The position numbers and the translations under genes were made by a program. A stretch of DNA of 64,000 nt from assembly GCF_964355755.1 (NCBI RefSeq), contig NC_092673.1:3601001-3665000 (forward strand). The letters are read 5' to 3'. Below, in pieces: positions 1 through 64,000 of this stretch (the stretch's first letter is position 1; the number at the start of each line of letters is the position of its first letter). A model generated the notes under the pieces. The model made no database searches. It was not told where the DNA came from and saw only the letters and a list, made by a program, of their open reading frames with translations. Origin of the DNA: Antedon mediterranea. Taxonomy: Eukaryota > Echinodermata > Crinoidea > Comatulida > Antedonidae.

Positions 1-111
1 ATGAAAATCATACTATTGAATGTAAATTGCACCCATTAACTTTCAACAATCTTTAATTTCTTCTATCATATTGAATACATTAAAAAAAATATCTATTCAT
101 TTATTTTTCAG

Positions 112-171
112 AATAAACCAGGTGGTGAATTTGCCTGTGGTTATACAATCTACCCATGGATAATCGAGTAG
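112..171 (+). CDS. possible terminal coding exon of an upstream gene
   Basis: A pyrimidine-rich stretch ending in TTTTTCAG at 104-111 is followed by a short open segment that reads NKPGGEFACGYTIYPWIIE and then a TAG stop at 169-171. Its base composition is less AT-rich than the flanks. I do not recognise the protein. A second frame also stays open for about 16 codons, and a GTATTT follows the TAG directly, so this could be an internal exon in another phase or chance. Upstream exons would lie outside the window. Confidence 0.2.
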   Translation, partial: NKPGGEFACGYTIYPWIIE

Positions 172-1547
172 GTATTTTAATTCATCAGGAAATAAACTGA
201 TTTTTTAAAAGTAGTTTCCTAAAGGGATTTTTTTACAGTATAAAAGTAATATATAACGATAAATGTATAACGGAGCAATCCATTTTTTGTGGCTGACGAA
301 TATAAATTGATCACAAAAGAAGTAGTAATCCTATACAAATATAGAGATACAGTTATTACAATTATGCCAGTGTATGTCACTGATGATGTGTGCGGTTTTT
401 TGTAACAAATTCGTGCAGACAATTTACCATCTCAATTTCCAAAATAAACAATTTCGTGACTATGATTGAAATTCTGTTATGTCACAGCCAAGTAGGCCTA
501 CCTAGCGACGAGAAATTAAATAGCAATCAATACCAATCGACACGGCTATAACCAAATAACACAACAAATTATCTGGTATATGAACAATAAAACAATCGTT
601 GATTTGCCGGTAATCCGACAAAGCATTTGTAAGAATTCCGCCAAAATGATTCCAAATTGGGCCTGACAGCTAAAGAAATTAGATTACACAACGTAATCGA
701 GCTTGGGTAGATGCATCAAAGTTAATAAAAAGCACTCGCTATGGGCAAAATATATAAGATTTATGCTTTTTCATTTTGTGTCTGCTGAAAAGATTTCGCT
801 TTGGCTGATAAAATGAAATTGAGTTAGCGATATTAACGTCTATGTTTAGCAATAGTGTTTTGATTATAGAGCGAGATATACATGTTCCCATCGGCTTTTA
901 ATTAAATGATGCTTCATCTTCTAGAGTGTTCATCTAACTCCGTGTTGCTTTCTTTGTGTCCGGCGGAAAACAGCTAAGAATTACCTTAATAAATTGAATG
1001 TGTAATCTCTATAGATTAAATTACTCCAAGATAGGCCAAATAAATCAGTTGTCTTCGACCAAACCGTGCTTTCCGGTGAATCTTCATACAATCTCAACAT
1101 ATTACTTGGTATTTACAGTGGTCATAATGAGTGACTTTCAATTTCCATTCATTTCTTTTGTTTCAAATAATACTAATGCTTCAGACAATTATTTACAAGC
1201 CTCGTTCGTTCGTCGTTCGTTTGCTTATTAGGTAGGAAGTCAGTGCATTCTCCGCCGCGTTTAGTATACAGAAATGTTGAACGATTATTTACACCCTTAA
1301 AGCAATCAAGTAATGTTTATGGCCAATCTCTAAATACTATATAACTATAACCCAAATTGAATCTATCCTAATTAAAGATGATAACGTTTAACAAACGTTC
1401 ACGCTATTAAGACGATTGCACATAAGACATTACTCTTACCTATACTCAAAATAAGGGAAGAGTGGTGTAATAAAATTTGTTTTTGTACAATAGTTAAAAC
1501 GGAAATCATTAATTGTCTTGGGTAGGCCTATAATCATTATATTATCA
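172..1547. other. gene-free AT-rich sequence
   Basis: Short open stretches on both strands have no recognisable domain, no splice context and no coding-like composition. I see no repeat array or RNA gene here. Confidence 0.5.
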
Positions 1548-1590
1548 CTTGTATCAGGGAGTTGTTATATAACAACTCCCTGCTTGTATC
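1548..1590. repeat. 28-bp perfect palindrome flanked by CTTGTAT direct repeats
   Basis: CAGGGAGTTGTTAT is followed directly by its exact reverse complement (1555-1582). The palindrome is flanked on each side by CTTGTAT, extending to CTTGTATC if the shared C is counted (1548-1555 and 1583-1590). The CAGGG ends with 7-8 bp direct flanks resemble a hAT-type insertion reduced to its terminal repeats. It abuts the minisatellite that begins near 1591. Confidence 0.7.
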
Positions 1591-2540
1591 AAGATAATCG
1601 TCATCACCGCCGTCTTTGTCGTCGTTGTCAAAACCACTACCGTCGTCGTTGCTACAACTACTACCGTCGTCGTTGCCACAACTACTATCGTCGTCGTTGC
1701 CACAACTACTATTGTCGTCGTTGCCACAACTACTACCGTCTTTGTTGTCACAGCCACTACCGTCGTCGTTGTCACAAACACTACCGTCGTTGTTGTCACA
1801 GCCACTACCGTCGTCGCTGTCACAACCACTACTATCGTCGTTGCCACAACTACTATCGTCGTCGTTGCCACAACTACTATTGTCGTCGTTGCCACAACTA
1901 CTATCGTCGTCGTTGCCACAGCCACTACCGTCGTCGTTGTCACAGCCACTACCGTCGTCGTTGTCACAGCCACTACCGTCGTCGTTGCCACAACTACTAC
2001 CGTCTTTGTTGTCACAGTCACTACCGTCGTCGTTGTCACAAACACTACCGTCGTCGCTGTCACAACCACTACTATCGTCGTTGCCACAACCACTACCGTC
2101 GTCGTTGTCACAACCACTACTATCGTCGTTGCCACAACTACCATCGTCGTTGCCACAACTACCATCGTCGTCGTTGCCACAACCACTACTATCGTCGCTG
2201 TCACAACTACTATCGTCGTTGTTGCCACAACCACTACCGTCGTCGCTGTCACAACCACTACTATCATCGTTGCCACAACTACTATCGTCGTCGTTGCCAC
2301 AACCACTACCGTCGTCGTTGTCACAGCCACTACCGTCGTCGCTGTCACAACTACTATCGTCGTCGTTGCCACAACCACTACCGTCATCGTTGTCACAAAC
2401 ACTACCGTCGTCGTTGTCACAACCACTACCGTCGTCGTTGCCAGAACCACTATCGTCGTCGTCGCCGTCGCCGCTGTCACTACCGTCACCACCAATGTCA
2501 TCATACACGCAACCAGTATCGTCGTCGTTGCCGACGTCCG
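1591..2540. repeat. about 24-bp minisatellite, (GTCGTCGTTGCCACAACTAC)-like
   Basis: About 40 imperfect units of about 24 bp, with some shorter units, share GTCGTCGTTG[CT]CACA followed by ACCACTACC or ACTACTATC variants. Unit lengths are multiples of three, so several frames on both strands stay open for over 300 codons. They give low-complexity peptides: Cys-His-Asn-Tyr-Tyr-Arg-Arg-Arg or Ser-Leu-Pro-Gln-Leu repeats on +, Val-Thr or Asp-Gly-Ser repeats on -. No frame is preferred by splice sites, a signal peptide or a non-repetitive domain, so I treat it as noncoding. It is clearly richer in GC and CpG than its surroundings. Confidence 0.85.
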
Positions 2541-3327
2541 AAACAATCATAGCATGCATTTCTCGTGTCGCCACCCTCCAATGCCTAAACTTTGAATAAA
2601 TTGTGTGTAAAAAGTTGTTCGAAATTCCATTAATGGGATAAAAATAATTCAAGTTTATGAGGAGTGTGCCATCGCTATAGCCGATCTAGATGATTCAATT
2701 CAATTCATTTATTGGTCTTATTTATAAACAAATAAAAATATGTTTGTATACACTGCAGTTAAAATACATCAACAATGTTAAAAACAATTTTTTTTTAAAG
2801 TACAGACAATTAAAAGTTATAACAAAAAAAATTGTAAATACGATAAAAAAAACTTGGCAAAATGTTAAAATTATACATCAAATCCAATCCTTATAATTGA
2901 ATTCTTAGTAATTTTAATCTTAGACTGAAGTTTGCGCAAAGACCTGTACGCGTGCGTACATGTGATTTAGTCATTACTTAATCCGGTCTTTAAAACAATT
3001 AGTGTGTGAGTATAATACATGTACATTTTAGCCATCCATTTAACGATTCGTAGATTGAAAGCAATCAATTTGATTTGACGAAATCAATTAACTATAACTC
3101 ATATAAAGTTATCTGTCTTTAATCCGAATTGAACTTTTCTCAGTTTCATATCATGTAACAAAATTCGCATGTTGAATCGAGCAATATCATTTAGAAAGAT
3201 CTACGAGTCTTTGGTTACAATATACACATACTTCGAACTAATAATATGATCAAGTATTACACGCATAATTGAAAAACCAATAAGTAAACAGACATGTAAA
3301 TTATATGGTTGTGACAACTTTTGTCGA

Positions 3328-3455
3328 CCAATCACGGACTTGGATGAAAGTCAACCACTGAGAGAAGGCGTGGAAATGATTGATGACGTCACATTGTGAT
3401 TTATGGTATCAATTTGTCATGTACTTAAGAAAAAAGGTATTTCTATATACACGAA
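3328..3455 (+). promoter_or_regulatory. candidate proximal promoter of Nkx6
   Basis: Within 420 bp upstream of the start codon lie, in order, a CCAAT box (3328-3332, in GACCAATCAC), a perfect cAMP-response/ATF-type site TGACGTCA (3384-3391) and a weak TATA-like TCTATATAC (3442-3450). If the last is used, transcription would start near 3475, giving a 5' UTR of about 260 nt. The order and spacing fit a core promoter, but single motifs are weak evidence and no transcript data are available. Confidence 0.35.
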
Positions 3456-3739
3456 GATACTAATACAAACAGAGTTTCTACTATTGTGTCTTTTGCACTC
3501 ACCTTAGCAGTACACACGTCAGGAGCTTCTCTAAGTGTACTCAAGGCGCTATAATTATTCCAGTTCAAGAAGAAAAAGTTTATAGGCCTATTATGCTTAA
3601 CTTTATGAAGCAAGACGTACGAAACAACTTACTGTTTTAGGCGACCGATGCTCGAGTTTCGATATATTTCGTCAAGAAACGTCAATTAACAGGCTCTGAG
3701 GATATTTTTGAAATTGATTTTTCTAAGAAAAAGCGAATT

Positions 3740-4145
3740 ATGACAGATTCTTTATTGAACTTCCAGGCTCTTATGAACCCTTCACGATCAAGTGCATTTA
3801 TTATGAGCAATCCACAACTTGCTGCTTTACATAATATGGCAGAGAAAACACCGGGTTTAGGCTACCCCACAGGACATGTCCGTAAAGCGCTGTCGCCGTC
3901 GGCCACTCCACACGGAATCAACGATATTTTGAGTAGGCCGGAATCGGCAGGAGCATTCTTTGCAACTTCAATGGGTATTCCACGTCTGAACTCTTTTGCA
4001 TCTAGTTTTTATTTGAATCGATTAGCTAAGCCGTTAAGCGAGCTAGCAGGGCATGGAAGCCCGGGACCATCACCTTTATATTGGCATCCTGCGAGTTTAT
4101 TCCAGGCATCATCACCATGGGCAGACCGTCTAGCTTGTGCGTCAG
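3740..4145 (+). CDS. nkx6: Nkx6-class homeobox protein, exon 1
   Basis: First coding exon (residues 1-135 plus one base) of an NK6-class homeodomain transcription factor. The whole protein is 271 aa, shorter than vertebrate NKX6-1 because the alanine, serine and proline tracts are missing. Family signatures are visible: SAFIMSNPQLAALHNMAE (18-35), the eh1-like Groucho-binding motif TPHGINDILSRP (56-67) and a conserved patch around YWHP and PWADRLAC (113-133). The ATG is the first in frame after a TAG at 3638. The exon ends at GTCAG|GTATGT in phase 1, matching the acceptor of exon 2. NK6 proteins are nuclear repressors that pattern ventral neural progenitors, motor neurons and endocrine/foregut endoderm in animals; that role here is inferred from orthology. 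Confidence 0.96.
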
Positions 4146-6596
4146 GTATGTATACTTATTTCTCATTCAGTAAACTAAGGTATAAACTAATTTAGAAACA
4201 TTAGGGCTTGTGATGAAAAATAGTAATATATTATTAATATTGTAGGCCTATCAACATTTTACATATCAACATAGTTAGAAGCTATTGCTTTTCTTCTTTA
4301 TCGAAATGGAGGTCTCTATATCTCAATTATAAGTTAGGCCTATATGCCTGGATTATCGTATAACACACGATTATGTATCGGTCCAAACCACTTCGGTACG
4401 GCATTGAACCATATCGAATTGTTATCGAAAACAAAGGTTATCTCTTGTCCTAACCCAACGGTAAACTGACTTATTTTCACTTTACAAACAAATATTTTCG
4501 TTAAGTTAACAAATGTATACTTGTAACAATGATAATGCTTTTAATGTAGCATCAAGTGTCTTTTAGTCGTACAGGTCGTCACGACGTGTACGGTATTGAA
4601 ATAATGTCAATGGAACATAGGCCTAACATATATTTAAAATTAACGAACTCATTATGGTCTTTCAGTAGCATGATAACGTATATTTTTAAACAATCAGTGT
4701 CAGCGTTTTATAAGTAAGCCTACCCTAGTACACGTATTTCAAAGCCTGATTTTGTAGGCTGACTATTCGTAATAGTTACAACACGACTCAAAGTCGTCAG
4801 ATCGGCTGAGCATTCGTCGTGCTTACGTGTTTCGGATGTATAAACACATGCCTAGGTGTTGCATAAATTGACATTTTTGTCATAACATTCTAATTTCATA
4901 ACATTCTAATTTCAATAATATAATATTCTATTTTAAATAATTTGATTTTTCGTTGAAATCCGCACGTACTAATTCTGACATTTTGTGATAATTCTGTATT
5001 TTTTTAAATTAGCATATTAAATATGGCAATATAGATATTACTGGTTCATTTCATAAATTTTGTTGAAATATGTGGTTATAGTCACATTCCTGTATTGAAA
5101 AACGAACATAATGTAATTCATAATTAATTTTTACTCTATACTCTTATATCTCTATTATGTAATTTGATTCATTATATAACCGTATAAATTATTTATTATA
5201 ATAATTAATATTCATAATAAAATAATATTAATTATGATATTTTAAAGTTTGTGTTAAGAATATATAACACATACCATAGGTCTAATACTGAACAAAGATG
5301 CTAAAACGCATGTTCTTTAACTGCAAATAATGAACATATTTACGATCATAATTCAAGATCCAACTGATAAAATCTAAACGAATTAGAAATTAAAACGTTT
5401 TTAAATTCGTCTTTATTGTTTGAAATAACTTTCTTGATGTTATGAACATTATAATCGTTTTAGTATTGTGATGCTGTGTGGTTATTTACGACTCTTCTTT
5501 CACGTTAATAACAATTTCGTAAAGACATCTTTTGTTTGCTTTGCGCTAACATTTTATCGAGATTCCAACATCCAATAAATTATATGTAAACTTCGTATAG
5601 TAAGCCGCAATGTTTTGGATAATTATTTCGTCTTAACGTAAGCTAACCATTATTGTATAGTTCATCTGAAAACGAGGGATTTGTAAATACATTATCTGAA
5701 ACATTCAATGTACTCTCATTATTTTTCGGCATAATTGATGGTACTTATGTAATATATTCAATATAGGCAATAATATTGTATACGATTACATTCATTTCAA
5801 TAATCAATATCATTTGTTATTTAATAATTTTTATTATTAATAATAACCAATTATTTAGTTAAATATCAATCAATAGGGTAAATTGAATCGATGTGGACAT
5901 GCGTGATAAAAAATATTGGTTGTCAAAACCGCTAAATAGGCCTACGGTTACAACAACAAACTAAAAAAAGTTTTGTTTTTTATGAAGTATGATAGGCCTA
6001 AGTTAAAAATTAAAACAACGAAGTAGACTTATTTATTAAAATAAAGGTCCTAAATAAAATGCGTATACAGTACAACGAAATATATTAATAGAACATTTTA
6101 AATTATCATACCAACATACAGTATGCTCATAAACATATATCAGTTTCTAAAGAAAAGCCAAGGCGAAATGAACATTATAAAGTATTTAAATTAGGCAATT
6201 CGCCTGTGATAATTTACTATAACTAGAAATTTGTATACAGTCAGATATGTATTTCAAAACTGTGCAATGGCGATGTATTTTCTAGCTGTTATTAAACATC
6301 ATCGAATGTATTGTTAAAAATGTCTTCAGATTTAGAAAACATGCATTTTGCTGCAAACTCTTGCGCAAATTTGAAGTCATCCCACGAACTCTACTTAACG
6401 AAAATCCAAGCAAGATGATAAACTGGAATGAAATGGGAATTAATGATATCATAATGATGATGATGTTCGCAATACTTGCTTTTTAAATCCAACCAAGGCA
6501 ATATAAGATAATGCAACTGAAAATGTTAACGAACGGAAAGTGACACTACGCGTTTATTTGCATTTATATCGTAACACCTTGAAGAAACACTAGTTT

Positions 6597-6801
6597 AAAA
6601 CGCGCGTGTACAAAAGCTGTATACTATTTTAACATAATTTAGACGCGCGCGTACAAGAGCTGTACCAATTGTATCATAATTTGGACGCACGCGTACAAAA
6701 GCTGTACCAATTGTATCATCATTTAGAAGCGCGCGTACAAAAGCTGTACCAATTTATAATTTGGACGCGCGCGTACAAAAGCTGCACCATTTTATCATTA
6801 G
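6597..6801. repeat. five units of an about 40-45-bp tandem repeat with a CG-rich core
   Basis: Units begin ACGCGCGCGTACAAAAGCTG, or a close variant, and continue with TACCAATTGTATCATAATTT. Five imperfect units are recognisable, the first most diverged. The CG-rich decamer stands out in a very AT-rich intron and is related to cores seen near 8424, 13910, 17436, 22617 and 28932. Confidence 0.75.
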
Positions 6802-6975
6802 TGGAAGAGCTTAAGTGCAATTATTTTTGCATCAGTTTTTTAAATACAAGTATGTACTTGTTTTTTTTTAAATTTCGGCAAATCGCAAATATTTATCCAT
6901 AGGTCTATGGTTTTTGTTATAGGCCCAAATTCATGAGGAAAATCACAAAATATTTTTGGAATTAGTTCTATTATG

Positions 6976-7029
6976 CATATATATATATCACAGAATATTG
7001 TTGAAATTATATATATATATATATATATA
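6976..7029. repeat. TA dinucleotide microsatellite, interrupted
   Basis: Two runs of (AT)n are separated by about 24 bp in Nkx6 intron 1. Confidence 0.8.
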
Positions 7030-8594
7030 CGCAATGTAGTTAATATGCAATTTTGATGGCATAATTTTGAAAATATTAAAAACTTACTTGAATATACCGT
7101 AAATCTGTCAGACCTATGTTGATAAATTAAACGGGTCAATGTATATTTAGGTGTTGGAAATTTATTGCATTTCTTAACAAAGCGTTTTCGAAATAGATAA
7201 CACATTTGTCGAGTGATTACTGTACAAATTAAATAATGAGCCTCGTGTATATAATGTGTTTGCGTACAGTTAACCCCGTTAAGTTATTTCAATATCAATA
7301 GATATTATTTGATATTTAGTGTACAATTTAATGATTAATTGGCGTTAATGTGATGGGAAGAGTAAGTGTTTGTCTTTTTCGAAAATTTGCTTGACAACCG
7401 CATGGAATCAACAACATAGATATAGGTTTATTCGTTTTCGCTGATAAGGTAATGGCTAGATAGCGTATAGTATATCTTGCATCCTTCTATATCTTTTGAT
7501 TAATATTTATACCGTCAACAATTTAATATCTGTAGTATAATACTTCATCTCCATCAATATATAGATAATGAATTTATTTCATTAGGATTTTAACCGAATT
7601 CTAACCTTTCAAACCAAGTTTGGTAAATCGAGTAAAATAACAAATAGGTATATTTTAAAAGTATTTATAAATGTTATTATTTATTTTAATTAATTTGTTA
7701 AATTTATTCTATTGCATCACAGTCATTCTCTAGGCCTAAATCATGTATTTTCTGTCAGAATTTTTACTTTTTATTTTTTACATTTAAAAAATGTAATTAT
7801 GACCGGACAGTGTACTTGTGTCAACGACATTAGTAGCTGGGCTAGTTCACATAGTTCATGCAACGGTTAATGTAACAATGAATGTAATGATTTACCCTTC
7901 TCATCCCCTTGTTAGACCTGGGACTTTAAATTATTGTATGAAAAGTCGTAGAATTGAGGTCTTTGAACGAATATCCGAACATGATCTAATATTATGTTGT
8001 ATTTTGATAGTTACATAGGCACATTATAATACAAGCTGTGTTTAATGTGTTGTCATTGACTAGTGTTATACTATCTTTATGAGATTCGATGAAACAAAGC
8101 CTATGAGAAATGATTTTCATTTAGACACGTACAAACTTAAATGTAGTTTATAAATTAAAATGTCTTTATTTTAATCAATAATGTTAACATTATTCCGAGT
8201 AATGATCTACATCATAATGCTGAGAAAGTGACGATTATATTGACACCGTACTGCGCATGCTTTGTATTTTAATCGGATGTGCGCATGACCTTTATATAAA
8301 AAATAAACGATAGAGCACACGTTACAAATTAATCATGCTTAACGACATGTAAATGCACAATTATTACTAAATACAATTATAACAAAAACATACAGATATT
8401 GTGTGATGATATTTGTATGTTGAGACGCGCGCGTACCATGCGCAGACGACCGCTTGGCGCTACCATTGGGAAAAATGCTTTCAATGTCCGGGTCATCAGA
8501 TGACCAGATGAATTGCTATAATTTACCGTATTCATTAAGACAATATAATGTCATGGTATTGGTAATAAAGGTGCAATAATGTATTAATTATATA

Positions 8595-8707
8595 CAAATA
8601 TGCCCAAATATGGTAGTGATATGCCCAAATATAGTAGTGATATGACATCATTATGTCTATATATGGGCACACACATTACATAAAGTTTGATAGTGTAGAC
8701 AGAGCTT
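8595..8707 (+). mobile_element. MITE-A copy, 5'-truncated
   Basis: Two ATGCCCAAATATGGTAGTG-type internal repeats, then GACATCATTATG and the right terminal repeat GTTTGATAGTGTAGACAGAG ending in CTT at 8707, followed by ATA. The left terminal repeat is missing. Confidence 0.7.
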
Positions 8708-8822
8708 ATATTAAGCGTTACCATTGGAATGCCATTCCAGTTAGTGTTCTCATGGAAGAGTTTAACTCTTCTCTGGTGTTCTTAACAACAGATATATATT
8801 TTCCTCCTTCCTTTCTTATGAA

Positions 8823-8823
8823 T

Positions 8824-8859
<36 letters not shown>
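8823..8859. repeat. TA dinucleotide microsatellite
   Basis: About 17 TA repeats in Nkx6 intron 1, just downstream of a MITE-A copy. Confidence 0.8.
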
Positions 8860-8862
<3 letters not shown>

Positions 8863-10130
8863 AACGTCATTTTAAATAGAAATAGCTTACAACGAAATAA
8901 CCCACACCGCTGATCAAATAAAATTAATACTTGAGCCTTTTATCATGAAAGCCGACGTACAGCAGATAAAGCAAGACCACGTATTTGTTTGTGAAGCAAA
9001 ACACACCAGCTGAATATTCACATATTGATATGAAAGTTAATGTGAATTAATTGATATGAAAAGCAAAGATACACGGGTTAATGAACATATGAACAACTTC
9101 TCAAAACAATTAAAATGAGTTTAATAGCGGTGAAAATGATGACTGATTAGATTAGATACGTATTAAGCGCCCTAATATTCAGGTCAAACCAACTGGTGAT
9201 GTTTAAGTTAAGTGCTTTGGACTGGTACAGTATGAATGCGCCTAGTTCGTTAATTTTCCCAGTGGAAATTATCACTGTATTAACGCGCATTAAGCCTTAT
9301 TATTAATGTATTCAATTAGTCTTTATGGCGTGCCATAGATGACAAAAACTAGTAGTATTATCTATAAATTTAGCCTAACATTTATATATAAGTGTTTGAT
9401 GTCCTGGTTGTTTTCTGTTGATTTGTCCTGTTCCGTGTCCCGCTTGTTGTTGTCCATTCGTTTTGTGTCCGAGGCAGACCCGACTCAAGATCCTGTATCT
9501 TTCTGGGATCCCGCCTATGTGCCTACATTGCTTAAAGAAAAACCAACACCAAATTCATTCCATTTTATTCAAGTATTGCAATTTCACTCTTTCCTTAATT
9601 AATCGTGAACAAGTAGGCCTATACGCGCGGTTAAGTTATTTCCCGCGCGGAATATTCCCCATTTTAAGTGTGAATTACAATAATTATTAGAAGAATACAA
9701 CAGCTAAAATTATAAAGATAATTTGTCATAAAACTAATAATAATTAATCGTCAACGCATTTAACAAACAAACAAAACACGTTGTATATTTTGTTATCGTA
9801 AATTAATTAGTATTTATGATGTTCAATTTCTTGGTCGCGTGCCGTCTCGTTTCCTTTTACTGCGCGGTAAAATGTAAATATTGATAAGTATTAATGACGA
9901 GATATCGGAACTTAAAAGGATAGCATACTGATTGACATCTCAAAGTGTTATTAATTAACGGCAAGGTGATTAGCGCTAAGTGATTAGTAAATGATGCTAT
10001 TTGAGGCTATTTTCACACGGGTTCAACTCATGGAATAATTATACTCAGTCCCTCATGTAAAAGCATTTTAGAGATGTAATTATAGTTCACTATAATATAA
10101 TATTATACATATATTGCCTGTTTAGAGGTT

Positions 10131-10265
10131 AAATATAAGATTTGAAATCCCCGAGGGAACGATATTTTGTTCGAGTGAATATATATTTCCCGAAGCGCTA
10201 GCTGAGGGAAATATAATTCTCGAGAGCATAATATCATTCCCTATGGATGTAAAATCTTATATTTT
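10131..10265. mobile_element. foldback MITE-like element, about 135 bp
   Basis: The left arm (AAATATAAGATTTGAAATCC, then CCGAGGGAACGATATT) pairs with a right arm whose reverse complement starts AAAATATAAGATTTTACATC and ends AGGGAATGATATT. The centre carries a second inverted repeat, TATATTTCCC and GGGAAATATA. No coding capacity. Short near-palindromic elements of this kind are usually nonautonomous DNA transposons; the family is not assigned. Confidence 0.6.
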
Positions 10266-10857
10266 ACCGATATAAAAGGGGATATCTGTTATATTATATA
10301 GCACACTTTTCATGGAAAAAAAAAACATGCTCAAAAGCGTTTTACATAGATACATCTAGACAGACATAAAGATAGGCCTATATAGATATATAATAAAAGT
10401 ATGGATACAGTTCAAGTAGTTAAATTTATATTCAGTTTCATTATTACAACTTTGGCTTATTATATACCGTTATTATAAAACACTTATATATTAAAACATC
10501 AAAAATACAACATTAAAAAGTATGACAATATCTCTTATGTTGAAATCTTCATCATTAAACGCAGATATTTCCTATTTAAAAGGAAAACAACATATTTTAC
10601 TCTTTACCATCTACTTAAAAACAAAAATTAAAAATAATAATGATTTATAAGTGTTAATACATAACGTGAGAATAAGTTCAGCTTTTACTATTCCGTCTAG
10701 GCTGCTTCAACTCAACGCACTTGACATAAACCGATCAATGTATAGTATTACAATTTAGTTTAGTAGGCCTAAATATTTTGGAGAAATAAAGGGTATACCC
10801 ACTGTTTTAATGACTGAAATAATTGAGTTTAAAACGTAATATTATTTTTACTTTTAG

Positions 10858-11042
10858 CAGCAGCAGCACAAAGCCAGGGTATAACAGTAGATAAAGATGG
10901 TAAGAAAAAGCATACAAGGCCTACGTTCTCTGGACAACAAATATTCGCTTTGGAAAAAACATTCGAACAAACCAAATATTTAGCAGGCCCTGAACGGGCT
11001 CGATTGGCCTACGCCCTTGGTATGACTGAAAGTCAAGTGAAG
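10858..11042 (+). CDS. nkx6: Nkx6-class homeobox protein, exon 2 (homeodomain N-terminal three quarters)
   Basis: Encodes residues 136-197: a short Ala-Gln-Ser linker, [16 protein letters not shown], then homeodomain helices 1 and 2 and the start of helix 3. The homeodomain runs from residue 152 to 211, and the diagnostic NK6 string [15 protein letters not shown] is present. The exon ends QVK|GTAAGA in phase 0, the position 46/47 intron shared by NK-class homeobox genes. The acceptor is a run of possible sites (TAG then CAG CAG CAG); the first gives four alanines, later ones fewer, all in frame. Confidence 0.96.
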
Positions 11043-11198
11043 GTAAGAATATTATAATAATTATTTTTTAATAAATTCACAAAGATTAAAGAAACAACAA
11101 TGATAATTAATATCTATAAAATGTCGTTTGAATGCTGTACGCGCTCATCAAATACCAGTACCGTGAGATAATTTTCATATTTTAAAGATATATTGCCA

Positions 11199-11212
11199 CC
11201 CCCCCCCCCCCC
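11199..11212. repeat. poly-C run followed by (AAT)n
   Basis: An uninterrupted run of about 14 C, or slightly more counting CCACC, followed by four AAT units. It is unusual in this AT-rich intron and a likely site of length variation. Confidence 0.8.
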
Positions 11213-11235
11213 AATAATAATAATAAAATGCCATT

Positions 11236-11490
11236 TAATGTCACATACCGGTAACAGTTATTTACTTTGACCAAAACTGGATCGAAAAACAATTATTTAC
11301 CTGAAAAATGTAATTTAAAGCAATGGTTTTTGGTTAAAATTAAACGTTTATGCTGTATTTTTATACGTGAAATAATTTTTTTGGGTGTTTTTTTTACAAA
11401 AGTGAATAACTTTATTAAAACGAAAAAAGAACCTATTTAAAGTCTGATTTTATTATTCTTAATTTTTCATGTTTTTGAGGGATAATACCT
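11236..11490 (-). mobile_element. MITE-D dispersed repeat copy
   Basis: The reverse complement reads TATCCCTCAAAAACATGAAA, an AT-rich stretch, then CAGACTTTAAATAGG and TTAATAAAGTTATTC. Diverged versions occur at 27730-27870 and 44440-44580 on + and 35225-35400 on -. Homology is by eye; the ends are not defined. Confidence 0.5.
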
Positions 11491-12279
11491 CTTTAATATC
11501 AAGTCAATTGCAATAAAATGTATAGGCTATACAAGAAAATATATAAAAGATTAATATTGTGGTACAATAAAACCTCTCAATTTCGTATATGAGAAGCCAA
11601 GGGAATTATGTTCTAGTATAGGTTTAAGGTACGTCATACACTAATAATAGGTACTTTTTGCGAGTTTTTCGAAATGTTTCACATCGTAAAACAGATGGTT
11701 AAATTTCCAATCGAACATGGAATTTAACGAACGATAACGACATATTACTAGGATTAAATATAGTGGAATGAAGGAAAAATATTGTGCTTTGGTATTTTGT
11801 TGAGCATTTTAATTCAATCACGTGATCGCATCAATATTTCTACGCAGTAAATCATCAACGACTTAACCTATTTGGAAACAATTTTTATATTAATCAGATA
11901 ATTGAAAATGCTATCGAATAATTTTTACTGGTTATACATTTGACAACTGTAGAATTTTCAGCGTTGATTTACACTCGTGGCAAACTAAACTTAGTAGGAT
12001 TTGAAGTTAACGAAAATATTTTAACGAGCGTATAAAAACTGATATTAATAAATTGTCGTTTTGCAAATGGAGCTTAATCAAATACTGGCGAATACATTAT
12101 TATGATTGAGGAGACCGTACGCCAATATGAGCAGTGAATGCTATCATCATTATTATCATTAATGCATCTCCTCCTTATCATCGTATCTCATCAACATAAC
12201 TATCATATTTTCGTCAACTTGACCACCACAACTTCATGATTCACCATAATTATCACTCGTTGTCAACATCTTTCGTTGT

Positions 12280-12476
12280 CATCATCATCACCATCATCTT
12301 CATCTTTTTCGTCATCGTCATCTTTTTCACCACCATCATCTTCGTCACCATCATCATCTTCGTCTTCGTCACCATCATCTTCGTAATCATCATCATCTTC
12401 GTCACCATCATCACCTTTTTTACCATCATCATCATCATTATCATTTTCCTCACATCATTATCATCTTCTTTTTTAC

Positions 12477-12509
<33 letters not shown>

Positions 12510-12522
12510 TATCATTATTATC
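12280..12522. repeat. CAT/ATC trinucleotide microsatellite, impure
   Basis: ATC/CAT triplets are interspersed with TTCGTC and TTTTTC, ending in a nearly pure run of about 13 CAT. The long open frames on both strands are a consequence of the triplet repeat. Confidence 0.85.
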
Positions 12523-15500
12523 CGTACGTTCATATGAAAACATTCTTTAAAATAAGTAATCCCGATGTAGTCTCCCATCTGTAGTCGTAGCGCTCGTCTA
12601 AAAACTTCTGCTAAATAATAAAGCCTATTAAAATCAATTTGTTTCGATTTTTGTTAATGATTAAAGTGTAATTTGGCAATTATTCTGAGTGCGTGGTATA
12701 TCCTGTAAATAAATCTTGTGATTGATTAGACTGTAAAACAATTACCCAATAATTGTCGCTGTAATTCAATGTAAACCTTTACCAAATGTGACAGATTCTG
12801 CATCTTAAAGTCTCAATTACCTTTTATTTAAAATCGTTAAGTGACCATCAAAAAAAAGTAAGGAACATTTCAATTAGTAAGCAAATATCTGCTCGTTATT
12901 ATAAAATTATTTATTTAATCGGGCTACAGTTTAATTATAAGATTATATATTTTAGTAATCACATCACTTTTATTCGTTTTGTAGGCCTATACCAAAGTAT
13001 GTTCACTAAAATACTGGGATGTCGAATGTATAACTATTTCAATTAATTTCAATACTCGAAACAACAGCCTGTATAGTATTTATAAGATTGTAATAGTACT
13101 TTTAAAAAAATAACTGAAATCAAATCATCGATAAAATAGTGAAAAACTGTGTTGTGTAAAATGATGTCAATATTTTGTACGCGTCAATGTTACGACGTCT
13201 CTTCGTTGGCACCAAGATATATACGCCTGTTTTTGTGACGGGTTTAATTTGATATTATTCACCGATAAAAGACATGACATAACTAATAATTCGTAATAAT
13301 AAGTTCATCTGTTCAAAACCATCACACAATATAGGGGAATGATGGCCGCGTAACCTGGCTAGCAGACGATAAAACCATCTCCTAGCCCTTTGGCGCCAAC
13401 ACCTGCGTAAACTGAGCGATCTTTGTAAAGTAAAGTACAGTACATAGGTACCCAGGGGCTCGTAGTAACATTTCTGGCTATCATTGTATGAATTGTAGCT
13501 ATAATTCTTTCTTGAAAATAGTTGTACTTAGGCTGTTTCTCAGTACTTTGGGGCATTCATTCTCTCGTTGTAATGTTCTCTATCACCGGTTGACCTTCGT
13601 TAATACTCGTTTCTTAAATACAAATGTATGTTTTCGTAGATCTTTTACGAGGATTTTAACGAACGATTTACAATTAACATCTCGGAAAAATAGTTTCGAT
13701 TGAGGATTTGTGACTGTTATTGAAGCTTTTATAACGAAAGAATTTATGTAAGAAGATTAAAGTAAGAAAGGATTAACTTGCGTACAACATATTTTACCTG
13801 AAACTAAATACTTACAGTATATTTAAAGTTTATGCCGTCTATTAGACAGAGGACGCTTTAAAATCTTGCGAACTTTCTTATTATACTCGCTAGTTACACG
13901 CGAGTATTTTACGCGCGCGTTCGATTGTTGATAACAAGGCACATCAACGTTGTACCGCATTATTTGGTGAATGTTTTTTTGTTTAAATCCCATCATTCTC
14001 GACAAAATTAAATATTAAACTTAAACAGATATTCTATTCTTTTACAAGATAGCGAAGATAACTAAACAAAAATTCTGGAGAGTTTTTGCATTTCTTGTTA
14101 AAACTCTATTAATTGAGGTATTAATAAGATGGTTAAATTTCGCCAGGTGTGAACTGGTTTAGCAAGTGCGTTTGCTGCAAGCTAAATGCGTTTATCAACA
14201 CCTTCTAAATAACTGGAAACTAAAAATAAAAACATCCTATTTAAAGTTCGAAAGTGCATCTTAACTCAAATCCTATACCAGTCAAGTCCACTTTTCGTTA
14301 AATAATTTTCATATATCATTTTTATAAATCATTTTTATATATCCATATCAAATAGAAATAGGCCTATACGACAACATTCATTTAATAACTAGCTAGCGTA
14401 TGTTGTTTATGTATTACATTCACTGAGGCCAAATCGAGATTATCGAAAGCTTTTTAGTTGGCTTTGTTTTTGTCAAATAAGTAATGTAATTATTATTATT
14501 ATTATTTTACATTTAACAACGATATATCTAAAGTAGGCTACAATGATATTCATAATATTTTGTTAAACATTGTTTATTTGCTGTCTTGTGAATGTATGTA
14601 ATTATCGGTGCAATTTTTGTATAAATAAATAGTTACACTGTTCAATAAATCTGATGCAATGTAATACAATAAAAATAAAAAATTTTAAACGGATTTTACA
14701 TTAAAAATAAACAAATGATTTAAATAAACTATAAATGCATTACCTCAGCAACAATGATACGTCCTTGTAATATTCAAGAATCGTTTTCTTTTTTCAAACG
14801 TTATCAATAGGCCTAAATAGGCCATCCTTATTTATTTTCTTCTTCGATGTGGACTGACATACAATTATTTTTTTTAATAAATTTAAAAGCACAAGGTTAC
14901 AAATCTTAATTGTAGGCTCTAACATTGTCTGGTAATATTAAACAAGAGTTTAGCGTAATAAAGGACGAAACGAGATTTCGATTGTCCCTTGATAGACGTG
15001 AAACGCGATTTAAATGTGTGAAACGCGTTAGCTATTGTGTGTCTATTAACACCTTGGACTTTCATCGTGGCGTAAAAGTTACCACTGTTGTTCGCTCATA
15101 TTTACACAATTTGAATTTAATTTGTTTTTGGCGAGCAATTTAAGTACTGATTTCCGGCCTTCGTGAAATGTAATTAAAAAATGATTATTTTACGTATAAA
15201 CTACCAAAAGGTATTTGTATCCCGTATTAACGTCATTTTAATGCATTTTGTTGACAGCCAGAAAATTGCTTTATTGGGAAAAAATTAAAGGTATAATTTT
15301 AAAGAGAAACGCGAGTTGAGAAAGAAAATTTCTTGTGCAAAGTTCACATTATTAAATAATATTTTAAATACTTCTATAAATATTCGATTCACTAAGGATA
15401 CATTTGATGATAATAACATCCACTTGGAGACCGATATATCTAGGTATATATTTGCTTCAAAAACAGTTTGAATATAGTACACCGCGGCTGCGCAAATAAC

Positions 15501-18278
15501 CGAATAAATAGACACTCTGTAATGGCCAATCATGGCATTATGCTAACTAAAATGATTGTGACACTCAAATGTACATCATATTATATTTTGATTGCATAAA
15601 ATACGATAAACTCAATAATCGATGATTTAGTAATTTAGCTTCGGTTTTTTCTTGTTTTTTTTTTTATTAAAAAAATGTATTCATTATAACAAGTAAATGA
15701 ATAGTATAGTTTATTGATATTAGTGACAGATATTAAAAGGCCAACAACAGCAGCAGCGTTAAGTTATAGTTTGTGTTTTTAAAGCCCGTACTATAGTTTA
15801 GTAATAATATAGGCCTACAATAGTCGAATATGTCGTAACAGTAATATAAGTAATGGGTCTTGTAAGCTTTGAAATTGAAGATAGCGGTAATGAATAGCTG
15901 TATAGGGAGTATTTTCATTTTTATTAGTATCATTATTATCATAAATACGTCAAGTGTAAATGAAGCTAAGTACACTTACAAGCATTTACTTGCGGCGTTC
16001 TTCAAACGTACGATATATGATTCCAGTCATCTTGTAGGCCGTAAAGAATAGAAACAATATTGCTAAAGCGTTGATGATAAAATTTACCAAACGGACTTAC
16101 TGGTGTTTTCAAAACTATGGCATTTACTGACCCATGGGACCTCGAGTTAACGGTGTCACTTCAAAAGAAACTTAAGACAACAATTCCTTTCAAGAAAAAA
16201 AAAGTGCTACGATTAGTAAAAACAGTAAGTTTCATATGGCGAGCGATTATCTTAAACGCCTGTCTTTATAATCCGAAACACTTTGCAAACGACTTCTTTC
16301 GAGTAATAATGACTGATAGATCTTTATGATATTGTATCATTTTAGTGTTTTGCTCAATTTAAACGAACTAACGTGTATTTACGCGCTCTTTGCTGGCTTT
16401 TAAACACTGATTTTGTCAACGTTGTTTCCACAGCGTCGATGCGGATATTATCATTGCAATTAATATTTTCAAATAAGACACAAATACGGCTTAAGTAGGC
16501 TGTAATTGCGTTTTGTCGCCAAATAAAACACAACCGTTAACTTGTACCGAATATTTTTATGAGATATATCTCAACAATAATTGCAATTTTTTCAATGTAA
16601 AACATGTTGAAACATATGCTGTTGCGCAAGCAGTTAGACAAAGTGCTTTCCCGCACTATTTTAATTCTATTTAAAAAAAACATGCGAATTATGCAACGCA
16701 TTAAATAATAGTACACGAGGCGAGACAACTCAATATTGCCAGAGAAAAGTAAGGTTATTGCATATTTAAATTTTAAGATTATGTCTATAAGTGAGTGATC
16801 CTTTATTTCTCTCTTGTAAATCGACTAATAACTCAATTTGTCATGTTGTGATGCGACTGTTGACAAGGTTTGTAAATACATCGAAATCGTTGAAGGAATA
16901 AGTAAATAAACCAAGTCATGAAAAAAAAAACAACCGGAGAAAGAATCCGTTGATTAATATCCTAGTCCTTTCAAGAATGTACAGTACATTTCTGATGATG
17001 ACGGTTTAAAGAATTGATTAATTCGTCTTCAGGCCTATTACGACTTTGATTAATTAGGATAGAGTTTTGATTATTAAGACAATTAAACTTGTAAGTGTAT
17101 TGATCAAGATAATAAATTTTAGATTTAATTCTAAGCTATTTGTCCTTGTTGAATTAAAAACACGAGCGATATTGATGTTGGGAAAACCGGTAAAGCTGGC
17201 AAAATACGTTAGTGTTTGTGTATTTAAACAAATTATTGTTTTTTTCAAATGTCTTTACAATCGCTAGTTTAATTTTTTTTATATTTGAAGACAATTTTTT
17301 GTTTATGATTTAAATTCATTAGTTGTGAATCTAATGAATTCAAAATTATTATTTTTATTATTCTATAATAAGTAGCATGACCTTATATTTATGATACGCA
17401 ATTTGACACCCGGGTTCAAACACTGATGAAAGTTATACGCGCGCGTTAACTTTGTGTTAATGATGATTTTGAATTGCGCCCTCTCTATCGACACACATTT
17501 TCAGTCTGACCAAATCAAAATTTGTGTTTTTTTCCCATTTTATTGATATCGATGAAAATTAATGTGTGCAAATATTATCCATCTAATAAAATCTAATTTT
17601 ATAATAAAGATTTGAGACACGTTGAGTATCATAAATCACACATTTAAAATTATTATTTTATTCAAGACGTGTTTTTGTGCGTTATTATTATCCTTTTCAT
17701 GGCAACCAAATTGCTCCTAATTACCTCAACATTGTTAGTTACTGTGCAAGTTCATTAATACCTCGGCAGTTAATTGTATATCGGCAAATCAAACGGTTTC
17801 TTCTACCAGATCAACACTTATACCAGAATATAATTGCAAATATTATTTACCAAATACCTAAGACCAGCGATAACAAGATATGAATTGCACGCTATACTCG
17901 AGTACGTACACTTATTAATTACTGAGAAACATGATTTCTGGATAGCTTATCGTGTAAACATTCATTACCCCAGCCACGTGAAATTCTCATTACACTATTA
18001 TTACCCAAGTATTCTAGTCATTTTTGTCATAATGATTGCGATATTCTAGCAATAAATTATAGGATATGTAATTTACAGCTCTTTAATTTTGTCGACAATT
18101 ACGAGAAAGGCTGTTGGACTAATAGGAGGTTATTAATAACATTTATTTTTGTGTTCTTCCGCGCAACTGGTGCGTTTTGTGGTATGCTGTTATTTCTATC
18201 CCGGAATTGAAATGTCAACATTATTACTGATGCAAATATTAAATAAACGACAGAACTGTACCCAGCTACTTAATTGCT

Positions 18279-18317
18279 AAAGCTATGTCTACACTATCAA
18301 ACTAGTGTGACAAAAAA
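18279..18317 (+). mobile_element. solo MITE-A left terminal repeat
   Basis: AAGCTATGTCTACACTATC then AAACTAGTGTGACAAAAAA, preceded by TA. It matches the left end of MITE-A with one change; the rest of the element is absent. It lies about 130 bp upstream of the exon 3 acceptor. Confidence 0.65.
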
Positions 18318-18450
18318 CCTTGAACTATCATGTACTGTATATCTATCATAAAATTGTGAATATGTTTTTTTAAGTTGTGATATCATGACGGTTACATAAT
18401 CAATTAATATCCGGTTATAATATTGATTATAAATATGTTTTCTTTTCTAG

Positions 18451-18675
18451 GTATGGTTTCAAAACCGACGAACGAAATGGCGTAAGAAACACGCGGCGGA
18501 GATGGCCTCCGCTAAGCGTCGCCAGGATAACGAAACACATGATTTAGTGGCGGCTAAAACAAGCCTACCAAATGAACGAGAAATGGACAGAAACAATCCA
18601 GAAATGCTTGCAAAAAGAATACGAATCGAAAATAATCAGGAAGAAGACAAATCAGACTCGGAAAGTCTGAATTGA
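18451..18675 (+). CDS. nkx6: Nkx6-class homeobox protein, exon 3 (recognition helix and C-terminus)
   Basis: Encodes residues 198-271 and the TGA stop. It opens after TTTTCTAG with [20 protein letters not shown], the DNA-contacting third helix with Trp48, Phe49, Asn51 and Arg53, identical to vertebrate NKX6 proteins through HAAEMA. The tail is acidic ([14 protein letters not shown]), like the acidic C-terminus of NKX6 proteins but shorter. It joins exon 2 in phase 0. Possible poly(A) signals AATAAA lie at 18848 and 18943. Confidence 0.96.
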
Positions 18676-18847
18676 TTCTGTATTTCTTAAATTGAGAAAC
18701 TTTTAGAGGATTGTGGCCCTTGGCTGGTCAAGGGACCTTAGCGACATGCACCGCACCAGTTTCCTTCTGCGCATGCTTATTTACCAAGAGTATAAAGTTG
18801 GAAGGAAGCTGTTTGTACCATAGAACATTTCAAACTGTATAGAAAAT

Positions 18848-18948
18848 AATAAATTGTATGTAAAGCACTGTTTAAGTTAACTGTTTTGAAAGGAAATCCT
18901 TCCATCAGGATAACATATTTATGATTTTTTTTTTATTATAGTAATAAA
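18848..18948 (+). terminator. poly(A) signals of Nkx6
   Basis: Two AATAAA hexamers at 18848-18853 and 18943-18948, about 175 and 270 nt after the stop codon. Cleavage 10-30 nt downstream of either would give a short 3' UTR. AATAAA is common by chance in such AT-rich DNA. Confidence 0.4.
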
Positions 18949-19739
18949 CTTTAAAACAATATATATATATATGTTTTTACTTTCGCAATGATGTATAAAG
19001 TCTTAGAGAAATAGACTCAATATAAAAAGGGGAAAATCATTTTCGTCATAATCAAGTCACATAAATTAAATTCTACTTCATTCTATGAAAATTTGAATTT
19101 GGAGACTCTTCGCACAATTTTGACTTGGAAAAGTCCGACAACAGTCGCCCATGCGCACATGGTCCTTTATCTACTGAGTTTCTTTAAAGTCAAAGAAGAT
19201 GAGCGAACCAATCAAATTGTTCTTTTGTTTAGCATTGTGAAAGTAGTCAAGTGATCTATTAGCTGATCCAATGCTTATTGTATATTATATAATATTTTAC
19301 TCTAATTGGGCAAACAAACTTTCAAATCTCGGATGTGCGCGTATACTAAAAGCGTACGCGCACTTCGATTAATCTAATAATGTTCACATATTTTCTTATG
19401 ACAAACAATATCTTATGTAATCATCTAAATAAAATGTCATGTCATACATTGCGCGTCTTCGATAAGCCTAAGTACGCACCTTCTCATATAGAACATTAGA
19501 TGGTTCTTATTGTAAGATAAATTGGATCTTTAACATTGCCTTGATCTTTTATTGTAGTGAGTTGTGAAAAGTCATACTTTAAGCGGGCAATCTGTATTTT
19601 AGTAATGATAAAACACATATCCGTTTTCCATTGCATATCTGTATATGGCATTTAACGTGTTAATGACACTAAATGGCGTATGGCCTAGACAAAACAAAAC
19701 TTTCAATAAGACATTAAAAATATATGCATGGCATTTCGT

Positions 19740-20290
19740 GATTTATGTTTTCTGGAATATTGATACTGACGGATAATCCGGAATTTTATGAAGAATTTTA
19801 GCGATTGTCCATAAGAAAAATCTAAAGTAACATGAATGGCTTGATAGACGTGTAACACTAACAATATAATGAGTTGGAATCGATATTTTTAGGAAATGTT
19901 GAATAAAATAAAAGAGTGAAATAATATTATTTAGCGTCTTGTCCATAAAGAGCAACAATATTAGTGGCATGTATGACTGATAGACGTGTAACACTAAACT
20001 ATAATGAGTTGAAATCGATATTTTTAGGAAATGTTCAATAAAATAAAATAGTTAAATAATATTTAGCGTCTTGTACATAAAGAACGATAGTCTTGGTGAC
20101 ACAATGGCCGAAAACGTGTGGCACTAAAATAAGAGTTATAATAGGATTTGTTGAGAAAATGTTCCATAAAAAATAAAAAGAAAATGTTTAGTTTGCTTAG
20201 CCGTAAAGAATAATACAATGTGTTGCCCGGATGTTGAATAATCGTTCCACAAAGTAGCGTTAAGTTTGAGTTGAATAAATATGTTATAAA
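19740..20290. repeat. decaying tandem repeat, about 130-140 bp unit
   Basis: The units carry GATAGACGTGTAACACTAA, TAATGAGTTG[GA]AATCGATA, TTTTTAGGAAATGTT and TTAGCGTCTTGT[CA]CATAAAGA in the same order. Two units (about 19832-20095) are well conserved. A partial unit precedes them and one or two increasingly diverged units follow (ACGTGTGGCACTAAAA, GAAAATGTTCCATAAAA, TTAGCCGTAAAGAA). No coding potential. Confidence 0.7.
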
Positions 20291-21580
20291 TATCTAAAAA
20301 AAATGTTTTACTGCTGTTTGAATGTCTATTGACAAGATCAACGAAATATAGATATTAAAGTGGAAAATTACGTCATATTTTGTTTATAAATAAGGAATAG
20401 TGTTCATGGGTATTTAATATTTTCTTGTGCGAACGAACCTGTAAAAAGTTAGAGATAAGTTTGGTGGAGCCCGAGAGTGAAATGATCAACTAAAATATCA
20501 TTTCAGAGGTTTGTTTGTAAATAATAAACAATGTGTATATTTAGCAAGTTAAACAAAAGTAAATACGTTCAGTTCTAAAATATTATTTGTAGTGAAGAAA
20601 TGTATTTCTTTGAGTATAAAACATTATGGTATTATAGGCCTAATGTTTACAATTAAAGAAGATCATTAAAGTATTGATTCTAAATTATAGAAAAATTAAT
20701 TAGAAATATATTTTTGTTTGATTTTTCTTATCTTTTTCATTATGATATAAATAACATTATTATTGTAGAACAGGTTTCGTGTTTATTTTGTTATCATTTT
20801 GTTTATGCTAATTAAATTATTAACTAAAATGATAAACACAATTAGTGTGTAAAAATCGTTAAGTTGTCGATCTACTTTTAAAAAATAACAACATAACAGA
20901 AAATGTTATTTCTAGAGCCCTCAAGTGTTTGGACTGTTATCTATAAGTGATCAAGTGATATTGTTGATTAAGGCCGGTTTATTTTAAGAAATTGATTCGC
21001 ATATTGTTATAAGAAGAAAAACATAACCATGTTGTATTTATTTTATTTCTAAAATAAAATAATAAAGTATTGAGAAATTATAAATTATCTTTTCATTTGT
21101 CATTTTTGTAATGGATTGTTTATTTTTTTTAAACGAGGATGAGAATGATGATGAAATTGAGGATGAAAATAATGATAAAACGGTGTGTTATCTAACGAAA
21201 CTTATGATGAAACTATAATAATGAAATGATGTGTTATCTAAAACACAAGGATGATAAAAATGATGAAGTTATGATGAAATAGGCGTAAAGGGTTTACAAA
21301 TTCGAAGTCCACCAAAGTATATTTCAGTCTATTTTTCTTCAGTATTCCCCAAGTTAGCAATTATTGTGATTGAGTAAGATGATGATGATGATTTCATCAT
21401 TTCATTTCTGTTTTAATATTCTTCTTCTTTTTAAGTGTATGTAACCCATTTACACTCATTTGATACTGTAAATAGAAATTTATGTAAACTTGAAAACGTT
21501 GTTTTATTGATGGCAGCAAAAGGAATATAGAAATTGAGTAGAGATTTAAGCTAAACTTGTTTAACAACAAAAAATTTTAC

Positions 21581-21686
21581 GTGTCCAATTATGGTAGTGA
21601 TATACCCAAATATGGTAGTGATATGACATCATCATGTCCATATATGGGCACATTACTTTTGATAAATGATAGTGTAGACAGAGCTT
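21581..21686 (+). mobile_element. MITE-A copy, 5'-truncated
   Basis: Internal CCAAATATGGTAGTGATATG, GACATCATCATGTCCATATATGGGC, then the right terminal sequence TGATAGTGTAGACAGAGCTT ending at 21686. Confidence 0.75.
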
Positions 21687-22586
21687 CAGACTAAAACAAT
21701 CCGTTGAAGAACCGTCCGAATACGACTCAAATTCTTATTCAACGAGTTTCTTGTTATATTATACAAAGGAGGCGCCCAAGTCAAAGCCGTTGTTTGATGA
21801 TTCAAAACTAACGACACGACAAACTGTTTAAATGATATGCAAATAATCTCGATAAGCAATATTATCATTATGATGATGAAGTTAAACTCATCATGAGATG
21901 AAGCCAATTACTGCAAATTATATGAATCCAAATATGTTACCGTGATTCAATCTTAACAAATTGCCAATTTATTTTCTTCTATCGTTCATTCTATAATATT
22001 TTGATAATTGCAATAAAAGATGAATCTCAATAATATCACCAACGGACAGAAATAAATCATGAATTAGTATCCTTCGTCTTCGTATAATTATCTTATCATC
22101 GGTCGATTTGTAATTTCTTGATTCCGTGTGCTGTATACATCTAAACCGTTTGACCTTTTTTTAATATCTTTTCTCTGCATCATATTTTATGTTATCAACA
22201 TATAAAAGAGGAAACCATTATGCATGGAATGTTTTACTGCTCGATAATTTTAAAATAATCTTCCTGTTTTATTTCTGAAAACGTAGAGGTATTCCACGAA
22301 TCGTAAATTAAACCCCGTACAGAGCACGACATAAAGTCGCTATTCTCCCTATAATACGTTAATATTCAAACACGAATAAACTGTAATGTCCTGTTAGTTA
22401 TATTTCATAACTGTAGAGAATGTTTTATCGCGGTAGCGGGGAATTTTAATCTCCTTCCGGAGGAGATATTATTGCACTAAGGGAAATAAATACTATAAGA
22501 AAACTTATGGAATGTAATTTGAATGGTTACAGGGAGTTTTACGATTTATCAAAATATTTGGTCATAGGCTTATTAAATATGCATCC

Positions 22587-22810
22587 AAACACTGATAATA
22601 ATGCTGTGATTTGTACGCGCGCGTTCAAACAATGATAATAATGTTGTAATTTGTACGCGCGCGTTCAAACAATGATAATAATGCTGTGATTTGTACGCGC
22701 GCGTTCAAAAAATGATAATAATGTTGTAATTTGTACGCGCGCGTTCAAACAATGATAATAATGCTGTGATTTGTACGCGCGCGTTCAAACCATGTTAATA
22801 ATGATGCGAC
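22587..22810. repeat. 40-bp tandem repeat with an alternating (dimeric) pattern
   Basis: Five full units of exactly 40 bp and one partial. Each ends TTTGTACGCGCGCGTTC and starts AAACAATGATAATAATG. Units 1, 3 and 5 carry CTGTGA where units 2 and 4 carry TTGTAA, so the real unit of amplification is an 80-bp dimer. The CG-rich decamer recurs singly elsewhere in the window. Confidence 0.9.
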
Positions 22811-23970
22811 TAACCGATGCATGCGTCCAAATAATGATTACATTGTTAAAAATCATATACATTATACAATAAATAACTTTTTTTTCTCATTAGGATTTGG
22901 TTTCTTGTATTAAATTATATTAAATATTATTATTGTGCATTGATTTGAATATCATTACTAGATTTATACTACATAATTATTATTTATCATCAATTTATAC
23001 ATAATAACTATTACAATTTATTAACTAGACAATATTATTTTTGATTGGGTTATCATTTCTTTTGTAAGCTATTATTATTTTCTTGTTCACATTGAAATAG
23101 TTATCGAACAGCGATTCGAACCAATCCATTCGTTCAATGGTAACTATTCCCATTATAAATACGTTATCTTTTATTTGGCGCACATATTGTCTCCACGGCC
23201 CAAATTCAACGCGTTGATTGGTCGACCTTAGTTGCCTTTAAATTTTAGATTTAGTCTTACTATATTGCTTTTAATGTTCTTATGAAAGTCGTGTCGGATA
23301 AATAGCAGAGCTAGGCCTACTTTGTAATATCAACGTTGTCTCAAAACACAACAGTGGTTACTTTAACCAGCCAATGGGAATTAAAGTACTAGCATATGAA
23401 TATGCGTTTACTGCGCATCTCTCTTGTGCGTAATAGATACCTTAGTATCTTAGTGATCACTTATGACAAGGATTAGTTTAAGTTTTGTCAATAATTGATG
23501 TAATTAGCATTTCTATGAGTATTTATTCGTCCACAATGAGTTGTTAAATTAAGTCGTTAGTGCTGAATATACCACATGTGACAAGAATTATTATTAATCT
23601 CTATTGACCTTAATTCATTCTTTGCTTAATGATGCATCGAAAAATTAAATTGTTTCTTATGGTTTTAAATTTTGATTTTTGTATAGTTTTAATATCTTCG
23701 TTGATAAAATATTGTTTTATAATAACATATACCATAAGGACAATGATACGAAAAAGTGTAATGATTTTCTTATTTCTGATTAAAAAATGATTAAATAATC
23801 GTAACGCATGTTTAATAAAATTATCATAATGAATAGCTTAATAATTAGCCTAAATGTATGTATGTATAAATAAATATCACATTTCCAACGTAATTGTGCA
23901 AGTTATATCAAACGCATGTGCGTGCGTTGCGCACAAAAGACTCAACTCATCAACAGAAAAAAAACACGTA

Positions 23971-24120
23971 AAGCTCTGTCAAACTAATTGGACAAAAAAA
24001 GTGTGATGTACCCAAATAGTGTAGTAATATGCCCAAATATGGTAGTGATATGACATCATCATGTCCATATATGGTTAACATATTTTTGTCACATAAAGTT
24101 TGATAGTGTAGACAGGACTT
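23971..24120 (+). mobile_element. MITE-A copy, nearly complete
   Basis: Preceded by TA. The left end AAGCTCTGTC lacks the next nine bases of the consensus, then continues AAACTAATTGGACAAAAAAA. Internal CCCAAATATGGTAGTGATATG and the right terminal sequence TTTGATAGTGTAGACAGGAC follow, ending TT at 24120. Confidence 0.8.
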
Positions 24121-24599
24121 TGCGCTTACACAACGTTCACAAACACTCGTGACATTTGTATACGTTACCAAACATCAGAGTTACGTTTGCACAACGCCAC
24201 CAAACGTAGACCTAAACGTTACGCTTGTATACCGCCACACAACGCCGTCGATACAGGTACCCGAGTGGTTAACTGCGCATACAAAAAAAATCATTTTCAT
24301 TTAACTGAAATATCAACCATGTTTTACCGTTTGTTATTCATACAGCTTATAAGTGTGTAATAAAAAAAGGATTATTACTATTATGTAAGTCTTTGTCACA
24401 CTGTTGTTGATATAAGATGTTCTCAAATCTTTAAATTAATTATCCTTTGAATAAGGAACGCGTTCAACGATTTAAATGATAACCATGATCAAAGCCATTA
24501 CGAGTTTGATTGTTAACGAAACCGTTATCTGTTAATACACGTGCATATTCCGATATTAATTGCTACTTGTAAAAAGCAAAACGGATGAAATAAATTGGT

Positions 24600-25280
24600 G
24601 CCAAGTGAGTCATAGGCAAAATGGAAAGCTATTTCATGGTCCGTTGATCTCATAAAAGTAGAATATCGAGAAAGACATCTTATTCAAAAATTGTCCGGGA
24701 GACAATTTACAACGATTTGAAGCGATTATACTTTAGTTAGTTTCTCATGCTACCAAAAACATGTTATTTAGTGGAATTCTCTTGAGCGCTATTAGCCAGA
24801 AGCCATAGCAAGTAACACTCGAATACGGCTCAATCCTTAGGCGTACTTCTACTAATTTCTTGCTCCTTAACGATCGAGAATGGTAATTTTAACATTTAAT
24901 TTCAATACGTATAACAATCTTCGAAGGGCTATCGATATCATAAAAAGACATGAATGTATTAAACGCAAGCACAGAATGTCGATCGGGGATCAGTATATAA
25001 GAACTCCGACGTCGCGTACAGAACCCACGGGGACTATACCGTAGTTATATCCCCAAACAGGTGCGCTAACTGAGTAATAGCAGAAAATTATCAATCTTCC
25101 AAATGGACTGACAAATCAAAGATTGTAAACGTTATATGAAGTAAAGCAAATCGCGTCATTCGCCGAATAGAAGCGAAGAGCGATAGAGCAATACGCGGTT
25201 CCATCATCGATGGAAATATCAAGTCTATGATGGTGAAATGGTCCCCGGGGTGACGTTCCGTCAGTTGCTTGTGACCCCTT
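24600..25280. promoter_or_regulatory. candidate regulatory island downstream of Nkx6
   Basis: This stretch is less AT-rich and less repetitive than its surroundings, with no open frame of note. It includes a TATA-like CAGTATATAAGAAC (near 24991) followed by a CG-rich segment, CCGACGTCGCGTACAG. Such islands near a developmental homeobox gene are often enhancers or promoters of noncoding RNAs. This is inference from composition only. Confidence 0.25.
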
Positions 25281-26053
25281 TTAAGAGGCTATATTGATAT
25301 TAATGTTAATTACGTTTCATTCCTCGAATATTTCACAAGCAATATTAACAAAAGCTATATCGTAATTCAAGTCATGCTTACAGTAAATTGAAATCACTAA
25401 ATTCGTTTTATTCCAAATCGTTTTGCACTGATTTTCTTTCAGTATTCATCTTGTAAATAATAGTTATATTTATTTTATGGTTTGTTTTCTCTGGAGAAGT
25501 AAGTATTTGCACATTGTTATGATTTGTTACCATATAATTAGAATTTGTGGGCATTAGATGAAATCCCATATCGAAAAACTTTTACAGTTGTTGCAAGTAA
25601 TGGAATTAGGAATAAGTCGAATTATGTAGCCAGATTTTTCAATTTCAAATATAAAAAAAATAGATTTTTTTTTATGAATACTAATATTTATCTTATTTAA
25701 AATAGCTTAACAGCAATGTCGATTTTCAAATATAAAACAAATTGTAATTGAACATCATGAACAGTTAAATAAATTTAAATCGTAAAGCATTCAAATTTTA
25801 TTTAAAAAAAGTAGGCCTATATATGCAATTGTTTAAATTATTTTTAATATTAGGCCTATATTTTAATTCTAAACAGTTACTAATTACGTTTTGTTGTGTT
25901 CGTCAACAAAAATAAAATTGTACTAATCGTGAGAATCATCATATTTATTTTTTTTTTAGTTAAAATTTTATAAATAGTACGTCATATTAATTAAATCAAA
26001 TGTTTGACTTTTATCGAATTCATTTATATCAAATTAAAATTTATTTGTGAATA

Positions 26054-26172
26054 AAGCTCTTTCTACAAGTGTGATGTTCCCAAATATGGTAGTGATTTGA
26101 CATCATCATGTCTAAATATGGGCACATCACGTTTTTTTTGTTACATAAAGTTTGATAGTGTAGACAGAGCTT
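26054..26172 (+). mobile_element. MITE-A copy with TA flanks
   Basis: TA precedes 26054 and follows 26172, consistent with a TA target-site duplication. The left end AAGCTCTTTCTACA is internally deleted; the internal motif and right terminal repeat are intact. Confidence 0.8.
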
Positions 26173-26752
26173 TAGATATTAGATACAAAATAAAAAGGTC
26201 GAATCGATTATTCCTACTGAACTATAAATATAAAAGATATTGATTGAAGTAAGAAGTACCGGCAAGGAACTGAGACATAATGGAGACACACTTTTCTTTT
26301 TCCCCCATTGGATTTATGTGTTTTTTGTATAGCGCCGCCAGTAAATACACTTTGTGCAGTACTGAGCGCTATAATATTAATTTAATATGGAATTTAATAC
26401 ATAACATTAAATAAGGCATACTTATCAAAAATGTTGTTTATCGTTTTAACACAGATTTAAAACGAATAATGTTACGTTGTTTAAAATCTTGCATTAGGAA
26501 TATCGCAGTGAGATGTCGACATTTAGTTAAAGTTATTTCAAAAATAGTTGCTTTGGATTTAAACCTCATTGATTGAAACGGTTTCCAAATATTTGGTTAA
26601 GTAAATGTATTAAATGATCACGTATTATCTAGCTATCCATAACAGCGTGTTTATAACTCATTTTAAATCGACGTGCCATTCTTTAAATATGTTTGTCTGA
26701 AATGGAATATTAAAAAAAAGCGAAACGAATTTGATTTAAAGTTTGGATATTA

Positions 26753-26907
26753 AAGCTCTGTCTACACTATCAAACTTTATGAAAAAATGTGATGGTGCCC
26801 ATATATGGTCGAGGATGTCATATCACTTATACCATATTTAGGCATATCACTACGATATTTAAGCATATCACTACCATTAGACTACTGTACTACTGTAGAC
26901 AGAGCTT
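26753..26907 (-). mobile_element. MITE-A copy, complete, TA flanks
   Basis: AAGCTCTGTCTACACTATC followed by AAACTTTATG at the left, GTAGACAGAGCTT at the right, and TA on both sides (26751-26752 and 26908-26909). Internal CATATCACTACCAT-type repeats run in the opposite orientation to most copies, so I place it on -. The right inverted repeat is partly degraded. Confidence 0.8.
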
Positions 26908-27124
26908 TACTCGATTCTCTGTACTGTATCTCCACATATGATATTATGTGTCCAGTATCATAGGCAAATACAGTAATACAGTGTCTGTGGTAAGAAGCTA
27001 TGATACAGGCCTTCTGATCCATTTTTTAAAAATCATTTATTTCATACAGTCTAAACAACAGCAATTAACTCGTCAATTACACGATCTAATATCGCATGTC
27101 TCACTTTCAAACTGTACAGGATCC

Positions 27125-27255
27125 AATATCGCATGAAACTGTGTGGCCAATGGTAGTGATGCTCAAATATGGTGGTGAAATGACATCACCATTTCCATAT
27201 ATGGACACACCAAATTAGTTTGTCACATAAAGTTTGATAGTGTAGACAGAAGTTT
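27125..27255 (+). mobile_element. MITE-A copy, 5'-truncated
   Basis: Internal CTCAAATATGGTGGTGAAATG, GACATCACCATTTCCATATATGG and the right terminal sequence TTTGATAGTGTAGACAGAAG. Confidence 0.7.
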
Positions 27256-27729
27256 GAGAGACTTGGAAATAGGTCAAAGAATATTTAGTCTTTATTTTGT
27301 TCGTTTTACTTCCAAAAAAAAAAAGTACAAGAAACAACAAAATGAACGTAGCATCATTCAACGTTAATTGAAGAACATCTATTTCAACAAAAATCAAGAT
27401 ATGTCATCTAAATGATAATTACGTATAATAGTGAATGCCTGTGATTATTACTTGCATTATAAAAATGCGAAATGATTTGTTTAAAGTTAATTTTTCATCT
27501 CATCTTTACATGCAATTTATGTAACTCAGTTGATGGCAATAAACGGTATAATGGCCATGACAATGCGATGAGTGATAATGACCATAACAACACGAGCGCG
27601 CAATTAAATCGGCGGATAATTGAAGGGGTCATCCAATGGCCGTGTATTCTAACATCGTCAAATAGATACTCCTTATTTATTTAACAGCATAATGGCAAAG
27701 ACAATATTAAGTAATGTGTACGTTAAAGG

Positions 27730-27870
27730 GGCTCTCCGGAGACGATTTGTATTAATTAATAATAATAATTAAAGATGTATTATCAGCAAAACCATGAAAA
27801 ATAAAGAGTTATAAAATCAGATTTGAATAAGCAATTTTGTAGTTTTAATGAAGTTAAACGAATATAAACA
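27730..27870 (+). mobile_element. MITE-D dispersed repeat copy
   Basis: GATGTATTATCAGCAAAACC, ATGAAAAATAAAGAGTTATAA, AATCAGATTTGAATAAGC and GTTTTAATGAAGTTAAAC match the order of motifs in the copies at 44440 (+) and 11236 (-). Preceded by GGGGCTCTCCGGAGACG. Confidence 0.45.
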
Positions 27871-30800
27871 ATTGATTTTAGAGTATAGCGCTAAACATCA
27901 GACTTACTTAATTTCTACGAATTGGTTTATTCTTTATTTGATTTCAGTGTGTATTTCTAAATTTTTGTTCAGAAGTGTCAAAATTAAATGGTGTTTAGGC
28001 CTAAGTTAAATAGACAAATTCATAAATCATTCATTATACGAAATTCGGTATTAAATCTGGAATGTCAAACAAATAGTAGTTTGCCTTTTAAAACTAATTA
28101 TATAGTTTTCAATTTAATGTCTATTTTTAAATATTCGTTATGTAACTCATAATAGAAAACGCCACCACTCGACCAGATATATCGAATGTGCTTTGTAATT
28201 ATTTTATTTATTCTACTCACTAGCAATTCACAAACAGGACTGAGAATAAAAAGAAAACATCTCTCGACATTTCCCTCTTCTGTTTAAATATCAGCTTTAT
28301 CGAAAGTCATACATTATTGATTATAGGCCTATTCTATCATTTAAACTCACGGATGAAAGTCATATAAATCCACATGCGCATTCAATAAACAAAAAATGAA
28401 TCGTATAACTTAATTGCCTTGCTTAGAATAATCGGATATTATTATATAAAACTATATTTTTATCTTATCGCTATAATATACGGCAATCAATCCCGTTGAC
28501 CAAAAATATCAATAAAGTTAACCATGAAATCTTCAATAATAAAATACATAATGTAAAGGAATCATTTTGTTTTCAAAAAGCGAAATTGTATAACATGTCC
28601 TAGTTTTTAATACAGATGTCATTTTTAAAAGTTGGTTTTAAATGCCAAAGAATGGTTATTAAATCAAATTCCAATGTTTGTAAAACGAGTAATGTATAAT
28701 TGTATATATACACGAGTACAAAGTGTGTCCAAAATAAGACTGTATTGTATAAGATTGTATTTATTATTTAAATAGGCCTAAAATGCATAATATAAATATA
28801 TTTCGTTGTCTATTTGTATATAAAAAATATTTATCTATGTTGCAACTTTACTCGAAAAAGCCTATGCGAATACGTTGGCGATAACTATAACTAATATATT
28901 TGGTAGTGACGTCACAAGACACAAAGTTGACGCGCGCGTGCCATTTTTATCAATCTTTGCACACGCGCGCCTAATGTTTGCTATGATATGAAGAAATACC
29001 AAGAGATGTATAACAGATAGAAAGAATTGACACATACAGACAAACGTTCTCTCTACTTACAAACAACATTACCAATTTAAAACTTGATTTAAATTGCCAA
29101 GAGGTTATGAGTGCAACCTGAATTAAAAGAAGTGATTATAACTTCGCACATACTAAACCATGCTTGCATTTTAAGCTAAAAAGTAAAGTTTTAGTAACGA
29201 GAAAAATCACCGCTTCGCCAAAATGATTATTTACATTATAACCACTATTGTGACTATTAAAGAATGTTCCTTTAATATCGGTTACTGTTACTGAATGAGG
29301 CACAGGAGAACAACGAAAATGAGTGTATTTTACTGGCGGCGGTGGCGTTCAATCAGCGTGTGTACAGATTGTGAATGATTCCATGAAATTCTTATTATTC
29401 AACAAATATTATTGAATGCGATAGGCATAATGAATATCAATATGTCAATAAAGGATAATCGCTAGCGTTTATGGATTTCTTACTTTACAACTTGATAGAT
29501 ATCATTATTTAGAATATTTTATATTATAATTTCAGTACAAAAATTACTGTGATTATATCTTATAGACTTTGGAAAAGTTTACCATAAAAATTACAAATGA
29601 CTAAAACCTTGGCATTTCATTTGTTCGTTTGTTTAAGCGTCATATTTATTTATCTGTACTTGCTTCTAGACTCCCTCTCTTAATGATTTGTACGATTTTA
29701 GTTAAGAAACACATTTTTTTCATTTAAAAAAACGCCGTATAAAAGAAACCTGTATATCGGATCAATTTGGATAGATAAACTAAAAAATAAGTTGAAAAAA
29801 AAAACGTTTGAATAAAACAAAAGTAGTTACAGCCATCATGATCGCACAAAGAAGTGAAGTTGAAGTTCAACAAAAACACGTTTATAATCTTTCGCTGTCA
29901 AGTGCACAAACTATGTATTTTTTTATTAAAATTTAATCATCGAATATTCTAATTGAACGGAAATAGTATTATATTTATCTTTACATATCTCTGCTCTTTG
30001 CACTCAAAGGTTTAGTGCGCGACATTTCGTCCGCAATATTTCATAAATAATTGCCGCCATTTTCGACTATTATTTCTTGCGCTTGGATTTTTATTCTATA
30101 TACGCCACCCTTTTAATATACGAAATGAAACGAAAACCTTTTAAAATAGTAAGCCAAAACACTAAAGAGATATATTTCTTGTGCGTAAATACTATCATAA
30201 CTCATATAAATATCTCCAACATACTCTGCAAGGATTATATAGGCTGTGATTCTCTACAGTAAACATTCTGCAAGATAAACAATGAATATGCCGTGTGGTG
30301 CTGCTTGAGACATTATATCGCGCTTAAGTCTGAATGCTATATATATAATATTGTTTGTGTTTTATGAGTTTGTAACCTTATAACTCTTTTTCTTTGTTTT
30401 TTTACATCATAGAATGGAAACAACACTACCGACATCTTTGAAACAAAGTTACACAAAGAAAAAATATAAGTAGAAATATAAATTCTATCAGAAATGGAAA
30501 ATGGAAAAGTATACCAACAATAGGATGAAAATGATAATATGCAATTGAGACAAGAAATTAGATATTGGTAAATAAAAAGTACAACAATATTTCATATCGT
30601 AAACAGTTCATCTTCTCTTGCTATATTTTTTTATAACAACAACTGAATTATTTTTTTTCTTCTTTTAAATAGGTCTACTGTTTTTCCAAGACAAATGCAT
30701 CGTATTTTGTTTTTTTTTTGTGCCTACAACGAATATAGGTCTGTAGCTATTAAAAGTTGAATGCAAAATATAATTCATTTTTATGAAATAATTACAGTTA

Positions 30801-30974
30801 TTCGTGATAGTCGTTGGAATGAGGATAATTCATTACTCATTTCCATCACAAAACTCGAATGCTTTTTCTTAAAATATAATTGTATAAAAGTCAATAAATC
30901 ATTGACATAGAATTACAGGGCAATATGTATTGACGAGTTAATTATAGAGAATGGTGAATGGCATAAGAGGTATA

Positions 30975-31122
30975 AAGCTCTGTCTACACTATCAAACTAA
31001 TTTTACAAAACAAATGTGATAAGCTCAAATATAGTAGTGATATACACAAATATGACAGTTCTATGGCGTCATCATATCCATGGGCACATCAAAGTTTTTT
31101 TTCATATAGTGGTAGACATAGC
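30975..31122 (+). mobile_element. MITE-A copy, right end degraded
   Basis: TA followed by AAGCTCTGTCTACACTATC and AAACTAATTTTAC at the left. Internal CTCAAATATAGTAGTGATAT. The right terminus is reduced to GTGGTAGACATAGC. Confidence 0.75.
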
Positions 31123-31189
31123 GTGAGGTATAAGCTTAGAATAAGTTTAACCAATACGAAGTATTTTGAGTTTTTGCTAACTTAACAAC

Positions 31190-31575
31190 ATCGTGTCCAA
31201 AAAAACTTTCTCCACTCAATCATTGAATCAACCATTTTGCTACAATGATTAGTGTTACCAATTGAATGTTCCAATCTTCAAAACCTCTATAAATAATGTT
31301 GTGTGTGGTCGACGAAAATGTTGGGTTATTTTAACATCTAATAAACAGACTTTCTCCTTTTGATCATCACCATCCATCGAATCAACCATACCTTTATCAG
31401 GAAAATGACAGTGGCATTCGTGTGTACCGGTTCATCCAAGACGAATACAAGAAATTATGTTAAAATCTGGAATTATTGTTGTATCATTATCGCTTTTGAT
31501 TGCCTTTGGTTGATCCTAACTTCACACCAAAACTTCAAACCACATATAAATAATGTTTGTATGATGGCATTGGAA
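31190..31575. repeat. imperfect direct repeat, about 150-230 bp units
   Basis: ACTTTCTCC, then ATCGAATCAACCAT or ATTGAATCAACCATT, then CTTCAAA-CC-C-TATAAATAATGTT recur in the same order in 31209-31300 and 31351-31556. They suggest a diverged duplication. Confidence 0.45.
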
Positions 31576-31712
31576 TATAGAGTTGTGTTTACGACGGTAG
31601 CACACCAATGACACTGCACCACAAATGATGGATCAGAAGTGCTTTATAAATCCTGTATGCATCTTTTATATGCTTTTCCCATTTACATCAGTATTATTAT
31701 TTAGTTGGTATA

Positions 31713-32062
31713 CTTCTTCAAACTTTCAATCTATTAATCTAACTTGCTGTAACATTGTTAACTTATATCATTTTTGTATGTTTTTATTTTCCCTTATATC
31801 CTACTTACTTTATCTCAAGTTCTAAAATGTTCTGAAACGTGTAGAAAGTTGATTATAAATTGATTTTTAGCATTTTTAACTTTAAAAGCGCACGTACGCG
31901 CGAAAATACCAATGTTCAAAATGTTGCTCATGATATAGGAAGATGACCCTTGACATGTAGCATACGTGTGTCCAACTTTCAATCTATTAATCTAACTTGC
32001 TGTAATATTTTAAACTTACATTATTCCTTATTTTTACTTTAGCCTACTTACTTTATGTAAAA
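31713..32062. repeat. direct duplication of an about 100-bp segment
   Basis: AACTTTCAATCTATTAATCT then AACTTGCTGTAA(C/T)ATT recur at about 31720 and 31974, and both continue to a CCTACTTACTTTAT block. The copies are about 254 bp apart. Confidence 0.7.
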
Positions 32063-32216
32063 GTTTATGCAAGTACTACATCTAAATTACTTTTATTGCT
32101 GCCATTATTATTATTTATTATTTATCTTAGTCTGGACGACAATCAATAACGTTATTTTTATCATTGATAAATGATATCATGTGGCGTTATAAGCATTACC
32201 CAAGGAAGAAGCATCG

Positions 32217-32226
32217 TTTATAAAAA
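32217..32226 (+). promoter_or_regulatory. TATA-box candidate upstream of the 32281 ORF
   Basis: TTTATAAAAA, followed about 30 bp later by a plausible start region and 55-64 bp later by the ATG at 32281. A good match to a metazoan TATA box, but TATA-like strings are frequent in this AT-rich DNA. Confidence 0.3.
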
Positions 32227-32280
32227 CCACGCCGGCTTTTAACACAAGCCTATTAAAACAAACTTAGTACTTGGCGCGAA

Positions 32281-32442
32281 ATGAAAGAGAAAGAACCGCG
32301 AAAAAAATCACTCAAGAGAAATGTTGGCGCCACCTTTGAGATACAACGCAACCCAGTTTTGTGCATCTTCATGTTATTATTCTTTTCATGTACAATACCC
32401 GCTCGTCCCCTAAAGCTACAGATTCACGGAAGCATTATTAGC
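32281..32442 (+). CDS. possible first coding exon with signal sequence
   Basis: From ATG 32281 the frame reads a strongly basic N-terminus (MKEKEPRKKSLKRNVGATFE), then a hydrophobic stretch VLCIFMLLFFSCTIPA (about residues 27-42), then polar residues to ISG before a possible donor GCG|GTATGA at about 32442. The arrangement resembles a signal peptide or signal anchor with a long n-region. Composition is coding-like and a TATA candidate lies 55-64 bp upstream. No downstream exon that continues the protein is recognisable, and I do not recognise the family, so it may be a chance ORF of 77 codons ending at 32514. Confidence 0.25.
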
Positions 32443-34197
32443 GGTATGATTTTATTTATGATGAAATTAATGTGTTTTACCCTCATAATTTTTTTATTGT
32501 TAAATAGTTTTTGACAAGCAATGTTTTACATTATGATTTATAGCTTTTAATCGATTGGGTTATTTGATATTGATTTATATTGATTGATTTGTATTGATGA
32601 TTGTAAAATTCGCGCTTAGAAAACTAATCCAAATGAAACAATAATGATAAACATAATACATACATTATCATAATGGACCGGAGTAAGTACCTAAACATTT
32701 TGTTTCGAAATAATTTTTAATTTAATATAAATAGGTCTACATTTTTTTTATATCACATTTACAAATTTGTCATGAATTTGTTGTTTATAAAATATTCGAT
32801 TCGGAAGGTTTTAAAAAGATCCGTTTTGAAACAACTTTACGACATAAGAACGTCGACCATTATTTACGATAGGAGACGCAAGTAAATGTATTTATTATCC
32901 CAATTTTACATATAATTATCCATAGACGTTTATTGTTTTATATTATTATTTATGATATCATATAAAATACATTAAAACCCCTCTGTCGATAATAGGTTAC
33001 ATAAATAATATCGCCATTCCTTTGTATATCGAGGAAATTGTTAAAAAATTATATTTTTAGACAAAGGAAATTAATAGTGATACGATTAAATACGATTCAT
33101 TTTATTATCGATATTAAATTAAGATATTGTTTAAAGATTGTAGAGAACGTATAATAATCCCACGCAATAGTATCTTTTGGAAATGCGATTTATAGTTAAA
33201 TACGGTACACATTTTGTCACAATTTAATAAGTTGAATTGAATTTATTAAAATGAATGTTTATTATCTAATTACTAAATTTGCACATTAACTAACTTAGCA
33301 ATAATTAATATCATTTATTTGAATTTTAAAAATTGATTAAAACTAAAAAAATGGCCCATGATGACCTTGTAATTGTAGTTTTAAATAATTTGTCGATCTT
33401 ATAACAACTAAAGATTGGTTGAATAACAACAAAAAATATAAATCGGCGCATGTTCTTTTCTATATTATTATTAAGGCATTATCAGAGCTTATTCATGAAT
33501 TCCATATTTAGAATAAAAAAATTAGATTTAAAAAACACGATTCATGCTTTCATGATGTGAACGAAATATTGGGATGTATTTTATTAGCTGATTATTAATA
33601 TGCATAATGTTCATATAGAATGAAAATATATAACCAAACTACAGTTATATAGTTAACCTCTCCGTTCATGTCTAATCGAGCTTATCAATTGCCGGAGGAG
33701 GCACGGCGCGGAATATGGTGCATATTTATTACTAATACAAAATTTAATTTTCTTAAATTAATAATGATATCAATAAAACGCTTCTTCAATTATATATTGA
33801 TTCTTAAAATATTAATTTATAATATTAAAATATTATACAAAATCAGAGTATAATCACTGTGAAAAAGAGAATACCAATTATTGAAAATAAAAATGAATAT
33901 ATCATTGATATTGTCGATATCGTCAACTACAGCATTAAATAGACGCAAACGTTGACACGCGCGTATATATTGATAATTATATCACGCTGTAGTGGATAAA
34001 TAGTAATAATTACATTTGGGACGGGAAGTGTAATACCAATACATACATTTCCAATAATGTACACTCATAAAAACTTGAGTAAGGAATTGAGTAATATTAA
34101 AAATACCATAATCAGTTAGTACTATGTTGTGTCTTGAAGGAGGTGTACAATGTACCACCAAAAACCAAATTAGGTTCATGTAGGCCTATACGAATAA

Positions 34198-34330
34198 CAA
34201 GAAGAGTAACCCTTCGGGCCTTAACAGTACAGGGGTAAAGCCGTTAAAAGTGCACCAGCCTCTGGTGCTGTCATTATCGAGGCTAAATGTAACTCGGGCT
34301 AGACCTGATGATAACTTGATGAAAGAACCT
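34198..34330. mobile_element. unassigned TE-like fragment
   Basis: An abruptly less AT-rich block (GAGTAACCCTTCGGGCC, then AAAGCCGTTAAAAGTGCACC, then AACTCGGGCTAGACCTGATG) with sharp composition edges in AT-rich DNA. No ORF or terminal repeats seen. It resembles a fragment of a retroelement untranslated region, but this is a guess. Confidence 0.25.
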
Positions 34331-35224
34331 GTAATCAAAAGATTAAAATGCTTTAAAACGCTATACGATGAAACTGAAGTATTTTAATTGTGGACTTATT
34401 TATGAAGCAGTAGTTATTAACAAAAGTTTTATTAGAAAAACACGAATGATTTCGACAGGTGAAATCGAAAGCACTTGGTGTTGTTAACAGGCCTGACCCT
34501 GTGGCCAACAGTTTCCGAATTAATTTGATAAGGGGTAATGTTTTAATTCTCACTGTATGCCGAATTCGGTTACAGAATCGTTCAACATTAATTTATTACT
34601 GTATAAGAGAGGGCATAGCTTTGATTAATAAATAGAATAGCGCCCTCTATATATATGTAATGAAGTTAAGTTTTGAGAGGGGTTGAATAATGCCATTAGA
34701 ATAACGATTTCGAAGTAGGCCTGCGTTATAAACCAAATGTTTTTTATTATCTAATACATGAAGTGTATTATTATACATTTTGGTAAGAATTTTAAAAATT
34801 ATGGTATTTAGTCATATGGGATGCGTCACATAATGATGACGATGACTTTCTAACTAATATCTTTGGTGATGGGTGTGATGATGTGAGGGCCTGTTATGTG
34901 ATGTGAGTGGTAAGATGAAATATAAATTGATATATTCTTTCTTGACTTAACTATGATAATGGGGGTTTGTGATGTAAGTTCCCTTATTCTCGTTACTTCT
35001 ACTATATTACAGTATTTTCATTGGTTTTATTCTCACGATTTTTAAACTCATTATACATATTGATAGAGGGCGGACTAACAAAAAATGAAGTCCTCACTCA
35101 GTCTTTCCAATTAAATTTAGGCTTCGAAAAGAAGGTTAAACAAGAAATATTTCTTACAAAAAAACGCTGCTCGCTTATTGAAAAATATTTTTTATTTCAA
35201 ATGTTTTTGAATTTGTCATTTTAT

Positions 35225-35400
35225 TGTCACATAATAGTTATTTTACCTGAAAAAATGTAATTTAAAGCAACAAATACTTAAATTGTCTGTCAGACAATGG
35301 TTTTGGGGTTTCTTTTCTCTTTTTATATGTGAATAAATATTATTTTTTTGTTACAGAAGTAAATACTCAATTTCTGTCACTTTAGTTAATTTCATTGCTA
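35225..35400 (-). mobile_element. MITE-D related fragment
   Basis: TGTCACATAATAGTTATTTT, ACCTGAAAAAATGTAATTTA, AAGCAA and CAATGGTTTTGG share order and sequence with the copy starting at 11236 (ACCTGAAAAATGTAATTTAA, AGCAATGGTTTTTGG). Confidence 0.45.
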
Positions 35401-35766
35401 AGGTCAAGTCTGGGGTCACTTCATCACCCTAGATATTTCAAGTATGAGGTATCCTATTACAAACACAAACTTTAATGGACTGAACTCGATAATAATTCAA
35501 TGAATATCTGACAGTAAATTACAGTCAAAAGTATGTCATAATAGACTCTTTTCCCAGGAGTTTTTTGGGTCTACAGTAGCAGCTGAAAATCTATAAATTA
35601 TAGTGGAGTTTCCATTTTCGCAAAACTGTCGTCCTTAGAACTATAACTGCTGCTTGCTTTAGCTTCTGATTAAGTAGTCCTAATGGGACGTCGTAGCGGG
35701 CTAGAGCAGCAGCAGCGTGAAAAGTTGCTAAAGCATTTTTTAGTACCATATTTGTTCGATCAGGAG

Positions 35767-36146
35767 GGTTTAGGGGAGGTTATTCAATTCGCGGTGAATG
35801 GATTTATTCGGGTGTATGAGGTGTTTATTGTTTTTGGGTGAATATGTATCACATGTATAATCAAATAAATACCCCTAGATATGAAAAAAATACAAAACAA
35901 TTAAAATATCGAGAAGTGATCATAAAACAGTAAAAATGGTATGAAAATGCTTGATAAATTGTAGATCAACAAATCAATGAATTCTACTACAAATAGAAAT
36001 GTGCTGTATATTGTATAAATATTCATGTTATTATTAGAGGAAATAAATAAAAACAGGCGTTTATTCCATATTTCAAATGTGGGAGGGGGTGTGAGAGGAG
36101 GGTTATTCAATGCGAGCCGTTTATTCGAATAAATACGATAATACAA
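35767..36146. mobile_element. TE-like segment with repeated GGTTATTCAA blocks
   Basis: GGAGGTTATTCAATTCGCGG, GGATTTATTCGGGTG near 35775-35815 and GGAGGGTTATTCAATGCGAG, CGTTTATTCGAATAAATACG near 36095-36130 are direct repeats enclosing an AT-rich core. No coding capacity. Confidence 0.4.
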
Positions 36147-37129
36147 TAATTTAATATTTGGACTTTAAAAGAAATGAAATCATCAATTCTAAAAACACAG
36201 TAGTAATGTTGATAATAATTGTTATAGGCCTATCGCAAATTCGAACTATTGTCAGTTTGCTTCCTTGTGTGTGTCTATATATGCCATTTGAGCAAACCGG
36301 AATATAAACTTTATTTATCAAATAGATCTGCACTTTGGTCGCACGCACCTAAATCGTAAATATTTATAGGGATAGCAATAATAACAATAACAATATGCCA
36401 TAGGCCCATGTTTTATTATGACTGTTGTAATAGTATAGTCGAGTTGCGAGGGAATTCTCAGTCAATAAAATCAATATCTAAGAAGAAAATGACGTCATCA
36501 CATCACGACCTGGTCATTGTGTAAACTTCCGACAAAACAATTCATGATCGGACGTTTTTCATTTCTTGACCAGACGTAGATCACGTCCTGAGGTCTGCTT
36601 TCCTAGAATTCAAAGTCTTGGGACCATATCACAGTTGGCTATACTTAAAGATTCGGACAAACATTTGGCATGACTATGTCAGAAAAATCATAAAGGAAAA
36701 TTTAGATTTCGAATTAATCACTATACTAACATAAATTTATTTATAAAGAACCCCGTAATAATCGACGCACTCACTACATAAATCCTAGCCTAGACATTTT
36801 TTTTTTAAATAATTTTCCTCCGAATGTTTCAAATAGACATAGGAAAGCCCGAGGCCTATATGCTATTTATACTTTTTAAAATTATATTAAATGTTATATA
36901 ATTCCAAAAGTCTTCAAAAGGTAATTGTTTTTATTTTGTAATTTTGAATTCAATAAATCAAATCAAAACTGATTCCATGGAGTAAAGAATATAATAGAAT
37001 TGTGACATAATAAAAATTGCAATGAACTTGTTATTTAAAAAATCTTATAACAATAGAAAAAACAATAATATGATCGATTATTGTTCTATCTATTTATTAT
37101 GTAAATTACGTTGTTGCCATGGGTCGTCG

Positions 37130-37322
37130 GGTGTGTTCCCTATTGAAATCTGAAATTTCCCACAATCCCCTGTTTATTGTCTGTGTGGTATCAGAAACAG
37201 CAACAACGTCGTCGAAGGAAAAACATAAAATGACTCACATCCGTTAAGAAACCAGTCATATTTTTTGTGATTTCAACAATATTTTGAGTAAAACAAGTGT
37301 GTTATAGGAACAAGTATACATA
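37130..37322 (+). promoter_or_regulatory. 5' flank / 5' UTR of CK1-alpha
   Basis: A non-repetitive, less AT-rich stretch directly before the start codon. It includes GTTGCCATGG (half of an RFX-type X-box or a YY1-like GCCAT) and TTTCCCACAATCCC (similar to ZNF143/THAP11-type elements of housekeeping promoters). No TATA box at a sensible distance, which suits a ubiquitously expressed kinase gene. The motif assignments are by eye. Confidence 0.35.
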
Positions 37323-37442
37323 ATGTCTAGTGCGGGTACGACGAAAGAGTTTATTGTAGGAGGAAAATACCGTTTAGTTCGAAAAATTGGAAGTGGGTCG
37401 TTCGGCGACATCTACTTGGGCATCAATATCACAAATGGAGAG
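37323..37442 (+). CDS. CSNK1A1: casein kinase I alpha, exon 1
   Basis: Residues 1-40 of a 335-aa CK1-alpha (human short isoform: 337 aa). The kinase phosphorylates Ser/Thr in primed or acidic contexts; known substrates include beta-catenin Ser45 in the Wnt destruction complex and Ci/Gli in Hedgehog signalling. This exon carries the glycine-rich ATP loop [10 protein letters not shown] (22-31) and the family string [12 protein letters not shown]. The ATG is the first after an in-frame TAG at 37305. It ends GGAGAG|GTAGGC, phase 0. With seven sequential exons in consistent phase and no lesion, the gene appears intact; it spans 15.2 kb of coding plus introns. Confidence 0.97.
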
Positions 37443-38005
37443 GTAGGCCTAGGCTAGTGTGTTTTCGCCTGTGTGTTTCTATTCTGTACTAGCCTAGCCT
37501 TAATGGTAGGCCAACAATTAGGAGTTTGTTCAATGACTGGAGTTAGTATGAGAGTGTGTTGTCAGGCCGAAATGTTGTGAAATTTAAGGCCTAGAGTATG
37601 AGTGAGGCTTAACGTTTCTCCTAGATAAATTATAATCTTAATATTTAATAATAATAGAATGAATGTTGTTTTCTTTTCTCTATATAGGCCTAGGCCTATA
37701 ATGTTAGTTAGGCCTCCTGGCTTAGCCTTGAGAGGCCTGACTGTAGACTAAGAAAACCTAGGCCTAGCCTAGTAGTAGTAGTAGGTCTTTTAACTCACTG
37801 AGTCGATATTAAAGTTTGATACATACATGATATTTGTAGTTTATTTCAATGATAATGTATAAAAAGGGGAATTTTTCTACGACATCGTATAAGTATTCCA
37901 GTTTATTCCAGGTAAAGATTTGAATCAAATTCTGAATACTACAAATTCAATCATCAGAATGTGTAATGAATAAATAATATTTCATAATTTTGAATTTGTT
38001 TTCAG
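37443..38005 (+). other. CK1-alpha intron 1
   Basis: GT-AG, phase 0, 563 nt. Rich in AGGCCT/TAGGCCTA palindromes around 37680-37770. No repeat family recognised. Confidence 0.8.
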
Positions 38006-38112
38006 GAAATTGCAGTAAAGTTAGAATCACATAAAGCAAGACACCCACAATTATTATATGAAAGTAAACTATATAAAATATTACAAGGAGGACCAGGAAT
38101 CCCACATATAAG
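38006..38112 (+). CDS. CSNK1A1: casein kinase I alpha, exon 2
   Basis: Residues 41-75 plus two bases: [20 protein letters not shown] then [16 protein letters not shown]. It contains the ATP-anchoring lysine K45 (EIAVKLE) and the alpha-C glutamate (LLYES). Acceptor TTTTCAG|GAA, donor ATAAG|GTACAG in phase 2; the split Arg codon is completed by the first base of exon 3. Confidence 0.97.
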
Positions 38113-41100
38113 GTACAGTGTAACAAAATTCTAACTCAAATATGATTTATTTCATTCCATATGTTATTTTAAACTTTATAATTATAGTGCACGTACAAAC
38201 TGATGGTGATGAAGAAGAATCTTTGACGAGGTATGGAGTTGAAAAACTGGTCCGCTACAGTACCCGTTGGTCAATCATGAACTATGACATCTTGTCTTCA
38301 AAGTAATATGCTAAGATTAGGGTAGAGAATGGATGTAAATATTGGATAATAATAATAAGACCATATTTTCTTTTGGGTTATTACATGTAAATGGATTTTT
38401 TCTTTTTTTTCTGATTAGGAAGTACAATAAATAAGAAAAGTTTTGCTTTCTCCTCTAAATAAACCACTTAAATATTGTTTTTTTTTTTATAACAAATACT
38501 TTTCTTCATGTCATGCTCTGTTCCTTACAGTGAAGAACAATTATTATGATTATTTATTTTTTGCCAAGAAGTCGCACTTCTCTGTCAAAACATTTTCTGG
38601 CAAAACATATCAAATTTATTTTTAGCCCATTCCAAGCAAAAACATGTTTTGTCATACCATGAAGGTCATAATATTATGCAACTATTATTAATTTAATAAT
38701 GGTAGTCATAATGGTGGCTATCAATTCTTTAATACTTTTTTTTTGCAGTTAGAAACTATGTTTTTTTGCTTATTTTGGGTTAATTAATGTTAATTTATTG
38801 TTGATGATGCAAACAGAATATGAATCCTTATAATTCATGTGTATTGAGTGAAACGTACCAGAATTCCATAGATAGTTAGTTTATTGTAACATCACAATAG
38901 TAGGTCTGTCTTGCCGTTAATAGAATCAATTGGCCATATTTCTTCTGTCTCATTAATATAATATTATATAACACACATATTGGTAGATTCTTTTCATTTG
39001 ATTGGACTATTGTTGGTTTTTTCGATCTAAATTCTAATCATATGAGCGTTATATTAGCAACATAGTTGTGCAAAAAAACATATCGCAGAGGAGAAATAGG
39101 TGTAAAGGTTGGAATTTAATCATCAGTTTATTATTTAACAAGATGTGTTATTAATTAATACAACACTGAATTAATTTCTACAGTTTAATTTGGAAAAAAT
39201 ATTACTCAAATTTTAAAGCCCACGTGAATATTAACTCTGCTTGCACAAATTTTATATACAGAACATTTCCAGCTGTAACAAGCATTGATTTGCATAATGT
39301 TCTCTCTGCCAATAGCAATTAGTGTAGCATATCTTAGGTCAGAGGTCAATTAGAGTTCACACTAACATTTTAGTTGTTTTTAGGAATACTGACACAGTTG
39401 GGTGGATTGTGTTGTTGAATAAGCCTAATCAAAATGCAATGATTGTTGTTAACTGCATTGAACCACACCCAATGTTTGTAATATATACAATAATTTGATT
39501 TTAGATTGTGTGTGATTAATGGGAAATAATAATTGTTTGTTTTAAAAAATATATTGAATTAATTATACTTTTGCCAACTCATCAAATGGCTGCAATGCTA
39601 GCTGCGTGTCATGATGTTCTTAATCATGTAAACTGTATTTATTATAATGCTGTATTTATTATTCACTAAATTATCTTATTTTGAATAACAAATTAGCCAT
39701 CGTGAGTTGAGAGAAATAAGGTAGAAAAGTGTCGGTTTAGAGGAAGTCTTCTTGCTGAATGTCTCATAGTATTAATGACATTTTCAATGCTCTTAGAGGG
39801 TTGATGAAAAATCAAGGCAGTCACATGCACCTGATTCTTATTCCATTATTATGTGTCCAGTAACAGTGTTACATTATGTATCACATGTGTTACTGTACAT
39901 GTTTAGGTTCGGCATTTCTCACTATTAGTATTACAGAATTTACAATATAGACAGTGGGAGCTATACGGTACAGTGTTTAGTTTGAAACTAAGCCAAGTGC
40001 AAGGCCAAAGAACGTACAACATTTTGAATTGATAAAATGTCCAATGTATGTCTGTATCTGTAAGAAAGATTATGACGTATATAATGCACCAACACTGTGT
40101 GTCAAATATAATCACTTTGTTTATACTCTTGTGTTCTGTATAGGAAGTGCTGGACATGTTCCAACAGAAGATGCTATTGAACTCATCTTCATTGTGTGCT
40201 CGTCAAACATTTTATTATTTTGCTTATTAGTTCTGTTCAAGGTATTCTTTGAGTCATGGAGGTTTAAAGATTTGTTTGTTTCATGTCCATAGCTCAGTAC
40301 AAGAACAAGGTTTTCGATATGTACAGCCTATGTATTAAACTATTGTACACTTTAATAATAGTGTAGGTACTACTTGTTGCTAACATTTTTAAAATAATTT
40401 GTTTACTGCATAAATTACCTCAATTTTCTCAACTCAGAAGTACTCATAATACATAGTCCTGTAAATTATTTTCTTCCCAAAATATTGGTCTAAAAAAGCA
40501 ACAAAAAAAATGTTTTGTATTTTTAACATGATTTTGGTAGTTTTTTAGTAGAACATATCATAGTGAATTATACATGATATCGCTTGCGCTATGGTAGTAT
40601 TAGTGTAACACTAGATATCCGTTAATTGATATGTTCTGTTATTGTATGAAAATTATTTTTTTCCACACTACCTACTGTAATTTACCATATGTATGTTTTG
40701 GTAATATTATAGTCAATGTTATTTGGCAGAAACTAAATTCCCACTTCATTTGTCATTTTAAGACAAAAAATATAACTTGTACTTTCCAAAATTGTTACTT
40801 TTGGCTCTGTAACCAATATTCAACGTTTGTCTTTTAAAAGTTCCACTTTAGTTCACACACAAAATGGGCTTTGTTTTCTTTGTTGACTGACTTCACTTTG
40901 ACTGGTATTGCACCAGAAAACAGCAACCCCGTGTTTGTTAGATTCTGACAGACTGATGGAATAACAACAGGCTTAGTAACAAAATACTGTTGTTGAACAT
41001 CAGTGGGATCTACAGATGGTTAATTTTAGATGTGATCATAAGCCAAGTATTTTACATTTATCATCAATCTTTCAATTTCTACTTATATTGTAAATAAGCT

Positions 41101-42341
41101 GTATTAAGTACACTTTGTTGTTATCTCTTAAAATTAAAGACTACATTGTTATGTTTTTTTATCAACATAATAAAGTTAAATCTATTTTTTAAACTGTACA
41201 GTTAGTACTGTACTATCAAGTCTAGATGTCAAGTCAGTTAAACATTAAAATGTTTTGTTCATGTTCTGGTCTCAATATCTATGTTCATTAACATTTTTAG
41301 TAAACATTATTTAATTATATTTACAGTACACAAAATGTGTTTATTGACATTGCCAATAACATTAAAATCTTTTAATGCCGATAACCTTTTGGTAGCTGTG
41401 ACTGTAGAAGTCATTCGCCGTATTACTATTTAATTTTACGACTTAGGTAAAGTCCCATTTAATGCCAATACAGCACTCATCGGACTATGATAGGCATTAA
41501 TGGTATATATACAACTATCTGGCTTACCCCAGTAGGTGACTTATTGATAAAATAGGCTAATCTAGTGTGTTGCATCTGGGGGTCATTGATATATGTGTGA
41601 AGGTATGATATCACTCCACCCAGATTCACACTCTACATACTCATTGGATTCTATGCCAGAATTGAATGACTCAATTCCACGTAATACAATCAACAGTTTT
41701 AAAAATTAACATTTCCTATGTTTTATTAATGAAACCGTAATGATTCAAACAATGTTAAATTGGCCTACAGTACTTTACAGTTATAATGTAAAGAAAATAT
41801 TTTGAATAAATTTGAAATAAATTTATAATGTACAGTTCGAACCTATATTGAGGGGCTTTACAGTTAAACTTATAATGTATAGAAAATATTTTGAAAGAAA
41901 TTTGTAATGTACAGTCAAACCCATATTAAGGGGATACCTTTGAGACCAACAGAGTGTCCCCTTAATAATGGTACTGTATCACCTGAATAGTGGTTAGCCA
42001 TGTATTTTACCACGTTTGTTTGTCCCAATAATATTGTAACCCCTGAAAAGAGATCCCAAAAGAGTTGTTCTGCTGCATTTTCGATATACATTACTGTACC
42101 TGTAAAGGTCAATTTACAGACGAGCGGTAATGCTTGACCCACGTAGAATCTAAGCGGAACCGTCCACTCCGCCTTGTGTGTAAATGGTCAGAAGGAATAA
42201 CATTTTTTACCATTACCGCTTGTCTGTGTAAATTGGCCTTTTTAGCCTGTTTTATTCTAGTTAACAAGCTTATAACTTTTTGTTTTTAGTGTATATATAA
42301 ATTTGATTTTTAATGTATTTTTTTCTTCATTTTCTTTAAAG
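38113..42341 (+). other. CK1-alpha intron 2 (4.2 kb)
   Basis: AT-rich intron with one MITE-C element near its 3' end (42105-42241) and a short direct repeat around 41820-41925 (AGAAAATATTTTGAA, AATTTGTAATGTACAGT). No other exon recognised. Confidence 0.75.
42105..42241. mobile_element. MITE-C copy, 136 bp
   Basis: Terminal inverted repeats: AGGTCAATTTACAGACGAGC then GGTAATG at the left, and CATTACCGCTTGTCTGTGTA then AATTGGCCT at the right. Internal CCACGTAGAATCTAAGCGGA is shared with copies at 51195 and 52040. It lies about 100 bp upstream of exon 3. Confidence 0.75.
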
Positions 42342-42468
42342 GTGGTATGGTACGGAAAAAGAATATAATGTCTTAGTAATGGAACTGCTTGGGCCCAGTT
42401 TAGAAGATTTGTTCAACTTTTGCTCAAGAAAATTCACAATGAAAACAGTTTTGATGTTAGCTGATCAG
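42342..42468 (+). CDS. CSNK1A1: casein kinase I alpha, exon 3
   Basis: Residues 77-118, [20 protein letters not shown] then [20 protein letters not shown] then DQ. It covers strand 4, the hinge ([13 protein letters not shown]) and helix D/E of the kinase. Donor GATCAG|GTACGT, phase 0, so either copy of exon 4 can follow without a frame change. Confidence 0.97.
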
Positions 42469-44439
42469 GTACGTTTTAAAACAGCATTTACAATTATTAT
42501 AATTTAAATGAAGTAAATCATTAATACAATTCTCGAATATTAATTATATAATAGTAAGGGTGTGGTCAGGTTTCCTGTTTCGTGCCTCGCTTAGATAATT
42601 TAAATGTTCAAAAAAATAACTTAAGTGTGTACAGTGTATTAAGTGACGTCGTCCACCATGGTTTTAAACATGGCTGTAAATTGTAATCAAAATTTGAATT
42701 GCTAAATCCAAAACCTACATAAAATGATTGCATGCAAGCTGACCAAAAACAAATCAGTGGTTCGTTAGATAGCCATTGATCAATTTAAGAATGTTTATCA
42801 TTTTGCCTCTTTTATAATCTCGGCACGTTCATGAATGTTTGCTCAGTTTGAGATGAACTTTGACCTTTGTTTGATATTACGGCAATGGAATGAATAATTT
42901 ACTGATTGCATACTCAATTTTGTATTTTAAAGTTGGATAAATAAAATGTTATATTACTGTAGTTTCACTATTAATAATCATAGAAAAATACTAATGTTTA
43001 TGCTACATTGTGCTAATAGTTGACCAATAAAAATGTTTATGTCATGTACTGTATAATATTAAATTATTAATCTAATCAAGACGGAAAACTTGATGTGATT
43101 TTTTTCTTCTTTGTCAATACTAATTTAAAAAAAACAAATTAGGATGGGTGTATTCTGTTGTCAATTTACTGTACAAATTCTACCATTTGTAAGCCATTTC
43201 TGAATCGCTACAATCTAGCCTTGAATGTTGTGTGTTTTTCTTTGGCAATATACTTTTTATCCTGCTGCTTGCTGAGCATGTTATTGGTTTTATTGGGCGT
43301 TTTACGTAGCTTTTTGTGTTGTTTTTTTTGTGTACTGTTGTATAGACCATTGATCACTGTGTAACACCACCTAGTATTGTGTTGAATCTTAACACTTGAA
43401 CTGATATCAAGGTTCACTGAATCTTGCATCTGGATGGCGTTCATAGCTAGCTTGCATTATTCTGGTCGTTTGTACATAGGCGTTAAAAATACCAATGAAA
43501 TTCCTGTTTTAAGGTATTTTACAATCTAGTGTGATGATGAATTACGTTTTTGTATAAAAAAAAAATTCCAATAATACAGTAGGCCTACAGTATACACTGT
43601 ACATAGAGCCTTTCTATAAAGATATTGTTCACTGCCATTTCTTTCTTTGAATATCATTATCAAGCGATACTTTTCTATGCTTCACTGGGTACAGACTTAT
43701 AGAAATAACGTTTTTACACTTAGGGCGTACAGTATGCATGATGTAATAATAATATTATTAATTTGTCTGTCGTTGTCAACTGAAATCATTGTAATGTGTA
43801 TAATATTTAAAGAAAATATATGGATACAAAAATACCATAGAAAAATTAGATTCAGATTACGAAATACTGTATATAAATAAAAAATTATATTTGAATCTAT
43901 AATTGGACAATTTTTAAAAATTAAACAATTATGATTGTGTATATACTGTACAGATTTAAAACTACAGTAGTTAAAGACTTTATCCCTACGGTATTTTATC
44001 ACTAAAATAAATTGTAGGCCAAAAAAATCTTAAATTGAAGTTTACATTGTCTTTTCATTATGAATGCAATTACTCATATTGTGTCTTACACTACAGTAAA
44101 TATGACGTATTTATCAAGTACTGTACCTTCATTATGAATACAATAGCTTTCATTTACTACTAGTTATGATAAAACGTGCGTCTCTACTAATCTGACACCA
44201 CAGTATGTTCAACTGACCTCAGTAAAATATTTACTAATACCGTATGGAAAAGAAATCATTATCAAAAGTCACCTTTAATGTTGAATTTATATTGTTGTAA
44301 AGAGAAAGGCATTTAAATCAAAGCAAAACTGGTCATCGAGTGGGAAGTGTACAGTTAATAACTGTGGGTCTTTGTTCATTTGATATAAAATGAACATTAA
44401 ATTATAAGCCACAATTGCTCATTTTAAGGATTGATACAG

Positions 44440-44580
44440 TATTTAAAGATGTACTGTATTGTCCCTCAAAAACATGAACAAAATGAAGATTATTTTTAAA
44501 AAAAGACTTAAATAGGCCATTTTACAGTTTCAATAAAGTTAATCATTAAAGTAGAGAAAAAAATGTTTTCACTTATAAAA
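44440..44580 (+). mobile_element. MITE-D dispersed repeat copy
   Basis: GATGTACTGTATTGTCCCTC, AAAAACATGAACAAAATGAAG, AGACTTAAATAGGCCATTTT, TTCAATAAAGTTAATCATT. The same motif order occurs at 27730 (+) and, reversed, at 11236. Confidence 0.5.
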
Positions 44581-44996
44581 AGACTAAAGAAAACAAAAGT
44601 AACCAACAAAAAATGTCTTTTTTATACGATTGAAAACAATTGCAAAATAGTTTCCCATGTTCTCATCTTGCGTTCCAAATCAATTTCATGCAATATAAAA
44701 AGCCAGGCTTTGTTTGTATTTGTTTATTTGTTGCTATTTAACCTTTTAGAGGAAGTAAAATATAATGATGGTAGTACAGTGCTTTAGTATAATAATATGT
44801 TAGGACACCAGTTGAATACTATAAAATCCAATGCTTATTATTGTATTAACAGTACTGTATATCCAATACAATACAAGTGGAAACAAAGGTAATCCATTTA
44901 GGAAAGTTCAGGATTACACTGTTTGTTTAAAGGGACCTTGGACCATGCTTTCAATTTCACTTAATATTAACCATGATACTATAGTAGTATCACTAT

Positions 44997-45823
44997 GGCC
45001 CCGTTTCTGCTGCCAAAAATATACCGTATATATACGGTATATTTTTTGGCAGCAGAAATGGGTCTCATAAAAAATATACCGTATATATATGCGGTATATA
45101 TACCGCATAAATATCCCCATCGTTTGTGGATATTATACGGTATATTCCAAAAGATACCGTATATTTCGTACCCCGTTTCTGCTGCACTCAAAATATACCG
45201 TATATGTGACCCGGCCCATGACACGAGGTCAAAAACTAACAGAGCGTGACGCGTTTGTTTGATATTTCTGCTGCATTGACACACACGTGTATAAGCAAGC
45301 AACAGATCAAAATATCACTGTGGACTGAAGAAATAACTATTTTTGCAATTCAATTGTGGGGAGAAGCGAAGGTTGGGAGGAGACTGCATGGTAACAGAAG
45401 AGATACCGAGATTTACAAAAGTATCTCAAACAAAATAAAAGCAGAATTTGTGGTAGACTTAATAACGTCAAAGTTATCGGCAAATGCCGTCGTCTTCTTT
45501 GCATAAATCTAGTCAATGCCCATTCTACATTTCTAGATTGTTTGTGCGGTGTAAATTCGTTGCCACTTCTGCTCATTAGATTTAAAATAGAAAGCAATGC
45601 TACGACGTTTTGAGAAACCATCATTGTTTTGTTTTTGTCATGTAATCTCACTACACGAGACTCTAGGTCAATCCATACTTCCGTCTCACGAAATGCATTT
45701 TGGGTAATGAAAGCCAACTTTTTTACAGCCCACCCACGAAGTATGTGCAGCGGAAACGGTACACGAATTCCATATAGGGTATATTTATACGGTATATTTG
45801 GGATTGGCAGCAGAAACAGGGCC
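44997..45823 (+). mobile_element. PIF/Harbinger-like element relic, 827 bp, nonautonomous
   Basis: Ends GGCCCCGTTTCTGCTGCCAA and (reversed) GGCCCTGTTTCTGCTGCCAA match 19 of 20, and both are followed by ATATACCGTATA. TAT flanks each side (44994-44996 and 45824-45826), a possible 3-bp target duplication. Inside, 45300-45440 encodes on + a Myb/SANT-like segment: WTEEITIFAIQLWGE, GNRRDTEIYKSISNKIKAE. This matches the DNA-binding second ORF of Harbinger elements as I know it; no transposase is present. The left end is complex: a second inverted terminal copy at about 45049 makes a 65-bp hairpin, and a third terminal copy lies at 45172. Confidence 0.65.
45300..45506 (+). pseudogene. fragment of a Myb/SANT-like transposon protein
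   Basis: An open frame inside the Harbinger-like element includes KISLWTEEITIFAIQLWGEA, a short gap, then RRLHGNRRDTEIYKSISNKI and KAE before non-homologous residues and a stop at 45506. The spaced tryptophans and the W-x-W pattern (SLWTEE ... QLWGE) are typical of Myb/SANT-like DNA-binding domains linked to Harbinger transposons. Only one domain-sized piece remains and no start codon context fits, so I call it a relic. Confidence 0.5.
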
Positions 45824-47016
45824 TATTAAATATTCAAATAATATTAATAATACAGTGCTTAAAATTTATATTTTTTCATCACTAATACTTATTGATAAGT
45901 AGCAATGATGATAGATGATTTGCTTGATAATTCCGAGGAAGGTTAATATTGTCCACAGTTTCCTGTGTTTATAAAATGATCAATGATCTGTAGTGGACTT
46001 GACTAATATTATGTTATTATTAAGAGCATAATATGTCACTGTACAAGTAGTACCTTTTAGCCCTTAAACCAACATTCTAGGAACTAATATTATTATCAGA
46101 CTATACACTTTTGACACCAATGATTTTATGAATGCAGAATTTTTGCTATACTGTACAGTGCTACTACTATACTTTTGAACTCATATGTCACGGATGAGTG
46201 AATTTGTCAGGTCACTACAGTGTCAATGAAATACTTCCTTAATATTAATGTAATTATAATTGCATGTGCACATACAGTATCTGTGTTTTTGCTGCTACTG
46301 TATAATGTACAGTATGATTAATGGGTTTGTATAAGAAAAGTATGTACAATGCAAATAGCCTTAATAAATCTTTGAAAATTGAATCAGTCTTTTAATTAAT
46401 TGAAAATAGCAATATACATTTAATTTTTAGATGTCAAAATCTGATTTACAGTAGGGTATACTGTACAATCAACTTGATACTAGAAAAATACTAATTGTAT
46501 AGTGACCTCAAACATAAAAACACCTACGTACATTTGTCATTTTACATTCTGTGTACAGTTACACTTATCGTTGAGTCTTTTTGATGAAGGTATAAAATAA
46601 TTATTTTATACATCCATGCACAGTTAAAACATTTTTCTACTTTTGAGTTATTAATTATTGAAGGTTCAAATACAGAAATTGTTGTGATGATAATTACTGT
46701 AGGTAATGTTCTCGAAGAATAATTAGATAAAACTTGCATCTTGTGTGTACAGTACTGTATGTTTTGTGAACAAATTGCCACCTGGACATTTAAAGTTAAT
46801 ATTGCAACCTGGACATTTTAGTTAAAATTCAATATTTGTAAAATTTTTTATTATGTAACACCTAAAAATCATCATGCATGTTTGGGTTATGAGAGAAACT
46901 ATGCATTTATTATTATTTACTCTATGATTGTGCTATGTAGTATTTTGCGCATTTTGTTGTAAGCCTTTTTCCCTTTGATTTATATGTATCCCGCTTCTTT
47001 TCCCTCTGCCGTATAG

Positions 47017-47115
47017 ATGATAGGCCGTGTTGAGTATGTACACAGCAAGAATTTCATCCACCGTGATATCAAACCAGACAACTTCTTAATGGGCATTGGC
47101 AGACATTGTAATAAG
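47017..47115 (+). CDS. CSNK1A1: casein kinase I alpha, alternative exon 4a
   Basis: Residues 119-151 in one isoform: [20 protein letters not shown] then [13 protein letters not shown]. It carries the catalytic loop HRDIKPDN (Asp135 catalytic base, Lys137, Asn140). Flanked by GTATAG|ATG and AATAAG|GTAAAA; 99 nt, phase 0 at both ends. From my knowledge of the human protein this copy differs at about three positions and is the closer to the ancestral sequence. An equal-length second copy follows 58 nt later; using both would duplicate the catalytic loop, so one per transcript is expected. Confidence 0.95.
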
Positions 47116-47173
47116 GTAAAACTCAATTGTATTTGTCTTTTTCTTTTTCGTTCCTCGACTGCACTCGCTGTAG
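47116..47173 (+). other. 58-nt intron between the alternative exons 4a and 4b
   Basis: Begins GTAAAACTC and ends GCTGTAG. A pyrimidine tract (TTTGTCTTTTTCTTTTTCGT) fills the middle, so a branch point for exon 4b must lie within about 20 nt of the exon 4a donor. That distance is likely too short for a spliceosome to assemble on this intron. Retaining it (58 nt, not a multiple of three) shifts exon 4b out of frame and reaches a stop at 47238. Confidence 0.85.
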
Positions 47174-47272
47174 ATGATCAGTCGTACCGAGTACATCCAC
47201 AACAAGCACTTCATTCACCGGGATGTGAAACCGGATAATTTTCTAATGGGTATCGGACGACACTGTAACCAG
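47174..47272 (+). CDS. CSNK1A1: casein kinase I alpha, alternative exon 4b
   Basis: A second, diverged copy of exon 4: [20 protein letters not shown] then [13 protein letters not shown]. Same length (99 nt), same phases, intact splice sites (GCTGTAG|ATG, AACCAG|GTAACA) and an intact HRDxKPDN loop. Against exon 4a I count 28 nucleotide differences of 99 but only seven amino-acid changes (G3S, V5T, V8I, S10N, N12H, I18V, K33Q). Most changes are synonymous, so both copies have been under purifying selection. This argues for a functional alternative exon rather than a decaying duplicate. Confidence 0.93.
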
Positions 47273-47675
47273 GTAACATTTATACAACTACCGTACTGAC
47301 AAGAGAATAAGCCTTGAAAATAACATGTTTGTTTGGAAGAATTATCCATACAGTATGAACCCAACTGGGTGTACACTGTAAAACACAGAGAGGTCATGTT
47401 GTTTTGGAAATTATTCCTTATTTGGGGGTGAGGGGGACGGGAATGGGAGAAGTCTCCTGTAAATTTAATTAGTATAGGCATATACTTCTGTCTGTACGGT
47501 ATGATTTAGACTGCATATTTTATGGATAAGTATTGTGGTTTGTTTTTTTTTGTCATCAGTTGTATCGTACTTTATTTTATTATGTAATGGGATTTAATGT
47601 TTCTTTTGTTTCAACTTGATTGTTCGTTCTATCTTCCGTTTTTCTTCTAGCTCATACAGTACTTTATAATTCTTA

Positions 47676-47854
47676 AGCCCTGTCTACAGTGCACTATCAA
47701 ACTAGTTTGACAATAAAAGTGATGTGGCCACATATGGTTGGTGTTGATATATTGTATGCTTAAATATTGTAGTGATATGACATCATCATGTCCATATATG
47801 GTATGGGCACATCATATTTTTTGACACATAAAGTTTGATAGTGTAGACAGAGCT
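47676..47854 (+). mobile_element. MITE-A copy, complete
   Basis: Left end AGCCCTGTCTACAGTGCAC then TATCAAACTAGTTTGAC, preceded by TTA. Internal motifs TTGTAGTGATATG and GACATCATCATGTCCATATATGG. Right end TTTGATAGTGTAGACAGAGC, followed by TATAA. Confidence 0.85.
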
Positions 47855-49480
47855 ATAACTAGTTCATACAATATACTGTTGTATATTGTAAAAAATCATC
47901 CTCCTTTCTTTAATTTTTTTAAACAGTCTAAGTTAGCGATTAAAACTATTCAATATTGACATCTAAAGACATTGTTTAAATGTCATTACATATCATTTTA
48001 TTTTAATGCTAAACAATGTAGAAATATTACAAACTGTCCTGAGGCTTTTAAAGTGCAAGCACAAAGCAGTATTTTGTAAAATTCACGAATAATACATCAC
48101 ATTGATTCAAAATACTGTGAGCCTATGTGTTGAATTAACACAGACTGTATGTGTGACATCAACATGAGAAAGTGCACTTTGTTGGAGGTCAAAGGTCTAC
48201 ATTGTATTTACCAAATATGTTGATGTTCATTTTGTTATTAACTGAACACTGAACTACTGTAGACTTCAGGTGGATTTGTGAATTATTTTATACATGTTTG
48301 GCGATGATACTGATACTTAAAAACCCATCCAAAACCAGAAGACTTTTTATTGTTTATAAATACATTTTAAAATTGGTCTTAACAACAAAGACATTCTTAG
48401 TAGGATTTAAAATAGCCACTAAGTCTGTAATCTGCTCAGTACAGTGTATTTAATGAGCATTGTTTGGCAGTGTAAACAGGGGCTTATTCAATTTTTGTGC
48501 TATGGCAATATTTACTTATTACAATAAAAAAACTTGATATTGTTTTTGTGCCTCCTTTTTAATACTGGCAGCTGTTCCTTATTACCTTACTGAAATTGTC
48601 GTGTGAATTTCTTTTTTTCCCCTTTCAATCTTTATTAATATAACAGGGATTAGTATTACTGAAGGAATTAAAGGGTGGGCCTATGGGAAATTTATAAAAA
48701 GGAGGTCGTCATGATGTAAACAAAATAAATATTGTTTTTTTGTTGTTGAGTACAGTACATGGAACTGTAAAATTGTTACAGTAATTTGATTTTAATACTG
48801 CGCCGATTTACTTGATTATAAAGCTAATACTGTTCCTCTAAAGTACAATTTAATATTACTTTTATTTACAGTATATTAATTTAATATCATTCAAATTCTG
48901 GCCTTGGAAATACTACACTGACTTTAAGGAACTAGTATATTTATGTTAATTAATGTTCATTATTTAAAATATATGAGTTGTTCTCTCATGCATTTTATTT
49001 ATAATTATGCATAAAAAATTACTCAATGTGATGTCTTTGTGATGTGATCTAGATGTACAGTATTTCTTTATATTGTTGTAATACTGTAATAGTAGTAGTA
49101 TTTGTATTAGTATAGTTATATCGTAAATATTTTTAAAGCATGCTGTATTAACTTGTAACATGGGTTTATATTTAGACACCTAACAGCACATACTGTAATA
49201 CTAAATACTGTAGGCCTATAAACACTACCAACAATAAAAAAAAAAATGTATCTCAAAGGCATACTTGCACAGCATACAATTGGGCTTTACGATTGATTGT
49301 AAGGTATAATACTGTGCCTCAATCAACTAGATACTAATGTACAGGACTACCAGTAGATCTTCACCAGGCCTACAACATTACATACCTTTATCACAAGACC
49401 AACAAGCCAATGGCAGATCTTGTGTAAAGACACTGCAACAATCGTTCTCAATAAGCTGGATCCTATTCACCGTGCCATCC

Positions 49481-49678
49481 CAGGCCTTGTCTTTTAAGGC
49501 GAGCGGGTGCGATCACTTACCCAACACACTCCTAAACAGCCATTGAGTAGGGCGATTTACAACACGCTTAAATTTGGTAAACTTCTATACACCAAAATAC
49601 AAACAGCACACCTACAGCATACCTGAATGTATTAAGGCAATTTGTAGCACACCTATAATTTTCAAAAGACAAGGCCTG
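49481..49678 (-). mobile_element. MITE-B copy, 198 bp
   Basis: Terminal inverted repeats CAGGCCTTGTCTTTT (left) and AAAAGACAAGGCCTG (right). The interior is the reverse complement of the copy at 51732-51922, at roughly 85 percent identity by eye (shared AAGTTTACCAAATTTAAGCG, GTGTGTTGTAAATCG-like strings). It lies about 80 nt upstream of exon 5. No coding capacity. Confidence 0.85.
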
Positions 49679-49761
49679 TCATCCATCTCTCTGTGCAGTA
49701 GTACTGCTAGTGTTGTGATACAGAAATAGTAATAAACATTCTTTTTAATTCAATGTTTCAG

Positions 49762-49901
49762 TTGTACATCATCGATTTTGGGTTGGCAAAGAAGTACCGA
49801 GATAGCAGGACAAGACAACATATTACATACAGAGAAGACAAAAATCTTACAGGTACAGCAAGATATGCAAGTATCAATGCACATCTGGGCATTGAGCAAA
49901 G
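49762..49901 (+). CDS. CSNK1A1: casein kinase I alpha, exon 5
   Basis: Residues 152-197 plus two bases: [46 protein letters not shown]. It holds the magnesium-binding DFG (156-158) and the CK1-specific activation segment in which the usual APE is replaced by the SIN motif ([11 protein letters not shown]). Acceptor GTTTCAG|TTG, donor CAAAG|GTAGGT, phase 2. Confidence 0.97.
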
Positions 49902-49932
49902 GTAGGTTATCACCATGGATGATGCAGGCCTT

Positions 49933-50113
49933 AAGCTCTGTCTACACTATCAAACTTCATGTGACAACAAAATGTGATATGCCCATATATAGTAATGATG
50001 ATGCCATACCACTACCATTTGGACATATCACTACCATATTTGAGCACATCACTACCATATTTGAGCACATCACAATTTTTGTCACATAAAGTTTGATAGT
50101 GTAGACAGGGTTA
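49933..50113 (+). mobile_element. MITE-A copy, complete
   Basis: AGCTCTGTCTACACTATCAA then ACTTCATGTGACAACAAAA at the left; internal ATCACTACCATATTTG repeated; right end GTTTGATAGTGTAGACAGGG followed by TTAA. It starts only 31 nt after the exon 5 donor. Confidence 0.9.
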
Positions 50114-50838
50114 ACATACCTATTTAATTAAGCATCTTAACACAAAATCTCGCCACCTACTTTTCATCTCATAACTTGCTGATTGTCCTGATACCAGAAT
50201 TTGGTCTTAACAAAATCATACGATACATTACACTCAAAGACTTGCTAAAAACTTTGTTTATGTACAGCACATGTCTGGGAATGTTTGTCCTATCCACAAT
50301 GGATTAGGACCTTGTCTTATGACCCTATGAAAAACAATAATTTCCACCTATTAAATAACTGACCATCTACTATACCAAACAGGGCTAAAATTATCTATCG
50401 TGGGATGATTTGGTTTTAAAGCATTTTATAATATTTATGTATAATTTTAAAATAAAATTTAATATATTTAATCTGTAAAATACATTTCATATTTCCATGT
50501 TACTTCCAAACCAGAAAAATAGTTTCATATTTGTAATTCAAAAATGAATGACATCAATGTTTATGATTTATAAAAATGAGATTTCATATCCGGTTATATT
50601 AAAATTGTAGATTATTTTAAATCAAGGTTTTCTTATAAGCTTTATGCCTTTGGGACTCGAAACGGAAGTTACATCCACAGTATAGGCCATTAAACCCTGT
50701 GTGTAATTTATAATGAATTAATATAATATGTAGAATTATTGGTTATGGATTACATCAAAGTGTCAAGGTGCATTGTTGAATGAAAGCAATTTAGTACATA
50801 CGTCACATTACTGTACTGATACACTAATTCACCCATTA

Positions 50839-50993
50839 TCCTTGTCTACACTATCAAACTAGTTTTTTTTAAACAAAGTGTAATGTGCCCAAATATGGTA
50901 GTGATATGCCCAAATATGATGTCATCATATGCCCTTATATGGGCATATCACGTTTTTGTTGTCACATAAAATTTGATAGTGTAGACAGAGCTT
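50839..50993 (+). mobile_element. MITE-A copy, complete, TA flanks
   Basis: TA then TCCTTGTCTACACTATCAAA at the left; CCCAAATATGGTAGTGATATG internal; right end TTTGATAGTGTAGACAGAGC then TT and TA. Both arms retain the long inverted repeat. Confidence 0.9.
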
Positions 50994-51194
50994 TAGTGTT
51001 GTCATTATTTTATAGCGATAGTATTATTATATCTGAGCCTGAAATCTAGACTGGATTTATAATTAAAATCCAAATTTCCTGTTTATTATATAGTTGTCAT
51101 TATTGGTAATAATTTACTATTGAATTCATTGATTTTCCTGAAAGACTACTTGGTCTACTACTACTCCTCATCTACTGTTATTATCTCCCACTCC

Positions 51195-51381
51195 AAATGC
51201 GCATTTACACAGATGAGCGGTAACGGTAAGCAGAAAACATACATTAAAATCTATGTTTGAACATTTACACCAACGCAGAGCGGACAGGTAAACTCTGTCA
51301 AGATAGATATAGATTCTACGTGGGACATTAAGCACACAGTTTTCCGCTTACTGTTACCGCTTGTCTGTGTACATTGGCTTT
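51195..51381. mobile_element. MITE-C copy, about 187 bp
   Basis: Left CATTTACACAGATGAGCGGT then AACGGTAAGC; right GCTTACTGTTACCGCTTGTC then TGTGTACATTGGC. It contains the AGATTCTACGTGG internal string shared with the 42105 copy. Confidence 0.75.
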
Positions 51382-51490
51382 AAGGAGTCATCTCTTCACC
51401 CACTATTTACTATTTCCCACCTACCTTTTGTAGATAAATATCTCTTGTATGTCAAGCATCTATTCTTTAATATTTTATTATTTCTTATAG

Positions 51491-51644
51491 TCGTCGAGAT
51501 GACATGGAATCGTTGGGCTATGTGCTGATGTATTTCAACCGTACTAGCCTACCGTGGCAAGGGTTGAAAGCAGCTACCAAAAAACAAAAATATGAGAAGA
51601 TCAGTGAAAAAAAGATGTCTACACCAGTAGAGGTTCTCTGCAAG
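51491..51644 (+). CDS. CSNK1A1: casein kinase I alpha, exon 6
   Basis: Residues 198-249: [52 protein letters not shown]. It includes the helix F aspartate ([12 protein letters not shown]), the LPWQGLKA string and the CK1 nuclear-localisation-like TKKQKYEKI. Acceptor TCTTATAG|TCG, donor TGCAAG|GTAGTG, phase 0. Identical to the human sequence as I know it over almost its whole length. Confidence 0.97.
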
Positions 51645-51731
51645 GTAGTGTATCTTTTTGCTTTATAATTAGCATTCCGGCATCTGACACTTCTCCCGCT
51701 ATGTTGAAATCTCTTACAGCATAGTATATAT

Positions 51732-51922
51732 CAGGCCTTGTCTTTTGAAAATTATAAGTGCGCTACAAATTGCACTCCTCAATGCATTCAGGGGTGCTGT
51801 TTGTATTTTGGTGTGTAGAAGTTTACCAAATTTAAGCGTGTTGTAAATCGCACTCATCACGGGCAGTTTAGGAGTGTGTTAGGTAAGTGATCGCACTCAC
51901 TCGCCTTAAAAGTCAAGGCCTG
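51732..51922 (+). mobile_element. MITE-B copy, 191 bp
   Basis: Ends CAGGCCTTGTCTTTTG and AAAAGTCAAGGCCTG. Inverted relative to the copy at 49481-49678. AT-rich flanks with GTATATAT on the left and ATGTATAT on the right could be a worn 8-bp target duplication. Confidence 0.85.
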
Positions 51923-52039
51923 ATGTATATTGCAGCGTGTCATCACATCATAGAACAAAATTATGTCATGGTAAAAAATTCTCACCCCTCCAACTTTTTT
52001 GATGTACTTCAAATATACCATAATTTAATAACACAAAAC

Positions 52040-52149
52040 ATGGAGTGGACAGGCGGTTTTCGCTCCATAAATAGATTCAGATTGTACGTGGTACAAGCTA
52101 TGTGGTTTTCTGCTTACTGTTACCACTCGTCTGTGTAAATTGCCCTTAA
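52040..52149. mobile_element. MITE-C copy, left end missing
   Basis: GGAGTGGACAGGCGGTTTTC, AGATTGTACGTGG and the right terminus GTTACCACTCGTCTGTGTAA, ATTGCCCTT. Confidence 0.65.
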
Positions 52150-52222
52150 AGCATTATATTTTCATTTTTTATGTAACTAAATACATAATATTCTTATGGT
52201 GTTTTTTGTGTCTCCATTCCAG

Positions 52223-52483
52223 GGTTATCCAGCTGAGTTTGCCATGTATTTGAACTACTGCCGAGGTCTTCGTTTTGAGGAAGCGCCAGATTATATGTAT
52301 TTGCGTCAACTTTTCCGAATTCTCTTCCGCACCCTTAACCACCAGTATGATTTCACCTTTGATTGGACGCTACTTAAACAGAAAGCCGCTCAACAAGTTA
52401 ACACAAGTCAAGGATCAAGCGCAGTGGCAGGTGGAGCCCTGCAGGCTAAACTGTCCGAAAGCAAGGGTAAAAGCAAACGCTGA
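52223..52483 (+). CDS. CSNK1A1: casein kinase I alpha, exon 7 (C-terminus)
   Basis: Residues 250-335 and stop. [40 protein letters not shown] and [18 protein letters not shown] complete the kinase C-lobe and match CK1-alpha almost exactly. The tail after residue 303 ([13 protein letters not shown] ... SESKGKSKR) is diverged, as usual for this family, but keeps a basic end like the human KSKSNMKGF tail. Acceptor CCATTCCAG|GGT. The UTR downstream holds several AATAAA signals. Confidence 0.97.
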
Positions 52484-53530
52484 GCTTCTCACTGTAATCT
52501 AACGGCGTGTTTTTGATGTACCATCTCTACATGGCAATGCGTTTGACATGTTACGAGAGACTTTTTTTAGTGTTGCTGATGCGTTCACGTAGTAAAGCGA
52601 AAAAGCTACGGCAAGCTAACTACTAACGTTGATATTGTAGAATATTCTCATAACGTGTAAATAGAAAGCTTACAGGAAAAACAGAAAGAACCAACCCTGA
52701 TGGATTTTAATACATAGTCAAACATGGACTGTATAAATACACTGAAGAAATTCTTATTGGATATTGTAGCCGATATAGTGTGAACATTAAACCAGCTTCT
52801 CAAATGTATCCTCGTGTTATCAGATTTACTCTGAGCATGTCATTTTGTAGTTTTTTTTTCATAGAGTATTGTTTTTAGCATTATTTTAATTCTGTAAATG
52901 GATTGGTTTAGGTGCAGGAGACGTCTTTTAGAATTAATTGCTTACCAATTTGTAGGTTTCATACTCATTTAAGTATGTTTGTTTTTGTACCGATGACATA
53001 ATTATTTATGTTCATGAAAATTTAAAAAAAACGCATTTAGTTAAAATATTTGAAGGTCTCTGAAAGCAATGCTATGGATTTCTTTTATTTTAAAAATACA
53101 GTACACTTCAGTGAAAAAAAAATGTTGTTTTTATAAGTATAAGTTTTACTTTAGTGTGATCTTGAGATTATATAAAGTATTGTAGTACCCCCATTTTTAA
53201 AAATAATCTCTCTATTCTCCCTCCCTTATGAATATTTATTATTATATTAACAACTAACCTATGTGATTTCGCAAGAATACACACACAATGTGAAACTGCA
53301 CAAATGTGTGTATATTTGTTGACTCACCTGACCATACCTGTGTAATTATAAATGATGAGAGAGATGTAATAATGTAAATAAAGATTGGAAAATCGTGTTG
53401 TTATGGTTATGAAATAAAATAGTTGTTTGCTAATTTTTAAACTTTTCCCTGTTCATCTTTAACATCTGTCCCTTTGACCTACTTTGTAATTCTCATGTGC
53501 ACAAATAAATATTCCTAAATAATTCTTTAA
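52484..53530 (+). other. 3' UTR of CK1-alpha
   Basis: AT-rich, non-repetitive sequence after the stop. AATAAA hexamers at 53377-53382, 53413-53418 and 53504-53509 are the likely ends, giving a UTR of about 0.9-1.05 kb. The exact end is not determinable from sequence. Confidence 0.55.
53377..53418 (+). terminator. poly(A) signals of CK1-alpha
   Basis: AATAAA at 53377-53382 and 53413-53418, the latter followed within 40 nt by TTGTTTGCTAATTTTT, a GU/U-rich downstream element. Confidence 0.5.
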
Positions 53531-53933
53531 TATTATAACTGTGACAGTTTGTTATTTTATAAAGACGTACAACAATGTATCAATGCGTCTTTTTATTGAG
53601 CAGATTGATTGGTTTTATTCTACTACTGATGGGTGATGTCAACAAGATTTCAATATCTTGGTTCATAATTGATATTTACTGTAGCAAGTCATTAAATTAA
53701 TACTGTGCCACTTTGAATCGGTTTGTCAGTGTTTTTATGGATATATTTATTGATTGATTTTTTTATTTATTCTGGGTAACCTCTTCAGTCAAAGACTGGT
53801 CTTCCAAACCGCCCAGTGTGTGTATTAGTACACCGGGCCCCTACTTGTCTCCAGAGACGTACTAGTATCTTTAAAGTCCACATGAGCTAGATGTGTACAC
53901 TGGACCTACAGTTTATAGTCCTTTTGTAGTCCT

Positions 53934-54000
53934 GTGCATGTTACCTCAATAATGTGCATAATCACATAATGTGGTATGTGCATGTTACCTCAATATAATC
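53934..54000. repeat. left fragment of the 46-bp satellite
   Basis: About one and a half units with GTGCATAATCACATAATGTGG and TATGTGCATGTTACCTCAAT. The same unit continues at 57389, on the far side of the hairpin array, so the two parts were once contiguous. Confidence 0.85.
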
Positions 54001-54012
54001 CATGGATTTTTT

Positions 54013-57000
54013 TTTTAAATGGCCATTATTCGACTCTGCGCATGTTTATTATGCTATAGTAACCATTTATGTCAAAAAATAAAAGGGTCGAAAATCGGCC
54101 ATTTTTCGGAAATTTTCCTGTACTATAGTACAGGGTTTTTTTCAGAAAAATGGCAAATTTTCGACCTTTTTATTTTTCGATAAAACTGGTTACTATAGCA
54201 CAATTGACATGCGCAGAACCCATTATTCGTCTCTGCGCATGTTTATTATGCAATAGTAACCATTTATGTCAACAAATAAAAGGGTTGAAAATCGGCCATT
54301 TTTCGGAAATTTTCCTGTACTATAGTACAGGAATTTTTTCTAAAAAATTGCCAATTTTCGACCTTTTTATTTTTCGATAAAACTGGTTACTATAGTACAA
54401 TTAACATGCGCAGAACCCATTATTCGGCTCTGCGCAGGTTTATTATGCTATAGTAACCATTTATGTCAAAAGTGGTTACTATAGCACAATTGACATGCAC
54501 AGAACCCATTATTCGTCTCTGCGCATGTTTATTATGCAATAGTAACCATTTATGTCAAAAAATAAAAGGGTCGAAAATCGGCAATTTTTCGGAAATTTTC
54601 CTGTACTATAGTAGGCCTACAGGGATTTTTTCAAAAAAATTGCCAATTTTCGACCTTTTTATTTTACGATAAAACTGGTTACTGTAGCACAATTAATATG
54701 CGCAGAACCCATTATTCGGCTCTGCGCATGTTTATTATGCTATAGTAACCATTTATGTCAAAAGTGGTTACTATAGCATAATTGACATGCGCACAACCCT
54801 ATATTCGTCTCTGCGCAGGTTTATTATGCAATAGTAACCATTTATGTCAAAAAATAAAAGGGTCGAAAATCGGCCATTTTCCGGAAATTTTCCTGTACTA
54901 TAGTACAGGGATTTTTTCACAAAAATGGCAAATTTTCAACCTTTTTATTTTTCGATAAAACTGGTTACTATAGCACAATTGACATGCGCACAACCCATTA
55001 TTCGTCTCTGCGCATGTTTATTATGCTATAGTAACCATTTATGTCAAAAGTGGTTACTATAGCATAATTGACATGCGCACAACCCATTATTCGTCTCTGC
55101 GCATGTTTATTATGCAATAGTAACCATTTATGTCAAAAAATAAAAGGGTCGAAAATCGGCCATTTTTCGGAAATTTTCCTGTACTATAGTACAGGGATTT
55201 TTTTCAGAAAAATGGCAAATTTTCGACATTTTTATTCGATAAAACTGGTTACTATAGTACAATTAACATGCGCAGAACTCATTATTCGGCTCTGCGCATG
55301 CTTATTATGCTATAGTAACCATTTATGTCAAAAGTGGTTACTATAGCACAATTGATATGCGCACAACCCATTATTCGTCTCTGTGCATGTTTATTATGCA
55401 ATAGTAACCATTTATGTCAAAAAATAAAAGGGTCGAAAATCGGCCATTTTTCGGAGATTTTCCTGTACTATAGTAAAGGGATTTTTTCAGAAAAATGGCC
55501 AATTTTCGACCTTTTTATTTTTCGATAAAACTGGTTACTATAGCACAATTGACATGCGCACAACCCATTATTCGTCTCTGCGCATGTTTATTATGCAATA
55601 GTAACCATTTATGTCAAAAAATAAAAGGGTCGAAAATCGGTCATTTTTCGGAAATTTTCCTGTACTATAGTACAGGGATTTTTTCAGAAAAATGGCCAAT
55701 TTTCGACCTTTTTATTTTTCGATAAAACTGGTTACTATAGCACAATTGACATGCGCAGAACCCATTATTCGTCTCTGCGCATGTTTATTATGCAATAGTA
55801 ACCATTTATGTCAACAAATAAAAGGGTTGAAAATCGGCCATTTTTTGGAAATTTTCCTGTACTATAGTACAGGAATTTTTTCAAAAAAATTGCCAATTTT
55901 CGACCTTTTTATTTTTCGATATAACTGGTTACTATAGTACAATTAACATGCGCAGAACCCATTATTTGGCTCTGCGCATGTTTATTATGCTATAGTAACC
56001 ATTTATGTCAAAAGTGGTTACTATAGCACAATTGACATGCGCAGAACCCATTATTCGTCTCTGCGCATGTTTATTATGCAATAGTAACCATTTATGTCAA
56101 AAAATAAAAGGGTCGAAAATCGGCCATTTTTCGGAAATTTTCCTGTACTATAGTACAGGGATTTTTTCAAAAAAATTGCCAATTTTCGACCTTTTTATTT
56201 TACGATAAAACTGGTTACTGTAGCACAATTAATATGCGCAGAACCCATTATTCGGCTCTGCGCATGTTTATTATGCTATAGTAACCATTTATGTCAAAAG
56301 TGGTTACTATAGCATAATTGACATGCGCACAACCCTATATTCGTCTCTGCGCATGTTTATTATGCAATAGTAACCATTTATGTCAAAAAATAAAAGGGTC
56401 GAAAATCGGCCATTTTCCGGAAATTTTCCTGTACTATAGTACAGGGATTTTTTCAGAAAAATGGCAAATTTTCGACCTTTTTATTTTTCGATAAAACTGG
56501 TTACTATAGCACAATTGACATGCGCAGAACCCATTATTCGTCTCTGCGCATGTTTATTATGCAATAGTAACCATTTATGTCAACAAATAAAAGGGTCGAA
56601 AATCGGCCATTTTTCGGAAATTTTCCTGTACTATAGTACAGGGATTTTTTCAAAAAAATTGCCAATTTCCAACCTTTTTATTCGATAAAACTGGTTACTA
56701 TAGTACAATTAACATGCGCAGAACCCATTATTCGGCTCTGCGCATGCTTATTATGCTATAGTAACCATTTATGTCAAAAGTGGTTACTATAGCACAATTG
56801 ATATGCGCACAACCCATTATTCGTCTCTGCGCATGTTTATTATGCAATAGTAACCATTTAAGTCAAAAAATAAAAGGGTCGAAAATCGGCCATTTTTCGG
56901 AGATTTTCCTGTACTATAGTACAGGGATTTTTTCAGAAAAATGGCCAATTTTCGACCTTTTTATTTTTCGATAAAACTGGTTACTATAGCACAATTGACA

Positions 57001-57190
57001 TGCGCACAACCCATTATTCGTCTCTGCGCATGTTTATTATGCAATAGTAACCATTTATGTCAAAAAATAAAAGGGTCGAAAATCGGCCATTTTTCGCAAA
57101 TTTTCCTATACTATAGTACAGGAATTTTTTCACAAAAAAATTGCCAATTTTCGACCTTTTTATTTTTAGATAAAACTGGTTACTATAGCC
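54013..57190. repeat. 3.1-kb array of two long hairpin modules
   Basis: Two palindromic modules repeat head to tail. H1 (about 74 nt) pairs GGTTACTATAGCACAATTGA + CATGCGCAGA with its near-complement around a 14-nt loop. H2 pairs a 47-nt arm (GGTCGAAAATCGGCCATTTT ... CCTGTAC) with its near-complement around a 4-nt TATA loop. I count 13 H2 modules, near 54120, 54318, 54604, 54896, 55182, 55466, 55664, 55860, 56147, 56429, 56627, 56909 and 57110. Between consecutive H2 copies lie one H1 (spacing about 197 bp) or two (about 285 bp). Short open frames beginning MANFRPF or MSKVVTIAQ are by-products of the repeat. Confidence 0.9.
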
Positions 57191-57388
57191 ATTTTTTTTT
57201 TTTTAATCTAAAAAATTTCGACTTTTTAACATTTAATTATTACGCAATAATATGGCTATATATTGCTTTGTATCGTCTTATAGTAACCAGTTTTGTCGAA
57301 AAATAAAAAGGTCCTATCGTATAAAAAATACGTACTTTTTAAAATACTATTATTATTGCTAGATATTATATTGCGTTACAATTATCGT

Positions 57389-58700
57389 ACCTCAAAATAA
57401 TGTGCATAATCACATAATGTGGTATGTGCATGTTACCTCAATATAATGTGCATAATCACATAATGTGGTATGTGCATGTTACCTCAATATAATGTGCATA
57501 ATCACATAATGTGGTGTGTGCATGTTACCTCAATATAATGTGCATAATCACATAATGTGGTGTGTGCATGTTACCTCAATATAATGTGCATAATCACATA
57601 ATGTGGTGTGTGCATGTTACCTCAATATAATGTACATAATCACATAATGTGGTGTGTGCATGTTACCTCAATATAATGTGCATAATCACATAATGTGGTG
57701 TGTGCATGTTACCTCAATATAATGTGCATAATCACATAATGTGGTGTGTGCATGTTATTTCAATATAATGTGCATAATCACATAATGTGGTATGTGCATG
57801 TTACCTCAATATAATGTGCATAATCACATAATGTGGCATGTGCATGTTACCTCAATACATGTGCATAATCACATAATGTGGTGTGTGCATGTTACCTCAA
57901 TACATGTGCATAATCACATAATGTGGTATGTGCATGTTACCTCAATACATGTGCATAATCACATAATGTGGTGTGTGCATGTTACCTCAATACATGTGCA
58001 TAATCACATAATGTGGTGTGTGCATGTCACCTCAATATAATGTGCATAATCACATAATGTGGTGTGTGCATGTTACCTCAATACATGTGCACAATCAGAT
58101 AATGTGGTATGTGCATGTTACCTCAATATAATGTGCATAATCACATAATGTGGTATGTGCATGTTACCTCAATATAATGTGCATAATCACATAATGTGGT
58201 ATGTGCATGTTACCTCAATATAATGTGCATAATCACATAATGTGGCATGTGCATGTTACCTCAATATAATGTGCATAATCACATAATGTGGTATGTGCAT
58301 GTTACCTCAATATAATGTGCATAATCACATAATGTGGTATGTGCATGTTACCTCAATATAATGTGCATAATCACATAATGTGGCATGTGCATGTTACCTC
58401 AATATAATGTGCATAATCACATAATGTGGTGTGTGCATGTTACCTCAATACATGTGCATAATCACATAATGTGGTGTGTGCATGTTACCTCAATATAATG
58501 TGCATAATCACATAATGTGGTGTGTGCATGGTACCTCAATATAATGTGCATAATCACATAATGTGGTATGTGCATGTTACCTCAATATAGTGTGCATAAT
58601 CATATAATGTGGTATGTGCATATTACCTCAATATAATGTGCATAATCACATAATGTGGTGTGTGCATGTTACCTCAATATAATGTGCACAAACATGTGCA
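57389..58700. repeat. 46-bp satellite, about 28 units
   Basis: Consensus ATAATGTGCATAATCACATA, ATGTGGTATGTGCATGTTAC, CTCAAT. Some units start ACATGTGC and are 45 bp, which keeps a local frame open as a 15-residue repeat (57792-58040). Variants GGTATG, GGTGTG and GGCATG are intermixed. Confidence 0.95.
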
Positions 58701-58744
58701 TAATCACATAATTTGCGCATGTTATATCAATGTAATGTTAAATA

Positions 58745-58800
58745 ATCCTTTGATAAAAAAAAAACCCCTGTACTAGTAACAGTGTACAGGGATTTTTTAT
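58745..58800. repeat. hairpin related to module H2
   Basis: AAAAAACCCCTGTACTAG and GTGTACAGGGATTTTTT form an inverted repeat. Its GTACAGGGATTTTTT string is the same as the right side of the H2 loop, suggesting a remnant of the hairpin family outside the main array. Confidence 0.5.
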
Positions 58801-59028
58801 AATATTATAATTAGAATAATGTTATGCGCATGTGGTATGCAAATACCCTTTCCTAGAGTAATGTGACATGAGCATAATGATATAGTCATGCACTGTGCTA
58901 CATGATCATTCACAATAATTGTGACCTACAGTGTGAATGTAATTGTCACATGGTCTGTGATGCTACATGTGACATGTGTATCAGACAATGCGTTCTGCAC
59001 ATGTTACCTCAATATTTAAGCATTAGTG

Positions 59029-59325
59029 CGTTATGATGTCTGGAAAAAGATCCTATAAAATGTGCCAATTTTCTAAAACCCGTGCGCTATGACATATTAA
59101 AGAGAAAGATTTAGTACGAACGGACTTTAAAATTAAGACCCACTAAATCTAGCTCTCCATGCTCTATGGTGATATGCGCGCACAAAGTGCGTTATGATGT
59201 CATGAATCAAATGTGTGGAAAAAGATCGTATAAAATGTTATAAAACCCGTGCGATATACTAGACATACTAATATTAAGACAGACAGATTTAGTACCCAAC
59301 GGACGGTAACCAAGATGCACTAATA
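59029..59325. repeat. direct duplication, about 150 bp, upstream of the cupin gene
   Basis: GTGCGTTATGATGTC, TGGAAAAAGATC[CG]TATAAAATG, TAAAACCCGTGCG[CA]TAT, and GATTTAGTAC ... ACGGAC occur in that order twice (from about 59029 and 59188). An AAT microsatellite (59322-59342) follows. Confidence 0.75.
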
Positions 59326-59472
59326 ATAATAATAATAATAATACCAGATTTATCAGGTCAATCAAATTAATTAGATACGCCTACGAAAGGTCAGTACAGA
59401 AAAATAGTAGGACAATAATGTCGGTCGCATGATGACCTTGAAATCATAATCTCACTTGAAAGGACGAGTGCC

Positions 59473-59479
59473 TATATAA
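59473..59479 (+). promoter_or_regulatory. TATA box of the cupin gene
   Basis: TATATAA in GCCTATATAACGG. Transcription would start near 59503-59510, about 35 nt before a consensus donor. A TTTAGTAC string at 59502-59509 sits at the predicted start and also occurs in both copies of the upstream duplication (59110 and 59288). Confidence 0.55.
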
Positions 59480-59543
59480 CGGTTTGGTACTCTAGGTCAA
59501 ATTTAGTACGATCAACACACCAACCGAGTTCACAACGCAGCAG

Positions 59544-59650
59544 GTAAGTTATACTGTATGAATTACAACAAAGATATTTAATGTGAACTATGATTAAAAT
59601 AATACATTTCCAGAATACAATATACAGTACTTTAAATGTTTTAATTTTAG
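59544..59650 (+). other. likely 5'-UTR intron of the cupin gene
   Basis: Strong donor CAG|GTAAGT at 59544 and acceptor TTTAATTTTAG at 59640-59650 define a 107-nt intron between a leader of about 40 nt and the coding exon. Short upstream ORFs start at about 59693 and 59707 and stop before or near the main ATG. Inferred from splice consensus only. Confidence 0.5.
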
Positions 59651-59777
59651 GCAAGTAGGCAAGGAAATTTTTGACGAAGAGATCTTAAAACAATGTTAGG
59701 CCCTAAATGCTGAGTACTAAACAATATCTAGTTTGTATGAAATATTATACTACTGTATTTACTATGGCATAATAGGT

Positions 59778-60215
59778 ATGGATGCACAGACCGTTAAATT
59801 ATCTGACGTCATTGCAGAACTGGGCCTCGAGGGACACGTAGAAGGGGGTTATTTTAAAGAAACATACCACTCGGAAAACAGCTCAGCAATATATTTTCTC
59901 TTATCAAAAGATAGTAGACATAAATGGCATCGCATTATTGGTAGAGACGAAATATGGCACTTTTACGCCGGAGGTCCCCTTGAGGTCTCCGTAGCAAATC
60001 CCGACGGTGTATTACTGGGAAGACACGTTCTTGGTCCAAATTTAACGCAGGGTCATAAAGTTCAGTTGATGATTCCAGCCAATCATTGGCAGGTTGCAAG
60101 ATGTCTTGACGGCTGTGATTGGACGTTAGTTGGTTGTACCGTTAGTCCTCCTTTCGAGTATGAACACCTCGAGTTAGCAGGACCAGATTTTAAAGTATCA
60201 GAAGGTTTGTGTTAA
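59778..60215 (+). CDS. DUF985 / cupin_5 family protein
   Basis: A 145-aa protein with one coding exon, starting MDAQTVKLSDVIAELGLEGH. It has the whole cupin_5 (DUF985) pattern: HVEGGYFKETYHS (20-32), AIYFLLSKDSRHKWHRIIGR (about 36-55), DEIWHFYAGGPLEV (56-69), DGVLLG, GHKVQLMIPANHWQVARC and WTLVGCTVSPPFEYEHLEL. The His/Glu positions in HVEGG, RDEIWHFY and NHW are those of the double-stranded beta-helix pocket. The family is widespread in bacteria, fungi and some animals; its substrate is not established, so no reaction is assigned. ATG 59778 is the first in frame. Possible poly(A) signal AATAAA at 60280. Confidence 0.85.
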   Translation: MDAQTVKLSDVIAELGLEGHVEGGYFKETYHSENSSAIYFLLSKDSRHKWHRIIGRDEIWHFYAGGPLEVSVANPDGVLLGRHVLGPNLTQGHKVQLMIPANHWQVARCLDGCDWTLVGCTVSPPFEYEHLELAGPDFKVSEGLC

Positions 60216-60279
60216 TCAATATCAAATTACATAATTAATGCCGTATCGTTGTTTGATTGGCAAAGTACAGAAACTGATA

Positions 60280-60285
60280 AATAAA
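60280..60285 (+). terminator. poly(A) signal of the cupin gene
   Basis: AATAAA 65 nt after the stop codon. Confidence 0.4.
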
Positions 60286-60289
60286 ATAA

Positions 60290-61020
60290 TATGAATGTAT
60301 ACTAGTGTTCTATAATCCCATTGATATCGTTTGACGTTCTCCTAAATAAATACAGGTCACTGGGTAACAATAGGATGCTAATTTGAATATGTATATACTG
60401 TAATTGCAGGTACTAAAAACTGAATGAAATCAAAGGTCAATCAAGGACAGCTCTTTTTCCTTTGAAGGCCAGGAGATTTAAAAACCAAGTAATTGAAAGA
60501 AAAATACAAACATTTAGTTTAAGAATGGGTTAATACCAGAGAGTTGTAAAACAAATCCCTGGTTAATAATAGATTATTCTTTGGTCTTCTGGTTGCCAGT
60601 GCAGTTGAAGCCAGACAGAGAAACGAACCAAACACTGTGTGATGTCTTCTGTATCAAAACAATGCCCAATATTAAAATCAAAATTCCCATGCAAATAAAC
60701 AAAATACAAATACAGCATTGCTATTTTAAATGAAGTATTTTATATTCACTTTTAATATACAAGAGATGAGGAAAATACCTTTTGACGAAAAAGACAATAA
60801 AAAGACGTCTTACTATTTTACACAAAACCTACGCCGATGTTCATATCATATCTAGAATTTCAATATTTTAAGGTAGCTTAACTGTTATATAAATTACTTT
60901 ATTTAAATGCAATTATTATAATAATAAATTAAAACAGTAATAAAATCAATAATAAAGTATAAATTATATTAATATTAATTTATTATTTGATTTCATAAAT
61001 ATTAGGTGATTAGCTTGACA
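60290..61020. other. gene-free AT-rich sequence
   Basis: No repeat array, RNA gene or exon recognised. Confidence 0.5.
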
Positions 61021-61024
61021 CTAT

Positions 61025-61270
61025 GATACCATAGACCTAGGTCATTGATACCATAGACCTAGGTCATTGATACCATAGACCTAGGTCATTGATACCATAG
61101 ACCTAGGTCATTGATACCATAGACCTAGGTCATTGATACCATAGACCTAGGTCATTGATACCATAGACCTAGGTCATTGATACCATAAACCTAGGTCATT
61201 GATACCATAGGTTATTGATACCAAAGACCTAGGTCATTGATACCATAGACCTAGGTCATTGATACCATAG
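61025..61270. repeat. 22-bp tandem repeat containing GACCTAGGTC
   Basis: About eleven units of GATACCATAGACCTAGGTCA + TT, with one 14-bp deleted unit near 61200. Ten of them hold the perfect palindrome GACCTAGGTC, or AACCTAGGTC in one. Confidence 0.95.
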
Positions 61271-61279
61271 TACAGTATT

Positions 61280-61690
61280 CTTTTATTTTATACCAGGATT
61301 TTATACCAACGCTTTTAGAATTACCTTTTTTTTGTTTAAATATATTGTATACTTTGTTATAATTAATTACTACTATTATTACTATATTTTTATGAATGCA
61401 TTACATTTTATAACAAATGAAGGTTATCTTATATATTATCAATGATTACCTTTGTTATGTTTAACTTATGTAGCAGTTAATACCAAGGATTTAGAATCAG
61501 GAAACATCATCATACCATTTAATAAGTTTTAATTATACTACATATACTGCATAATGAATAGCTTTGTTTAAACCAGTAAAATATACAACAAGAAACTGTT
61601 ACTAATTCTGATTTTTTTAAAGTGATATTTAGAATATTTATCAATTCAAATTCACCAATCATACCACTATATATGCAAATTTGTGTGCAT
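61280..61690. other. AT-rich spacer between tandem arrays
   Basis: No gene or repeat recognised. Confidence 0.5.
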
Positions 61691-61702
61691 AGTATAATAC
61701 AC

Positions 61703-63170
61703 TATGCATGCACATATAGTATACTCTGTGCACATATAGTATACTCTGTGCACATATAGTATACTCTATGCACATATAGTATACTCTGTGCAGATATAGT
61801 ATACTCTATGCACATATAGTATACTCTGTGCACATATAGTATACTCTGTGCACATATAGTATACTCTGTGCACATATAGTATACTCTGTGCACATATAGT
61901 AAACTCTGTGCACATATAGTATACTCTATGCACATATAGTATACTCTATGCACATATAGTATACTCTATGCACATATAGTATACTCTATGCACATATAGT
62001 ATACTCTATGCACATATAGTATACTCTGTGCACATATAGTATACTCTGTGCACATATAGTATACTCTGTGCACATATAGTATACTCTGTGCACATATAGT
62101 ATACTCTATGCACATATAGTATACTCTATGCACATATAGTATACTCTATGCACATATAGTATACTCTGTGCACATATAGTATACTCTGTGCACATATAGT
62201 ATACTCTGTGCACATATAGTATACTCTGTGCACATATAGTATACTCTATGTACATATAGTATACTCTATGCACATATAGTATACTCTATGCACATATAGT
62301 ATACTCTATGCACATATAGTATACTCTATGCACATATAGTATACTCTATGCACATATAGTATACTCTATGCACATATAGTATACTCTATGCACATATAGT
62401 ATACTCTGTGCACATATAGTATACTCTGTGCACATATAGTATACTCTATGCACATATAGTATACTCTATGCACATATAGTATACTCTATGCACATATAGT
62501 ATACTCTGTGCACATATAGTATACTCTGTGCACATATAGTATACTCTATGCACATATAGTATACTCTGTGCACATATAGTATACTCTGTGCACATATAGT
62601 ATACTCTATGCACATATAGTATACTCTATGCACATATAGTATACTCTATGCACATATAGTATACTCTATGCACATATAGTATACTCTATGCACATATAGT
62701 ATACTCTATGCACATATAGTATACTCTATGCACATATAGTATACTCTGTGCACATATAGTAAACTCTATGCACATATAGTATACTCTATGCACATATAGT
62801 ATACTCTGTGCACATATAGTATACTCTGTGCACATATAGTATACTCTATGCACATATAGTATACTCTGTGCACATATAGTAAACTCTGTGCACATATAGT
62901 ATACTCTATGCACATATAGTATACTCTGTGCACATATAGTATACTCTGTGCACATATAGTATACTCTATGCACATATAGTATACTCGATGCACATATAGT
63001 ATACTCTGTGCACATATAGTATACTCTATGCACATATAGTAAACTCTATGCACATATAGTATACTCTGTGCACATATAGTATACTCTGTGCACATATAGT
63101 ATACTCGATGCACATATAGTATACTCTATGCACATATAGTGTACTCAATGCACATATAGTATACACCATG
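61703..63170. repeat. 20-bp satellite, about 73 units
   Basis: CACATATAGTATACTCTRTG repeated with exact 20-bp phase, with no insertion or deletion from about 61720 to 63150. The R position is A or G in runs (CTATG versus CTGTG); rare variants are AAACTCT, CAGATAT, TACATAT and ACTCGATG. Degenerate, longer-spaced versions continue to about 63340. Long open frames on the - strand are artefacts of the repeat. Confidence 0.97.
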
Positions 63171-63345
63171 CACACAAAATGTGTGCATATAGTATATTGT
63201 AACCACGCACATTTACTTGTGTGAGTGCACTATATGTATGCAAATTTACTTGTGTGCATAGTATACTCAATGCACACAGAATTGAATGTGTGCATATAGT
63301 ATATTGTAACCATGTACATTTACGTGTGTGCAATATAGTATACTA
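63171..63345. repeat. degenerate border of the 20-bp satellite, with an internal duplication
   Basis: GTGTGCATATAGTATATTGT then AACCA[CT]G[CT]ACATTTAC occurs twice (about 63181 and 63291), separated by about 110 bp. Confidence 0.7.
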
Positions 63346-63623
63346 AATGCACTATGTAGCTAAACACTATTAATCTGCTAAAAGATTGTACAGATGCTGT
63401 TATATGTCAGAGAACACACTACAAAATACATTTAAATATTACAAGGCAGCTGCTTCAAACACAGGGCAAAGTACTGAGTTGGGTTCCTCCACTGGTATAT
63501 GTACCACCTATAATTATCAGATCAAAGTCCTTCAAATGTCAACACCTCATGTATTGAAAATCCATGCATTCACAGTAATATAAGACAATTCCGATCAAAT
63601 ATAATATAAAGATATACATGTTA
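63345..63623. other. non-repetitive spacer
   Basis: Contains an open stretch of 65 codons on + with no recognisable domain and no convincing splice sites. Confidence 0.4.
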
Positions 63624-63812
63624 TTCATGTGACAACATCATCACCTGATAGTGAACTATGACCATTCATGTGACCACCCCATCATCTGATGATGAACTAT
63701 GACCATTCATGTGACCACACCATCACCTGATGATGAACTATGACCATTCATGTGACCACACCATCACCTGATGATGAACCATGACCATTCACCTGATGAT
63801 GAACTATGACTA
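63624..63812. repeat. 41-bp tandem repeat, four and a half units
   Basis: ATTCATGTGACCACACCATC, ACCTGATGATGAACTATGAC, C. Units 2 to 4 differ at one to three positions; unit 1 is more diverged and unit 5 is truncated at its start. Confidence 0.9.
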
Positions 63813-64000
63813 TACTAGTAAATATTTTATTTAGACATCCCAACATTTTCAATGCCTTGTCCATTGTGAGAATAAATTATTATACAGTATATCAAATTTG
63901 GTCCTTAATCAATTTTGCAAAGTACCCATTTTATTTTGTTTAATAAGTGTATATTAAATATTTAAATAGTTGTTACACATTATTACATTTCAGTGAAACT

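Follow-up and report, generated by a model that had tools for sequence, protein, structure and literature searches.

The kinase CK1-alpha is highly conserved in animals; it acts as gatekeeper for the degradation of beta-catenin and is central to the Wnt pathway. Splicing that swaps one block of a kinase domain for another is known from other kinases. In the PKA catalytic subunit of the mollusc Aplysia, a member of the AGC kinases, a swapped internal cassette spans the Ser/Thr kinase catalytic loop; the literature searched did not show this precedent. The swapped blocks of the MAPKs are located after the activation segment, unlike the catalytic-loop block of CK1-alpha that is described here. 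MAPK14 contains mutually exclusive exons in its kinase domain that alter activity and substrate specificity, and the kinase-domain exons of MAPK9 and MAPK10 are exclusive by appearance (PMC1431701). The exclusive exons of FYN, which exchange the linker together with the N-terminal portion of its kinase domain, change the binding and phosphorylation of its targets (PMC9741552), whereas the proposed CK1-alpha swap takes in the HRD catalytic loop.

For vertebrate CK1-alpha, alternative N, L, and S segments are described, and the L segment carries a nuclear localisation signal (PMC11255964). In that account, splicing decides on the presence or absence of a segment, whereas at the present locus a homologous exon would be replaced. 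Among the papers listed from the open-access literature, no title or abstract opening describes mutually exclusive exons for CK1, and within that set the arrangement is, as the first-pass annotation had supposed, undescribed for CK1-alpha; genome annotation of both exons may exist. Neither PMC5740500 nor PMC9741552 mentions CSNK1 or casein kinase in its main text. With kinase-domain exon swaps already known, CK1 would be a new host for them, and the case is unusual in that the catalytic loop itself would be exchanged and that a sister CK1 gene has a tandem pair of its own. We consider it highly probable that the locus holds an ancient tandem duplication of the CK1-alpha catalytic-loop exon that has been maintained as a mutually exclusive pair.

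Structure and Identity of the CK1-alpha Gene

The window, meaning the whole stretch of DNA that was analysed, comprises 64,000 nucleotides (G000:C4:3601001-3665000), and the genome searched contains 354,431,138 bases in 18 contigs. The window includes a complete CK1-alpha gene on the + strand at 37323-52483, in which every intron is GT-AG. Its parts are the following.

37323-37442, + strand: exon 1, start codon and glycine loop; donor GAG/gtaggc
38006-38112, + strand: exon 2
42342-42468, + strand: exon 3, ending in phase 0 before 4a/4b; donor CAG/gtacgt
47017-47115, + strand: exon 4a, catalytic loop, a version; 99 nt, phase 0, acceptor ...ccgtatag, donor AAG/gtaaaa
47116-47173, + strand: spacer from the 4a donor to the 4b acceptor; 58 nt, with a pyrimidine tract
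47174-47272, + strand: exon 4b, catalytic loop, b version; 99 nt, phase 0, acceptor ...cgctgtag, donor CAG/gtaaca
49762-49901, + strand: exon 5, DFG and activation segment
51491-51644, + strand: exon 6
52223-52483, + strand: exon 7, stop codon included

With either exon 4a or exon 4b, the gene has an open frame of 335 residues. The kinase had been assigned to CK1-alpha from its letters, and comparison with solved structures bears this out. The b isoform matches CK1-alpha chains best, at 639.7-664.7 bits, and CK1-delta at no more than 533.5 bits; the best PDB match is the CK1-alpha entry 5fqd (E 1.7e-199, 664.7 bits). In addition, the exon 4 motif is GIGRHCN as in human CK1-alpha, where human CK1-epsilon has GLGKKGN. 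The Pfam Pkinase profile scores 99.5 bits for the a isoform and 97.2 bits for the b isoform. The catalytic residues are present in both exons 4a and 4b, and both 335-residue kinases are probably active.

Comparison of Exons 4a and 4b

Exons 4a and 4b had been described as two adjoining 99-nt phase-0 exons with intact splice sites, differing at about 28 nucleotides but only seven residues. Inspection of the DNA confirmed GT-AG flanks and open frames, and a recount gave differences at 28 of 99 nucleotides (8, 2, and 18 at the first, second, and third codon positions) and 7 of 33 residues. In human numbering, the variable residues are 122, 124, 127, 129, 131, 137, and 152. The placement of the changes just ahead of the catalytic loop holds only in part, as one of the seven, an I/V change, sits within HRDxKPDN; it falls at human position 137, the x of HRDxK. 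The K/Q difference was misplaced when it was called the last residue before DFG. The K or Q ends the exon, and four residues follow before the D (K-LYII-DFG). The vertebrate L segment enters at this exon 4/5 junction, adjoining the K/Q residue.

When compared with residues 120-152 of human CK1-alpha (chain 7wtt_a), exon 4a is identical at 30 of 33 positions and exon 4b at 27 of 33. Exon 4b retains the HRD, K, N, and GIGRHCN of the human protein and has the human CK1-epsilon state (I, V) at positions 127 and 137.

The features used by WebScipio to predict mutually exclusive exons are found in the pair. The lengths are equal (99 and 99 nt; the permitted difference is 20 amino acids), both exons are stop-free and in phase 0 with GT-AG borders, and the ungapped relative BLOSUM score is 160/184, or 87%, with a threshold of 15%. 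On the X chromosome of the fly, features of this type are also reported for 90 of 16,180 exons that are not exclusive (PMC3228551). The intron sequences around the two exons have diverged: the upstream flanks, both pyrimidine-rich, are 45% identical over 58 nt, and the downstream flanks are 28% identical over 58 nt. Because the flanking introns differ, the pair is neither a recent copy nor an assembly stutter.

Selection and Age of the Exon Pair

When 28 random substitutions were placed in exon 4a, they changed 18.3 residues on average. Seven or fewer changes were obtained in none of 20,000 trials, and a stop codon arose in 57%. Nei-Gojobori counting between 4a and 4b gave 19.5 synonymous differences on 18.2 sites, which is saturated, and 8.5 non-synonymous differences on 80.8 sites (10.5%). 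Saturated synonymous divergence combined with low non-synonymous divergence thus indicates that both exons have long been under purifying selection, and the earlier claim that selection has kept both of them now has a dN/dS-type count behind it. As read from these divergences, purifying selection has acted on both copies for most of their history, with which a recent disuse of 4b is compatible.

It is nevertheless unlikely that 4b was once used, has lately fallen out of use, and is no longer spliced. Its frame is open, its acceptor and donor are intact, and its catalytic residues are retained; these features, with the pattern of divergence, speak against disuse, even though 4b is further from human CK1-alpha than 4a (6 versus 3 of 33 residues) and a CK1-alpha paralogue elsewhere in the genome seems to cope with a single exon 4.

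The aligned parts of the six other exons of the gene and this paralogue show 138.25 synonymous differences on 161.2 sites (0.86) and 59.75 non-synonymous differences on 618.8 sites (0.097). Because these divergences are comparable with those between 4a and 4b, the exon duplication is old, of about the age of the gene duplication; the saturation of the synonymous sites makes the order of the two events undecidable.

Related CK1 Genes in the Genome

A search of the genome with exon 4a, apart from withheld stretches that could hide further copies, returned 62 matches, and the top five were CK1 exons, 4a and 4b included. Ranked by identity, the top matches were C4:1960897-1960995 (88%), exon 4b (79%), a gene on contig C1 (74%), and a gene on contig C6 (69%). 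By its sequence, the C1 gene is of the CK1-delta/epsilon type, and the C6 gene looks like a gamma type. The remaining 57 of the 62 matches were at most 60% identical, and no processed copies that would record an mRNA junction were apparent among them. The only further CK1-alpha-like exon 4 among all 62 is that of the paralogue; with 28 of 99 nucleotides differing and flanking introns that are unlike, this leaves a next to negligible chance that the pair is an assembly artefact or a collapsed second gene.

The paralogue is located on the same contig about 1.7 Mb away, at about 1.954-1.972 Mb of C4 on the minus strand (L001/L004). Its intron positions match those of the CK1-alpha gene where they could be placed, and seven exons are open. 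At three of the seven variable positions, the one exon 4 of the paralogue agrees with 4b (S, N, and Q at exon positions 3, 10, and 33, with Q replacing K), and at the other four it agrees with 4a. On the nucleotide level it is closer to 4a, with 19 differences from 4a and 29 from 4b. The occurrence of b-type residue states in the paralogue argues that such states are workable. An ungapped scan of the paralogue DNA, with a threshold of 22% of the self score, did not find a second exon 4, so the exon 4 pair is not general to the CK1-alpha genes here.

Exon 4b has I127 and V137 in common with CK1-delta/epsilon, and S, N, and Q in common with the paralogue, as might be expected if it were the gift of another CK1 gene, by conversion or insertion, and not an in-place duplication of 4a. 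The distances on the nucleotide level make such an origin very improbable. Over 87 nt, 4b differs by 30 from the delta gene, by 27 from the paralogue, and by 26 from 4a, so there is no close donor, and 4b has retained GIGRHCN where delta/epsilon has GLGKKGN. Gene conversion of 4b from the delta gene was rejected, since the nucleotide distances do not support it.

Splicing Layout of the Exon Pair

In a mutually exclusive pair formed by duplication in place, exon 3 would be joined to 4a or 4b, and each of these to exon 5. The outcome would be two 335-residue kinases that differ at seven residues, and these isoforms may have different properties, for example in substrate preference or turnover.

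The donors of 4a and 4b each agree with the consensus at 7 of 9 positions, and the five other donors of the gene agree at 6-8. Within the last 20 nt before the acceptors, 4b is the poorer in pyrimidines (11 of 17, compared with 14 of 17 before 4a). The sole AG of the 58-nt spacer between the exons is situated at its 3' end. The spacer has eight adenines that, as judged by a short consensus, are candidate branch points, and their distances from the 4a donor run from 3 to 47 nt. Three of them (A10, A11, and A16) are 9-15 nt from the 4a donor, 5' of the main pyrimidine tract, and show some consensus. A43 and A48 are more distant from the donor, at 42 and 47 nt, yet close to the acceptor end, at 15 and 10 nt.

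As a point against a steric block, insects splice introns that are about 58 nt long. The spacer is shorter than all 14 exactly placed introns of the CK1 genes (minimum 241 nt) and shorter than all 44 introns of three families for which a length was estimated (minimum 90 nt, an intron that was confirmed by sequence reading). Two other tandem-exon spacers in the genome measure 84 nt each. Most of the 44 lengths are estimates from the edges of neighbouring profile matches, drawn from 51 of 56, 20 of 140, and 9 of 80 match rows. The 20 and the 9 rows were chosen by eye for being adjacent and continuous in their profile positions, and other neighbour pairs were omitted. Pairs with a profile jump or an overlap of more than 12 positions were removed by script, and a tandem myosin pair was kept out as a case under study.

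Alpha-tropomyosin is the classic example of sterically constrained exclusive exons. A distance of less than 50 nt between donor and branch point is taken as potential steric interference, and 57 human cases (9%) are given as falling under that limit (PMC5740500). The same spacing is found here for all eight candidate adenines, as judged from sequence alone. Because the spacer is short and no candidate branch point is further than 47 nt from the donor, the joining of 4a to 4b is probably blocked sterically.

Retention of the spacer in a transcript would lead to a stop codon. The frame stays open, in contrast, when both exons are included (1107 nt) or both are left out (909 nt). Exclusivity is not enforced by the frame, and therefore crowding is the likeliest means of enforcement. 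The branch point of 4b would have to sit no more than 47 nt from the 4a donor, and at the adenines 5' of the pyrimidine tract, 9-15 nt away, U2 would come to lie nearly atop U1. Competition between U1 at the 4a donor and U2 at the 4b branch point would cause 4a-to-4b splicing to fail, and the choice of exon would fall to whichever site is engaged first.

The open frame would also permit 4a and 4b to be included together as ordinary neighbours, to give a protein of 368 residues in which the catalytic-loop block occurs twice. This is extremely unlikely, given a spacer below all 44 estimated introns, with its donor and branch point cramped, and a doubled catalytic loop would disrupt the kinase fold. 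The selected pair marks seven positions (human 122-152) at which CK1-alpha tolerates, and perhaps uses, change, and it offers a ready-made swap experiment for CK1 specificity.

Tandem Exons in the CK1-delta/epsilon Gene and in Other Families

The CK1-delta/epsilon gene on C1 contains tandem 149-nt exons (L002 5980-6128 and 6213-6361) that are separated by an 84-nt spacer. Both encode a block of the C-lobe that corresponds to positions 247-295 of CK1-delta chain 4tw9_A. The two differ at 41 of 149 nucleotides and 10 of 49 residues, and third codon positions are dominant (10, 5, and 25). Since 149 is not divisible by three, a transcript with both exons or with neither would be shifted out of frame. 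The means of enforcement would differ between the two genes, with crowding for the 99-nt pair of CK1-alpha and a frame shift for the 149-nt pair of CK1-delta/epsilon.

This parallel pair suggests that the lineage diversifies CK1 through splicing. We give about even chances to the broader proposal that mutually exclusive exons arose in two of its CK1 genes, in each at its own place in the kinase domain. If true, splicing of the catalytic domain would act alongside gene copies and tails in tuning the output of CK1 in Wnt, Hedgehog, and clock signalling.

In a survey of Pkinase matches that scored 127 of 892 candidates and listed 140 matches, the CK1 exons not among them, no second tandem homologous pair was seen by eye. 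Neighbours with overlapping profile ranges at C9:4498890/4499304 and C10:2636212/2636587 were read as candidates and showed no mutual similarity.

A myosin head gene at 19.16 Mb of C1 has tandem homologous exons (L008 7047-7148 and 7233-7322) of 34 and 30 residues as read, with approximate starts. The match edges are 39 nt apart, and the intron was read as 84 nt. Exclusive exons are established in the myosin family, sea urchins and acorn worm included (PMC3912159). On C3, between 19.6 and 25.1 Mb, at least 19 matches to one myosin-head exon (profile positions about 342-408) are spread over about 5.5 Mb, a lower bound obtained with 65 of 334 candidates scored; they possibly represent a large myosin expansion.

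Other Features of the Window

A scan of the window with Rfam gave no family, and a tRNA scan found none. An open frame at 59721-60215 on the + strand contains a Cupin_5 (DUF985) domain (E 6.5e-38). Another open frame on the + strand, at 3641-4195, has no Pfam match; it resembles an Nkx6 homeobox protein in its N-terminal region. Satellite-like arrays are situated 3' of the CK1-alpha gene at 54023-57189, 57388-58688, and 61708-63174, with periods of 197/286, 46, and 20 bp, respectively.
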